From Auriscalpium vulgare (lineage: Eukaryota > Basidiomycota > Agaricomycetes > Russulales > Auriscalpiaceae), in NCBI GenBank assembly GCA_019915015.1, contig JAHBBC010000004.1:1860001-1924000 (forward strand): a stretch of DNA of 64,000 bases, written 5' to 3'. Positions 1 to 64,000 of the stretch are shown here, piece after piece. The notes under the pieces are model-generated. The model was not told the DNA's origin, made no database searches, and saw nothing but the letters and a program-made list of their open reading frames with translations. Both the position numbers and the translations under genes were made by a program. Position 1 is the stretch's first letter. Each line of letters opens with the position of its first letter.

Positions 1-200
1 TTCTGCTTTCCTGTATACCTATCGCTCGCTCCTGCTATCTGTCGTGTCATGTCATATCCCATTGGCTTGTTGCATATGTAACTAATAAATAAAAAATTAC
101 GGCCATGCTCTAAGTCATATGCCACAGAGATTATCCACGAAGCTAGCGATCATCCATCCCACATGTGACATGAGCGTCGTCATACAATAATCCAACGTTA

Positions 201-3056
201 TCATCGCGTCTGCGACGCATGCTCCCAGCTCCCGTCCCCACTGCCCCCACTGCCGCTCGGGCTCGCCCTAGCGCTCACCCGTTTCTCCTCTTCCTCCGGC
301 TCGTCGCGATACGCCCGGTGTGGGCCCGGCGTCGAGCGCGCGCTCTGCGGGTCGTCGTCGTCCAGGAAGCCTGAGTGGAAGCCGAGGCCGCCCGGCGAGC
401 GGTCCTGCGGGCGCGCGGGGTGCAGCCCGGTGGCCTCGTCGGCGTCCTCGTCGTCCGACAGCTCGCCGACCGCGTCGTACAGCTCCTTCGTGCGCTGAGT
501 GTCACGGTCAAGTGAGCTCATCGCGACGTCGTCGCCCGCAGGCAGCGTCGCGTACGCCGCGCGCCGCCGGCCCACGGAGCGCCGCCAGAAGAAGATGCCG
601 ACGCCGACGCCGAAGATGAGCACCAGCCCCGCGGCGCCGAAGAACCACTTGCGGTCGGACACGAGGTTCGACATGCCGGCGAACCAGCCCTCGTCGGGCG
701 TCGGCGTCGATGTCGATGATGGCGAGGACGGCGACGTGGTGGGGCTAGGCTCCGCGATGTCGTCGTTGCCGCCGTTGTCGAAGGCAGGCTTGTCGGCTTC
801 GCCTGGAGCAGTGCCGTGGTCGCCTGGAAGATGGTCGGTGGGCTTGGGATGGGCCTTGGTCGACGTGGGTGGGTCAGAAGGTTCTGATTGCAGGACAGGG
901 GGTAGGAGGGACTCGAGTATGGATATTTCGTAGGTCTTGAGAGGCGTGTCCGGGTTCACCACGGATCCGAAGAGAGAAAGTGACCAGCCAAGGAAGTGAC
1001 CGTGGCGACCTTCAGCGCCGACATCCGAGACACGAATTGTCCAGTCGCCGATCGGGTTTTCGTCCCTGATGAGAATTCAGATACGGACCCTGTAGAAATG
1101 GAGAATTGACTCACCAATGCTTGACAGACATGAAGCGCCAACCAGGATAACCAGTTGTCGCGCGGTCGTCCCTGCGCCGTGCCGCGAGCACGCTCTTGAT
1201 GCCATTCGGGCTCACAATCTCCACTTCTACATCGCCCCGCTTCGCGTGCGTGATCCACACCCTGACCGTAATATGCTCCAGCGTCTCGAAATTATCTTTC
1301 TCCAGATCTTCTTTGGTCACCGTGATCGTGTGCGTCAGTCCACCTGGCACGATGAGCTCCCCTCCGGCCATCTCGCCAAGGAAGTCGCATGTGCCATTCG
1401 CGACCTGCACGGGCGTCTTCTCGACCCACGTCTGCGGCTTGACCGATTGCCAATTTTGCGCGGCCGTCACAAAGTCATAACCGTCAAGAACGCCATAGCC
1501 GTACTTGTAGGAGAACGGCCGACCGGCCGCCGTGTTGTTCCAGTCAGGGTCTTTCGCGTTCACCACTTTCGCTGTGCGGACCGTGAGATGCTGCAGGTCG
1601 CGCCAGTTCAGGTCCGGCCTGATTTCACATCATCAGCGCGCCGTGGGTTGAAAAGAGCATTCTGAGACATACCGTACGGAGAGAGCGAGGGCGAAGACTC
1701 CGGCGGCGTTTGGAGCAGCGGCAGAAGTTCCACCATGAGTATTTGCACAGGCATTCTTACCCACGTCAGTCGTAACCTGCAAAATGGGACGTTCGTCAAT
1801 GGCTGCTTACTGCAAAGCTGAACGGAAAGCGTACGATGTGGTTTCCACTGCCGGAGCTATACGCGACCACCAAATTGGCCGCGCAAGGCTCAGAGTAGAC
1901 GGGGTGGAGGCCTTTGTAGTCAACAGCCGACACGGTGATGGAGTATATGCTGTTCGTATATCCGTCAAAATTGCACTGGTCTCCGTAGGCCGCACCGTTT
2001 CCGCTCGCGAAGACGAAGATTGACCCCTTCCCACCCCGCCCGTTCTGTACACCATTCAGGATAGCGCGCTGTATAAGGTAGTTCGGGGCTTCCATGGTCT
2101 TTCCGTCGTCCGTGGGTCCCCAGCTACAGCTGTAGATCGACGTGTTCTGGTAGTTGAAGTTGAGAGAGGCCGCCTCGTCCACGTCGGAGATGGAGCCGGA
2201 TAGGATGCGAAGCCCAGCAACCTTCGAGTCGTAGGCTATACCCATTCCGCACACGTTGTTTTTGACGGCGGCGATCTGACCCGCACAACGCGTGCCGTGA
2301 TGGTCATCGAATAATTTGGGGAAGGGGAGGTCCTCGTGGTCGTTGTAGTCGTGCGATCCAGCCGCAAACTGCAAGGTCACATTCAGTACACTGTCGAAAG
2401 AGATGCAAACAAAAACGTACGAAGTTAGCTGCCAAGTCATCAGATGTGTAGTCCAATCCATCATCCACTAAAGCCGTCACGACCCCATGGCCAGTGATGC
2501 CCATCTCCCATAGACCGGTGACGTTCATCATATGTTGCGGGAACTCGTTGTTGACGAGGTGCCATTGCTGTGAGAACAGAGGGTCCTCGATTCCCAGTCG
2601 TTCCACGACGGCGGCAGTAAGATTTTTGGGCTCGTCGCCTGGACGTATGGGTGGAGGCGCACGCTTGACGCGTTGCCGCAGCTCTTGTCGCGCAGCGTAT
2701 TTGACAGAGGACACGACCTGGCGAGCTCGATGCGAGTTACCGGACCGCGCCCACGCCGAGGAGGATGCCTGCCTTCGCAGCGCCTCTAAGGTGTCCAGCA
2801 CGCGGTCATCACCCCGCCTCTCCAACCCGGCCTCGTTCTTCGCTGCCCGCACAAGCCACGTATTCGGTAGCTCGCCTGCTCGCCCGACGACCTGCACGCC
2901 GAGTTGGCTGGCGATTTCGGCCAGAGAAGCGCCGCCGTGAGGACTGTGTTCTATGACATAGTAGTGGTGGGTAGAATATGCGCGTTTTTCGTGGGTTGCA
3001 GCGAGGACAGATTCGTATGACAAGAGGACGAGGATGAGGCCGAAGGGTAGTCGCAT
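201..3056 (-). CDS. KEX2: Kexin (Kex2-like) subtilisin-family proprotein convertase
   Basis: Golgi endoprotease that cuts secretory precursors after Lys-Arg and Arg-Arg. The start at 3056 gives a signal peptide (MRLPFGLILVLLSYESVLA) and a prodomain with a KR site. The catalytic Asp lies in VDDGLD, the His in DDHHGTRCAG, the oxyanion Asn in FASGNG and the Ser in HGGTSAAAP. A P-domain follows (GENPIGDWTIRVSD type), then an acidic Pro/Ser/Thr-rich stalk, one transmembrane segment (FFGAAGLVLIFGVGVGIFFW) and an acidic cytoplasmic tail ending at the TGA at 201. This is the full kexin domain order. At least four introns are predicted; one is 2369-2420 (52 bp), and another interrupts the P-domain near 1065-1110. 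All triad residues are present and nothing looks broken. An in-frame codon further upstream would extend the protein, but the chosen ATG begins the signal peptide directly. Confidence 0.93.
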
Positions 3057-3292
3057 GATGGGGGGCAGGAGAAAGATGAAGGGAGACCGTCGCGCAACGG
3101 GCTCGCGTGTCGAGATCACTCACGCTTACCTCATCTGATGCCTCCGTCCCCTCAAGTCGGACGGTCCTCAACTACAACTACCCTCCTGATGATGAACTAT
3201 GCGAAATAAAGATACAATGCGGTGAATGCGAATGTAGATGCGTAGTCAGGATATCCGTCTCCCCCGTGCTGCCATGAGCACATTCCCTCCAA

Positions 3293-6200
3293 TCATCTCA
3301 GGCAATATGCTCGTTGCAAAAGATCACTACCGGGGATATCCCAGCTCAAAACGGTCAAGTCCACGGCCTGCGTGCGAAGCGGAATCTCCTCGTCTCTCAA
3401 GATGCCCTCGTGCCACTCGACCAGGTTGCCCAAGTATGGTTCCAGTCGCTCAGCCAATGTCCCGCCAAGATCGGGGTCGTTGGCGAGCTCTGCGGGATCG
3501 AACCCTGCTAACGCGGAGAACTATTTGTACAGTTAAGCAAAAGGTAATACAGATGCTTCACAAGTAAACGCACCTTGTCGTCCACATATACGTCGATGGT
3601 CTCCGACGACTCGTCCTCGAGTCGGAAGAAAAGCAGGAACTGATATCGAACATGCTTCCAGTCGAAATCGTTGCATTTCACACAGGCTACCTGCTTGCTC
3701 GGAATCCTGACCGAATCATTGGCGTCGAAGCTACACCGCAGGCAGTTGAACACATACTCTTCATCGCACTTGTCGCATACACGGATGAGGGCGTCCTTGA
3801 GTCGCAGCCGAGGACCAAACCCGACCACCTTGGCGTGGACGCGGAACCGGCGCCTGTTGTCTTTGCTTTCGATAATTTCTTTGATCGTGCTGAAGCCCTT
3901 GCGAAGTTGACTCAGCGTCTTTTCCTTTTCCTGGACAGGCTCAACTGGCGACGTGCTCGGCGACCCTCGGGCAGGTCGCACCCCGCGCTCCTCCTTCCGT
4001 CTACAAGAGCTCATTGAGCAAATCATCATATCTTGAGAGTGGAGAAAGCGTACACGAGCATGGCTGCCAAGTGCTCGTCCTTGAGCGTGAGCCCGTTCAG
4101 CTTGTCCATGAGACGATCAGGACCACCGAGTTGCCCGACGAGTTTCCCATATGCTGATGACTTCCCAATCAGCCGCAGATGTTTGATCCTGAAGAACATC
4201 CCGGCCTTCATCTCCTTCGAGACCTCCATCTGCTTGTCCTTCAGTTCGATGCGCACGATGAGCCCGTCAAGCCCGTCGGTCCATGTGCCTGCTACCGGCG
4301 GGTCTGATAGGTCCGTGCGTTTGGTGTAGTCAGTGACGTAGATGGTCGATTTAAAACCTTCATGCACGACGCGGAGGATCTGAAGACCCGTCAGATTGAC
4401 AACAGGACGTTGGGAGCAAGTCTAACCTCCACTGTGCAATCAAAGAATTCCGATGGCTCAATGTCGCTAAAGAGCTTATGCGGAAATCGGTTCGGGCCAA
4501 GGCATGTCTTCTCCCACTCACTCTTGCGCCTGTCCATGTCGCTATCAGCTTTCGTTCCCGGCCAAAGAGCCACACGACTCACTCTAAGAGACTCTTCAGA
4601 TGCGAGACATGCTCTGCCTGCCGAGGTTCTAGCTTCACTGCCTTCTTCACCTCCGAGAACGTGCCTTCGAGGTATCCGGCCGGGGCCATCTTCACTCGGA
4701 CGTTCTTCAACGACCAGTATTCGCCCGGCTGCATCGTCCGCGCGAATGACGCCGCCTCACGCCACATTTCGATCCTGAACACCTTCTCTGCTAAGCCGGA
4801 GGGGCACCAGCTCCCGGGGTCGATCAACAGCCCGTCGCGGCGCGTGTAATCCGTCACATAGACGCTGTAGATGTCGGACTGATTATTCGCATGACCATGC
4901 AAGACCTGTGCCTACGGTCAGCCGCCAGTCGGGAGTGCAGGCGACGGACAGACATACCTCCACTACGCAGTCGAACCACCGGCGATGGTCGTTAGGATCA
5001 ATATCCGACATCAGCCGGTGCTGCCGTCCGGCAGGCTTCGCCCTCGCCGGCGCAGCATCCAGCGTCTGCGCGCTCCCATCCTCGCCGATCTGGACGTGCT
5101 GGCCGAGGCGCTCGACGCGCGCCTTCTGCACCGCTTGCCACCAGCGTGCAAGCTGCTCGCAATAGCGCACCTCCGCGGGGCCTACCTGGAGAAACGGCGA
5201 CTGGAGAAAGCCGTCGCCATCGGCTGCGCGCTCTGCCTCGGGCGCTGATCCGCGGTCTCCATGCGAGATTGTCCGCGTTGATGGGTCGTAGATAGCCCAG
5301 CGAAGCACATTGGGGTAGGCAGTCGCGCTGAGGTTGCCATTGTAAGATACCACCTGTACAGAAAATACGTGCCGTTGTTCAACACAATCGCTTATTGACA
5401 CAGAGACTTTGCTGACCTTGAGCATGCGGGTTATGATGATGTCGCCGACTTTCGGCGTCGGTAACCACGCTGCGTGCAACTTTGTGAACATGTTGATCTT
5501 CATGCCACCTCCTAGGGTGTACAAGCAGCCACCCCATTCCTCCAAATTTGAGGGATCCAAGACGGCCAAACCCTGCGAAAGGTCTGTGCGTGGCATTAAT
5601 ACACTTGAATAATGTGTGAAAGAAAGACCAACACACCGCCAGTCCGCGTAGTAGATATGTCCCGACTGGACGTTACCACCGCTATAATGGACGCCGACAC
5701 ATTCCTTTTCAATTCAGAAAGAGGGCTGTAGCGAGCCTGGAAATACAGCGTCGTGAGTTCACATGAAAGGCAGGGAGAGGTCATGCTTACTTCGGGTGTA
5801 ATCAATCCGGCCTTCATGCGCAAATCGGGGTCTTCAGGCTCCAACTTTTCGACAGGCTTGACTGCGGACGCAGGTGGCTTGGGCAAAAACGAAGGGCTAT
5901 GGTCAGGATCTCCCTGAGTTAACGTATTCACCGGCATGGCAGTTTCACCACGGAAGACTGCGCCGATGTCCATCCGTTCCACACTGGCAGGGGGTGGTGA
6001 TGCCCGACACGCAGCCCCCTTCTTCTCTTCCGCCGCCAGGCGTTTCTTCTCCCTTTTCGATAATCGGCTGGGCACTGCGGGCGCACGAGTGTGCTCGGTA
6101 GTCGCAGCGGAGGTCTGCGGATGGGAGGTCCGCGCGAGCTTCGTAGGACGTGTATCTTCCGACGGGGCGCCAGGCCGCTTCCCCGACTTCTTCTCCTGCA

Positions 6201-6944
6201 CAATTTGACGCACCATGGACGAATTGCGCGTCTGAGGTACATGCACAGGTTCTGCAGAGGGCGAATTTGACGTCTCTGGGGTAATGGGCAGGGAGTGCGC
6301 CTTGGGGATCGTGTAGGCATGTGAGGGCGAGGAGCGGGCGAGGGTGGGTGATCGCGCGCTCGTGCTCGGCGAGACGCGGCCGTCGGAGACTGCGGTGCAC
6401 GCGTCACTCTCCGAGCTGGCGGCAGGCGTAGCAAACCAGTCCATATCATCGCCGTCCCCTGGTGGCGGCGGCGGCGGCGGTTTGCTGCGTTTGGCTCGCT
6501 CTGACCACCCCGACAGTCAGTCAGAGCGCGTTCCGTCGACCGGAAGGACTCACTGCAGCGGACGTCAACAATCTCCCCATCGCGGTACCCACTCACACTT
6601 GATAGAGCCTTGAACTTCATGGTGTCCGAGAATTGCAGCAGTATAGGCAGCACCTTCGCAGCTGGCGGCTTCTCCAGGGATTCGAACGCGCCGTCTTCGA
6701 GGGCCAGCTGCAAACGGTCACCGACTGAGAAGCGCAGTTTCTGTTGAAGCGCGTCCGAGAGAGCAATGTCAAGCTGGTTCGGCTGGGAGTTTCTCATCGG
6801 CGCCGCAGGGTTTCGTAGGTCTAGCCTGAGCCTATACATGCGGGGAAGCACTTGGAATACCTCCGCGTCAACAAAGCCATGGGTTCCAACATCCCAGCCA
6901 GGGTATGCGTGTTGCACAAAGGATTCAAGAGAGGAGGGTCTCAT
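3293..6944 (-). CDS. POT1: POT1-like telomere single-strand DNA-binding protein
   Basis: Shelterin-type protein expected to bind G-rich telomeric overhangs. The C-terminal half carries several OB-fold signatures: VGDIIITRMLKVSKVSV (telomere-binding domain), then two successive blocks containing VYVTDYT and IYVTDYT followed by a hydrophobic strand pattern. A Cys-rich segment near the end (CDKCDEEYVFNCLRC, ACVKC) could bind zinc. The N-terminus (MRPSSLESFVQHAYPG) is a separate folded-looking domain with a DRLQLALEDGAFESL stretch. It is joined to the OB folds by a Ser/Pro/Lys-rich linker of about 250 residues that includes poly-Pro and a basic KREKKR patch. Many introns. The ATG at 6944 was chosen because the next upstream in-frame codon is GTG. 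The stop is TGA at 3293, reached through a last exon ending QRAYCLR. The OB-fold assignment rests on motif recall. Confidence 0.75.
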
Positions 6945-7450
6945 GAGCGACGAGCGTCGAGTTTGGCAAGAGCGCCGCGCCGCGGTCACATTATCGCCCA
7001 CAGGAAAGCTTAGTCAGCCACGCGGCCCGCCAAACGACTCGTCCGGCTATGTATAATGTAACCGACTTGTAACCGCCGCTGCCACGTCTAACGAGGAGGA
7101 CCGCATCATTTGCATTTGCCCACTGACCGGGGTTTGCTACATTTTACACTGTGAGATGTGTGGGCCCATCCTATGGCGCGGGATTTGGTCGCTTCCGAAA
7201 ACGCGGAGGATGGCGAGGAAAAGGGATAATCCGAGTCCTGCCAAGTGCGTGACGCCGCTTACCAGTTGAACCCACTTGGGTTGAGGCGGGATTAGGGTGA
7301 TACGGAATTCAAGTCGGGTGACGATGGCGGTGATAAAGGCGGACTGGCGAGAAGGATGAGGAAATAGGCATAAGTGTACAGTACTGCGGTCGTTTGGCTG
7401 TTTCAAGACATCATAAATACAGATTGACCGACCCGCAAGCACAAACGCTT
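6945..7450. other. Intergenic: POT1 upstream region and P450 3' flank
   Basis: Both neighbours lie on the minus strand. I see no convincing ORF, RNA gene or repeat. Short open frames here show no domain signature. Confidence 0.5.
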
Positions 7451-9593
7451 TCACGCTGACACGCCCGAGATGAGATCCAAAGCCATGTCGTCCCGAGGAG
7501 TAATGGAGCATGCAAACCGCTCCGGACGGCTACATGAACAATCATCAGCATCCGCCAGTCATCGTAGTGCCGCTCTACTATACCTGAGAGGTGCATCGGT
7601 GAAGAGATCCGTCATACGGATCTCACTGCTACCCTGCGCAGAGTCCTGCGCCTTGCGTACACTGAAGGTCGACAGCACTGACACAACAATGAGATACAGG
7701 GTCGAGTCAGCGAAATGGCGTCCAGGGCACACTCTGTGGAGCGTCAGACAAATGACGGTACACAGACACTGAGAGGCGCATGGCCACGTACCGCTTTCCA
7801 AATCCAAAATTTGCAGCAATTGCCAGGTCTTCCTTGAATTGGCCGTCCTCTGTCAGGTAGCGCTCGGGATTGTAGGTGTCTGGGTTGAGATAGACATCTG
7901 GATCGTGTAAAATCGCCCTGCAGCAAGTATGAGTACAAGTAAGTAGGTCTAGGGTCATCTGCGCGTCCTACCACGCGTTTGCTATGACAATTGAGCCTGC
8001 AGGAGAGCGTCCATCAGCCTGGGCCGCAGACGATAGGATAACTAAGCGACCTTTGGGAATGAAGTAGCCCTGGTAGATATCGTCTTTCAACGTAGCGTGC
8101 GGAATGCCTAGCAAATTTGTCAGCTTATGCACAATGGCCTATCCTAGCACAATGCATACCGAGGGGGACAATGGTATGCCAGCGGAGTAGCTCCTGAATG
8201 AGCGCATTGATGTAGGGTAGGTTCGGGCGATCGTCGCGGTCTGGAAGGCGTAGACGTCGCGAGATAGCGTCCACTTCGGCTTGCGCCTTCCTCTGGACAT
8301 CTGGAAAATTTGCCAAGACCAAGAAGAATGTAGCTATAACTGCAGCCGTCTTCGCTCCGTTCTATTTGAGCCCATGCACTAGGAGTAAACGAAGATGGTT
8401 GGAAGGCTTACGGTGTCTGCTCCAGCTGCAAATAGCTAGCATCAGTAAAGCAGTATTCAGTAGAGAGCAGTGACAAGGATCACCAGGGTAAAGTGAGGCT
8501 GAAGCTGAAGCAATGTCATCAAGCCCTGCGCGCCGTCGGCCTCGCTATTTTCCTCCAACTCCGGAGATGCTCGCGGGTCACAGACGGCGCTGCGGTTCCA
8601 TTTTTCAGACCTTCCTGGACGAGTGTCATCGGCGCGCTCCGCGCCTCGACACCAAGGGCACGACAATACCCAGCCAGAGATTTGAAGCCCATTCCGGGTA
8701 GCCACGCCGGCAGGTAACCACTGTCGCGCCATGATCCATCAGCATTCAGATGGCCGGCTGAGCACACGCACGGATGGGCAGGTCGTTGTATAGACACGAG
8801 CCCGGAAGGATCAACGGCGCGCCCAGTCGGACCATGTCGTCGACCATCTTCAAAAACTTATCATCGTAGTCTTTGACATCATACCCATACGGATGGACAT
8901 GATGATGGAGCCTTGTAACCTGCGCATAAGGCCTCAGTCATTCATCTCCTGGAAACATAGTCCGCATATGCGTACAGTCCGATATGCTCCCTGAGATCTT
9001 GAGGCGTGGACCGCAGCGCTTTCAAGAAGGCTCCCACCTTGGCGAGTTGGTAGCGCGATACTGGGTGATTGCGCTAGGTCGCATACTACGCTCTATAATT
9101 TTGCGAGCGCGGCGCCAGCGATCGCTGTAGCGAGAGAACGGGACGTTCCAATCCCACTCTAAGCTAACGAAAAAACGTCAATTACGTCGCAGAGTCGACT
9201 TGGCCAGATACGTACAGCTTTATCATAGGCAAAGTAGAGCGGTCAGAGTAATTGGCCGCACGCTTCTCGAAGAGATCGCGTGCGGTCTTGAGAGATGTCA
9301 GGATGACGATGTTCTGCCCCATCGCTGTGGTAGAAACGATGTCGCCTTGGGGTCGCAGTCAGCCCGGCTGTGACCCGCAGACAGAATGGATGCTACACAC
9401 CATACTTCTTTGCCCATTGTGCGTACACCATCCATGGTCTACTCTTGGGAATACCAAACACATTACCGATGAGAGGAAGCCCCCTCGGCCCAGGAGGATG
9501 GGGGAAGCCGATGCGCCTACGCCTGCTAGCAATGGCCCTCAAAGCCACCAGGCAAGCCAGCAGGAGGAGAAAGTCAACAGTAGTGAGCAGCAT
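7451..9593 (-). CDS. Cytochrome P450 monooxygenase with an apparent frameshift
   Basis: Membrane-anchored class II fungal P450. The N-terminus is a transmembrane anchor (MLLTTVDFLLLLACLVALRA) followed by basic residues and the proline hinge PHPPGPRGLPLIGN. Helix C is WRRARKII. The I-helix oxygen-binding motif is AAGADT, immediately before a GTAAGC donor near 8412. The helix K ExxR is ELLR. The heme loop FGFGKR continues after an intron into VCPGRHFADSTL, giving the FxxGxRxCPG signature with the axial Cys. A last short exon (PERFACSITPRDD) ends at the TGA at 7451. Around 9047-9053, the frame reading MRPSAITQYRAT runs into a stop, while the expected continuation QLAKVGAFLKAL lies one base out of frame with no usable intron. 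Either the gene is a young pseudogene or the sequence has a 1-nt error. Substrate unknown; it resembles the large agaricomycete P450 families. Confidence 0.82.
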
Positions 9594-10218
9594 GGTTGTT
9601 GGCGTTGGGGAAGTTGGGAGAGACTCTGAATGACGAGAGCTGCAACGTAGCACATAAAGGTATCCGATGCTCCTCCAGCGCCGCATACGTGTGACTGGTT
9701 TGAGAAAGACCAACACGAACTATAGCTGCAACCTTCGCAAGCTCACCATCAGCTGTCTGACACACGAACCAGAGGTGACGAAACTGTGGAAGATTGCCAT
9801 CATCGCCACTATCGCTTCATCGCTGCTATCACTGTCTGCCACGCGAAGTTGAATGGGCCACCGGGCCTGCACTATCCAACGAGCGGGTGCGATAGATTGC
9901 CTCGCGAGGCGGTCTATCACCGGAAAGGTTCACGAGAACGACGAATCTGGGTGACGGTGTGCACGTTCTCCACTGTGTCATGCGCCGTGGTCGGCGCGGG
10001 AAAGGCTCCGCCACCGAAAAAAATACCACCCGAAGGCCGCGTGGCAACAAAAGTATCAGTACCCACCTCGTCGTCCCCGTTAAGGTCTCCAGCCCTGCGA
10101 ATCAAGTGATAGTCGCTCCTGTACTCAGCACAAAAGATACTTAGTGAAAGTCCCTTGAGTATATCAGACAAATATACGGTAGCCGTGAACGCGTTAACCA
10201 TCACCGTCAACGAGCTCT
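9594..10218. other. Intergenic: P450 promoter side and S9 peptidase 3' flank
   Basis: Both neighbours are on the minus strand. No supported gene; the open frames lack domain signals. Confidence 0.5.
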
Positions 10219-12563
10219 TCAGGCATTGTTCTCAAATCCCAGGACATCATTGAAGAATGCGAGCTGTTTCTCCAGCGCAACTTGAACCGACTTCGCCTGC
10301 CGCCACCCATGACCCTCGTCCGGGAACAAGACAAGTTCCGCCTTCCCCCGGCATCCTTGATTATCTTGACCATATTGATCATCTGCTCCGCCGGCACCAC
10401 CGTGTCTTTCTCACCCTGAAGTACCTGTGCAGAAATCATTTCGCAAGTGCCCCCATAATTCGAGCGTAAATCTCACCAGCAAAGGCATCTTAATTTTGTC
10501 GACGTGATAGATCGGCGACCGCGCATGCCAAACGTCCCGACACTCCTCGTAACGCCCGCCCATGAGCCTATCACACAGATAGTACTCAAACTTGTGCAGC
10601 ACTTCATCCAGCTTGCGCATGTCGGATATGCCGTACTGAGGCGCCCCTGCGGCGAAGGCCGCTGGAAGGGTAGTGGCGATCTGGAGCACGGAGTATCCGC
10701 CCGCCGATCCACCATGGACTACCGCACGCTTGCTGTCGAGGAGGCCCAGCTCTTCCAGCTTCAGGATGCTCCCATAAGCGTCGTCGATGTCGAGGATGCC
10801 CCACTTGCCATGCAAGCTCTCCCTGGACACACGTCAGTCTGGAGCACAAATAAGCCTATTAAGCTGAGACAAAGCTCACCTGTATTTCCGTCCAAAGCCA
10901 CTTGATCCTCCGTAGTTTACGTCGAGGCTATCATTGATGTCAGTAAGTGTCGGACGCGCTGATTAGACATCACGCACTAAGCCCACCCACGCGACGTGAA
11001 GAACTGCTTCGACCAGTCCAGGGCGGCCGGTTCCATGTAAAACGGTCCACCGTGAATCAATACGACCACCGGGGGCTTCTCCCCAGGGACGCCGCCATCG
11101 TAGTCCGGGTTCTTAGGGGGGTAGTAGGTGGTATGGCAGACCCGATCATCGGGATCCAGCTTCAGAACGAACGACTGCCCGACCGACACAGAGGAGGAAG
11201 GGACTAAGGATGAGGTACCGGCATCAGTGTGAGGGGAGACCGGCCGAACAACAGGGGAGCCCCTCTCATCCAGGACCAGTTCCGAGAGGACTTCACCAGA
11301 GTCGGCCGGCTGCCCGAGCATCACAACGCGGCCACGCAGGTCGCCGTGCATGTACTGGATATGCGCAAAAGGCGTCGGGACCTCAAGGAGGCTGCCCTTC
11401 TCGAGGTCGCACACGTAAAGCGTCGACCGTGCCTGGCGAAAAGCGAGGAGCGCCAATTTGGTCGGGCTCAGCGCGCCGGAGCCATGGCGGCTGAGCCACC
11501 ACTGAGGCGCGCCGAACTCTTCTTCGACAGGCTCCGTGAGGATGGGCTCTGCCTTGCCGGTCGTGGACGGGGCTGCTGAGTCGAACGTGAACTTCCAGGG
11601 ATTGTGGTACCCGCTGACGTCCGAAAAGAAGAACAGGCTGTTGTTGGAAGACCAACCGGGGTCCTGCGCGGAGACGACTTCGTGCTTGCCAGCAACGTGG
11701 ATGACCGATCCAATTTGTAGGGCTGAATCATCCTGCGAGACATCGCAGGGCGCGAGCAGTATCTCGGCACTCTGCCATGGCAGTTCCGGGTGGTGCCTTC
11801 ACTTCGCGTAAGGCCATGGGACGATGTCATTAGGAAGTACGCACCACTGCTGCCACACTAGAAACTTGCCATCGGGACTGAACCGAGGGCAGGCATAGAA
11901 ATCGGCTCCTTGAACCAGTGTCGTCACAGTCGAAGCTGACGCGTTGATGACGCCTAGAGTTGTCACGACGCGTGCGGGATGCGGGTCGCTGTGGTCTTCA
12001 ACGATGCACACCAGGAGGTGGGAAGCACCAGGATGGACAGTGAAATCTGCGTAGCGAAGTACTGAACTGGCTGCATTCGAGGTTAAGCTCTGCCACTGTA
12101 AGCAAGGAACAAGCGCACTCACCAGGTGTAACTGGAACAGGAGCTGAGCCTTTCTCCCATCGATAGACGCGCCCATCTTTGACGTGCGAAAAGTAGAGGA
12201 CATCCCCGTGCACTACGGCCGCAGCGCCGCCGTACTCGTGAACCAACGTTCGCGCATCCCATGACTGGTCAAGGAGGTCCTTTCCCGAGGATGCATCCAC
12301 AATTGCGGACCTGCCATCTGCTGGCGTTCAGAAAAGGCATGCCTGTTCGATGAAAGTACATACCTTCCGCGGGTCTTTTCTGAGCAAAGAATATCTTGGA
12401 CGTCACAGCGTCGAGAAACACGTCTTCGATGCCAGCAGATAGACTCTGTGATGCGTTAGTTTATCGTCGCGAGTACGACCATGACACAAACCTGTGCGGC
12501 CACGGCCACGGCGGTGATAGGAGAGGCCCATGTGCCATAGGGTGCTAGGCGACTAGTCGGCAT
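10219..12563 (-). CDS. S9-family serine peptidase (dipeptidyl/acylaminoacyl peptidase type)
   Basis: Alpha/beta-hydrolase peptidase with an N-terminal beta-propeller, closest to subfamily S9C. The start MPTSRLAPYGTWASPI at 12563 opens the propeller, which contains repeated FSPDGKFLVW-like blades. The hydrolase domain shows the oxyanion region VVVLIHGGPF, the nucleophile motif HGGSAGGYS, the acid in LQGEKDTVVP and the catalytic His in DEGHGWR. The end of the protein is GFENNA with the TGA at 10219. Many introns. Between the acid and the His the frame breaks: IKDAGG and GKAELVLFP are one base apart at a run of five C on the plus strand (10345-10349), where six would restore the frame. No splice signals explain it. 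A homopolymer sequencing error or a recent null allele are both possible. Predicted to act on short peptides, probably cytosolic because no signal peptide is visible. Confidence 0.82.
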
Positions 12564-13141
12564 ACTGTACAATATCAGTCGTTAGGAGAGCGATGCACAA
12601 GAGCCACACTACCCTCAAACCTTTATGAACGCGGCGGCAGAAATGGGAATGGACGGCGCCTCATGCACCGCGACGCCCCGGACGAAGGAGAACCTTCCCA
12701 TCCCAGGCGATCCCATGCGAAGGTCAGGAGAGCACACGGTATCATGATGACGGGCGCTCAGGAAGCGGAGAACAGCCCTTCAGATGCCGCCGAGCCGCCC
12801 GAGCGGAGTTCTCGTCCGGTCGGCATTTGCCCGTGTGACGTGAATCCGACACTTTGGCTTTGTCACCGCCCAGTCTTGCGAACGTCCGACGTTGCTGCCA
12901 TCACTGACACGGCCAGACTTTTCGGTCGTGCTGCGGATCCGTCTGAGTTTGACCGTCCAGCAGCGCTCATCTAGTGTTGTACTTTTTTCTGGGCAACGCA
13001 TGACAGCATCATCATTCCGTACCAAGTTCACGGCAACCGGCGCATGATGCACGACTGCCAGCCCAGCCGCGCTGGGCAGTCGGGTGCAGCCTTCAAGTAC
13101 ATTCGTCTATTCTCCCTCACGGCGGCCTCAACTCGAGCGCA
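12564..13141. promoter_or_regulatory. Divergent intergenic region between the S9 peptidase and membrane protein A
   Basis: The 578 bp separate a minus-strand start (12563) from a plus-strand start (13142), so both promoters must lie here. I cannot point to a specific TATA or operator. No other gene is supported. Confidence 0.5.
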
Positions 13142-14150
13142 ATGACATCCGCCGACACAGTCCTTGCCTGCTATGAAGGTGTCCCAATGACAGCCTTGTC
13201 TGAGGTCGTCACCGGCACCTCTCAGAACCGCGGCACTTCCACTGCAAATAGATCAGGTATGCTCTCGACCGTATGTCTCGCCACTGTTGTCTTACTAAAA
13301 TATTCTGCTTAGAACCGAATACTACTTCCCTTCGACATATCCCATGGCTCTCTTGTGTCGCATGCGTCGTCTTTTCGGTGCTCAACATCGTTGCGTTTAT
13401 ATCCGTCAGGCCACCGGTGATCATCCGCTATGAGGATCTGGGCAAGCTACGGCGGCCCAACCCCTTCATTGGTCTCGAGCGCGTGACACGTCCACCCCAT
13501 TCTCCTCCTTTTGTCATCTACCCCAATCTGCTGTCGCAAGTCAGCCGAGCTCATCCAAAGCAGGCCTACAGCGATGAAGCGGCCAAGTATGTCTTAGCCG
13601 ACGGACGAGTGGCGCCTACAGACAAGGAGTTCAAGGTCACCAGCGAGGTCCGTCTAACACAGGCGTCATGCCTCCTTTTCTAATCTCCCTGCCCGACAGA
13701 TATCGACAATCGTCGAATTTCGGGCAATCGACTATCACATGGAGAACTGTGTTCTGTCCTTGACAGTTCCTGCAGATCCTCCTGTGAATGCCAGCGCGTA
13801 TCCTCACTTGACACTCGGAAGTGACGCCACGGTGGACATATGGGAGCTCAAGTCGCATCGCCCCATTTCTGCGCCTATGCTGTCGTGGTCGAATCGCCCT
13901 CCTCGCGTGCGCAAAATCGGCAGGCTTGCGATTGCACGTGGGACCAACTTCACTTATCCCTTCCACTGTGAGTGGGACTCCCTGCCCACTTTTGAACTCA
14001 GCGGCGCACGGGCTGGTGACCACGTTCAATGGTTCCAAGATCATGACAGTCCAAACCCCGGTACGCTCTTCGTGTTGTGCGCGCAAGGTAGATGCACGCT
14101 AACTTCACACACAAGCCATCACGGTATTCCAATTCCCTTCATCGACATAA
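13142..14150 (+). CDS. Single-pass membrane protein of an agaricomycete-specific family (copy A)
   Basis: I do not recognise a function. The ATG at 13142 begins a short Ser/Thr-rich cytosolic segment. After a first intron with donor near 13258 comes one transmembrane segment (LSCVACVVFSVLNIVAFISV), then a charged stem (RPPVIIRYEDLGKLRRPNPF) and an extracellular-looking beta-rich domain with ISTIVEFRAIDYHMENCVL. The family looks like the basidiomycete proteins often annotated as But2 C-terminal-domain-like; that label is from memory and weak. The C-terminus was set by comparison with copy B: splicing from NPG/GTACGC to an acceptor at CACAAG gives NPAITVFQFPSST and TAA at 14148, matching the layout of the copy B tail. 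Probably secretory-pathway or cell-surface; partner unknown. Confidence 0.68.
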
Positions 14151-15102
14151 GCTTCTTACTACTATCAAGCACCAGATGATGAATCGGTTGCATAATCGTG
14201 TCGATTGGACCTTGGATAGCTGTATCGTCGACTTCCGGAACGAGCAAGTTCCGCATCGTCTCAAACTTGTAATGTAGTGATTCTCTTGTGGGCGCAACCG
14301 GTATAGAGTTGCACGTCATGCTCTTCACATTCTGCCTGCGAAACACGTTCAATGCGTCCAACGATGCAGTCCATCCTCTGCGGCGGCCTCCTCCCTCAGC
14401 CTGAGACTTCTTATTCGAGCTTACGTGCACCGGCGCCAGCCTGGAAATGTGTGCCGGATCTGTCTGCCCGGGCTCCCTGCCTTGTCAGACACTGGGCCAG
14501 AAGACCACCGGCGACCGGGTTGCGCGCGCTGAGCTCGAGACGTGCCGCGATCGCTGACAACCTAAGCGCCGCTGCCGAACTCAAACCAGAATGCCGGACA
14601 ATAGCGTCCGTATCATGGAATCTTCGACCACAGAGGATGTCACCGGCGTACGCGTATTACGATATATATATGCGCGCGTGGTTGACGGCTGCGCCTTCCG
14701 TCCAAGGGAATGCACGCCGACTTTACCGACACAGCGGAAGGCGCCGCGAGTACGAGATCATTAAATAATCCGTGTAGGGAGGAAGGCACTCAGGGCGCAT
14801 CGAGATTTCTGCATCACTGTATCAGACGCTGTGATACGGCAAGATGCGAAAATGAGGCTTCTACAGTAGGGACTCACCTCGGGCACGAATCTGAGAACCC
14901 ATGTATTACGACCGGCGACATCCAGCATCATGGAAGACGACCACGAGCGATCGCTTCGCGGGCATGGTCACCAGAACAATGGATTCCAAGGGCTCGAACC
15001 CCGCCCCCGAGGAACTGGCCTAAAGCGCAAAATTCATCACAAAATCATACGTCAGTTTTATACTCAAGAGTGCACCTGCCTTCTATCGTGAAATGGACAA
15101 CC
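14151..15102. other. Intergenic between membrane protein copies A and B
   Basis: About 950 bp. No supported gene. A T-arm-like sequence at about 14998-15015 was considered as a tRNA and rejected. Confidence 0.5.
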
Positions 15103-16044
15103 ATGCAACTCTTCTCCGGAGTCAAACGGCGAGGGTATACTTACGATCCCCTTCCCTCCCTCGAAGGGGACAGCGACACTGACAACGCTCCAATCCCACA
15201 CCGATCCGTGCCATCTTCCATCGTGCTCTACGCTACCGCCCTTTGCTTCCTGTGTTCATTCCTCAATGCCACGGTCGTCCGTGTTATAGAGCTGGTGACG
15301 CTCACCAAACAGCCCGTCCTCCGCCGCCCCAGTCAATTTCCGGGACTTGACGGAGTCATCAGGACGACGCCTCCAACTCCGATCTCCATAGACACCTTCC
15401 CTTTCCTCGTGACGCAGATCGACGAAGGAAGACCAGCCGAGTCTCTGTATAACAGTCATGAGACCCGCAGGGAAACGCGGCCTGGAGTGAGGTCAGACCG
15501 GGTCCTCATCACGCCCAAAGTAAGTGCACCTGGTGCATCGATCGCTACGCAGTTAATGACATAGATCTGATAGATATCAACGGTTCTTCAGTACCGTGCA
15601 TTGGACTGGGGGATGGAGTCGTGTACTCTCACCTTATCCATGCCCACTCGTCAAGAGAACAGTGCGCTCCCCAACGCGACACAAGCCCGACTTGGTCAAG
15701 GCCCCAACGTCATCGATATATACACCATCAATGAGACATCGGCCGGCAGAACTCGACAGACTGTCATCGATGCAACGTGCCTAACGTTTCGCACACGACC
15801 TGCGTTAGGGCGGAAACTTGCTTCAATCAACGTGGAGTTTGGTACCAAGTGGGAGTACATCTTTACCTGTCCAATGGACTCCTTGCATGCATTCCTTCTG
15901 GATTCCGCGGGGGACGAGACAGAGATCGAGTGGTGGCAGGACAAACAAAGTGAGATCCCAGGTGAGTCACTTAGCATGCAACGTAGGAATTACGCTCACA
16001 TCCTGCACGAAGCCGTCTACCTCCAGCAACACGCTACAAAGTAG
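15103..16044 (+). CDS. Single-pass membrane protein of an agaricomycete-specific family (copy B)
   Basis: Paralogue of the gene at 13142, in the same orientation and with the same architecture. The start MQLFSGVKRRGYTYDPLPSL leads to an acidic cytosolic tail, one transmembrane segment (SSIVLYATALCFLCSFLNAT), a stem and a lumenal or extracellular beta-rich domain with the family-specific ALDWGMESCTLTLSMP and WEYIFTCPMDSLHAFLLDSAG. Introns fall at equivalent places to copy A. The first follows ITPK, and the last is in EIPG, where the acceptor CACGAAG gives PAVYLQQHATK and TAG at 16042. The shared final intron and tail support both gene models. Function unknown; two tandem copies suggest a recent local duplication followed by strong divergence. 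Confidence 0.7.
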
Positions 16045-18294
16045 CTTGGCCAAGCCGTTCAAATAGAAAGAAACATGAGGTTGGGGGGAGGGCGTCGCGT
16101 GCGGCTGGGGACAGCTGGGCAAAGCAGGTTGCAAACCGTGCACAGGTCAAAGATTGATAGAATGAGACATTGGTATTTCGGGTGTGCTCATGCCAGACTG
16201 GCGTATGGAACGAGTTGGAGGGAAGGGTGTACGGCACAAGGATGCATCCAGGACCACGATGATACTCTGAACGTTGACTGTCGGACTGAATCGTTGGCGG
16301 CGGGAGCTGGAGGCCCAGGCGACAAGAAGCCGACAAGCCGGCCGCTGCCGGCCGTTGGAATTGCCGCGGCACTCATGCTCAGAGTGCCATCCAAGTATTC
16401 TTCCGGAATCCTCGTTCTACTCCCATCTTGTAGTATGTGGCACTTCCTGGTGCGCTGGGCTACTGTGTAATGTTCCGCGAAGTTGGTCGGGACGATTAGC
16501 AACTTGCCACTAGTGCTTGGCGGCGATTCCGAGTTCTGCGCAAGTTCTGCGTGAGTGCTCAGTACCATTGCAGACCGGCAACATGTGCGATGCATTGTCT
16601 CAGACTGAATCTCCCACAGGTGGTGCTTGTAGGAGAAGTGCCGGGGCAACCAGTCTCGTCCCAGGCGCGCATTCTGCACGCACCGATCGCGTCGGACCTC
16701 GTCGGGCACAGGCTTTCGCGAGCCGGTGCCATAAGGCTACTATGAAGAGTCGCACCGCTGGATGAAGATACGGAATGGGGCGCAGTGAATGGGTGTACGC
16801 ACGTTGACGCCGCTTGTGCGCCGCAGACTCGCCGGGGACCGAGCGTGTGGGGGGCATGATACTGCGGTAGTACGTGCTTCCCCGGCTTTTCGGAGGTGAA
16901 CTCATGCTCGTGCTCGGCAGCATCAGCCCCGCGAGGCGGAGGCCCGGGTACCATCAATGGTTTGCTTCATGTCCAGTCCTTGATTTCTGCCTTCTGCGTC
17001 CTTCTCGCACAGCCTGTGTTATGGATGATGCCGACGTCGCCCTGCACAACCGTGAAGCACACGTCAGTCGCCGGGCCTTTTCCTGGCCCCATCCTCTCGT
17101 ATCGTGCCGTAGATGGTCGGCCGGTTCATTGTGCTGTAGGCGTAAGTGGAGGAACGCTGGCCGGCGCTGGATTGCGCGCTCGGGTAAGTGCGAACAAACT
17201 GTTCTTTCCAGCTAGGGCGACTTCTATCTGATTTTTTCCCCTACCGCCACCCATGTACGTATGCTTCTGACCATATCATCGTGTCGACTCTGATCTTAAT
17301 ACAGGACGTCCGGCACAGATCAGGATTCTTCTCAGACTGAAGTATCTGGCGCTCGTTCTGAGTATATCGCCATCGCGCGCCACGCTTAAGGAAGGCTGAG
17401 ATGTACGCAATGGAGTACGTATCTCCACAATGGACAGCACTGATGTTCTAGTGCATGGTAGAGAACTCTATATCGATGCTCACGCCTTCAGCCACCGGGC
17501 ATCGCGCGCTCTCCTCGGAATGCTGGTGAGCGCGCTATTAATGATAGCCATCGAGTGACCCGACAAGCCCATCCAGATCGACGCTTCTCCACGAATAATG
17601 AACAGTTTCTTATTATATCCGCGGGCGTTCTGTAAGATGGGCACGATCAGCGGACGCCGGAGACTTATGTGAGGAGCCGCTCTACAAATGACAGCATTTT
17701 TCATTCCAGCGCTCAACATCGCTACTACGCCGCTCATTCGACTGCCACACAAACTCCAGCCTCAGGGCTCCTCAGGGCAACTCCATTCGATCGAGAGACG
17801 GGCTTCATTACGTGCGCATCACCAACCAATGCATGCATTCACTGCCCTGGCAGACCTCGGGGCTGATATATCCCGGGCAGTGGCGCTTTTTGTGTGGTAG
17901 CCCTTGCATCCAGAGACCTTGCGAGCAAAACCTTTCGCGGCCGCCCGAAACGCGCCAGCCCTGGTGCAGGCGTGCCGCGCGAGCCTCGAGAGCACACCGC
18001 AATCCACTCCTTCACATACAAAGAGAGGGATCGCACTATGTGATTGGCGGGTTTGTAGTGGGCAGCGCGTGTAATTTGTGGACCCATGTGTCGTGCAATG
18101 ATATGAGAAGCAGCCCGCATATACCCTGTCTGTTGGCTTGGATGAGCCCCAAGGCCGCTCCCGCGTATCGGGCAGAGGCTGCTCTCCACCACTGAGTGCG
18201 AGATGGTCCTAACCAGCTCGAGAATTTGTTGATCGTACGAGGAGACCCAATGAAAGGTAACAAGAGACTGGAAACAAGTACACGACAATATGAA
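16045..18294. other. Gene-poor interval
   Basis: About 2.2 kb in which no gene can be supported. The longest open frame (minus, 16188-16709) has no recognisable domain. The stretch on the minus strand near 16985-17150 reading YSTMNRPTIYGTIREDG looks coding-like over a short distance, but I could not find introns or a start that make a gene of it. It may hold degraded copies of neighbouring families. Confidence 0.4.
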
Positions 18295-19552
18295 CTAGAG
18301 GGAAGCATCGGCATCGGCAAGAGACGAAGTGGCGAAACGAAGGTCCAAATTGCTACTAGTGCTCACGGCCACCTTGTTCATCTCGATAGCACCAATGTCC
18401 GCAGTGGAGGAGTTGGACTCCGCCGCGATCCGAAAGACCGGTGGACCAGGTTCAGTGGCGTGGGTTGAAAATGTCCTCGAGCTCCATGCCCGCCCCTCGG
18501 CCACGCGGTATATGATGAGGTAGTTTGCAATCGTCTGGTGTGACTATCAGCAAGAGAGCACAGTCTGATGAAGATATAAGTCACCTGGATGGCGGGGCTG
18601 AGTCCTAAGAATATTTGATTGATCGGGTTCCCAATGGAGTACGTTGTCAACAAAAGGATGGAGCTGAATGCATACACAGCCGCCGATTCGATGAACATAG
18701 TGGATATGGAGGTGTATTGGTTTTGATAATCCGGGCCCAGGATAGCTCGGCTCTTGCGCTGAAACGCCCAGATTCGAAAAACGATCATCAAGGTGACAAG
18801 GATATTGAGCGACAGGGAGATAGCGAAGAACACTGTCCCTGAATTGACAGTAATCTTCGCAAAGAATCCCGCCGGAGACGCGGTGTCAATGGCATAGATA
18901 ATACCCATCGCTAGTGGAATTGGTGAACGGGGCATATCGCAGTGACGCTTGAGAGACCCACCGAGGGATGCCAGTAGGGTGAGGCATGGGATGACCATGA
19001 CCAAGTCAGCCTGCCGGCCCAGGCAGGCAACCCATATCACGCGGCAGCGCCAGATCTAGATAAAACCAAAGGAGAACTTCAGTACGAGTGTGAGGACAAG
19101 CGCACTGATGAACCCACCAGGAGCGCGTCGGCAAGCACATTTCCGATTATGTACGAAGCCAGAGATAGGACGTTGACCGGGAGGGAGAATTCCACTTGCA
19201 GAAAACCGAATGGCCCTCCAGGATAGTTGCGATTGTCGATGAACGTCAACTGAAGTCCATAGGCTGACGTTCCTGTCCAAATCGTATTCATAGCGCAAAG
19301 GACGGATATGTATCCAATGAGAAATAGTGAGATAAGATGGCCTTCCCGGCGACGCCAGAGACGCTTTACGCAGCCGCAATAAAGGACGAGTTGCACCCCT
19401 GATAAGTCAGAAGATGAGATGGTATCATGGTGACGGGTATGAGGCATACCATAACCAAGGGCAGTCAGATATCCACTTGCCATGAATGTCTTTTCGAGAA
19501 AGATATCCTCGGCGTTCTCCCCGGTTGGACCATAGTATGCTGAAAGAGACAT
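18295..19552 (-). CDS. Seven-transmembrane protein, agaricomycete family (copy 1)
   Basis: Multi-pass membrane protein with about seven hydrophobic helices; I know no function for the family. It starts MSLSAYYGPTGENAEDIFLE at 19552. Signature segments in order: FMASGYLTALGYG, LFLIGYISVLCAMNTIWTG, NRNYPGGPFGFL, NVLSLASYIIGNVLADALL, GIIYAIDTASPAGFFAK, FFAISLSLNILVTLMIVFRI, SSILLLTTYSIGNPINQIFL and ANYLIIYRVAEGRAW, then a polar cytosolic tail ending DADASL at 18295. At least four introns (one removes GTATGCC...ATCAG after LGYG, one GTGGGTTC...TCTAG after ADALL), all giving continuous frames. Together with the copy at 20195 it forms a tandem pair. The layout (7 TM plus a C-terminal tail) resembles orphan receptor-like basidiomycete proteins, which is inference only. 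Confidence 0.82.
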
Positions 19553-20194
19553 AGCAAAACCAGATGTAGTGAGGAGGTGACGAAAAGACAAGGTCACGTA
19601 GTTGGACAGGGCACATCTTATACCGAACGATATTGCAACGCCACACTGGTGCATTGAGTTTGGTTTGATACGTCGAGAAGCCGTAGAACGGCCGTTTGCG
19701 GTCGCATCGCCCTTAGTACCTTAGTAGTACCAGTAGGTTGGCAGAGAGCGCGGCGGAAAGAACCAAGCAAGAAGCGCCCTCAGCAGTATCAGAAGAGTTC
19801 GGCATTGCACTGCGAGCTACTGCGAGCTGGCTTTGCTTGCTCTGCGGGTGGCGAGTGACGGCACAGTAACGGGTGGAGTTCCTGAGTTTCGGGAAACCCC
19901 GGCCTGGCGGACTCCGACCGGGAACTGAAGTTGAACTCCGCCACTGAGGCATCTCTACGCACTGCACGCAGGCGGCAGTGACGCCCGCCGCAATTCTTCG
20001 CACAATGCCGTCTCTTCAAGAAGGCGAGGAGTTTTTTTTTCTCTCAAGGCCGTAAGATATGTCGTTCTCCAGCATGGATTCCTTGTCGTAAGTCGTAACT
20101 TTGTACAGCGCCGTAAATTTTGGTTGATCACGCCCATCTGCATCGACCTCTATCGAGTCGCAGGCCCTCCCTGGGACTGCAGCCGGCTTCGATC
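19553..20194. other. Intergenic between the 7-TM paralogues
   Basis: About 640 bp; promoter of copy 1 and 3' flank of copy 2. It contains a run of nine T at about 20033-20041. No gene supported. Confidence 0.5.
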
Positions 20195-21360
20195 CTATGC
20201 CATCCTTTCCTCCTTGTCATAGTCCATCACCACCGATGGCTCAATATCTGATCTTCCCATGGCAGCGTGGTCGACCATCGTGAGCGTGCTCGTACTCCAG
20301 GCCCGTCCTTGTGCGATGCGATATACGATCAGATAATTGGCAGTCACCTAGAAATGCCCAATGATCAGTTAAATTACGCCCATTCGCACGTCCAGTCTTA
20401 CCTGAACAGCAGGGCTCAATCCCAAGAATATCTGGTTAATTGGGTTTCCAACGGAGTAGGTCACGAGCAGCAGGAGGGAGCTAACGGCATATAGCGCAGC
20501 CGACTCGATGAACACGGTCATCAAGGACGTGTAGCGTCTCCCAACTGTTACGCCCAGCACTCCGAGACTGCGTTTCTGATCCATCCAGAGGCGGCAAACA
20601 ATCATGACCGTCAGGAGCAAGTTCAGGGACATGGACAGTGCGAAGAAAACGATCCCAAAGTTAACGGTGATCCTGCTGAAAAATCCCGCCGGAGATGCGG
20701 TTTCGATGGCGTAGATAATCCCCATTGCTGCGATACGATGAGTCAGTTGTTGCCATCTTTCGAACTTATGACTGCGTACCGAGGGATCCAAGCAGTGCGA
20801 GGATTGGGATGACCATGACGAGATGAGCCCTTCTCCCGACCGAGGCTGACCATATCACCCAGCATCTCCAGACCTAAAAAAAGGGTCTAAGTGCTAAAAC
20901 TTATAGAGCAAAATGGTCACTCACCATCAGAGCATCGGCCAGGACATTGCCGACGATATACGACGCCAACGACAGCACGTTCACGGGTAAGGAAAACTCG
21001 ACGAGCAGAAAGCCGAAAGGGCCTCCCGGATAATTGCGGTTGTCGATATAGGTGAGCTGTAACCCATACGCTGATGTTCCCGTCCATATGGTGTTCATGG
21101 CGCACAGCACACTGATGTACGCGATTAGGAACATGTTTGAGCGTTTTCGCGGCTTCTGACGCCACAGCACGTCGACACATGCGCAATAGAGGACGAGTTG
21201 GATGCCTGGGCGATGTGAGCATCATAGGCTGTATCAATCATGCAATCATCGCACCAAACCCCACTCCGGTGAGATATCCGCTTGCCATGAACGTCTTCTC
21301 GAGAAAAATCTCATCGTGCGTCTCCCCTACAGGACCGAAGGACGTGGTTGAACTTGACAT
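20195..21360 (-). CDS. Seven-transmembrane protein, agaricomycete family (copy 2)
   Basis: Tandem paralogue of the gene at 18295. The ATG at 21360 gives MSSSTTSFGPVGETHDEIFL and the same helix order: FMASGYLTGVGFG, NMFLIAYISVLCAMNTIWTG, NRNYPGGPFGFLLVEFSLP, NVLSLASYIVGNVLADALM, GIIYAIETASPAGFFSR, FFALSMSLNLLLTVMIVCRL, SSLLLLVTYSVGNPINQIFL and ANYLIVYRIAQGRAW. The tail is shorter and ends DKEERMA at the TAG at 20195. Intron positions match copy 1. The pair is most alike in the second and third helices and the NRNYPGGPFGF loop, so this region is probably under the strongest constraint. Function unknown. Confidence 0.82.
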
Positions 21361-21819
21361 GGTCACTTGCCGGTCCAGTGGTAAAGGGCGTAGAGTCTGT
21401 ATCGGAGGCTGTTCTCGACGCATAGAAGTCAGCCATTCTTATGTCTGATGCCTTCCCATGAGACAACGCGCACTGGCATGGGGTGCCTCGGCGTTCAATC
21501 GAAGGCAAGGCACTCTGCCATTCGACGCCCGTGCCTCGTTCTCAGCGCCGATAGTCGAAGGCCGCTGTCCGGACTGAGGTAATGTTCGGAACAGCGATCA
21601 TGATCCTCCTGAACGAAGCTAGTGCATCCTCGGGTTACGGATACTACGGGTGTCGCCGAGGTCTGGGTGTCAGAAGCTGGAACTGCCGATCAGAAATTTT
21701 CGGACGAGGGATCGCTGTCCAAAATGAGGTGTGCGTGCGCTCCGCCGTGCGATGCTAGCATGTACGTACCAGCGACACGAATACGATATGTGTACAGAGG
21801 AACTCGCGATTGACTGCTA
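21361..21819. other. Intergenic
   Basis: About 460 bp holding the promoter of 7-TM copy 2 and the 3' flank of the UstYa-like gene. No other feature seen. Confidence 0.45.
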
Positions 21820-22451
21820 CTATGCAAATTCGGCAGCGAACACCAATGAATTCCTCTCGGCCTCTCTGAATACCCCCTCCCAATCATGACACAGCGTGTC
21901 GAACCCGTTGTTGGTAAATACCGACCCCTGCGGCTCGTTACGGGTATCCATATGGCACAACAATGTCTGCCGAAGATAGTTCAGACAGGACGCGACCTGC
22001 AACTGCGTGCGATGGCTGCCCTCGTCGACATAAGCTCGATGGATGATTTCGAGACAACGAAGCTGATGGAACATAGCGACGGTGTGTGTCGTTTTGAAGC
22101 CATCTGCGTCTACGGTGTGGACGACGTGCCCGTTCGGCGGGAGTAGTTTATCCCAGCCTTCGGCACCCATGCTGTAGTGCGAAGAGGATGGAATGACTCT
22201 TAGCGCTACGTGCTCCTGTGGAGGCACCGACCACGCCAAGAGAGGCTCTGTGTGATATTTGTGAGAGTTCGCCCATAGCATGGATAATGACAGTACTAGT
22301 GGGACGTACTGGAGGAGGATAAGGCTGTACCAATCCAGCGATATGCACCAAGGGGTATGGACAGGCCAGCGACAAGCATGATGAGTGCGATCAATGTAGG
22401 GGCTCTGAGGATGGCAGTTTTTCTGCAATTGAGAGATGGCTGCATCTTCAT
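21820..22451 (-). CDS. UstYa/DUF3328-like protein with degraded HxxHC motifs
   Basis: Member of the family of UstYa oxidases, which in ascomycetes modify and cyclise ribosomal peptides such as ustiloxin. The start MKMQPSLNCRKTAILRAP at 22451 leads through a short intron (40 bp, GTGCAT...CTCCAG) into a hydrophobic membrane anchor (VPLVLSLSMLWANSHKYH). The soluble domain has the usual block order: GWDKLLPPNGHVV, TVAMFHQLRCLEIIH, ASCLNYLRQTLLCHMD and LCHDWEGVFREAE, ending at 21820. The family's paired HxxHC motifs are altered here. The first reads HQLRC (second His replaced by Arg) and the second reads QVASC (both His lost). The conserved NYLRQ and C-H-D-W landmarks remain. It may therefore be a non-catalytic partner or a decaying copy. 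It lies 235 bp downstream of the intact paralogue, on the same strand. Confidence 0.78.
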
Positions 22452-22686
22452 GCAGGGATATGAACTGGCGGGAGAAAGCCAAATACTTCGGTAGTTAATA
22501 GAGCTAAGCCTGCCCCTGGTCTCACACGGTGTACCCCACTTTGAATCAGCGCCAGGGCTACGGCACGCACTGTGGATACGCAAGTTCGTTCCACGATACT
22601 CGTGTTCGAGAACCTGGAAGCTGATTCAAGTCATCACACAATCGTGCCGTGATGTCGCCACTCGGCGCGCATGTCTTCGAATTTTC

Positions 22687-23521
22687 TTACATATTTTTGT
22701 TGTTCCAAGAAATTGGCTGTAAGAAGATCACTTGACCGTAGCCATGATTCCGGAGCTCTGTACAGTCAGACGTCTCATGTGGATGGTTGGTTCGAGCTCT
22801 GGGAAACTGGTTATGATGTGAGCATTGAGTATGAGGTTTGTGGCGTACTGGTTCAGTCCACGTAATGCCATTGTACTCCATCCATTCCTTTATGTTCGCG
22901 TCAACCCAGCGGGAGACCGTTGTCCAATCCCGACATTGCCGCGTCACTCCCATGCGGTCTGTCGTGATATTCTTCAACATGAAGTCTCCTTCTTCCAATG
23001 TCGCGTCGGCCGAGCAAAGAAAGATTTGGCGGAGGTACATGAGGCAGTGAATGAAGTGATGGCTTGGATTGTTGGCGTGGTCGGGTTTGTCGAAGTCCAC
23101 CTGCATGCTGTATATGCAGTGGAGGGAATGATACGCTGCGGTAATATAGCGAAAGTGGTAAGGGCCGAGATGGCTGAAACCAAGTCCCCTCTGCCTGTTG
23201 AAAAGGGTGTCCCAGTTGTCGTGGCTTGAATTATCGGCCAGAGTGAAGCGTATCGACTCGTGGAATGTCATTTCGACGTCCGGAATGCGACCAATTGGCA
23301 TTTCGAGAGGGACATCTCTGCCCAGGTAGGCTGTGAAAAACAAGTGTTCGTCAAAATATCCAATAGGCGACAAACTTGTGGCACTTACTATAAGTAGCGG
23401 GAGGTGCCTGCGAGAATGTCTTCACCATCGTGCCAACGAGAAGGGCTATATTGACGAGGAGAAGGCCGCAGAAAGCGACCTGAGTGAAGGAGAATCTGTA
23501 CAGGATGCGGGAGCGAGTCAT
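22687..23521 (-). CDS. UstYa/DUF3328 oxidase-like protein, both HxxHC motifs intact
   Basis: UstYa-family protein. Known ascomycete relatives act on ribosomally made, kexin-trimmed peptides in the secretory pathway. The start MTRSRILYRFSFTQVAFCGL at 23521 begins a membrane anchor. A 5' intron (GTAAGT...TTTCACAG) follows APPATY. The soluble domain contains YLGRDVPLEMPIGRIPDVEM, then the two metal-binding motifs YHSLHC and HFIHC (within IHCLMYLRQIFLCSAD), and the terminal CRDWTTVSRWVDANIKEW block. After this the frame continues about 50 residues to 22687 with no family signature, so a further intron or an earlier natural end is possible. Its start faces the small secreted-peptide gene at 23957 across a 435-bp promoter, which suggests co-regulation. 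Confidence 0.85.
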
Positions 23522-23956
23522 TGCAGTCTACAGCAACGGTGGCGATCGCCCCAGAGTGAGGAGAGCGGTTATTGAAGAATTTCCGGCGCCGGCGCTGCTT
23601 GACCTGATCATGGAGCTAATGCGCCGTGCAATTTTTCGTTTCGATGAAGCTCATCGATGGCCAGTACGCTTACTGATCATCAGAAACCTGCGATACAGAA
23701 GGGAGCCCCTGCTAAAAGATTCGGACCGTGGGATGGCATGAGCCCAAGGAGCCCGAAGGAACTAACTGATTTATTCTCACCGGGGTGTTGCGACAGAGGC
23801 TAGGCCGAGGATGACAGCAGCCGGGTCCGAGCGTTGATGTATCGGAGAAGCTAGACTGTAGGTGGGGGCGACCGCCACCCATCCATATAAAAGCGGGAGA
23901 CTCACCCGTCAACACCCATCCATAACACATCGCACCAAACCGCAGCAGCTCACACC
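23522..23956. promoter_or_regulatory. Divergent promoter of the UstYa gene and the small secreted peptide; TATA box at 23886-23892
   Basis: The region separates two start codons pointing away from each other. On the plus strand a clear TATAAAA lies 65 bp upstream of the peptide ATG, a distance fitting a short 5' leader. TATA boxes of this quality are uncommon in fungal promoters and suggest strong or inducible expression. I see no equally clear TATA for the minus-strand gene. Confidence 0.6.
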
Positions 23957-24275
23957 ATGTTCACTCGCACCCTTCTTGTCTTCGTCGGTCTCGTCGGCCT
24001 TGTGCTGGCGATACCTCAGAGCGTCAAACGGGTCGGTACGTGTGGCCACAGTCTGAGCCTTAGAAAGATTCAGGTCAAGTTTATTGACGTTGACATGACA
24101 GATAATGAACAAACCGACGTCAATCCTATCCTCGATAGCAACGTCGTGATTAGTGCTAAACGCATGATCGGTACGCGACATGGCACTGTTCGATGCTTGA
24201 GCTCACTGCCTATACAGAGGCTATATAGGCAGCCATGGAATACTACTTGAGAGGGACGTGGGAAGTGAGCCCTGA
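23957..24275 (+). CDS. Small secreted precursor peptide with Lys-Arg processing sites (candidate RiPP or kexin-processed peptide)
   Basis: Too short for ordinary gene callers. The ATG at 23957 encodes a clean signal peptide (MFTRTLLVFVGLVGLVLA), then IPQSVKR. Intron 1 (24036-24101, 66 bp, GTACGT...ACAG) joins V to DNEQTDVNPILDSN, followed by VVISAKR and MI. A second GTACGC donor at 24171 allows three acceptors. The one at 24217 gives the tail EAI and TAG at 24226. The one at 24219 gives GYIGSHGILLERDVGSEP and TGA at 24273. A third gives a shorter variant of the latter. Whichever is used, the chain after the signal peptide is about 35-50 residues with two KR sites bracketing a 20-residue acidic segment that starts VDNEQ. 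This is the layout of fungal kexin-processed precursors. Position, divergence from an UstYa gene and size suggest a substrate, but no repeated core is visible, so the role is inference. Confidence 0.6.
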
Positions 24276-25153
24276 AGATGAGGGAGAATGTAGACCTACG
24301 TACTGCCCGGGGCTACTTGTATACACGTCCCCAACGAATACCTGCCACAACTCTTTCGGATTGAAAAGATTGCTAAAGGTAAGATATTCAGAGCGCGCAG
24401 ACAGCTGGTGACGGCACCATCTGCTAGCCTTTTCTGAGTGACGTACGCTGTCTCCCCAGCTGGCAAGCTTTACGCACGACATAGGTCAAGCGAGCAAACG
24501 GCCCACCAGGAGCATACGTGCGTCGAAATAGCCAGGTAATGCTCTAATCCACGATACTATCAACGAGCCTGAGCTGCACCGATAGGGTTTTCCAAAGATA
24601 TACGAGGTGCTTCACCAGCGCGATGGAGGAGCAAGAGTGGCGGACATCGATGTTAACAACTTTTCCAAGTCACCGAAGACACTGCCACTCGCTGTTCCCA
24701 ACCACTTCAGGATGGACGTCAGAGTAGATGGTACACTCACTGCAATAGATTTCAGCTATCGTCCTTTCAGTATTGCGCGCAATTGGAACTAGTTGAACCT
24801 GAGGGGGCGACGGGCCCCGCCGACATGGTTGACCTTGCCAACTGACAGTGTGCTCGCCCAGGCACCACTGGTCAACGGGCCGATCGGGCCGATCGTCGCC
24901 TATTTATCAGTCTCTTGCCTTCAGCGACCGCGACAGATATAGTACTGTACTACCAGCTTGTTCTATCCTAGAATTCTCTCCGCTAGGCAAGCGGGTGGAA
25001 CTAAAGCGCAGATGCTCAGCTTCGCGCAGTACTCTTGAGCGGCGTCCCAGCCGGGCCGTGTTTGGACCCTCAATGAGCTCGCCATCTGCCCAGCACTTCA
25101 TGTTATTTTTAGCTTACTGTAAAATGTACCCTACGGTACGCGCCGAACTTTCA
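24276..25153. other. Intergenic
   Basis: About 880 bp between the peptide gene and the 3' end of the reductase gene. No gene, RNA or repeat that I can support. Confidence 0.5.
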
Positions 25154-27562
25154 TCATGCATCCAAAGCCTTATTATCGCCTAGATCCTCGGACAAAAAAT
25201 CCCACAACGCCTCTGGATCCTTGAAGTTGTGGTGTGTGACGTTGACCAGCCATTGCGTATTGCGGATGTCTTCCAGCAACTTCCGCTCCGGTGACTCTGG
25301 AGGGAACAGGGAGGCCCAGTCCGTCCATATCGAGAATGCCTCGTCCTTCGGCGAGATTAACAATACAATACAGACATATGCAGGAAAGAACATACCTTCC
25401 ACGTGAGGAACGACTCCTGCTCTATGATCGTGGACTGCACGATCTCTTGCCCCGGGAATACGCCCCATGTCACCGCGTTCCTCTCGCCTTCCTGAACGTT
25501 CGTCCGCAGCTCTCCCTATACCGTAATAGCTCATGAGCGCCAGTCCACACGCCTGAAGCCCAACAAGCCGCAACGTACCGCATTGTTCCCTGCGAGCACA
25601 TTCACCAGGCCATTGCCCTGCGCACGGACCCGCGCCTCGAGCCTGCGCACGACGTCCTCGCCCACAAAGAACTCGACGAACGGCTTCTGGTAGACATACC
25701 CGCCCGCAGGGCCCCAGCCCACGACGGGGTCCGCGGAGTCCGCGCCGTCGACGGCGGGCTGCGAGCCGACGGGCCACCAGCCTGCGCGCGCGAGGCGCTG
25801 CAGGTGCGGGAGGATGAGCTGCGACTCGAGCGAGAGCGGCGCCGGGGAGAACGGCCACGAAGGCGCGGCGGACGCGAGGAAGCGCAGGCAAATTGCAGTA
25901 ACGTCCGCGTGCGTTTGCGGGCGAGCCCATTCGGTAGCGGCGGTGTTCTGCGAGAAGCATGAGCTACCGAGTTATCTGCTAGGAGATCGTACGCACGAGA
26001 CGGCTGAAGCCTCCCCACATGTCTTGGCTGCCAAATGCAGGACTGTTGACGTCTCCAAAGCGTCCATTGGGAAATTCGTCCCAGGTAGCGGCATTGTTGG
26101 CTTCGCCTTTGCCAATGTCACCTTCACCTCCAGCCAAGTGGCCAACGAGCCCGTTGCTCGCAGTGCTTGCCGCATTTGCAGGCGTCACAACAAAATCAGG
26201 ATGGTCAGTGCTGAGCGGATGCACGACGTCGTCCGGGGTGTCCTGCGCGAATGTAAGTCAGAGATGATATGGAGTTATATGACTGCACGTACTGCGATCA
26301 GTTTGTTCTGAGGTTTCAGATATCGCGGAGCCCACTGGAGGAGCTCGAGCGTGCGTTGGACGCTCTTCTCGAGGTTGAGCGTGCAGAAGTGGAAGCCACG
26401 GATGCCGCCCTCCTCAAGTCGTTTGATCATACTGACAGCCAGCGTGACGCCAAAGTCCTTGATTTTCTGGTCGTCGTGCTGTAATCATGTTAATCAGTGA
26501 GCCCGAAGCAATGTAAGAGCATAAACAGACCTTATCGGCTCAAGCTCTGCTTGTAGCGCCGCCGGTATGTTCGTACCGCAGAGCTTTGTGAGACGGAGGA
26601 ACGATGCATATGTTTGCAGGGGCATGACACCCGGGATTATGGGCACCGTGATACCTAGATGCGCTTGAGCACGTACAGGCCTCATCCTCGTGACTGCACT
26701 GACCGGTAGCCCTGACTCTCTTCACCCACGACAAGAAATTATCGACATCGTAAAAGAGTTGGGTCACAATGAAATCAGCGCCTGCATCTACCTTCGCTTT
26801 CAAATTGCGAAACTCATCCTCCTCGGATAGAGCTTTGTCTGCGTGCCCGTCGGGATAGCCTAACCAGTGGGGTTAGCACGGACAGGGTTTGGCCAGACAG
26901 CCGAGATGACCTGCCACGCCGATGGAGAATGCATCCGAGAATTCGGGGTGCGAGCGGATGTAGGAAACGAGGTCCGCTGCATGTGCAAACCGTGGATCGG
27001 TTGGGATCCAATATTCCTCTCCCCTCGGCGGGTCTACGCACGCCCATCAGCGACGAATTCTGTTGATCTCAACCTAACACGCTGACCTCCCCGCAGCGCC
27101 ATGATGTTCTGAATGCCGATCGCCTTTGCGGCCTGCGCTCATTGTATCATGTCAGACGCGCCTACAGCGCAGGCAAGCAGACGACGTACCCGCAGCGCCT
27201 CATCCACCATCCCCTTCTCCATGTTCGTGCAGGTCAAATGCATGATCGTGTCGATCTCGTACTCCTTCTGTGTCAGAGCGGCAAGCTCGAGCGTGCGCTC
27301 CTTCGTCGAGCCGCCGGCGCCCCATGTCACGCTGATCGCGAGCGGCTTGAGCTCGGCCAAACGCGATATGCGGGCGAGCAAGTTGCTGAAGCCCTGTCGG
27401 AGTACGAGATGAGTATTGGCACGTACGGAACCGGGGATCGGGACGGGGTCGAGACGGATCGAGACGGGTCATAAACTTACATACCTGGTCTGTCCGTGGT
27501 GGGAAGAACTCAAATGTGTAGAACGGTGTGTGTGCCGTACTGAGCTTATCCGCGAGCTTCAT
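25154..27562 (-). CDS. MET13: Methylenetetrahydrofolate reductase, Met13 type
   Basis: Flavoenzyme that reduces 5,10-methylene-THF to 5-methyl-THF for methionine synthesis, in the cytosol. It starts MKLADKLSTAHTPFYTFEFF at 27562. The TIM-barrel catalytic domain shows FEFFPPRTDQ, ISVTWGAGGSTKERTLELA, HLTCTNM, GADFIVTQLFYDVDNFLSW and PIIPGVMPLQTYASFLRL. The eukaryotic C-terminal regulatory domain follows with DEFPNGRFGDVNSPAFG, GWGPAGGYVYQKPFVEFF, AFSIWTDWASLFPPESPERK and a terminal VNVTHHNFKDPEALWDFL. The DEFPNGRFGD and IIPGVMP blocks fit the Met13 branch better than Met12. Many introns, all consistent with one gene. The stop is TGA at 25154. Nothing looks damaged. Confidence 0.92.
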
Positions 27563-29100
<1,538 letters not shown>

Positions 29101-29297
29101 CCTGGTGTTTTGTACACTCCACTTGTGTTCTATACCATACATGACACTGTGGTCCGCCTTCCGAGCCTGTCCACTCCCTCGCGCCGCAGCGATGGCGCAC
29201 AGCTTATTACACCGTGCGTTATATCTGGTAAGCATTCGTTATTCATCATACAGCACTGTCAACATCTTCTTCTCTTCTCTTCTCTCCGTCCGTCCGG

Positions 29298-30697
29298 CTA
29301 CCCGCGGTTCATCGTGTTGCCCGCGCCTCGCGGATTGACGTCCGTATAGCGTGCCCAGTTCTCGTCCTTCTGCCTTCTTTCCTCCTCTTTCGCCTCGCCG
29401 AACGCCGTGCCATCCTCCTCCGCATCAAGTGCGAGTTGCTCCGAGGATGTTGGCTGCGCTTCGGACTGCGGGCTAAAGTCGCAGAATTAACATCCTTCGG
29501 AGATGCAGTATGCCAGACACGTACCCGCCGCCGGTAATGACGTTCCCGCGCTGCTGCTCGATGGCGAGGTACTCGTCGATCGACATGGTCGGCAGCCTGT
29601 GGCCTGCCTGGAACACCTGCGCCTGCACGCGAGCACGGTCCGCCGCGTTCGACGGGAGGATGGTGAACGGGCGCAGGGGCTACAGTGCGTTGATAAATCG
29701 CTCGCAAGAGGACCTCATACACGCACCTTGCCAGACGGGTCGAGCAACGCGGAGGGCGGCGGCGCGTCGAGGCGCCACGTATCGCCGTCCTCCACGCCGC
29801 GCTGCTCGCCGGGAGGCGGCGCTGGGGCGGGCGGGGGCGCCGTCCGTAGCAGCATGAGCTCGTCAGCGAGGCTGTCGATCTGCGCCTGCGCCTGCGCGTA
29901 TGTTAGCCGGAGGAGAAGCAGCGTCGCGTCGCGCATGAGATCCTCCGTCTCCGCGTCCTCATCCTCATCCTGAGGAGCGGATGCCACCGGGAGAAGAGAT
30001 GCGATGAGGTCGAAGTCGGTAGGGGACGTGTTCGGGGAAGACAGGATGTGCCGGCGCTTGGCGAGGGCCTGTGTTCTGCGGTTTAGTGTGTATATATTGT
30101 AGAGCAAGGAGAGCGCGCACCTCGATTTTGCCGCGGATATCTTTTTCATGTTGATACTGCTTGATCTTTGTCTCGCGCCGTCGTGCGGCGTCGGCGATGC
30201 CCTTCGCGCGCTTCCCGTATAGCTCGCGCTCCGCCGGCGGGACGACCTCATACAGCTCCACGTCCCCAACAAACTGACCATATGCTTGCTACATGCGCAT
30301 GGCAGTCAGTTCTCAGCCATCGATATGTGAGTAGGTGGGGAGGAGCGACGCACCTCAGCTTCGCGGAGGTGGGTGAGACGCGCGTCGCGCTCGGTTGCGC
30401 GCGTGTGCTGCTCGATCTCGGCGAGGGCGAACGGCACGAGAAGGTACACGAGATCGCGCGAGGAGATGTCTTCGAGAGACTCGTTGGGGCTGAATAGGGC
30501 GAGATCCGCAACGCGAGTGCGGACGGTGCGCATGTCCTTGAGGGCAGATGCTACGAGTTCCTGTACGAGGTGAGCAAAGGTATGAAAGAGGGAAGGAGAA
30601 AGCGTAATACTTGAGTCTCATCTTCGATTGTGGGGAGGTTGGCAGCTCTCGATGCATTGTTGAGAGCGCGGTGGAAGAGAGCGGGAAGAGAGTCCAT
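29298..30697 (-). CDS. TAP42: TAP42/alpha4-like PP2A-associated regulator
   Basis: Regulatory partner of type 2A phosphatase catalytic subunits, linked to TOR signalling. The start MDSLPALFHRALNNASRAAN at 30697 begins an all-helical N-terminal domain: DMRTVRTRVADLALFSPNES, ISSRDLVYLLVPFALAEIEQ and ERELYGKRAKGIADAARRRE followed by KIKQYQHEKDIRGKIE. The middle is acidic, with a Pro/Ala-rich insert. The C-terminal family block is PLRPFTILPSNAADRARVQ, then AGHRLPTMSIDEYLAIEQQR. The protein ends with DENWARYTDVNPRGAGNTMN and TAG at 29298. Intron count is about five. Start and stop agree with the usual family length of roughly 350-400 residues. The 3' end converges on YPT6 with under 200 bp between the stops. 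Confidence 0.9.
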
Positions 30698-30935
30698 GTG
30701 GCTGGTGGTCGCGGTATGCAATGGGTCCGGTCTGTGCATATTCGGGCGGCGGCCCGGACCAACCAGAATGACGAATCGATATAATTCGATTTAAATAATG
30801 CTGGTTCTAATGTACAGATAGTCGTCATACAGATGGAACAGTACATGTGACTCGGGATAGTAGCGCTACCGCAAAAGTGAGAAATAGCAAATGAGTGCTG
30901 AGTCTACGGACAGTAACGGACCACGAAACAAGGGC

Positions 30936-31632
30936 CTATATGGGGTGGCCTTCCGGCAATGAGTGCAGCGAATGAACCAGGGAATTGCCATCATGGCTGG
31001 ACTGGATGAGCTTGCGCCGCTTGCTTGAGTGGGAGCCTGTATCAGATGGCGTGCCCGAAGTGTCCGAGATGTAAGAGCTCGTGCGCTTGGTTCGCGGGTT
31101 CCAAGATTCGATTTCAACAGGCTCGCACCCATCGTCGGTGAGCCATCCGTCCTTGGCAAGCCATTCTCCGAATATCTTGAGCAAAGCCTCGGACGATTGA
31201 ACTGCTTTACGGCCCGCAGCGATCACTTCTTTCCCAACCTTCTCCTCGTCGCGATAAAGGGGAGCAATATGCTCCCTGAGATCCCGCACAATTTTGGCGC
31301 AAGGATCAGGAAGGGCTTCCCGGAATAACTTGTCGGCGAGGGTACCGTCTAAGAAAAACGAAATCTTGCCGCCACCTCCGACAATGACTTTGTCTTTTGC
31401 GCGAACGCTGTAGCCTTCGAAGACCGTCCGTACGTCTTCAGAAATGCGGTCATAATCCATGGGGCGATAGAGAACGAGATTGTATGTCAGGACGTGGACG
31501 AAGGATTCGAGGTCGTCGGAAAGTTCGGAGCCGCCACGAGTCCTTGGAAAATGGTTCGTTGTCGGAGGGGCCGTGTTCAACTTCAACGGGAGTGCTCTCA
31601 GCGGCGGCTTCCTTCAGGCAAGAGATGAACAT
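30936..31632 (-). pseudogene. FunK1 protein kinase remnant, copy 1 (internal deletion)
   Basis: The first exon start (MFISCLKEAAAESTPVEVEH, ATG at 31632) is fused through EPFSKDSW directly to the C-lobe segment SELSDDLESFVHVLTYNLVL. Compared with the copy at 32355, both the long N-terminal domain and the catalytic core (HRDIS and DWD region) are missing. The C-terminal third is otherwise well preserved and ends LPEGHPI. It cannot encode an active kinase. FunK1 kinases are a large fungus-specific family, expanded in multicellular basidiomycetes. Confidence 0.85.
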
Positions 31633-32354
31633 GTTGGGCTAAGATGAAGAGACAGACCTGCGCGGACTCTCTTTAGTCAAGGGGAAGGGCACAAATTCTA
31701 GAGGCTGTGGTCGTGCGGGACAATGGAGTCCGGGTCCAAGGAGATCGAAGAGCCATGCGTCAAAAATGGCAAATGAGTGCCGGCTGGTTCATGTTTCTTT
31801 TGTGTCTGCTAGTAAAGACGCTCAAATTCCTCAGTATATGGTGATAATGCCATCTGCAGTGTGCAGGGAGTCGATTTGACGGTCAGGGTCGCGCACTCGA
31901 CGAAGAACGAAGCTGAAGGTGAAGGAAGCGCCGTCTGATCATGACGTATGATCCTGAGCCTGCGAAGGTTTGAAACCGTCTACTCTGCCTCTGGGAGACT
32001 ACATGACGTGCGTGATAAGCTGGCCGTGCCAGCGCTTGACTCTGGCCGGAGCGCTTTCTTTCAATCTGTGCTTACCGCAAGGTTGCCTTCCAGAAATACG
32101 TCCTGCTGCCGGAAGCCTAGAATTCTTGCTTCGTTTCTATAATCTCCATATCATTGGCTAACGCGATCGATCGATACCAATCCTATGCAACAATACATAG
32201 GTCTACATATGAGAATTATTACAACATGTTCAAAGAACTCGGTGCGCGAGTCGTGTAACTTGCCAAGTCCGTGGCTCGTGGCGAAGGTTACGGAAGGCGG
32301 GGAAATCTATTTACTACAAAGGTGATATGAGCGTCATTGATTGTGCATGAGCAT
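31633..32354. repeat. Kinase-array spacer (between copies 1 and 2)
   Basis: Homologous to the spacers at about 34.7-35.4, 36.8-37.2 and 38.7-39.3 kb. Shared landmarks are a run beginning GACAGACCTGCGCGGACTCT just 5' of the kinase, a GTGTTTCTTTTGTGTCTGCT block and an ATATCATTGGCT stretch near 32148. No gene. Confidence 0.65.
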
Positions 32355-34636
32355 CTATATGGGGTGGCCTTCCGGCAACGAGGTCAGCGATTGAACCAGG
32401 GAATTGCCATGGCTGGACTGGATAAGCTTGCGCCGCTTGCCACTGGAGTGGGAGCCTGTATTCGATGGCGTGTCCGAAGTGTCGGAGATGTAAGAGCTCG
32501 TGCGCTTGGTTCGCGGCCCCCAAGAATCGATCTCAACAGGCTCGCAGCCATCGTCGGTGGGCCACCCGCCCTTGGCAAGCCATTCTCCAAATATCTTCAG
32601 CAAAGCCTCGGATGATTGGAGTGCTTGACGGGCCGCAGCAATCTTCTCTGCAGTCACAAACGCCTCGTCGAGATAAAGGGGCGCAAAAAGATCCCTGAGG
32701 TCGCGCACAATGTTGGCGCAAGGTTCGGGCAGAGCGTCGCGGAGCATGTTGTTTTGAAAAACGGTGCTCCCAAAAAACGACTTCTTGCCCTTACCTCCGA
32801 CGATGGCCTTGTCTTTTGCGCGAACACTGTAGCCTTCGAAGACCGTGCGCACGTCTTCAGAAACGCCGTCGTTTTCCATGGGGCGATATAGGACGAGATT
32901 GTACGTCAGGACGTGGACGATTCCAGGTCGTCGGAGAGTGTGTGCGGCTTGGCTGGGTTGGCAAGCCGCAGTCCCGACATGAACTGCCATGTCCCCTGGA
33001 GTGGCATGAGACTTGGCGACCGAGAAAATAAAATGATCACCCACCGTGCGCCAGTCTTGCCGCCGACTCTCCTTTTCCAACTTCCGGAGAATCTTACACA
33101 GATCCCAGTCAATTAAGATTCCTCTGATAACACCGTCCTCGGTCTTGTAGAAGAGAATGTTGCCAGCGCTGATATCCCGGTGCAAAACTTCGGCGAGTTC
33201 GTAAGCTCGTGCATGCGCTGTGGTGGTCAGAGGTCAGACAGCATTCAGATTAGCGTCTAAGGCACTCGCACCTTCGGCAGCATCTCGTATCGCAACGCAC
33301 AGATCGCGAGTGCAACTGAACGATTTCAGCGCGGTCCCGACGATGCCTAGAACGAGCCGATAATGCACATGCGGCATCAGAGTCTTGGTGTAGCAAGCCC
33401 ACGAGGCGGTCCGGTACTCGTGCGCCCTCGTACGCTGCGGGACGCCATCACTCACCACGTCACCCGCGCACACCAGCGGCGCGATGTGGGGGACGCCGTT
33501 CTCGTGTAACAGTCGGTAGATGTCGCCTTCCTTCTCCAGATCCTCCAGGGCAAGACGCCACGAGTCCTTGAGGTATACGCATGCACTCGTCTGCACGTCG
33601 TAGGCGATGTACCCAGCGGTAGCGCGGCCAGTGAGCACACGGCTGTGCGTCACGGCGCTGGGAGCGACGAAGAACATGTCGACATCTTGCACGTCGTCGT
33701 GGACGAGGAACTTGTGAAGGACCTTCGGCACGCCATCGGGGAAGTGGCCGGAGGCAGTAAGAACGGCGCGAGCGGCCTCAGCTTCGGCCTGCGTGGGCAC
33801 GGTGACAGTCGGATCGCGTCCGCGCTGGGTGGCAGTCATGTGGTTGAAACGCCAGAGGAACTCGGCGAAGAGAGGATTGCCCCGCCACTCGAATATCTCG
33901 GTGACGAAGACACCGCCGCGTTCCCATCGCATGAGGCGCGCCTCGCCCGCGCAGAGGAAGACCGAAAAAGAGCAGGTCCTGAATTGGGATGCGTTCTGTG
34001 CCAGCGCGTACGAAATCATCTGGCCTCTGGTGCCCGCAGCCACACCAGACTTGCCCTCGAAGATGAAATCTTTTCGCTCGTCACCAGTAACGACGGCCTT
34101 CGGATCCACGAAGGGATCTCCCTTGGCCGGCTTCACTTCGAAGAACAGCTCGACATCGCGATAGTCGGCTCTGTCCCTGGTCACTTGAGGCTCGCCAGGC
34201 TGGGGACGAACGAAGGCCGAGATGTCAGCCTTTCGAACCTCCACGTAGCTTTTGTCTCCCTTCGAGGTCGTGTTGACGAAGACAAGGTTGGGGCAGATTT
34301 TACTCGCGTGAACCGCGGCGATCTTACATGGGTCAGCGACTGTTGGATGGATGAAGATGGAGTGCTCACAAACTTATTCTCGTAGCCTTTGCCTTCCATG
34401 GCCATGTCGATGGAGTTCGCAGGGCGCACACCCGGTGCCGACGGCACGAAATCTTCCAGGAACTGAGCCAAGGGGACTGGTCCGACGAACATGTACTGCA
34501 TGTCGGTGTCGGCCTGGAGATACTTGTGCCCTGCGTTTCCTGAGTTTGGATTGGTAGAGAATGGCTCTCTTCCGGAGAGGCCGTGTTTAACGGGAGTGCT
34601 TTCAGTCGCTTCCTTCACGTAGGAGAAAGAGGGCAT
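32355..34636 (-). pseudogene. FunK1 protein kinase, copy 2: full length but with a 4-nt frameshifting deletion
   Basis: The most complete copy. From the ATG at 34636 (MPSFSYVKEATESTPVKHGL) it has the FunK1 N-terminal domain (DVELFFEVKPAKGDPFV, FEGKSGVAAGTRGQMISYAL, MRWERGGVFVTEIFEWRGNP), then a kinase core with VYLKDSWRLALEDLEKEGDI, catalytic loop LHRDISAGNILFY and the DFG-equivalent LIDWDL. The tail contains EPVEIDSWGPRTKRTSSYIS and ends LPEGHPI at 32355. At about 32918-32921 it lacks four bases that copies 1 and 4 have in the segment encoding DLESFVHVLTYN, so after DLES the frame is lost. Without that deletion it would be an ordinary FunK1 kinase. A truncated catalytic protein could still be made, because the break lies after the DWD motif. 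Confidence 0.85.
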
Positions 34637-35443
34637 GTTGAGCGCAAGCAGATTGAAGGAAGATGGGGGGAAGAGACAGACCTACGGAGGTTCTCGAGAC
34701 AAGCTTTTAAGCAGGATTTCCGGCCACAGACCTCGAGGGTGTGGTCGTGCAGGACAATGGAGTTCGGGACCAAGGACCGCGTGCCAAGCTGAACGCGTGC
34801 CAGGTTTGCGTCACGTGCCCGTAACCGCCGGCGGCCGGCGGCCGGCCTGTCCCAGGAGGCGGCCACACGGTCACTGGCGGCTGGTTCGCATATCCTTTGT
34901 TTTGTCCCGGTACACCGGATCCAAGTTCTCAGCCGAACGACTTATCGTCTGTGCCAAGGTCAACCCAGGAGACTAAGCCTCACCCGACTCGATCGCGACG
35001 GAAAGAAACGTGAACGAGCAGAAAGTCTTCCTTTTCCCCCCACTCAAAATTGACATAACGATCCGAAGGATGTATTAGGATTACCAGTCATTCTCGACGC
35101 GGAGGGCCACTCGGTGGCATTGACTGTTGTCGAAACCTCGTCAGTCAATTTATGCGGTAATGAAATCTCATGCATGTTCGTGCATGTTCGTGTTTCCTTT
35201 GTGTCTATTCGGCTAGTAATATAGAGACGTTCAAAAGTTCTCAGAAAATGGTGATGAATGCCCACCGGCACGGAGTCGGTCAGACATTCGCTGAGCACTC
35301 GACGAGGAATGAAGCTGAAGCTGAAGGAAGCGCCATCTGACGGTGCATGATAACCAGCCGTGTGCTTACCCGGCGCGCTTTCTTTGTTTCCCTCTAGAGA
35401 TGCGGTGTCCTGTTGCCGAACATCTACAATCATTGCTTCGTTA
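34637..35443. repeat. Kinase-array spacer (between copy 2 and the BCKDHB fragment)
   Basis: Same spacer family as the other inter-kinase segments. It joins without interruption to the 3' end of the dehydrogenase fragment, so spacer and fragment are one ancestral unit. No gene. Confidence 0.65.
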
Positions 35444-36095
35444 CTAGTATGACAGTGTCTCCACGATCGCATCCGGCACGCGGACTGCATCGGGGATTAT
35501 GAACTTCTCGTACTGCAAACCCATCGGTGTGCTGCACAAACGAGAGCATATCAGCTGAACAATCCACACAAGCAAGAAGTACACTCACTCCCAGCCTGTC
35601 ACGCGCCTCACCGGCGCATTGAGCTTCAAAAACGCGCGGCGCTGCACCTCCGCCGCGATCTCTGCGCCGACGCCGGCAGTCTTGCTCGCCTCGTGCACGA
35701 CGACGAGGCGCCCGGTGCGCTGCACGCTTTCGAGCACCGTCTCGATGTCCCACGGGAGGATCGTGCGCAGGTCGATGAGCTCGACTTTCGCGCCGCGCAG
35801 GGCCGCGGGTACGTGGGGTGCGAGCGCGGGCGGTGGGATCTCGAGCATAGAGAGCGCCGTCTCGCAGTGGAAGAGGGGCGTGCCCCACGAGAGTAGCGTC
35901 AGGTCAGCGCCCGGTATGAGCACTTCCGCGCGGCCTATGGGCAGCTCAAAATCGTCGATGGGTACTTGCTCGACTAGGGTGTACAAGCGGGTAGCCCTCG
36001 ACGGCAAGAACGTGAGAACTCACTGGCAGAGCGGTAGAGAATCTTCGGCTCCATGAATATAACGGGGTTGGGGTCTCGGAGATGCTGGATGTAAC
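35444..36095 (-). pseudogene. BCKDHB-like: 3' fragment of a branched-chain 2-oxoacid dehydrogenase E1-beta gene
   Basis: The minus strand encodes the C-terminal part of mitochondrial E1-beta: RDPNPVIFMEPKILYRSA, an intron (GTGAGT...CCCTAG), VEQVPIDDFELPIGRAEVL, DLTLLSWGTPLFHCETA, VELIDLRTILPWDIETVLES, GRLVVVHEASKTAGVGAEIA and, after another intron, PMGLQYEKFIIPDAVRVLDA with TAG at 35444. The exons are undamaged, but the N-terminal half, with the thiamine-diphosphate-binding part and the transit peptide, is missing. Immediately upstream the sequence becomes FunK1 kinase copy 3 (GTWRFMSGLRL), so the piece is a captured or duplicated fragment rather than a working gene. A full parental gene should exist elsewhere in the genome. 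Confidence 0.88.
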
Positions 36096-36749
36096 AGCCG
36101 CAGCCCCGACATGAACCGCCATGTGCCCTGAAGCGGTATGAGACTCGGTGACCAAGTCAATAAAATGATATCAAGCACTCACGGTAGGCCACTCTTGCCG
36201 GCGCCTACTCTCCTTCTCCGTGGCTTCCCGATGATCTTGCACAGATCCCAGTCAATTAAGATTCCGCTGATGACAACGTCCGCGGTCTTGTAGAAGAGAA
36301 TGTTGCCGGCGCTGATATCACGGTGTAACACTCTCGCGAGCTAGTAAGCCCGTGCATGCGCTGTGGTGATCAGAGGTCAGGCAGCATTAGGAGCTTTCTA
36401 AAGCACTCGCACCGTCGGCCGCGTCTCGTATCGCAACGCACAGATCGCGAGTGGAGCGAAATTTTTTCAGTGTGGTCCCAACGATGCCTACAACGATCCG
36501 GTGATGCACATGCGGCAGGAGCGTCTTGGTGTAGCAAGCCCACGAGGCGCTCCTGTACTAGCTCAGCACGTCACCCGCACACAGCGCCGCGATGTGCGGG
36601 ACAACGTCCTCGGGGGGCAGTCGATACATTTCTTCTTCCGACCCCAAATCATGGAGAGCGAGCCGCCACGAGTCCTCGGAGAAAAGTTCCGTTCCGGAGG
36701 GGCCGTGAGTGCTTTCGGCGGCGGCTTCCTTCAGGTAGGAGATAGGCAT
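36096..36749 (-). pseudogene. FunK1 protein kinase remnant, copy 3 (truncated at the BCKDHB junction)
   Basis: Starts MPISYLKEAAAESTHGPSGT at 36749 with the same EPFS/KDSW-type fusion seen in copies 1 and 4 (here LFSEDSWRLALHDLGSEEEM). It contains small deletions and frame changes, keeps a decayed version of the catalytic-loop region near 36240-36340, and stops being kinase at about 36096, where dehydrogenase sequence begins. Heavily degraded. Confidence 0.8.
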
Positions 36750-37397
36750 GTTGAGCTAAAGGAGAATGAGGGAGAAGAGGCAGACCTACGCAGATTCTCT
36801 TAGTCAAGAGAGAGGTCACAAATTCTCAAGGCTGTGGTCGTGGGTCCAAGGAGACCAAAGAGCCATGTGTCAAAAAGGATGCTTGCCAAGGCCAGCTGGT
36901 CCGTGTTTCTTTGGTGTCTGGTTTATTCTCAGCAAATGGTGATAAATGCCCACCGGCACGGAGTCGATCAGGCCCGTCGCCGCACACTCCTCGACGAGGA
37001 ACGAAAGGGAACGAAGTAGGAGTGTACAGTAGCCGTGCCAGCGCTTACCCGGGGCCGCGCGCTTTTCGTTATGTAAGTTTGTTTCCCTCCGGCCCGGGAA
37101 ACTCCAGTGCCAGTGCGTGTCCTGTTGACGGACGTCTACAATCATCATCTCGTCCTGCAGACCCCAATATTGGGTGACATCGGAAGACATGCACTGCGTT
37201 TGATACCATGTAACTGTACATATCTACATGGAGAAGTCATAACAACATGTTCAAAGAACTCGGTGCGCAATTCGTGTAACTGGCCACGTCCGTGGCTCGT
37301 GGCGGAGGAGACGGAAGGCGGGGAGATCTACTTACTACAAAGGTGATATGAGCGTCACTAAATGTTGAACAATAATGCAAAGTCTACGCACGGGCAG
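36750..37397. repeat. Kinase-array spacer (between copies 3 and 4)
   Basis: Related to the other spacers (ATGGTGATAAATGCCCACCG block at about 36936, GACATGCACTG block at about 37186). The piece of dehydrogenase exon present in the neighbouring spacers is deleted here between TCGT and CTGCAG at about 37150. Confidence 0.6.
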
Positions 37398-38686
37398 CTA
37401 TATGGCGTGGCCTTCCGGCAGCGAGTTCAACGAATTGGCGTGCAGGGAGTTGCCGTTGCTGGACTGGATGAGCGACTTGCGCCGCTTGCTTGACCGGGAG
37501 GTATCCGATGGCGTGTCCGAGATATAAGAGCTCGTGCGCTTGGTTCGCGGCTCCCAAGATTCGATTTCAACAGGCTCGCAGCCATCGTCGGCTAGCCATC
37601 CGTCCTTGGCAAGCCAGGTCCCGAATATCTTTAGCAAGGCATCGGATGATTGAAGTGCTTTACGGGCCGCAACAATCTGATCCTCCTTCACAAACTCCTC
37701 GTCAAGATAAAGGGGAGCAAAAAGACGCCTGAGCTCGCCCACAATGTTGGCGCAGGGCTCGGGCAGAGCGTCGCGGAGCATATTGTTCTGAAAAACGGTG
37801 CTCCCAAAGAACGACTTCTTGCCATCACCGCCGACTGCGACTTGGTCTCTTGCGCGAAGACTGTAGTCTTCAAAGACGACACGGACGTTTGCGGAAACAT
37901 TGTCGTTGCCCATCGGGCGATAGAGAACGAGATTGTACGTCAGGACATGGACGAAGGATTCGAGGTCGTCGGAAAGTTCGTGCGGCTTCACTGGGCTGGC
38001 CAATCGCAGTCCCGACAAAAACTGCCATGTCCCCTGGAGTGGCATGAGACTTGGTGACCGAGAAAATAAAATGATCACTCACTGTGCGCCAGTCTTGTCG
38101 CCGACTCTCCTTCTCCAGCTTCCGGATGACCTTGCACAGATCCCAGTCGTTCAAAAGTCCTCTGATGACACCGTCCTCGGTCTTGTAGAAGAAAATGTTC
38201 CCGGTGCTGATATCTCGGTGCAAAACTTCCGCGAGTTCGTAAGCCCTTGCATATGCTGTGGGACGTCAGACACCGTTCAAAATGAATCTCGAAGACACTC
38301 GCACCTTCGGCAGCGTTCCGGATGGCAGCGCACAGATCGCGAGTGCAACTGAACGTTTTCAGCGCGGTCCCGACGACGCCCAAAACAAACCGATAGTGCA
38401 CGTAGGGCAGGAGAGTCTTGTTGTTGAAGCATACGGTCTTGTAATCCGAGTCGTGCGGCCTTATACACTGCGGGCGGCCATCGCTCATCACGTCACCCGC
38501 ACGCAGCGCCGCGATGTGCGGGACGATTTGCTTGGGGCGCAGTCGATAAATCTTTTCTTCCGACTCCAAATCATGGAGAGCGAGCCGCCACGAGTCCTTG
38601 GAGAATGGTTCGTTTCCGGAGGGGCCGTGTTCAACTTCAATGGGAGTGCTCTCAGCGGCGGCTTCCTTCAGGTAAGAGATAAACAA
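37398..38686 (-). pseudogene. FunK1 protein kinase, copy 4: N-terminally shortened, start codon lost
   Basis: Encodes FISYLKEAAAESTPIEVEHG then EPFSKDSWRLALHDLESEEK, a catalytic loop LHRDISTGNIFFY, NDWDL in place of the DFG, GTWQFLSGLRLASPVKPH and an intact tail ending LPEGHAI at 37398. Introns are in the places seen in copy 2. It shares with copies 1 and 3 the loss of roughly 200 N-terminal residues. At the position of the initiator ATG in copy 1 (31630-31632), this copy has TTG (38684-38686). Expression would need another start. Kinase core residues are otherwise present. Confidence 0.82.
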
Positions 38687-39260
38687 GTTGGGCTAAAATG
38701 AAGAGACAGACCTGCGCGGACTCTCTTTAGTCAAGGGGGAGGGCACAAATTCTAGAGGCTGTGGTCGTGCGGGACAATGGAAAAGGAAATCGAAGAGACA
38801 TGCGTCAAAAATGGCAAAGTTGCGTGCCAGCTGGTCCGTGTTTCTTTTGCGTCTGCTACTTAGAGACGCTCAAATTCCTCAGCAAATGGTGATAAATGCC
38901 CACCTGGACGGAATCGATCAGACGGTCAGGGCCGCGCACTCGACGAAGAATGAAGTTGAAAGAAGCGACTAGGAAGCGCCGCCTGATCATGACGGTGCGT
39001 GATAGCAAGGCGAAGTTAGTCTCCGAGGCTGACCTGATTGGCACAGAATGTAGCAAGGCGTGCCACTGGCGCTTACCCGGCGCGCTTTCTTTGTTTCCCT
39101 CCATATCCTGCCGGACGTCTATGATTATTGCTTCGTTGCTAGTACTATGACAGTGTCTCGACGATCGCATCCAATACGCGAATTGCATCGGGGATTGCGA
39201 ACTTCTCGTACTGCAGATTCCAATATCATTGGCTGAGCAGAAGACATGCACAGTGCGATC
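38687..39260. repeat. Kinase-array spacer upstream of copy 4
   Basis: Carries the shared GACAGACCTGCGCGGACTCT block at about 38704 and the ATATCATTGGCTGAG block at about 39224. A small remnant of the dehydrogenase last exon lies inside it. Confidence 0.65.
39145..39216 (-). pseudogene. BCKDHB-like: Remnant of the BCKDHB last exon
   Basis: The minus strand reads LQYEKFAIPDAIRVLDAIVE then TLS and a stop at 39145, closely matching the last exon of the longer fragment at 35444. Similarity ends abruptly at CTGCAG (39211-39216). It shows that the duplicated unit of this array began inside the 3' end of the dehydrogenase gene. Confidence 0.82.
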
Positions 39261-39690
39261 GATCGTTACCAATACTGGGCAACGTTAACAATACATTACG
39301 ATTCCCTGAGTTTACGAAGTTGAATCGTTTACTAGGGGGTTTTTCGAGGTTGTGCCTGCATCTATTCGGTCATGGTCGCCGGGTGCCGGTTTGATCCCCG
39401 GTTTGATTGCCGTTGTCTTTCGGACTTTCCCGACATCCGTTTCGAGTTGTCGCGCCCGCTTCTGCTACTCCGTGGCGCTTGTACACAATATCTGAAGTTC
39501 TATACAGTAACCTGGTCGCATTTGTACATGAGATCGTAGCCCCTGGCTGTCCCACCCGCCTGGACGTATTTGTACACCAGAATGTAGACCCTATTTCTTG
39601 ATTGCGCGAATATCAACCACCTGTTAACTTGTTCAGCTAGCGGCCTATGCAGGGTGCATGCTAACATACTTCCACCTTGCTCCGTTGTCC
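39261..39690. other. Non-coding interval
   Basis: About 430 bp with no supported gene. It marks the distal edge of the kinase array. Confidence 0.4.
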
Positions 39691-40020
39691 TTAATCCCGC
39701 TCCTCCGCCTCGTCTTTATCCTTGCTCTCAACGGCGTCCTGTAGGCCAAGTACTATCCGCTCCATGTTGTCCACCTTTGTCTTGATATCCGCCAGTATGA
39801 GCATCATGCACCGGAATTCGGGCGATTCGCTGAACGCAGGCGCGGTGTTCGTGGACGCTGGACGGTTCATGTCGTCGATCCTCCTCGTCATCTCGTCTAT
39901 CTTGCGCATCAGGGAGCGGACTTCGGCGGAGTCGGTGAACTCCGGGGCGATGTTCGTGGGGACCGTACTAGCTCGGGTATGTCCGCCCTGCTTGCCGGTT
40001 ATCAAAAGAAAGCCGTGCAT
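39691..40020 (-). CDS. Small hypothetical protein with heptad-like repeats
   Basis: Intronless frame of 109 codons, ATG at 40020 and TAA at 39691. Two similar halves, EFTDSAEVRSLMRKIDEMTR and FSESPEFRCMMLILADIKTK, each follow a TNIAP/TNTAP lead, pointing to an internal duplication. The helices look amphipathic, so a short coiled coil is likely. No family recognised. It may be one exon of a larger gene or a remnant. Confidence 0.4.
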   Translation of the reverse strand: MHGFLLITGKQGGHTRASTVPTNIAPEFTDSAEVRSLMRKIDEMTRRIDDMNRPASTNTAPAFSESPEFRCMMLILADIKTKVDNMERIVLGLQDAVESKDKDEAEERD

Positions 40021-40269
40021 GTGATCGGACGTACGTGAGTGCGCGCCCCCTCCTGCGTGTTCCCCTGCTTTCCGGTTGGAGACATTGTTGGGTGCGTCCT
40101 AGTGTACGATTGGAGCGGGTGGTAGAGAGTGGGTGGAAGACGGTGTGTGACGAGGTGCGGCGATCACAGCGCGGGGAAGTGAGAGGCGCCGGTGCTACAT
40201 ATGCGGTGTACGACACGTGATTTGTCTCTGCTTGCGCGTCATCGCATTTACTACCTGTCTCACCTCATC

Positions 40270-40700
40270 TCCCCCGAGCTCTGTGACCAGCCCCCTTCCG
40301 TCCAGAGGACATCCAGGACATGGACCGTCCGGCGTCCCAAAGAAATCGAGCAGGAACTCCAGTTCGAGTTCAAGGAGGAGCTACGCAAAGCAAAGAACGT
40401 GTTGCGGCGGCGCTCGCCCTCGACGTCGCCCGCCCCGGCCGCCAAAGCGCCGAAGGTCTGCATGTCGCTCGCGCTCGCGGCGCTGCTGGTGTACATCGGC
40501 GTCAAGTGCCGCGAACAATATGTACAAGCAGAGCGGCGTGCTACTCGACCTCATCAAGCACAACCGCACGCACCTCGTACGCGTCTACCCGAAGGGCACA
40601 AGGCTTGCGTCCACAAACTACGAGCCGCATCGGTATTGGAGCGCAGGCGCGCAGCTCGTCGCGATCAACTGGCAGACGTGTGGTACGTGGCCTCGACCAT
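40270..40700 (+). pseudogene. Fragment of a phosphoinositide-specific phospholipase C gene
   Basis: Two pieces of PI-PLC lie here in different frames. The X-Y linker and start of Y read EIEQELQFEFKEELRKAKNV and MSLALAALLVYIGVKC. The Y-box reads DLIKHNRTHLVRVYPKGTRL, STNYEPHRYWSAGAQLVAIN and WQTC. In an intact enzyme several tens of residues separate these; here they are nearly adjacent and out of frame, so an internal deletion has occurred. Downstream the sequence turns into the GC-rich tandem repeat. The catalytic X-box and the C2 domain are absent. Confidence 0.72.
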
Positions 40701-40799
40701 GACGTGCTCCGTGTCCTCGACCGGTTCATCTTCGTCGTCTTCACTGCAGGGCACAATCGGCACGCTGCCCACCACGCGACCGCGCCCGGCTCGTGCTAC

Positions 40800-41720
40800 A
40801 GCTGCATCCGCCCCGCTGCCACACCCTCCGCAACCTCCCAGCGCGCCCGCTGCTGCACCACCGTCCCCCCAGCGTGTGCGCCGTCGCCCTAGCAACGCCC
40901 ACGCCGCCCAAGCTCGCCCGCACCGCTCCAGCTCGCCCGCCGCTGCTGCCACACCCTCCGCACCCTCCCAGCGCGTGCGCTGCTGCACCACCGGCCCCTC
41001 AGCGCGCCCGCTGCTGCACCACTGTCCCCCCGGCGTGCGCGCCGTCGCCCTAGCAACGCCCACGCCGCTCCAGCTCGCCCGCACCGCTCCAGCTCGCCCG
41101 CCGCCGCTGCCACACCCTCCGCAACCTCCCAGCGTGCCCGCTGCTGTACCACCGTCACCCTAGCGTGCGCGCCGTCGCCCTAGCAACGCCCACGACGCCC
41201 AAGCTCGCCCGCGCCGCTCCAGCTCGCCCGTGGCTGCTGCCACACCCTCCGCACCCTCCCAGCGCGTGCGCTGCTGCACCACCGGCCCCCCAGCGCGCCC
41301 GCTGCTGCACCACTGTCCCCCCGGCGTGCGCGCCGTCGCCCTAGCAACGCCCACGCCGCTCCAGCTCGCCCGCACCGCTCCAGCTCGCCCGCCGCCGCTG
41401 CCACACCCTCCGCAACCTCCCAGCGTGCCCGCTGCTGTACCACCGTCACCCTAGCGTGCGCGCCGTCGCCCTAGCAACGCCCACGACGCCCAAGCTCGCC
41501 CGCGCCGCTCCAGCTCGCCCGCGGCTGCTGCCACACCCTCCGCACCCTCCCAGCGCGTGCGCTGCTGCACCACCGGCCCCCCAGCGCGCCCGCTGCTGCA
41601 CCACTGTCCCCCCAGCGTGCGCGCCGTCGCCCTAGCAACGCCCACGCCGCTCCAGCTCGCCCGCACCGCTCCAGCTCGCCCGCCGCCGCTGCCACACCCT
41701 CCCAGCGCGCCCGCAGCACC
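40800..41720. repeat. GC-rich minisatellite, 291-bp period, about three copies
   Basis: Landmarks such as GCCGTCGCCCTAGCAACGCC recur, and whole blocks repeat at 291 bp (for example 41166 and 41457). Each unit is itself two similar half-units of about 145 bp. Because 291 is a multiple of three, open frames run through on both strands and give Pro/Ala-rich or Gly/Ala/Arg-rich translations; I regard these as artefacts of the repeat, not proteins. Confidence 0.85.
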
Positions 41721-42213
41721 CCCGGGGCTGCACAGGTGTCAGTGCGGTGCAGCGGCGGGGTGTTCCTCTCTGCGCTGCTCTTACCATCGTCCGTGACATG
41801 GCGAGTACGTACCTATCAGCCGCGCGCCGCGCGCTCACGCTGACCGTTCGGTAGACGTCTTCAACCCCATAACCATCGTCAACACCGCGACGATGCTCGT
41901 CAGCGTCGCCGGCTCGCTCGTCCTCCGGATTTTCCTGCACCCGAATTCCGTAGACCGGTGGCATCAAAACCCGTCACCCCGACAATCTCGAGGAGACCGA
42001 GGTCGTCCTCTTGTATTTCACGCCTGCGCGTTATATATATGATCTTGTACATGTTACCAGCGGTCGTGTGGTTATGATACAGCCCTCGCCGCGCGTTACT
42101 ATACTTTAAAGCCATGCGGCTGCGATCTGCCCCCAATGCGCCCCTTTGCCTTGCCCCGCGCCTTCTTCCCTGGCTGGCCATGAAGGCTAAGCAGCGGACT
42201 TTTCGTCAGTGAG
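41721..42213. other. Short unresolved segment with a membrane-protein-like exon
   Basis: On the plus strand, after a possible acceptor at about 41852, the frame reads VFNPITIVNTATMLVSVAGS then LVLRIFLHP, one hydrophobic helix. It may be part of the damaged gene upstream of the minisatellite. I cannot assign it. Confidence 0.35.
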
Positions 42214-43429
42214 CTAGCGATACGATCGAATTGCATTCCGCACCAGTCCGAACATATCTGGAAGTGCGTGCCATATATCGGCTCTGAGTTGGCCGTTTTG
42301 GCTGATCGTCTCCCTTGCACGACCCCGGCACAGATCCTTGATACCCGATTCACTGAGTACCCAATCTGTCGGCAGCTCGAGAGATGAGAGCCAGTCCGGG
42401 ACGGCAGGGTCTTCGATGCGGCTATTCCACCAGGTGCACGCTACCTGTTCGCATCTGGCGCTGTTTTCAGGATCGCATTCGCACCCGTCGTTGCTGGCCG
42501 CACCCATGCGTTTGATTTTCGCCGAGATAAAGTCCCGCAGCCTGATCTTGCCCAAGATGACGCGTTGCAACTCGTCACTCGTCAAGAGCCCGAGGTCGCG
42601 TTCGTACGCGGCGCCTTCTTCGTCTCCCATGTCGGTCAATGAATCATCGGTGGCACGCGCGAGGTCGTAAAACAGTCCCGGAAGGACGTGAGGGATGTCG
42701 TGTGCAATTGCCAGCCGGATGAATTTGCCTAAAGACGAGGCGTGTCGGCGTTTTGTGATATACATATCGTCAATGCTCGTCCGGCTTACCGGGTTCATAG
42801 TATTTGGGTCGGAATATTCCCTTGTCGTACTCCACTTTGTCCCAGTCTCGCAGCATGTTTGGCCACATCATAGTGAGCGCGTTAACCACCTGCTCTCGTA
42901 TGTCTGTTGCATCGTACTTAGTCGCGAGGGCTAATATGCCGGTGTAGGCGACAGGAAATTTGGGAAAGGGGTTGTCGTAGATTAGGTCGAGGCCATAGTT
43001 CGGCAGGTGCTCACGGAGTTGTCTTCACAGTGTAGTTAGCGGATTTTCCACGCGAAGACGAGGCGGTTACGCGTACTTGGGATGGTACATCGCGTCCAGG
43101 AAGTTCTCAACCTCCTTCGGTCCATCTGCCAACTCCATCACCGGCACTCCTTCGTAGCGTTCCGACGCGCGTTCGAACGTGGCCTGGTCTCCTTCGAACA
43201 GTGTCGCGAATGTGCCGCAGTGGACCGCGAGGACGATCTTGTGCACCCGGTAAAGTACGAATTTGAAGTCAGAAGTTTCGGTGCGTGCTCTCGTGCGGAT
43301 GACGATGTCACCGTCCGGTTGCCATACCGCGCCTTTGATCGCGAACTCCTGTATGAGGGCAGCGTCAAGGCGGATCTTCTGTCGTTTTTTTGGGGGGGCC
43401 TGTACTGAAAGCGGTACTGGTGACGTCAT
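42214..43429 (-). CDS. BTB/POZ-domain protein
   Basis: The ATG at 43429 gives MTSPVPLSVQAPPKKRQKIR, then a BTB fold: DGDIVIRTRARTETSDFKFV, LYRVHKIVLAVHCGTFATLF, PVMELADGPKEVENFLDAMY, and after an intron near 43030-43066 a second half with AYTGILALATKYDATDIREQ and VVNALTMMWPNMLRDWD. After another intron comes an alpha-helical C-terminal part (LGKFIRLAIAHDIPHVLPGL, TSDELQRVILGKIRLRDFIS) with a Cys-rich CECDPENSARCEQVACTWW segment. This layout is common in agaricomycete BTB families with many copies per genome. BTB domains mediate dimerisation and often cullin-3 adaptor roles. The last exon stop at 42214 is my best reading; an additional 3' exon is possible. Confidence 0.78.
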
Positions 43430-46400
43430 TGCTTTAAATTCGAGTGAACAGGGAGATGAGAGGCTATGCGAGGGAGGTGGTGGTTGGGAGAGGGTGTTGA
43501 AGGTGGGTACGTCCGGATCACTCGCGGTCGGGCCGGTCAATTGCGGCGCTATAGCCGCCGAATTTAGCCTGCTACCCCATCTCCCTCGACACGGTTACCG
43601 CCCTTGCACTTCTGGGACTCATGGTGTTTGGGGCCTCTCGTTTTTCGGTCGTCCGAATGGTCCCAATAGTATTTAGATGTACGAGGTACACATGTAGTGG
43701 GCCTCCTCAATCCGTATTCCTTGTAGTATAAGCTCGGCCCGAATGTGCTCCGGCGTTTTTGCAGGCTCTATGGGTTCGCGCGTTTCTACGTATCCATAAG
43801 TGACCAACACGGCGTTGTAAGATATGACCTGCAAAAATGTTAGATTCGACGGTGTATTCAATTGTGGGCGAGTGGGAACATACGGCGTGATCGCCTGCAC
43901 CGTGGTCTTCTTCGTCCGACTGCCCCACTGCGCTGTGTTCCTCTTCGTCAGGCAGCCCTGAGCATTCGGTGGAGTCCGGTACCGTTTCAAGGGAGGGTAA
44001 TGAATCGCGTGGTGAGGTCTGACCATAGTGCCGTAAGACGCGGGTCGTATAGAGATAGCGTTGATCCATCTCACATCGCCGGTATGTTTCACGTCTTGGT
44101 TCTCAACTACAGGCGGGGTGCATAGGCTTCTCTGTCAAGGTGTTTGTCAGTGCTGGCTCATTAACATCATGAGATGGTCTCATACCTCGTGGTGCAGCTC
44201 AGCACCGTATCCGCGGCCGGTGCAGGCGTCTCCGAACGACGACCCATAACGGCGCGTGGGGCTGCCGTTGCTCTGTGCTCGTACGGTTGAATGGCCTTTA
44301 TGCGAACCCTGCGATGACCTTACCTTGGTGCGGATGTTAGAACCGTACGCGTTCGTAGAAGCGTTGCCCGGGTTCAATGTCTGTAGCGGACTTAGTCGTG
44401 CACTGGTGAATGGTGGTCCTCGTACGAATAGCAACTGCGGTATGTCCCAGGGTCGCTTCGTATCTGTCCTGTCAACGCCCCTGCCGTATTCGTCGTCTGC
44501 GCAATGGCCTCGAGATGAGATGCAGAAGAAGCTGCAACGACCTGCGCCCGTATGTCACGATGCGTCGAAACGGAGCTATGGGTACTCACCGAGGAGGAGC
44601 ATCGGTCCTTGAGGTGCAGGGGCTCTGGGCTGTGACGGGTGCCTGCGTTCGTGGGCTTGCTCTTTATCTCGGACATTTTCACATGTGCTTACTCAAGCAT
44701 ACACCGTCGGTGGCGATGTCTCGGCGCTATCGGCGGTCGGACGTTCTCCGATAGCCGTTCGTCACTGCGCGTGCTGCGCATCGTGCGAGGAGTCACTTCC
44801 GGGTGTAATTCGTCCTTCGATATCATGGCGGGGATGGATAAAGACGGAGTTTGTTGTAGTACATGCGCGCTAGGCTATACCGGTGCGACAGCTACTACGT
44901 ATTCAATGTTGGATTGACGCATGTTAGACGAGTCGATGGGCATAAGTGGAAATTGCATACGCCATGCCCATCTGCCGCCATCCGCCGTCCGCACCATCAG
45001 CGCTCGTCTGCGCACGTGGTCGTGATAAGTGGTGGACACACCTTCTACGTGGACGAGGTCCGCTATGAAGTCAACAATGCGTACAATAATAGGGTGGGGG
45101 CGGAGATCAATGCACCCATGGTTATCAAGATCTGGGCACAATAGTTGGTAGTGGGCGTCTCGTACGAGCCTGAGGTAAAGAGGTGGTGGGGGGCAGGAGT
45201 ACCCGCGCGTTCTGCTGCGGTCCATCTGGGTGGGGCTCGCCGTGCCGATATCGTGGTCCATTGCAACGCTGATGACTGCACGGAGGTCCTTATACTATCA
45301 AATAAGCGGAAAAGGTTAGCTTTGCCATGCGCTCGCTTGTGCGGATTGCTCACCCTAGAATGTGGTCAGTTACGCTGGCCTGTGAGTAGGTGCGGTTCGT
45401 GACGTACTGGTCTAGCGTCAAAGCTATCGGAGCCTCGTGCCCTACGGCCTCGACGATCCCGTTGTCGGACGCTCTACCACGGACGATTAAGCAAACGTCC
45501 CCGCGTGGCGTCGGTATACACTCACTGGTCTCCGAGCTCGCCGATGCTTCCTCCGTACAGCCAGATAAGCCCATTGCCCGGGGACGGTGTTCCGAAAACA
45601 TGACAATAGACGCCTTGTACTGTCGACAGCATATCTGAGCCCGGAGTGGTTGCTGGCTGGTGCTGTGCTACGGATGGCATTGTGGCTGCTTAGTGAAAAT
45701 AGACCGCTTGGCGAGCGAGCGACGGCCATGCGCAATTGAATTATGTAATGATCGCATCCCCCGTAACAGGAAGAGCGACGTGGTCTACGTGCATCGGTAG
45801 CAGTGGGTACTGGAGGCGCCAAACGCAATGACCGAGGGAAGGTGACCAAAACAAAACAGGTCTGCGACTGAGGCAGTATTCCGCAGTGCTATCGCCGGGA
45901 CTACCCTCTTCACCGTAGCAGAATGTGACGGTGTCGTTTTCAAAGTCTTGACCCGAATGATGCACGGGTACCGCCTAATGGGTAGGTCCTTTTCGTCTTC
46001 GTCGAGATGGCGTAGCAGCCGGTATTTCTCGCCTCGGACGATGTGCAGGTATCGGGGAGGGGGCGAGATGTGTACAGTGCGCCCTTGGTCTAGAATGCAC
46101 AGTCGAGACCTTGTGGGGTTTGCGCGATTCACTTGATGGTCTTGCGCCGCAAACGCGACGGAGGCCAGTTCATCGAACTGCGTTAGCGTTGTCAGCGCCG
46201 CGTTCGTTATGACTTCGTCGACGTACCCTGGGCGGAGTTAGCGGTCTGTGGGGTGTACCGAGATGCATGCAAGCTCACCATTCGTCGTCGACGTTCTGAG
46301 GCTGCGATTTCCCCGCGAACATATGAACGGTGCGGTACCTGTGGTTGCTGCTGTGGTACGCGGATTTGTAAACGGGAGGGTGTGTGCTTTGACCGGGCAC

Positions 46401-47728
46401 TGACTTCGAATCTACAACGCCGATATGACCTCCCCTTAGCCATATGAGCTTGTCCTCCCGCTCATGTATGCCTGTTGCTTCCAGGTATACCTGCTGGACG
46501 GGCAATGGGATCGCCTGCTCCATGGGCGGTCCATGCGCAGTGCGTCTTGCTCGAGCCAGGGGCCTTCTAGTAGAGTCTGAAGCGCCTAACACCGAGCCAC
46601 CCCTGTCTCACGAAACGTGTGAGGACATATCGAGCACATCATTTGCTGCGTACTCACCTGCCATGGCGTATCTTGCAATGGGTAAAGACGTCAGCGGGGG
46701 GTGCTCTTGACATTCCCTTACAGTCTCACGCCCCCGTCATGCGACGACAGTCACGTGAGTGTATTCCTTAGGGTTCACGGCATTTAAATTGTAGTACGCG
46801 GGCTCTTCGCATGTGCGTATTGTATAGTACCTCGCCCCCCCTATCCTACGCTTAGGCCCCGCGTATTAGCCTGGCTTTGGGCAGAGACGGTCCATTCTGT
46901 TATGAACAGGATGATGCCATAGAGACCGACGGCCCGCGTGTCCAAGTCCTGTGCACCGTTATCAGTGCGCTCGTGATCTACTCGCTGATGTATGATCGAT
47001 CTCGTAAGTTTGGTGGGTGGCTACCATTCATTGCGGTCGTTCGCACCTCTGTTGACGTAGCAGGTTGCGGGGCGGATATAAGGGAGGGCATCGAGCTGTG
47101 AGTGGACGCCGTCGAGTCTGACGCGGTCTCGAGGGTAGGTGTGGAGATGCGGCTGGAGGAAGCGCATGTCTGATAGCGGGGGCGGTAAGCCTTCGTAATG
47201 CGTACTAAGGCCGCTGGCTCACCGCCGTGGCCGTTGCCTCCTCCACGCAATTGCCATAGTTGCCTGTCTCGGGAGCCCCACCGGTTTCCCCCTTGCGTTT
47301 CTGTTAAGAATCATAAAGCGAAGGAGTGGGCGTCACGTACGTGAGCGTTGAGATGGTTCGTGTTGCGCCTTTGTCCGTCGTCTGTACTTGCCGATAGACA
47401 TAGCATCCGCCGAAGTACTGCGGGGGTATGTTACGATGTTGGAGAAAACATTGATAGCCTATACACTCACATTGCTTGAGCCTTGACAGTCCGCGCGTGC
47501 AAGACATGGTCAGGTAGTGCGGGGATTGAATCTGGTCCGTACAGTGCCCGTCGGTATCGTATCGTACGCGGGGAGATGCGGAGTGCGGCCCGTGTGGCCG
47601 ATGGCGTGACCCAGAGCCTTCAAATTTGGCATCAATTGTTCTATAACCGTTACGTATATCGTGCGTCCGTTTGCTCTTAGGTTTTCACGAGAACCATGAA
47701 GTCACTTCCCTCGGCTACGCGTCCACAG
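43430..47728 (-). other. Unresolved multi-exon locus or loci with a duplicated domain
   Basis: About 4.3 kb with many short coding-like frames on the minus strand but no gene model I can complete. Two segments are clearly related to each other. One is at about 45.79-46.13 kb (PPPRYLHIVRGEKYRLLRHL, then RRYPCIIRVK, and WRLQYPLLPMHVDH in another frame). The other is at about 44.9-45.26 kb (PPPLYLRLVRDAHYQLLCPD, RPHPIIVRIVDF, WAWRMQFPLMPIDSS). Other coding-like pieces are QQVYLEATGIHEREDKLIWL at about 46.5 kb and ECIPTPRGDVCLIVRGRASD at about 45.5 kb. I recognise no family. Domain duplication inside one gene, or two tandem degraded genes, would both fit. Confidence 0.35.
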
Positions 47729-50423
47729 CTACCAGGTACGGTTCTCGTTCATCATCGCCAACCTCCGTGCATCCATGTCGTCCCGCAGAATCGCCAGGCT
47801 CACCATGGCGTCCCCAGGTTGGTCCCATGGGATGTCGTCCGCCATTGGCTTTGACAGGGCGCCTCGCGGTATGCCGTTGTCAAGACACACTGCCTTCACC
47901 GTGCGAAATGCGACTACGTGGTCCATCCCGTCTTCTGCTTGCAGCCCTCTCGGAGGTGGGCGGCTGTCCTCGGCGTGGAATTCGTGTGCGTTGACGATCA
48001 TGTTCGCAAGCGCCATAAACGACTTTCGATTCACTTGCGTGTTCGGTGAGATGTTGGATATGCCACTGTAGTCTAAGGGTAGGGCCACTCACTTTCAACA
48101 CGTCCTTTCAAGGCCATTGCCATCCTTGCCAAGTTTCGTTTCACCCCGTGATGGTCCGCATTTGTCGCGTAGGCTCCATCCTCGTCTGCATCGGCGGCGC
48201 GGGACCAGGCCGACAAGTGCAGCGTCTCGTACGTTAGAAAGTGACCGCCGTACATAACGCTGTCTACGGGCGTGTACACCATGTGCCACGTTCCCGGGGC
48301 ATGATGCTGCTCCATAGCTCAGTGCATGTAGCGAGGTTACGGATTCCGCAAATGCAGTGCTCACATCGTCATCCCTACGTCCAACCTCACAACGTGCAGT
48401 GAAAAACGAGGGTCTTTGAGCACCAGTCCATGAGCGCCGGAGTCAATGACCTCTCGGAAAAGACCCATGACTGTCTGTTGCGCGATCGGGGTCACTGCCC
48501 TCGTGAAGCTGACGACGCCCCATATTTTGACTCCGTGCCGTGGGCTCGCCCAGGTGCACAACCCGTCTGAGTCGTGATGTGTGCGAGTGTAGAACCCACC
48601 GGACGTTATAATATGCCACCGTTCATAGAGGTCTGCCGACCGCACCGTAGGTCCGATGCTGTTGAAATCAACGTCCTTGGAGCGATTTGCCCATGTCTCG
48701 ACGAGCTTAGAGTACGCCTTCGCCGTCGTGGATTTCCGAGCTTGTGCCGCAAAGATATTGCCTTGTTCCTGGTACCCGGTCCGGCTTGTTATATCCCATG
48801 CGCCTGCGTCGTCTTGCATGCGCCTGCGTACGCGCACTGTGTCAGCTAACGCGTCTCCCCGTCGGTAGGTTACCCACTCCATATACTCCGGCGGTGCGCA
48901 TTTTTGTACCGGAAGATCCAGTAGGTTGAGGCATTGATCCGGTCGGGAGACGTTGTCAAGAAAGTCCAGATAACACATGGTCACGTTCGCGTTCGGCGCC
49001 TGTGGATGCATTCGCTTTTTTGCACCTGTGTGCAGAACGATAGGTCACTTGCGTGCTCGGTCGCCCCATTGAGGATGTCCAGATATTATGACTTACAATG
49101 AACCTGGACCGTGATCGTCGGCTCTCGGACGAGGTCGGTCAGTGACTCCTTGTCGAAGTTTATCTCGTAGTTGCCCGCGGAGATGCCACCCCGGACGACG
49201 ACGGTATGATTTCTGGCCAGTGCATAGCGAATGTCGTCAGCAATGCGGGCGTGCGTCCGCTCTGCGGCGTTGAATGTGAGGAAAACGAAAGGCGAGCCCT
49301 CATTTGTGCCGACTGCCGCCGCCGCCATGTCCAGAACGGCATGAACGTCATCATCCTGTTCCTCCTGTGGGCCCGTGCTTATCTGTCAATGGATGGCGTT
49401 ACAATTGCGATGGTGGACCAACCTCTCGCCCAAGGACGTGACCTATGTATGGCAGAACCGTTTCGAAGCCTTCTGCCCACACCACGAACCGCGTCCCGTC
49501 GGGCCAGCGCTCTGTCCTGTGCTCGATGTTGCGTTCGCCCGCCTCCGGTGAAGTATGAGGGGTGCTTGGGGTTGGGTGTGCTTTCAGTGATTGGTGATGT
49601 GGCGACGACGAAGCAGGTACTGGGGGTGGGGGGCCAAGCCCAACACCCGGAGAAGGAGGAGGGGGTTGATGTACCGTCTTCAGTCGGTTTACGCCTTCGA
49701 ATTGCGAGCGTGGGATGTCCGTCGGTTGGCGCTGACTTGCCGCGTGATCTTGAACTAGACATTCGTCTCACAGGTGAGCACGCGGCGCCGACACGGACCG
49801 CATGCTCTGCTACGCACCGTCGAGTGATTGCCGTCGCCTTCGTTTCTTTTGAGTCTTGTCTGACGCTGATGAGAGTGATGTTCACACTTGATCAGTTGGA
49901 CTGTAAGGAAGAACACCGTGTGCCACGTACTTGCGCGGTCTACCAGCCACCTGTCAATGACATCTGCCGTTGTAGCCTGCGGGTTTTCGACCCCCGGATG
50001 GCGGATTGCCAGCCAACTCTTTGGCTCGGCGCCCGACGCAAACATACTTGCGTTGACGCGTAGACAGTTTCGGGTCACGTACGTCCATCCCTTTGGTATG
50101 CGGTAGGACAGATACCTGTCGTGCGCGGGGTGCCGAGCATCCCCACCCCGAACGTGCTTTGCTTGGCCGTAGAGAAACTGCCACTCGGACCATCTGCCCT
50201 TACCGTCTGATACCCACACGGCCTTCGTGTCGTTCGTCTTGACCCACACGTCACCTGCTCCGCATATTCGTCCGTCCGGTGCTAGGGGACCCCAATAGAC
50301 CGCATTGAAATGTGGTTCGGGTGCGTCGTTGTCGTGAACGCATTTGAACCACTCTGCCTTCATTTCATCCCCATCCGGTATATCCGAGGGAGGGGGCGGG
50401 AGGGTCTTAGGGATTACGTGCAT
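47729..50423 (-). CDS. JmjC-type Fe(II)/2-oxoglutarate dioxygenase-like protein of the agaricomycete-expanded family
   Basis: Multi-exon gene. The first recognisable exon starts at the ATG at 50423 (MHVIPKTLPPPPSDIPDGDE) and contains HFNAVYWGPLAPDGRICGAG and GWTYVTRNCLRVNASMF. Later exons contain ERWPDGTRFVVWAEGFETVL, FVFLTFNAAERTHARIADDI with NHTVVVRGG, and NLLDLPVQKCAPPEY. The JmjC core follows: HIITSGGFYTRTHHDSDGLC with the metal ligands H-x-D in THHD, then PRHGVKIWGV and, across an intron, PPGTWHMVYTPVDSVMYGGH with the third His ligand. The helical tail ends near 47729. Substrate unknown; such proteins are numerous in agaricomycetes. The frame stays open upstream of the ATG right up to the retrotransposon end at 50456, so the true 5' end may have been cut off by the insertion. 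Confidence 0.72.
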
Positions 50424-50455
50424 GTGTCGGTTTGGCCGTGAGATGGACCACGCGC

Positions 50456-51113
50456 TGATACGCTATCACCCGGGACGGACCCTAGCGGGGCGTGCGGCGA
50501 GTGCCTCACGGGGACAACAACCACCAACACTGCCTCCTATACGTCGCGATCCAGTCCGGGTGACTAGTCTTGCTGAGGGGGGAAGGTGTTCGTGTCGCTG
50601 TTGCGCTTCGTGCCCTCCCCGCGGTCGTGCGGGGCCACCTCCTACCGCCTAAACACCAAACTAAACACTCACCTGCCTGGGGATGCCCTCTACGGGATCC
50701 TCCTCCGAGTGCTTCGCACCCGTGTGCGAAGCGTCCGCCTATGGGCCGTCGCACCCCCTCTTGCCTGTCCGCCTGCCTACCTGTTCCCACATCGGTGGGG
50801 TCCTTCCTTCCTAAGTCTGGTAGCGCCTCAGGCTACAGTTTCTGTGAGGTAAAGGGTGTGGGTGGCTTGCGCCGCCCACAGGTTGATTGGGTTGCTACGT
50901 CTCGCGCAGCTCCCTAAGTAGTGGCTCTACCTACGTCGCTAAGCCCGCCCGATCCAGCCCGTTCCGGTGATCCGTTCCGTCGCCAGTCCCGGTCGCTCCT
51001 GGGTCGCCGGACCACGTTCCCATCACCCCCGCTCCCGCGACCCTGCGCCTCGCATGCTGCTTCCCCGTCTCGCGACGTCTCGCTACACGCTTGCCCGCGG
51101 CCTGAACCTATCA
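50456..51113 (-). repeat. 3' LTR of the retrotransposon
   Basis: 658 bp, starting TGATACG and ending CTATCA on the plus strand, giving the short inverted ends TGATA/TATCA. It includes a hairpin with a 9-bp stem (GCTTCGCAC, loop CCGT, GTGCGAAGC) near 50710. I find no difference from the right LTR over the 649 bp visible in both. Confidence 0.93.
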
Positions 51114-51160
51114 TTTCTCCCCCAACTGAAACTGCAACTGTCCCCAGTTGCCAGGAACCG
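51114..51160 (-). promoter_or_regulatory. Polypurine tract plus hairpin next to the 3' LTR
   Basis: In element orientation GGGGGAGAAA directly abuts the LTR, as a plus-strand primer (PPT) should. On the plus strand, beside it lies a stem-loop GCAACTG-TCCC-CAGTTGC. The same arrangement recurs at 56405-56446. Confidence 0.75.
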
Positions 51161-51240
51161 TGCGGAAGCGGCATATAAGGGCTCGCGACCTTTCGCGATA
51201 ACGTCGCTTGTAGCATCCCTTTGCCGATTTCTGTCCCGCG

Positions 51241-52489
51241 ATGTCCCTCCCCGCAGCGTCTGCCACCGCCGACAACCTCGACCTCCTCCGCCTGTTGACG
51301 CAGGCCCCCTTCGCTGGTTTTGACCTTGGGGATGCCGAACGGGAGGTTGCGCTACGTCTAGAGTGGGCCGACAAGGTCAACCAGCTCGTGGTGCGTGCTG
51401 GTCCCCGACCGCGTCTTTTCCGGGCTTGGCTGATGATGAACTCAATTCCAGACCCTTTCTTCAATCCGCGCGTCCCGCAGCCTGCGCGATCTTGCCTTCC
51501 ACTTCACCTCGCCGATCCTCGAGTTCATGGTGAAGCTCGTTCCAGCGTCCGCCCCTCTCGCCCAGCGCTTCGAGGGCACCCTCATGCGTACCCTCCCCGA
51601 CTCAGCGCGCGCCAGCCCGCGGTGGTCCCAGATGTTCTCCCCTTTCCCTGCCGACGCTACCGACGCGGAACTCCACGTCTTGATCACCATCGTGGAGGCT
51701 GGGCTCTGGACCGTGTACTACTTCGGAGACGGTTCTGTCGAATCCTACCTCCATGAAATCACGGAGTTGCATGGCGCCTTCCCCACCCTGCGTCCTCAGG
51801 GGATGCAGAGCTGGCTCCTACGTGATTTCGACGCCCGGGCCATCCATGGGATGTTTGTTATCACCCGCGAAGACGCCGTGTGCCGCGCCCTGGCCTACCA
51901 CGTCCGTGGTGCCTCCAGCTCCCCCCACTCTCGTGCCTACGCGGGCCGCCTCACCACGGGCGTGGTGTACTACCTATTGGGGGGCCTCGCGGAGGACTCG
52001 GTGGATATGTTACGGGACTTTACCACCATTTCCGAGGCCTTCGACACGTTTCGCGATATTTGGGCGGACTGGCCACTGGTGTTGGATCGCCTCGACATGC
52101 GCTGGGCCGCGATGGCAACCTGTATGGGCGGGATGCTGGACGCATGGGGATTAGGGTCCCGCCTCCTGGCCAACCTCCAGCCCGCAGACTTCCTGGTCCA
52201 GGATATCAGCGTGGCCTCGATTCGCGCCATCGAGCAGATCAGTTCTGCGCGCCTCTCGCACATCTCCTCCTCCCAAGCCATAGCTGAGATACCCCTAGGC
52301 TTCGATGCCATAGTCCATCCCTCGGACCAGCCGGGCCCTCTTCCCTTCCCCGCGCACCCCACGGTACCAGCGCCGACGGCCCCCTCCGCGTCTCCTACCT
52401 ACGCCGGGGAGATACCGCCGCCCATCGCCAGCTCGGAAGAAGTCGAGGAGGGGGAGGTGATCGAGCTTCTGATGGAGCGCGAGGAATAG
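51241..52489 (+). CDS. Retrotransposon antisense module gene 1 (unknown)
   Basis: Plus strand, opposite to gag-pol. MSLPAASATADNLDLLRLLT at 51241; intron 51391-51451 (61 bp, GTGCGT...TTCCAG) keeps the frame, giving NQLV then TLSSIRASRSLRDLAFHFTS and PILEFMVKLV. About 395 residues, mostly helical, with RWSQMFSPFPADATDAELHV, EAGLWTVYYFGDGSVESYLH and LGGLAEDSVDMLRDFTTISE. The tail is Pro-rich and then acidic (SSEEVEEGEVIELL), ending at the TAG at 52487. No family recognised and no catalytic motif evident. The intron can persist because the mobilised RNA is the other strand. Codon usage is GC-rich like gag-pol. Confidence 0.72.
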
Positions 52490-52828
52490 GTATATTCCCG
52501 GGCCAATGTCTGTAGAATGTTCCATAGCTATTGAAATGGAACCAGGAGCCATGTGCGGCTTCCCCCTGTCCCTGTGCCACGTTTCGCGATGCCTTGCGAT
52601 AAGCTCCTGGGCCCATGCCGGAGGCCCCGTCTGAGTCGCGATCTGTCGCGATAACCCACGTTGGCCGGAACTCCGGCGAGACCCTCGTGTTTTGGTCTTC
52701 GCGCTGTATCGCGACGCCGCGATGGTGTGCCTCTTTCCCTACTCGCGCCGCCTATATGAGGGGGCTGCGACGATGGCCTTTTCCAAAAACACCCTCAACG
52801 CCCCAGTCCGTCCGACTACCTCCTCCAC
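52490..52828. other. Gap between module genes 1 and 2
   Basis: About 340 bp, presumably the 3' end of gene 1 and promoter of gene 2. It contains several TCGCGAT motifs (for example near 52585 and 52635). An ATG at 52773 opens a different frame that I could not connect to gene 2. Confidence 0.45.
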
Positions 52829-54009
52829 ATGCAGGCCGTCCTACTCCGCGCGTTTTCGCGTTTCCGGCTGTACCAGCTGTTGATACATCCGGTTGAGGTG
52901 CCCTTGCCTGGTGCCGACGCTTCCTCATTTCCCGCGGCCGCCGTTGCCTGGCTTCAGGAGATCTCCGACCTATTGGTGCGTCGTCCCGCGGCCCTCTTTT
53001 CCCTCATCCCGGCCTCGTACTGACGTTGTCTTCGCTTCTTCCCCTTTTTCAGCAGGACCATCGCGAGACGTCGCATTTTACCCTACCGGCCCTCGCGTCC
53101 ATGACCGTCGTCTCGACGCTCTCCTACCTAGCGGAGCGCTTTCCCGAAACGTTCGAACAAACCGCCCCCATTCGCGCGAATATCGTAGGAAATATTCCGT
53201 TCGGAGGGGACAACGCCCCGGGGCAGCCACCCAGCGTCGCTCTGCTTCCTCACGTGGTCCATGTGGACTCCTTGGCCCACCTGGTGGAGCGCTCCGTTTG
53301 GTTGCTGTACCGTCACCAACTTCACGGCCGGGCAACTTTCGAGGTCAACTTGGCAGCGCTGTTCGGCCCCGAGTTTGCCCCCCGTCCCGACGGCCTTGCC
53401 ACCCGTGTTGCCGAGTTATTCCTTCGCGACCTCGATCGTTTGAGTGACGACCTCGACCACGCCGACGGGCTGGTCGGGGCCCTCATGCTCCCCTTGAACC
53501 GCGCCGTGATCGGAATGACCCACCCCCGCGACATTGGCGTCCTCGACTTCCTTGCGGCCGCGAGTCCCTCGTTGCAGGCTGCCCATCGTGCGAACGTCCG
53601 TGAAGCCGCCGACTATCTCGTTCCCGGCCTCAAGTTGGTCGCGGAGCTTCGCGACTTCGTTTGGGCGGACCAATTGAACGCCAGCCACCTGCGCCACGCC
53701 GTCACTCGCCTCGAAGGCACCGCGGGAAAGCTGCTGTACGATGCCTGCGAAGTTGCCGCGGTCCTCGACCACCTCGCCGGTGCCGGTCCTATGCGCCGTA
53801 TGCTTACCGCCCTTCCCTTCCCGCCGCTTACTCACCGAGTCATCCGCCGCGGCTCTATCGCGTTCTCGTGGGGGGTCCCCAACCTCGTTGAGGTCGTGGG
53901 CCCGAGGCCTCCTGATGCCCTGAGTCGACGGGCTGGTCGTAGGAATGGGGGTAACCGCGCCCGGACTCCCGCGCCCAATGGTGCGTCTGGGTCCGGTGCG
54001 CCCGCGTAG
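52829..54009 (+). CDS. Retrotransposon antisense module gene 2 (unknown)
   Basis: The best start is the ATG at 52829 (MQAVLLRAFSRFRLYQLLIH). Exon 1 ends WLQEISDLL, then an intron with GTGCGT donor and TTTTTCAG acceptor (about 52976-53054) leads into QDHRETSHFTLPALASMTVV. The helical body includes HVDSLAHLVERSVWLLYRHQ, GLATRVAELFLRDLDRLSDD and LRHAVTRLEGTAGKLLYDAC. The C-terminus is basic and Gly/Ser/Pro-rich, ending at the TAG at 54007. No family recognised. The intron phase and exon lengths mirror gene 1, though I see no clear sequence similarity. The 5' end is the least certain part of the model. Confidence 0.65.
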
Positions 54010-54288
54010 CGAGCGATTCCTGTAATTTGCCCAAGGCGCCCTTAGGGCCCAGTAATGCCATTCCGCTCCCTATCCCTTCTTCTTGACTCGCGCGCGAACG
54101 CTCGCTAAACCGTGTGAAGGTAAGCGCCGCACCTGTCGCGGCCCGGCGGGCCCGCTCTGCTTCCACGTCGGAAGCAAAAACCCACACGCTGGCGCGGCGC
54201 CCCGTCTTAACGCGACGCGTTGCGCCTCGACCTCTCCGTCTCTCTCTTTCCTCCCCTCACCTCTCCCTATCTCCCCCCTTCCCTGGCC

Positions 54289-55989
54289 ATGTCTGCGTTC
54301 TCCCGCCCTATCAACCTCAGGAAACGGCTGTCCGCCGTAGAAGCGCTCGTCGCCTCCCTCCCCACAGTCGACCCCGCCCACTACGGCGAGTTCGCCGCGA
54401 ACTGGGAGTCGGCCACTGTGAGTGCCCACGGCCTCTCGCTCCCGACGCTCTGCTGACCCTCCCTTGTGTCCAGTCCGCCTATGCTGAGGTGTTGGGGGAG
54501 GACCCCCCGCCGTCCGAGGTGCTGGACAGGATCGGGGCCGTATCCGCCGTTGTCGACGCCTGGCCGTCCTCCGGCCCCTCCCCCACGCCGTCCTCACCCA
54601 CCATCCCCTACTCCACTCCCGTCGCCGCTCCCCTCTCCCGTCAGGCTGGCAAGCGGGCCCGCGCCGACAGTGCCCTCCCCGCGCCTTCTGTCCGCCCCCC
54701 GGTCTCCTCCACGCCTCACCGCGCCGCCGCCCGCGCTTCCCCGCCGCCCACCAAGCGCAACCGCGAGTCCGCCCCCTCCGAGGCTGACGCCGAGGCCGAG
54801 GTCGACGAGCTAGATGAGGCGGGGGACCCGCAGGAGCCCGTCGCGCAGCGCACCCGCGGCGCCACCAAACTCCCCGCCCCCCGATCAGTCCCCGCCGCCG
54901 CCAAGTCGAAGGGCAAGGGCAAAGCCGTCCGCAGTTCCAAGCGCCCTGCCAACGTCCCCTCCGGCTCCCGCGTGCCTCCGCCCGCCGCCACTGTCCCCTC
55001 TTCCGAGGCCGGCTCCCCCGCGCCCGCCGCCGACCCTTCCACCTCCGTCAAGGGCGCCAAGATCCCCGTCGCTGACACCTTCCCGGGCCGCCGCCTTCAG
55101 GTACGTCGTCCTTTTCTTGTCCGTTGTGTTGCGCCGCTCACACTCCGACTCTCAGGCTTCCGCCCCCTGCTACCGCTGCGCCACGATGGACTCCCACCCC
55201 ACGTGCTTCTTCACGGACGTCAGCGGCCGCCAGTGCCATCGCTGCTTCGTGGGCCACCACAAGTGCGACGACGGTGTCCGCGGGACGCACTTCTACGTGG
55301 TGGGCAGCGACGGAGTCTCGCAGGATGTCGACCCTGCCGGCATCCATGTCCGTCCCCGGTCCTCCGCCTTCGACTGGGCCGACCACCCCGACCCTGCCGG
55401 CGCCGTCCCCATCCTCCGCTACGACTCCCCGCCGCAGCTTTTCCGGACCTACAACGCGCTCACGGAGGAGCTCAACACCATCAGCGTCAACTACGCGACG
55501 CTCGACGCCCGGGCCCGCGGCATCGTCGCTGAGCGGAACTGGGTCTGGCAGACCCTGCAGCAGCTCGGCGACCCCGCGTTCCCTGCGCCTGCTGGGGGCC
55601 TCATCTCGCCGCAGGTTGGCCCCTTCGATCCGCCGCGCCGCATCCCTCTCCCTGCTCCCCCCGCGTTGCGCGCCTCTTCTCCCGCGCCGGCCAGGCCTGC
55701 CTCGCGCCTCCTCCTCGCGCCACCCTCGTCGGCTCTCATCGCCTCTTCCCTCCCGCTGCTTAGCGCCGCCGTCGTGCCTCTCGTCGGTCGCGCCTCCCGC
55801 CTTCCTTCCCCCGTGCCTCCGGTTGCTCCCGCCGCGCCCTTCTCGCCGCTCGCCGCTGCCGCTCCTCCCGCGTCGGACCCTGCCCCCGGCCCTACCATGC
55901 CTACCGCCGCCGCTCCCTCCTTCGAGGATGTCGGCACGCCGCCCTCCGCCGCGGCTGATGGTCCCGCTGACCCCGCGCCCGCCGCTTAG
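54289..55989 (+). CDS. Retrotransposon antisense module gene 3: Cys/His-rich putative zinc-binding protein
   Basis: MSAFSRPINLRKRLSAVEAL at 54289 begins a short helical domain. Intron 1 is 54418-54473, rejoining at SAYAEVLGEDPPPSEVLDRI. A long basic, Pro/Ala/Ser-rich linker follows (RQAGKRARADS, PPPTKRNRESAPSEADAEAE, AAKSKGKGKAVRSSKRPANV), resembling nuclear-localisation and DNA-contacting sequence. Intron 2 is 55101-55155. Then comes a compact cluster with spacing C-x2-C-x8-C-x8-C-x2-C-x3-H-H-x-C (CYRC, HPTC, QCHRC, GHHKC), likely zinc-binding. A helical segment (YNALTEELNTISVNYATLDA) and a long Pro/Ala/Ser-rich tail end at the TAG at 55987. A nucleic-acid-binding role is plausible but inferred. 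No named family recognised. Confidence 0.75.
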
Positions 55990-56404
55990 CCGCTTGCGAG
56001 CCTTCTTCAAAAGGAGTCGCCCCTGCTTCAACAGCAGAGGGCCTTGGTGCTTCGATGCGGGGGGCGTTCCTCGTGTCCTAGGTGGGGGTTTCGGCGTCTC
56101 GCTGTCGTGTTGTCCGCTCGTTATCGGTCTGTTCATAGTTGTTCGCTATCCGTCGCTACCTCTTTGCTGTGTACATAGAATTCGCTATCCTGCTATGTTG
56201 TGAATAGAGTCCATTGCTTGTGTCACAGTGTGAGCGTGTCCTATCGCGTTTCCGGCGCGACCTCAGCCTTGTTCCAGACCCTTGAAGCCTTAGTTGGTGC
56301 CTGCCCAGTCCGAGCTTCGCTAGCGCTCGCGACCTCGACTTATCGTCCTGACTCGTCTCCATCCGTACTTCCAGCTGTTCAGTCCTAAATACCACCGTCT
56401 AATC
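55990..56404. other. 3' flank of module gene 3
   Basis: About 415 bp, T-rich, with repeated GAATTCGCTATC/GTTCGCTATCC-like stretches. It probably holds the 3' UTR. No gene. Confidence 0.4.
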
Positions 56405-56446
56405 CTCCCCCCAACTGAAATATCGACTGTCCTCAGTCGCCGTAGT
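56405..56446 (-). promoter_or_regulatory. Second PPT-like tract with hairpin, just downstream of pol
   Basis: The plus strand reads CTCCCCCCAACTGAAA followed by the stem-loop CGACTG-TCCT-CAGTCG. It matches the tract at 51114-51160 in order and spacing. The stem differs by a compensated pair (A-T there, G-C here). It lies 16 bp past the pol stop, where a standard element would have its PPT and LTR. Confidence 0.72.
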
Positions 56447-56461
56447 GCTGGGCGGTACTTT

Positions 56462-59400
56462 TTAGACGGTGATCTCGTCGTCCTGGTCATCGTCTTCCCT
56501 GGTGGGGTCGTCTGCTTCCTCTTCATGAATGGCATCGTGATCCTGCCTATCTTCATGAAGTAGCTCGTCCACCCTTGACTGTGGGACGTCCAGAAATTCG
56601 GGCAACTCTGGCAGCGCAATGTTCGTTCGCGCGAAGTAAGGCAGGACGCGAAACTCCGCGACCGGTCGGTCGAAGAGCGCACCGTGGAGGTCCGCAAGCA
56701 CGTAAGGTCCTCCTTTCCGTCGACCAATTACCACGAACGGTCCATCGTAGCGCGGAAGCATTTTTCGATCTAATGACTTCTCGTACCGTGTGAACCGTAG
56801 GAGGACCAAGTCGCCTCTCTTGAAATTGTAGTCGCGAATCGTCGCTTCGTGGTCACGTTCAAATTTTACCGCCGCGATACGTCGCGCTTCAAAGACTTTG
56901 TCGTGGATGGTCCTTAACTGGGCTTTTCTCTTTTGTAGGGCCATTGCCCTGCGCGCTATGAGGTCTGTGGAAGACAGTAGAGACTCGGGCGGAGGCATCA
57001 AGTATGAAGCCTCGATGATATCCAGCGGCATTAGCGGCTGCGTTCCTGTTACCGCGAAGTATGGCGAGCAGCCCATCCTCCGCCTGATCGTTATCCTGTC
57101 CGACCAGAATACCGAGTACGCAACCGATGACCATTTTGCAGCATTTCCATCGGCTGCCTTGTAGAGCGCTTGACGTACGTCGAAGTGAGACCGCTCGACT
57201 ATTCCGTTGGCTCGCGAATTATATCCCGATATTCGAATGTGCCGGACTCCATACTTATGCGACAGGGATTCCAAGGCCGACACGAACGGTGCGCCGTTGT
57301 CCGTGACCACTTCTCGCAGGGCGCCCCACCGGCACAAGACGTCTTCGAAAATCCATTTCGCGATGGCGTCCGCCGTCTCCGCCCTTAGCATTCTCCACTC
57401 TGGATAGTGGGTTACGGAGCAGCGTCCTTGCACGATGTATTTGAATCCGCCGCTTGCTGGCATATGCATGGTGTCTGCATACATCTTTGCGAAAAGGTTC
57501 GCCGGCGTTGCCACCGTTGGCGGTATCAGGCTGTGGCGAACTAGTCGGGTTTCGCAAATATGGCACGTTCGCACCCACCAGGCCACGTCTGCGTCCACGT
57601 ATGGCCACCAGAAACGCTCCAACAGCATCATCCGCGTCGCGTAGACGCCTTTGTGTCCGACATCGTCATGAGCTGCTTTGAGGACCGCGATACGTCGGTC
57701 TCCTCCCAGCACGAGTTGGTGCCTGCCTTGGTGGTGCCTTTTGAAAAGGCGGTCCCCATCCTTGAAGAACTGGAGCGCGTATCGAGCGAAACGAGCGAAC
57801 TGTTCGTCGGTCAAGCCCGCCGGCCGCGCCAGGGTCCCTAACCAGTCCCTGACTAGTTCCAGCCGCTTGTCAGCTTCATGAGCCTTGTCTGATCTGGGAA
57901 CATCGCGATACGTCGCGTCCTGTACTGGTGCGGGTTGCATTTGGACCGTAGTTGCCCAGACGTCGGCCGGTTCATCGTGGGAGCGCCGGGCCTCCTCGCG
58001 ACGTATCGCGTCCTGGCTTGAACCAGCCCCATGTTCGTCTGGTATGCTTCCTGGCCCCGTCCATCCATCTTGCCGTCGCGAGGCTCTCTCTTGCGCTGTC
58101 TTCGGGACTACCATGTTTACGATATGTGCGAAACCATACACCGCATCAACCCAGTCGTCGAAGTCGTCTTCCTGTTCCAGAGCGTCTCCTGGTTGCCTAC
58201 GCCTCCTGGATAGGCCGTCGGGCCCGTGGAAGAGTCCCGGCACGTGCACTAGCTCAAAATGGAACATCAGGATGCCTATAATCCACCTGTTCATACTGGC
58301 CGATGGCTCGAGGTCAGGATTTTCCAGCATGCCTTTGATATACCTGGCGTCGACCTCAATGGTCAGGTTCCTCACCCCTATCAGGTAGACTTTAAGGGCC
58401 CGCAGGGCTCGAAAAAGACCATAGAGCTCCAGCTTGGGCTGCGAGAACCGCGCTTCGCGATCGTTTAGCGCGATGCTACCAAATCGAGAATATCGGCGTC
58501 TCTTCCTGTCTTGGGGAACGTTGGGGTCCGCCTGACTCAATAGGAAACCCACCGCGATGTACGAGGTGTCTACCGCTAGGATCACGGGGGCCTCCGACGT
58601 GTAATCAATCGGTAGGAGCGCTGGTGATGCGAGGACTGCCTCCTTGAGGTCCTCCATAGCTCGCGACTGTTCGGGTCCCCATTCGAACGGGACGTCCTTC
58701 CTCGTCAGGTGTGTCAAGGCATGGGCTCGGTGCGCAAAGTTACGGATAAAGATGCGCAGGACTCCGACTGTCCCCAAGAAAGCCCGTACGTCTGAGAGGT
58801 CCGTGCACGGCCCCCAATTGCGAATCTTCGCGACCTTTTCTTCGTCTGCCATCCTTCCTTGCGGTGTGCAGCGATGCCCTACCACGTAGAATTCTGGTAC
58901 GCACAGCTGTGATTTCCATCCTGAGAACGTGCCATGACAGTAGCGCATTCGTTGGACTACCCTGTTAACGTTGTTAAAGTGTTCCCATACGAACCGCCTT
59001 ATGCCGTTGTTGCCGGGGATCGTTTCGTATCCTCCGCCTTCCGTCCTGTAGTCCGAGTCCGGCCCCTTCAGGGGGACGTCGTCTATAAAAGGCACCGTAA
59101 TATGCGGGATTTCCGGTTGGAGAATAAAGGTCACGTCGTCGTGGAAGATCGGGACGGAATTCGTCCACCCCATAGGCAGGGTCACCAGCCGTTTTGCGCC
59201 GTACGGCGTCTGGAAAGTCGTGAGGTCCCTTGAGGCTTCATCTAGTCTCCTTTCGTCATAGCCCACGTAGAGGTCCAGAATTCCCCCGCACGGCCGCCCC
59301 GCAAACTGCTCCGCCAAATGATCTGGGAAGGGGGGTACTCCTGAGTGCGCGATGGTCACCGCATTCAGGGGTTCCAGACTATGGACTATACGGAGGCTGG

Positions 59401-60253
59401 TCCCGTCCTTCTTAACCACACAGAACCACCTAGAGCGGTACGACGAGTTTGAGTCCTCGTAGACTCCCGCGGCGATTTTGGTCTTGATGAGCGCCATGAC
59501 CTTGTCGTATATCCCTGGCGGAATCGGAATATTTCGCTGAACCCACGGCCGATGCGGAACTACTGGTATTGTGACGGGGGGGAAGAAGTCTTCTCGGAAG
59601 CGCCCCCGCTCCGAGTCGTCCCAGGCAAATGCCTCGTTTTGTGCGCACATAAACGCATGCATGAGCTTCCTTTCTTCCGGCCATAGGAAATCTCCGTCGT
59701 GGACTCGGTCAAATTGTTCGCGACGTTCCGCGGTGTACCTTCCCGTGGGTACGAAGTCCGGTGGCTTCTCTGGGAGCGGCGGCATATCCGCCAGGGGGTC
59801 CCCTCTGATCTCTCTGAGGATCCGGAAGTGCTCCGGCAGGTCCGTACGAATGGGCTTTACCTTGAGGTGTGCTGGCTTGTAACGCTTCTTCGTGGCCGCA
59901 AAGACTTCGCGCTGCATCGCGGTCGGCTGTAGCTCACCTCTGTCCGTTTCCTCCTCTCTTTCTCTCCCACTCTCGCCGTCTCCCCAGTCTGCCGCCGTCC
60001 AAATAAACGTCCCTGCTCTTGCTCGTTCCTCCTCTTCCTCTCCTTCTTCCGCTCGCTTCGCGAACACTCCCGCGTATTCCTCCGGTAGGTCGCACACTGA
60101 CAAATAAGCTGACTGCACATCTTCGATTGTAGGCGAGGATTCGAGGTACACCAGGGATTCCATTCTAAGAGTATCAGGCTTATCGGGCTCGAACCCCACG
60201 ACCAGCCCTACCTCCTCCTGGTCCTCCAACAAATCCTCTAGTCGCGAAAACCC
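56462..60253 (-). CDS. pol: Retrotransposon pol polyprotein (reverse transcriptase, RNase H, integrase)
   Basis: About 1,256 codons in the -1 frame relative to gag. No ATG near its beginning, so it is most likely made as a Gag-Pol fusion. Reverse transcriptase: YRSRWFCVVKKDGTSLRIVH, FQTPYGAKRLVTLPMGWTNS and the catalytic FIDD (in VPFIDDVPLKGP) in place of the usual YxDD. RNase H region: APVILAVDTSYIAVGFLLSQ and SQPKLELYGLFRALRALKVY. Integrase: zinc-binding HHCC (GHKGVYATRM to CHICETRL), catalytic MYADTMHMP, VVTDNGAPFV and SRANGIVERSHFDV (D, D, E), and a C-terminal GPF/GPY module (YDGPFVVIGRRKGGPYVLAD). The terminal acidic tail ends at the TAA at 56462. The RT and integrase are uninterrupted, so the copy may be active. 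Confidence 0.92.
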   Translation of the reverse strand, partial: GFSRLEDLLEDQEEVGLVVGFEPDKPDTLRMESLVYLESSPTIEDVQSAYLSVCDLPEEYAGVFAKRAEEGEEEEERARAGTFIWTAADWGDGESGREREEETDRGELQPTAMQREVFAATKKRYKPAHLKVKPIRTDLPEHFRILREIRGDPLADMPPLPEKPPDFVPTGRYTAERREQFDRVHDGDFLWPEERKLMHAFMCAQNEAFAWDDSERGRFREDFFPPVTIPVVPHRPWVQRNIPIPPGIYDKVMALIKTKIAAGVYEDSNSSYRSRWFCVVKKDGTSLRIVHSLEPLNAVTIAHSGVPPFPDHLAEQFAGRPCGGILDLYVGYDERRLDEASRDLTTFQTPYGAKRLVTLPMGWTNSVPIFHDDVTFILQPEIPHITVPFIDDVPLKGPDSDYRTEGGGYETIPGNNGIRRFVWEHFNNVNRVVQRMRYCHGTFSGWKSQLCVPEFYVVGHRCTPQGRMADEEKVAKIRNWGPCTDLSDVRAFLGTVGVLRIFIRNFAHRAHALTHLTRKDVPFEWGPEQSRAMEDLKEAVLASPALLPIDYTSEAPVILAVDTSYIAVGFLLSQADPNVPQDRKRRRYSRFGSIALNDREARFSQPKLELYGLFRALRALKVYLIGVRNLTIEVDARYIKGMLENPDLEPSASMNRWIIGILMFHFELVHVPGLFHGPDGLSRRRRQPGDALEQEDDFDDWVDAVYGFAHIVNMVVPKTAQERASRRQDGWTGPGSIPDEHGAGSSQDAIRREEARRSHDEPADVWATTVQMQPAPVQDATYRDVPRSDKAHEADKRLELVRDWLGTLARPAGLTDEQFARFARYALQFFKDGDRLFKRHHQGRHQLVLGGDRRIAVLKAAHDDVGHKGVYATRMMLLERFWWPYVDADVAWWVRTCHICETRLVRHSLIPPTVATPANLFAKMYADTMHMPASGGFKYIVQGRCSVTHYPEWRMLRAETADAIAKWIFEDVLCRWGALREVVTDNGAPFVSALESLSHKYGVRHIRISGYNSRANGIVERSHFDVRQALYKAADGNAAKWSSVAYSVFWSDRITIRRRMGCSPYFAVTGTQPLMPLDIIEASYLMPPPESLLSSTDLIARRAMALQKRKAQLRTIHDKVFEARRIAAVKFERDHEATIRDYNFKRGDLVLLRFTRYEKSLDRKMLPRYDGPFVVIGRRKGGPYVLADLHGALFDRPVAEFRVLPYFARTNIALPELPEFLDVPQSRVDELLHEDRQDHDAIHEEEADDPTREDDDQDDEITV

Positions 60254-63200
60254 TCCACCCCCTGCTTCTGGGTTCGCGAGATGCGCTTGCGGCCGCGTGG
60301 AATAGTGGGGATTGACGCCATGACTCCCGTGTTTGGGTCCGTGATCGTGATTGTCTGCCTCTCGTCTGCAAAGTTTTGCACGGTACTTCCCGTGAGAACG
60401 TCAAAGGGCCTCCCCAGGAGCATGTCGTACGCCGGGTTGCGGATGATATGCACCTGTACGTATAGCGTTATACCCCCAATCTTCATCGGGACGTTTCTAG
60501 CCAGGCCTAGCGACCTATCGCGACTTTTGTTGGCCGATATCATATCCAGGCGAACGTTCGGATCGTAATGCAGCCCGAGGTAATGGCATACGTCCTCGGA
60601 CATGGAAATAATCTGCGACCCGGGATCCACGACTGCCTCGATGTGCGCTTGGTTGTCGACTAGTGGCAAGATCGAACGGAGGGCCAGCGATTCCTTGGCG
60701 ACTTCCAACGGCTCAGGGTCTGGTTCCCCTTCTCCTGCTTCTCCTAGATCTCCCATCAGAACCTCCACAATGACTTCTCCTACACGCGTCCCCTCGGGCA
60801 ACTCCGTTGGCTGGTGTCCCAGGGCTTGCAGAAAGGTTTCGGGCATATGGTCCGCGAATCCCCTCACCACCTTCTCGTCCTCTCCTTCCCCTTCGTCCTG
60901 GTCAAAGTCGAACGGAAAGAGCTCTGGTTCGCTTTCCACCATCGCCTGGACTACTGGTACTCTTGCCTCGTTTGGGACCCGCTTAGGGGTCACCACGTTG
61001 CGAACCTGAGCGCGTACTTCCGGGGCAATGGACATGAGCTCCCTCTGTGTCAAGGTGACCTCCGCATTCATGGCCCTCTCATAAACCTTACTTGCTATTA
61101 CGGGGTCGCGGACCGGGGCGACCTTATTGTATGCTGGGTCCGCCTTGCGCTGCCCCGCGCTTCGTTGGTAACTTGCCGGCCCTATGTACGTCGCGTCGGG
61201 CACCTTCGCGAAAGGGTGGATCGGAGGTGTTAACGGCTCCTCACCCGCTGTGCTGTCCTCGTCGGCCTGCCTTTGTTTGTCTGCGCTATCCCCAGTCTCC
61301 CTTGGTCGGTCGACGGCCTCCGGCTCGAAGGAAACCTGCTTCTTGGCTTGCGTAAACGGCTTCCTCTTCGGAATGACCACCTCTGGAACTCGTCGCGATC
61401 TTTCGCGCTCGCCAGGCAGCAGCCCTATTGCCTGGGGAAACTCGCCCGCGTCCAGTGCGGCCTGCCGGCGTTCCTTCTGAGCTTGCCTTTCCGCTCGGGC
61501 CGTCAGGAGCACTGCCATCTCCTGCTGGAGCTCCGTCATTCTGTCTTCGTCGGTCAATTGCGGCGTCAGTTGGATTAGGCCGGCGACCGTCTGCACTTTG
61601 GCCGGCACTGGCTCGTAGTCCATCGTCGTCAGCATCATGGCTTCTGACTGTCCGTGTTGATTCCCGGCGTAGTACGCATCCACACGCTGCTTCAGCGGGC
61701 CTTCTCCTAGCGGGATAAGTCCTCCACCCTTCAGAACGACCCGGTTGTTGTGGTCCCTAGATACGCGACCCGTCGCGATGTAGTCCTGGACCACCATACA
61801 TTCCCTGACGAAGTGCCCCGTTTGGCCGCAGAAAAGGCATCCTGACGGCCCTCCCTGTCCGCCTTGATTTCCTTGCGTGGCGCGCGGCTGTTGAGTTCCC
61901 GAGGTACCCCCATAACCCCTCTGACCTCCGCCGTTCCCCTGGTTGACGAGCATCCGCGCGAACTGTTCGGCAACCGCGGCTTTGATTGCTTCTTGAAACT
62001 GTTCTATTTTGATTACAGGCTCCGTCGTTGCAACCGCCACTGCCGGTCCTGCGCTGACCGCTGGTACGATTGAGGGAGTGCCCCTCAGCTCGTACTCTCC
62101 TGCCTCTAGCACGTCGGCCATGGGGTACGGTGTTTCTTTATCGTGGTCCGGCAATTTGATCTGCAGTCTCGTCGCCACCCTGTTCATGAGGCTGTCCTGG
62201 AAAGCGCGAAGGAACGCGATATCGCGCTCACGGGTCGAGATCCTGCTTTTCTTAACCAGGAAGTCGGTGATCGCGAAGAACTGCCGATAGAATTCGCTGA
62301 GCTCGCCGCCGGACGCAATGCCCAGACGGTACCGACTGCCTACGAGCGCGTCCATGTCCGCGATGGTATACTTGCGGTCCTCATCGGCTCCCGGGTACAG
62401 TTTAACAATGGCGTCCTGAAAGTCTTGGTAGGTCTTGGTGGGATCCTTAAACTCCGGCCTCGCTTCCCACTCCTCAGCCGTCGCGACGTCTAGGTAACGC
62501 ACTGCATGGCCCTTCTTCGCCGTATCATCCGCTAGTTGAGCCCGGGCAAAGAGATGGTTCAGCTCGTCGAAGTAACGCGGTAACTCGCGGGCCTTCTGAT
62601 TGAAAGACGGTGCGTTGCGGTCCCCGCGGGTAGGCATTGCGACTGGCGCGACGTTGGGCTGAGGCGGTATTGCCTGTTGTCCGCCGCCTCCCCCTCCTCC
62701 ACCGCCTCCGCCTCCGCCGCCGCCTCCTCCACCCGTCCCTGTTCCTTGTTGCTGTGTACTCATTCCTGACTGTGTTGGCGACTTTGGGTTGCTGGGGTTC
62801 GAACGGCTTGATGGAGCTTCTTGGGGATTGTTGCTGGCTTCCGCGACGTTTCGCGAAGTCCTATCTTGTAAGGAAACGGCCCGTCCCCATCCCGGACTGA
62901 CCCGTTCGTTCCTCGAGCATTCCCCTTCCGGATCATGCCGTGTGTGATGGTCGCTATCGCCACCATCAGAATTCAGAAGCAAACCTTCTAGTCCCTCGAT
63001 CGTGACGCGATCCCCTCCTGTGATCAGGGACCTAGGGTCCTCTCCGGCGCGTCGGATCTCCCTACTGAGGGTCGGTCCATGCGGATCCTCTTCTTCTGAT
63101 GGCAGACTTGATAGCGATGAGACTTCCCCCTGTTCGTCTTGTGGTTCCTCGATTTCTGCCTCTATGGCCGCCTGTCGCGACGTATTGCGAGCGTCCGCCC

Positions 63201-63261
63201 TCGTGGTCCTCTGCGGCTGTGTTCGCGTTGGGAGGTGGGCTATCTTGGGTTTCGGCGCCAT
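60238..63261 (-). CDS. gag-pro: Retrotransposon gag with aspartic protease
   Basis: 1,007 codons from MAPKPKIAHLPTRTQPQRTT at 63261. A basic N-terminus and a disordered Ser/Gly-rich stretch (with a poly-Gly run of about 20 encoded near 62690) precede the gag core: FNQKARELPRYFDELNHLFA, AEEWEARPEFKDPTKTYQDF and YPGADEDRKYTIADMDALVG. The nucleocapsid zinc knuckle is CLFCGQTGHFVREC (C-x2-C-x4-H-x4-C). Near the C-terminus a retropepsin-like domain has VVDPGSQIISMSED, NVPMKIGGITLYVQVHIIRN and AYDMLLGRPFDVLTG. The active-site triplet is D-P-G where D-T/S-G is usual. The stop TAG is at 60238-60240, 5 bases before the first codon called for pol in the -1 frame. Confidence 0.92.
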   Translation of the reverse strand: MAPKPKIAHLPTRTQPQRTTRADARNTSRQAAIEAEIEEPQDEQGEVSSLSSLPSEEEDPHGPTLSREIRRAGEDPRSLITGGDRVTIEGLEGLLLNSDGGDSDHHTRHDPEGECSRNERVSPGWGRAVSLQDRTSRNVAEASNNPQEAPSSRSNPSNPKSPTQSGMSTQQQGTGTGGGGGGGGGGGGGGGGGGQQAIPPQPNVAPVAMPTRGDRNAPSFNQKARELPRYFDELNHLFARAQLADDTAKKGHAVRYLDVATAEEWEARPEFKDPTKTYQDFQDAIVKLYPGADEDRKYTIADMDALVGSRYRLGIASGGELSEFYRQFFAITDFLVKKSRISTRERDIAFLRAFQDSLMNRVATRLQIKLPDHDKETPYPMADVLEAGEYELRGTPSIVPAVSAGPAVAVATTEPVIKIEQFQEAIKAAVAEQFARMLVNQGNGGGQRGYGGTSGTQQPRATQGNQGGQGGPSGCLFCGQTGHFVRECMVVQDYIATGRVSRDHNNRVVLKGGGLIPLGEGPLKQRVDAYYAGNQHGQSEAMMLTTMDYEPVPAKVQTVAGLIQLTPQLTDEDRMTELQQEMAVLLTARAERQAQKERRQAALDAGEFPQAIGLLPGERERSRRVPEVVIPKRKPFTQAKKQVSFEPEAVDRPRETGDSADKQRQADEDSTAGEEPLTPPIHPFAKVPDATYIGPASYQRSAGQRKADPAYNKVAPVRDPVIASKVYERAMNAEVTLTQRELMSIAPEVRAQVRNVVTPKRVPNEARVPVVQAMVESEPELFPFDFDQDEGEGEDEKVVRGFADHMPETFLQALGHQPTELPEGTRVGEVIVEVLMGDLGEAGEGEPDPEPLEVAKESLALRSILPLVDNQAHIEAVVDPGSQIISMSEDVCHYLGLHYDPNVRLDMISANKSRDRSLGLARNVPMKIGGITLYVQVHIIRNPAYDMLLGRPFDVLTGSTVQNFADERQTITITDPNTGVMASIPTIPRGRKRISRTQKQGVEGFRD
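60247..60253 (-). promoter_or_regulatory. Putative -1 ribosomal frameshift site GGGTTTT
   Basis: In the gag frame the codons are GGT TTT preceded by G, so the heptamer fits X-XXY-YYZ exactly. Slipping back one base continues into the open pol frame (GGG TTT TCG CGA CTA GAG). It lies four codons before the gag stop. Confidence 0.7.
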
Positions 63262-63330
63262 GTTGATCAGCGACCGGGTGCCGTCTACGAGGCTGATTTT
63301 AAAGCTCGAACACGATCGTCATCACCATAC

Positions 63331-63348
63331 CCCTCGCGGTGGGCTCCA
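63331..63348 (-). other. Candidate primer-binding site
   Basis: In element orientation TGGAGCCCACCGCGAGGG begins three bases after the 5' LTR. Starting with TGG, it can pair with a tRNA 3' CCA end. I could not identify the tRNA. Confidence 0.55.
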
Positions 63349-63351
63349 AAA

Positions 63352-64000
63352 TGATACGCTATCACCCGGGACGGACCCTAGCGGGGCGTGCGGCGAGTGC
63401 CTCACGGGGACAACAACCACCAACACTGCCTCCTATACGTCGCGATCCAGTCCGGGTGACTAGTCTTGCTGAGGGGGGAAGGTGTTCGTGTCGCTGTTGC
63501 GCTTCGTGCCCTCCCCGCGGTCGTGCGGGGCCACCTCCTACCGCCTAAACACCAAACTAAACACTCACCTGCCTGGGGATGCCCTCTACGGGATCCTCCT
63601 CCGAGTGCTTCGCACCCGTGTGCGAAGCGTCCGCCTATGGGCCGTCGCACCCCCTCTTGCCTGTCCGCCTGCCTACCTGTTCCCACATCGGTGGGGTCCT
63701 TCCTTCCTAAGTCTGGTAGCGCCTCAGGCTACAGTTTCTGTGAGGTAAAGGGTGTGGGTGGCTTGCGCCGCCCACAGGTTGATTGGGTTGCTACGTCTCG
63801 CGCAGCTCCCTAAGTAGTGGCTCTACCTACGTCGCTAAGCCCGCCCGATCCAGCCCGTTCCGGTGATCCGTTCCGTCGCCAGTCCCGGTCGCTCCTGGGT
63901 CGCCGGACCACGTTCCCATCACCCCCGCTCCCGCGACCCTGCGCCTCGCATGCTGCTTCCCCGTCTCGCGACGTCTCGCTACACGCTTGCCCGCGGCCTG
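63352..64000 (-). repeat. 5' LTR of the retrotransposon (partial, window ends within it)
   Basis: Matches the left LTR base for base as far as I can read it. About 9 nt are missing at the window end. In element orientation it supplies the promoter of gag-pol. Confidence 0.9.

What the first reader, a model, noticed from the sequence alone, without database searches (positions are those of the whole stretch)
51114..56461. LTR retrotransposon with a three-gene, intron-bearing antisense module between pol and the 3' LTR
Module genes 1-3 are on the strand opposite to gag-pol, are open over 395, about 370 and about 530 codons, and keep short spliceosomal introns. Antisense orientation explains how the introns survive retrotransposition: the mobilised RNA carries them reversed and unspliceable. 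Extra ORFs between pol and LTR are known in some plant and insect elements, but a fungal Ty3/Gypsy with three antisense genes of unknown family is, to my knowledge, not described. The proteins could regulate transcription, counter silencing or be passenger cargo.
Basis: partly seen in the sequence, partly recalled or inferred. Interest (0 to 1): 0.88.

Follow-up and report, generated by a model that had tools for sequence, protein, structure and literature searches.

The report
Antisense gene trio in fungal retrotransposons
A fungal jumping gene carries, back to front behind its replication genes, three extra intron-bearing genes that are shared by several diverged families of the same element and kept under selection, so they probably help the element to spread rather than being chance cargo.

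Summary
The window holds a young Ty3/gypsy element on the minus strand (50456-64009; identical 658-bp LTRs). Three spliced genes of 395, 367 and 529 aa lie antisense between pol and the 3' LTR. This is no one-off capture. Of 30 scored places in the genome that match the whole pol ORF, 22 carry the three genes at the same distances, 7 carry them interrupted, shortened or partly, and 1 has none; that one was deleted between two PPT-hairpin repeats that flank the module. Two sister families (S and T, pol about 72% identical) have the same gene order, strand and key intron positions, although g1 and g2 are only 18-30% identical. Genes 1 and 2 are paralogs of one helical family without a known relative. 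Gene 3 has one six-cysteine cluster like fungal Zn2Cys6, placed just after a conserved intron. All three genes show purifying selection between copies. A covarying hairpin next to the polypurine tract is repeated two to four times per element. Antisense extra ORFs are known in plants, and one gene (brtn) in Botrytis Boty, so this is a new variant of a known kind. Regulation of the element is my best guess at function. Transcription was not tested.

The parts
50456..51113 (-). 3' LTR (658 bp, TGATA...TATCA)
   Evidence: Identical to the 5' LTR over 658 of 658 bp
51114..51152 (-). PPT and covarying hairpin, LTR-side copy
   Evidence: 28 of 34 bases shared with the copy at the pol end; covariation; listed
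51174..51179 (+). TATA-like box upstream of g1 (read by eye)
   Evidence: Sequence
51241..51390 (+). g1 exon 1
   Evidence: homologous exon in g1S and g1T
51391..51451 (+). g1 intron, phase 0, 20 aa before the PILE motif
   Evidence: GT-AG in the 8 of 30 copies that cover it; same aligned position in six genes
51452..52489 (+). g1 exon 2 (protein 395 aa in all, helical model)
   Evidence: HMM match to S and T g1; AF2 model helical, middling confidence
52753..52759 (+). TATA-like box upstream of g2 (read by eye)
   Evidence: Sequence
52829..52975 (+). g2 exon 1
52976..53052 (+). g2 intron, phase 0, same aligned position as in g1
   Evidence: GT-AG in 30 of 30 copies; alignment A1
53053..54009 (+). 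g2 exon 2 (protein 367 aa in all; paralog of g1)
54289..54417 (+). g3 exon 1
54474..55100 (+). g3 exon 2 (Ala/Pro-rich, basic patches)
55156..55989 (+). g3 exon 3 (six-cysteine cluster at its start; protein 529 aa in all)
55168..55266 (+). Cysteine cluster C-X2-C-X8-C-X9-C-X2-C-X6-C
   Evidence: Aligned with S and T clusters; all 6 Cys of g3 lie in it
56402..56442 (-). PPT and covarying hairpin, pol-end copy
56462..60400 (-). pol (RT, RNase H, integrase)
   Evidence: Pfam matches
60241..63318 (-). gag and protease open frame (zinc knuckle, aspartyl protease)
   Evidence: Open frame; Pfam matches
63332..63348 (-). Primer binding site (TGGAGCCCACCGCGAGG, read by eye)
   Evidence: Sequence beside the 5' LTR
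63352..64000 (-). 5' LTR (runs to 64009, 9 bases beyond the window)

Best explanation
This is a conserved accessory-gene module of a lineage of fungal (probably basidiomycete) Ty3/gypsy retrotransposons. Shown by sequence: three genes with spliceosomal introns on the antisense strand between pol and the 3' LTR; two (g1, g2) are ancient tandem paralogs of one fast-evolving family; the third (g3) carries a Zn2Cys6-like cysteine cluster and basic patches, with an acidic tail in S and T; the module predates the split of at least three families, and its proteins are under purifying selection. Inferred: the genes are transcribed from their own promoters against the element's genomic RNA, so they are spliced for translation while the packaged genome keeps the introns reversed and intact. 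Inferred with about even odds: the proteins act in the nucleus as element-specific regulators, g3 binding element DNA and g1/g2 acting as partners, to drive or protect transcription of the element against host silencing. This would work like VANC proteins of plant VANDAL elements or accessory proteins of complex retroviruses. Fast divergence of the module beside a better-conserved pol fits such an arms race. The repeated PPT-hairpins probably serve plus-strand priming and let the module be lost (and perhaps gained) by template switching.
For: At least one module gene at 29 of 30 places matching the whole pol ORF, all three at the same spacing at 22. Same module in one S and one T element read, with LTRs 99.88% and 100% identical and GCGG target duplications; 13 of 13 S pol places listed have an antisense g1 downstream. 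Homology: profile g1S+g1T scores g1W 85.4 bits against at most 4.7 among 500 shuffles; profile of S and T g1 and g2 scores g2W 34.8 against 3.5. One phase-0 intron in the same aligned position in six of six g1/g2 genes; a phase-0 intron four residues before the cysteine cluster in three of three g3 genes. N/S per-site ratios 0.29, 0.14 and 0.44 for g1, g2, g3 in 30 copies, no premature stop; 0.18, 0 (0 against 3) and 0.44 in the 8 copies chosen by DNA score; about 0.20 for 1.5 kb of pol (from the per-site values). pol 72-79% identical between families, g1 and g2 18-30%.
Against: No transcript evidence. g3W is not found by a profile of g3S and g3T; its kinship rests on cysteine spacing, intron position and gene order. 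The profile g2S+g2T alone does not recover g2W beyond chance. The cluster reaches no Pfam model's cut-off and PF00172 is not matched, and its AF2 model is poor, so DNA binding is a guess. A W form deleted for g2 and most of g3 seems to have spread to about six places, so these genes are not needed in cis.
Confidence: 0.6

Rival explanations
1. Structural or replication accessory proteins: g1 and g2 are helical particle or nucleoprotein proteins and g3 a zinc-dependent nucleic-acid binder that helps packaging, nuclear entry or integration, as accessory proteins do in retroviruses; no regulation of silencing.
For: g1 and g2 have a helical AF2 model of middling confidence and no known fold; g3 has one cysteine cluster; the module travels with the element. 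Two of nine proteins have a 19-residue stretch above the usual hydrophobicity cut-off of 1.6 (recalled): g3W 1.96 and g2T 2.01.
Against: Expression from the antisense strand separates the proteins from gag-pol RNA; g3 has basic nuclear-signal-like patches, and acidic tails in S and T. The hydrophobic stretches are not shared: the other seven proteins lie at 1.19-1.53, so an envelope role is unlikely.
Confidence: 0.22
2. Captured host genes carried as passengers that benefit the host or nothing, without a role in transposition.
For: The genes keep introns and TATA-like boxes as host genes do. A deletion form and a module-less copy exist. Of the W-type matches, 15 of 57 g1, 6 of 47 g2 and 7 of 48 g3 were not tied to a pol place.
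Against: By identity and position the matches in the own genome look like W, S or T copies or remnants (I fetched only some of them). The protein collection gave one Auriscalpium vulgare g1 relative and nothing for g2 or the g3 cluster region (for g1 and g2 only the 7996 best candidates were scored). Kept through divergence of three families. Purifying selection acts on mobile copies.
Confidence: 0.1
3. The antisense transcripts matter, not the proteins: convergent transcription makes dsRNA or antisense RNA that tunes element activity.
For: Convergent arrangement; antisense transcripts of other retrotransposons are discussed as regulators (passages of PMC7264820).
Against: Frame-specific constraint (0.27 in the reading frame against 1.7-2.3 in four other frames; the fifth shares third positions with it, scores 0.30 and cannot be told apart), intron positions and protein homology all point to proteins.
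Confidence: 0.08

Closest known systems
Boty-like elements with antisense gene brtn (Botrytis cinerea; Zhao et al. 2011)
   Same: Fungal Ty3/gypsy-type element with an additional antisense gene (title seen in reference lists; grouped as BcGypsy1 in PMC8365987)
   Different: One gene; ascomycete host; introns and kinship with g1-g3 unknown to me. I saw only citations, not the paper or its sequence
Plant antisense aORF-3R elements: Grande gene23, RIRE2, Retand (TRP28), PvRetro13
   Same: [quoted passage not shown] no clear host origin; DNA binding or nuclear location proposed for some (passages of PMC7264820, PMC11963269)
   Different: No TRP28 domain here; three genes with conserved spliceosomal introns; paralogous pair; repeated PPT-hairpins
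VANC anti-silencing proteins of VANDAL (Mutator-like) elements
   Same: An evolving element-encoded protein that binds a short motif accumulated in the element's non-coding parts is the working analogy (abstract and passages of PMC5735166)
   Different: DNA transposon in plants; no sequence kinship tested; anti-silencing not shown here
Accessory genes of complex retroviruses, e.g. antisense HBZ of HTLV-1
   Same: Accessory genes outside gag-pol, antisense in HBZ (passage of PMC11963269; splicing recalled)
   Different: No homology claimed; three separate antisense genes here

Membership tests
Ty3/gypsy LTR retrotransposon | LTRs, PBS, PPT, short TSD | tested here: met
   for this copy; one S and one T copy
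Ty3/gypsy LTR retrotransposon | Domain order PR-RT-RH-IN | tested here: met
   Pfam positions in gag and pol; rve and RVT_1 are below their gathering scores, RNase H, H2C2 and two of three protease models above
[quoted passage not shown]
   29 of 30 whole-pol places carry at least one module gene within 25 kb, 22 all three at fixed spacing
Antisense aORF-3R elements | Own antisense transcript | not testable with these tools
   No RNA data
Retand TRP28 antisense proteins (PF04195) | TRP28 domain | tested here: not met
   No Pfam family for g1-g3 of W at E up to 1; no TRP28 for the seven exon translations at E up to 10
Boty brtn | Sequence kinship with brtn | not tested
   I did not have its sequence
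Fungal Zn2Cys6 regulators (PF00172) | Six cysteines C-X2-C-X6-C-X5-12-C-X2-C-X6-8-C (spacing recalled) | tested here: not met
   Second spacer is 8, 10 and 9 instead of 6; all other spacers fit
Fungal Zn2Cys6 regulators (PF00172) | Match to the Pfam profile | tested here: not met
   No PF00172 match at E up to 10 for the three cluster exons; HMMER's filters drop most weak matches
Env-like third ORF | Sense orientation | tested here: not met
   The genes are antisense to pol
Env-like third ORF | Transmembrane segments | tested here: inconclusive
   Only g3W (1.96) and g2T (2.01) of nine proteins exceed the usual 1.6 cut-off (recalled) for a hydrophobic 19-mer

The most novel reading that the evidence does not exclude
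These elements have evolved a regulatory operon on the antisense strand, assembled from cassettes that are delimited by repeated, structured polypurine tracts. Each cassette (g1, g2, g3) lies behind a PPT-hairpin unit, most clearly in family T (where the unit before g3 is decayed). Reverse transcriptase can switch between the units and so delete or add cassettes, and the zinc-cluster protein may recognise the same repeated unit at the gene promoters and at the LTR border. It would be a retroelement with cassette-like gene acquisition and its own intron-bearing accessory genes.
Probability: 0.25. Interest if true: 0.86.

Novelty: new variant of a known kind. Interest (0 to 1): 0.7.

Why it matters
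LTR retrotransposons are usually thought to need only gag and pol. Here a lineage carries three selected, intron-bearing, antisense genes of unknown family. That shows a way to keep introns through an RNA stage and offers a fungal test case for element-encoded control of silencing. The system has dozens of near-identical copies, natural deletion derivatives and three diverged families, so function can be studied by comparison.
Full report
What is there. The element (called W here) lies on the minus strand at 50456-64009. Its LTRs are 658 bp and identical, flanked by GCGC, with a primer binding site and a polypurine tract. gag-protease (60241-63318) and pol (56465-60400) are open, and the Pfam matches give the order protease, RT, RNase H, integrase (RVT_1 and rve lie below their curated cut-offs). 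Between pol and the 3' LTR three genes run on the plus strand: g1 395 aa, g2 367 aa, g3 529 aa, with one, one and two GT-AG introns of 55-77 nt, all phase 0.

Copies in the genome. The module DNA was scored at 28 places, 26 of them over (nearly) its whole length (a lower bound, 28 of 95 candidates were scored). The g2 exon was found in 50 pieces at about 47 places, none with an internal stop and all 93% or more identical. pol DNA gave 38 places plus two small fragments, 30 of them over the full 3939 bp (a lower bound, 38 of 322 candidates were scored). Of these 30, 22 have g3, g2 and g1 at the same distances, 7 have them interrupted, shortened or partly missing, and 1 has none. One of the 7 (C1:894988) differs only by a shortened g1 protein match, and its module DNA runs through whole. 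With ten further pol places, 39 of 48 have all three genes and 44 at least one within 25 kb on the proper side and strand; at the larger distances a neighbouring copy could be counted by mistake. Of the W-type matches, 15 of 57 g1, 6 of 47 g2 and 7 of 48 g3 were not tied to any of these pol places; I did not fetch most of them.

The copy without module. At C18:977609 the LTR is joined to the pol end through one PPT-hairpin. Its left part matches the LTR-side repeat and its right part the pol-end repeat. It is a deletion between the two flanking repeats, most simply by template switching. A further form lacks window 52274-55652 and fuses g1 in frame with the tail of g3 (381 aa). I read one such copy (L046). 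Six g1 matches, that copy included, have frames of 381-406 aa and no g2 or g3 match within 10 kb; that they share the deletion is inferred.

Sister families. A search with W pol found 13 places at about 80% identity over 541 aa and 59-60% further on. One of them (family S, L041) and one element of a third family, T, found through the PPT motif (L045), were read. Both have three antisense genes in the same order between pol and the 3' LTR. Their LTRs are 849 bp (99.88% identical) and 715 bp (100%), both with GCGG target duplications. All 13 listed S pol places have an antisense g1 downstream, 6.5-11.1 kb between match starts. Over the aligned parts pol is 72-79% identical between families, while g1 and g2 are 18-30%. 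The module therefore evolves much faster than pol.

Homology of the genes. Profiles of S and T recover g1W (85.4 bits; best of 500 shuffles 4.7) and, with g1 and g2 together, g2W (34.8 against 3.5); the profile g2S+g2T alone does not recover g2W beyond chance (4.4 against 4.2). Genes 1 and 2 are thus one family. In all six genes the single intron is phase 0 and falls in the same aligned position, 20 residues before a P-I/V/L-L/F-E motif in five of them; in g2W the spacing is kept but the motif is not. The g3 proteins share no alignable bulk between W and the others (profile test negative; S and T align over about 81 residues at 54%), but each has one cluster C-X2-C-X8/10/9-C-X9-C-X2-C-X6-C (W/S/T) that starts four residues after a phase-0 intron. 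In W and S it holds all six cysteines of the protein, and none of 20,000 shuffles per protein gave such a pattern. Spacing resembles fungal Zn2Cys6 but is not canonical, and no Pfam model reaches its cut-off (best a RanBP zinc-ribbon match to the S exon at E 0.2).

Selection. In 30 copies (window included; 8 chosen by module DNA, 22 by g2 protein score) there were 48 amino-acid-changing and 67 silent variants in the three genes, 0.31 per site overall (g1 0.29, g2 0.14, g3 0.44), and no premature stop. In the copies that cover a gene whole (8 for g1, 30 for g2, 8 for g3) the only indels lay in the g2 intron. Splice signals were intact in all copies that cover them: 8 of 30, 30 of 30, 27 of 30 and 27 of 30 for the four introns. 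The 8 DNA-chosen copies alone give 0.18 (4 against 9), 0 (0 against 3) and 0.44 (11 against 11). In the same 8 copies 1.5 kb of pol has 5 changing and 10 silent variants, about 0.20 per site. The reading frame scored 0.27 in the main exons; four other frames scored 1.7-2.3; the fifth, which shares third positions, scored 0.30 and cannot be told apart by this test.

PPT-hairpin repeats. The motif CCTCCCCCCAACTGA occurs 166 times in the genome and its reversed control 0 times (only part of the places are listed). With up to three mismatches, the module region of the one copy read holds two in W (LTR border, one C short; pol end), three in S (also between g1 and g2) and four in T (between g1 and g2, a decayed one before g3, and a changed one at the pol end), none on the other strand. 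The adjoining hairpin keeps pairing while its sequence changes: 92.9% of cells paired against 73.7% in shuffles and covariation score 0.449 against 0.104, 0 of 500 shuffles as high for either; four pairs with changes on both sides (13 of 500 as high) and seven further pair types (39 of 500). These counts rest on eight instances that I picked and put in register by hand, leaving out the decayed one in T. I read the unit as the plus-strand primer with a structural element, with extra copies inside the element. A role as promoter site for g1 and g2 is possible, because in five of six cases the motif lies upstream of these genes (exception: g2 of W).

Host. No name is given for G000. The only protein relative found, 88% identical over 43% of g1, is from Auriscalpium vulgare, which suggests a related agaricomycete. 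Its gene model shares the g1 splice junction (by eye).

Literature. The antisense extra ORFs of plant elements are reviewed in PMC7264820 and, for Retand, treated in PMC11963269 (passages seen). Botrytis Boty with the antisense gene brtn is cited in PMC7264820 and PMC8365987 (passages); the original paper was not seen. Searches of the open PMC library listed no paper that I recognised, from titles and abstract starts, as describing three antisense intron-bearing genes in a fungal LTR retrotransposon. Several of these lists were cut to the best 12-20 papers, and papers outside that library could exist.

Judgement. That this is a conserved, selected protein-coding module of a retrotransposon lineage is shown by sequence. 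Antisense transcription and splicing are inferred. A regulatory role is a reasoned guess, about even odds. Cassette exchange through PPT repeats is supported for one loss only.

Noticed in passing
L046 (C1:3691601-3700600) and five further g1 hits: Deletion form of W with g1 fused in frame to the tail of g3 (381 aa in L046; 383-406 aa frames elsewhere), apparently spread to several places.
   Followed up: partly
window 43326-43910: Repeat 99.7% identical to C1:189001-189585, which directly flanks a family-T insertion.
   Followed up: no
window 56387-56475: A 10-bp inverted repeat (CACCGTCTAA / TTAGACGGTG) encloses the pol stop codon and the pol-end hairpin (by eye).
   Followed up: no
window 50456-64009; L041/L048/L049; L045/L047: Target duplications are 4-bp and G+C only in the one copy read of each of the three families (GCGC, GCGG, GCGG), which hints at a target preference.
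   Followed up: no
window 40795-41702 and 30936-38994: Overlapping direct repeats that look like a tandem array, and a set of diverged direct repeats.
   Followed up: no
L043 (C2:2562001-2570000): Two W-like pol stretches close together with internal repeats; no module sequence matched in this stretch; rearranged.
   Followed up: no
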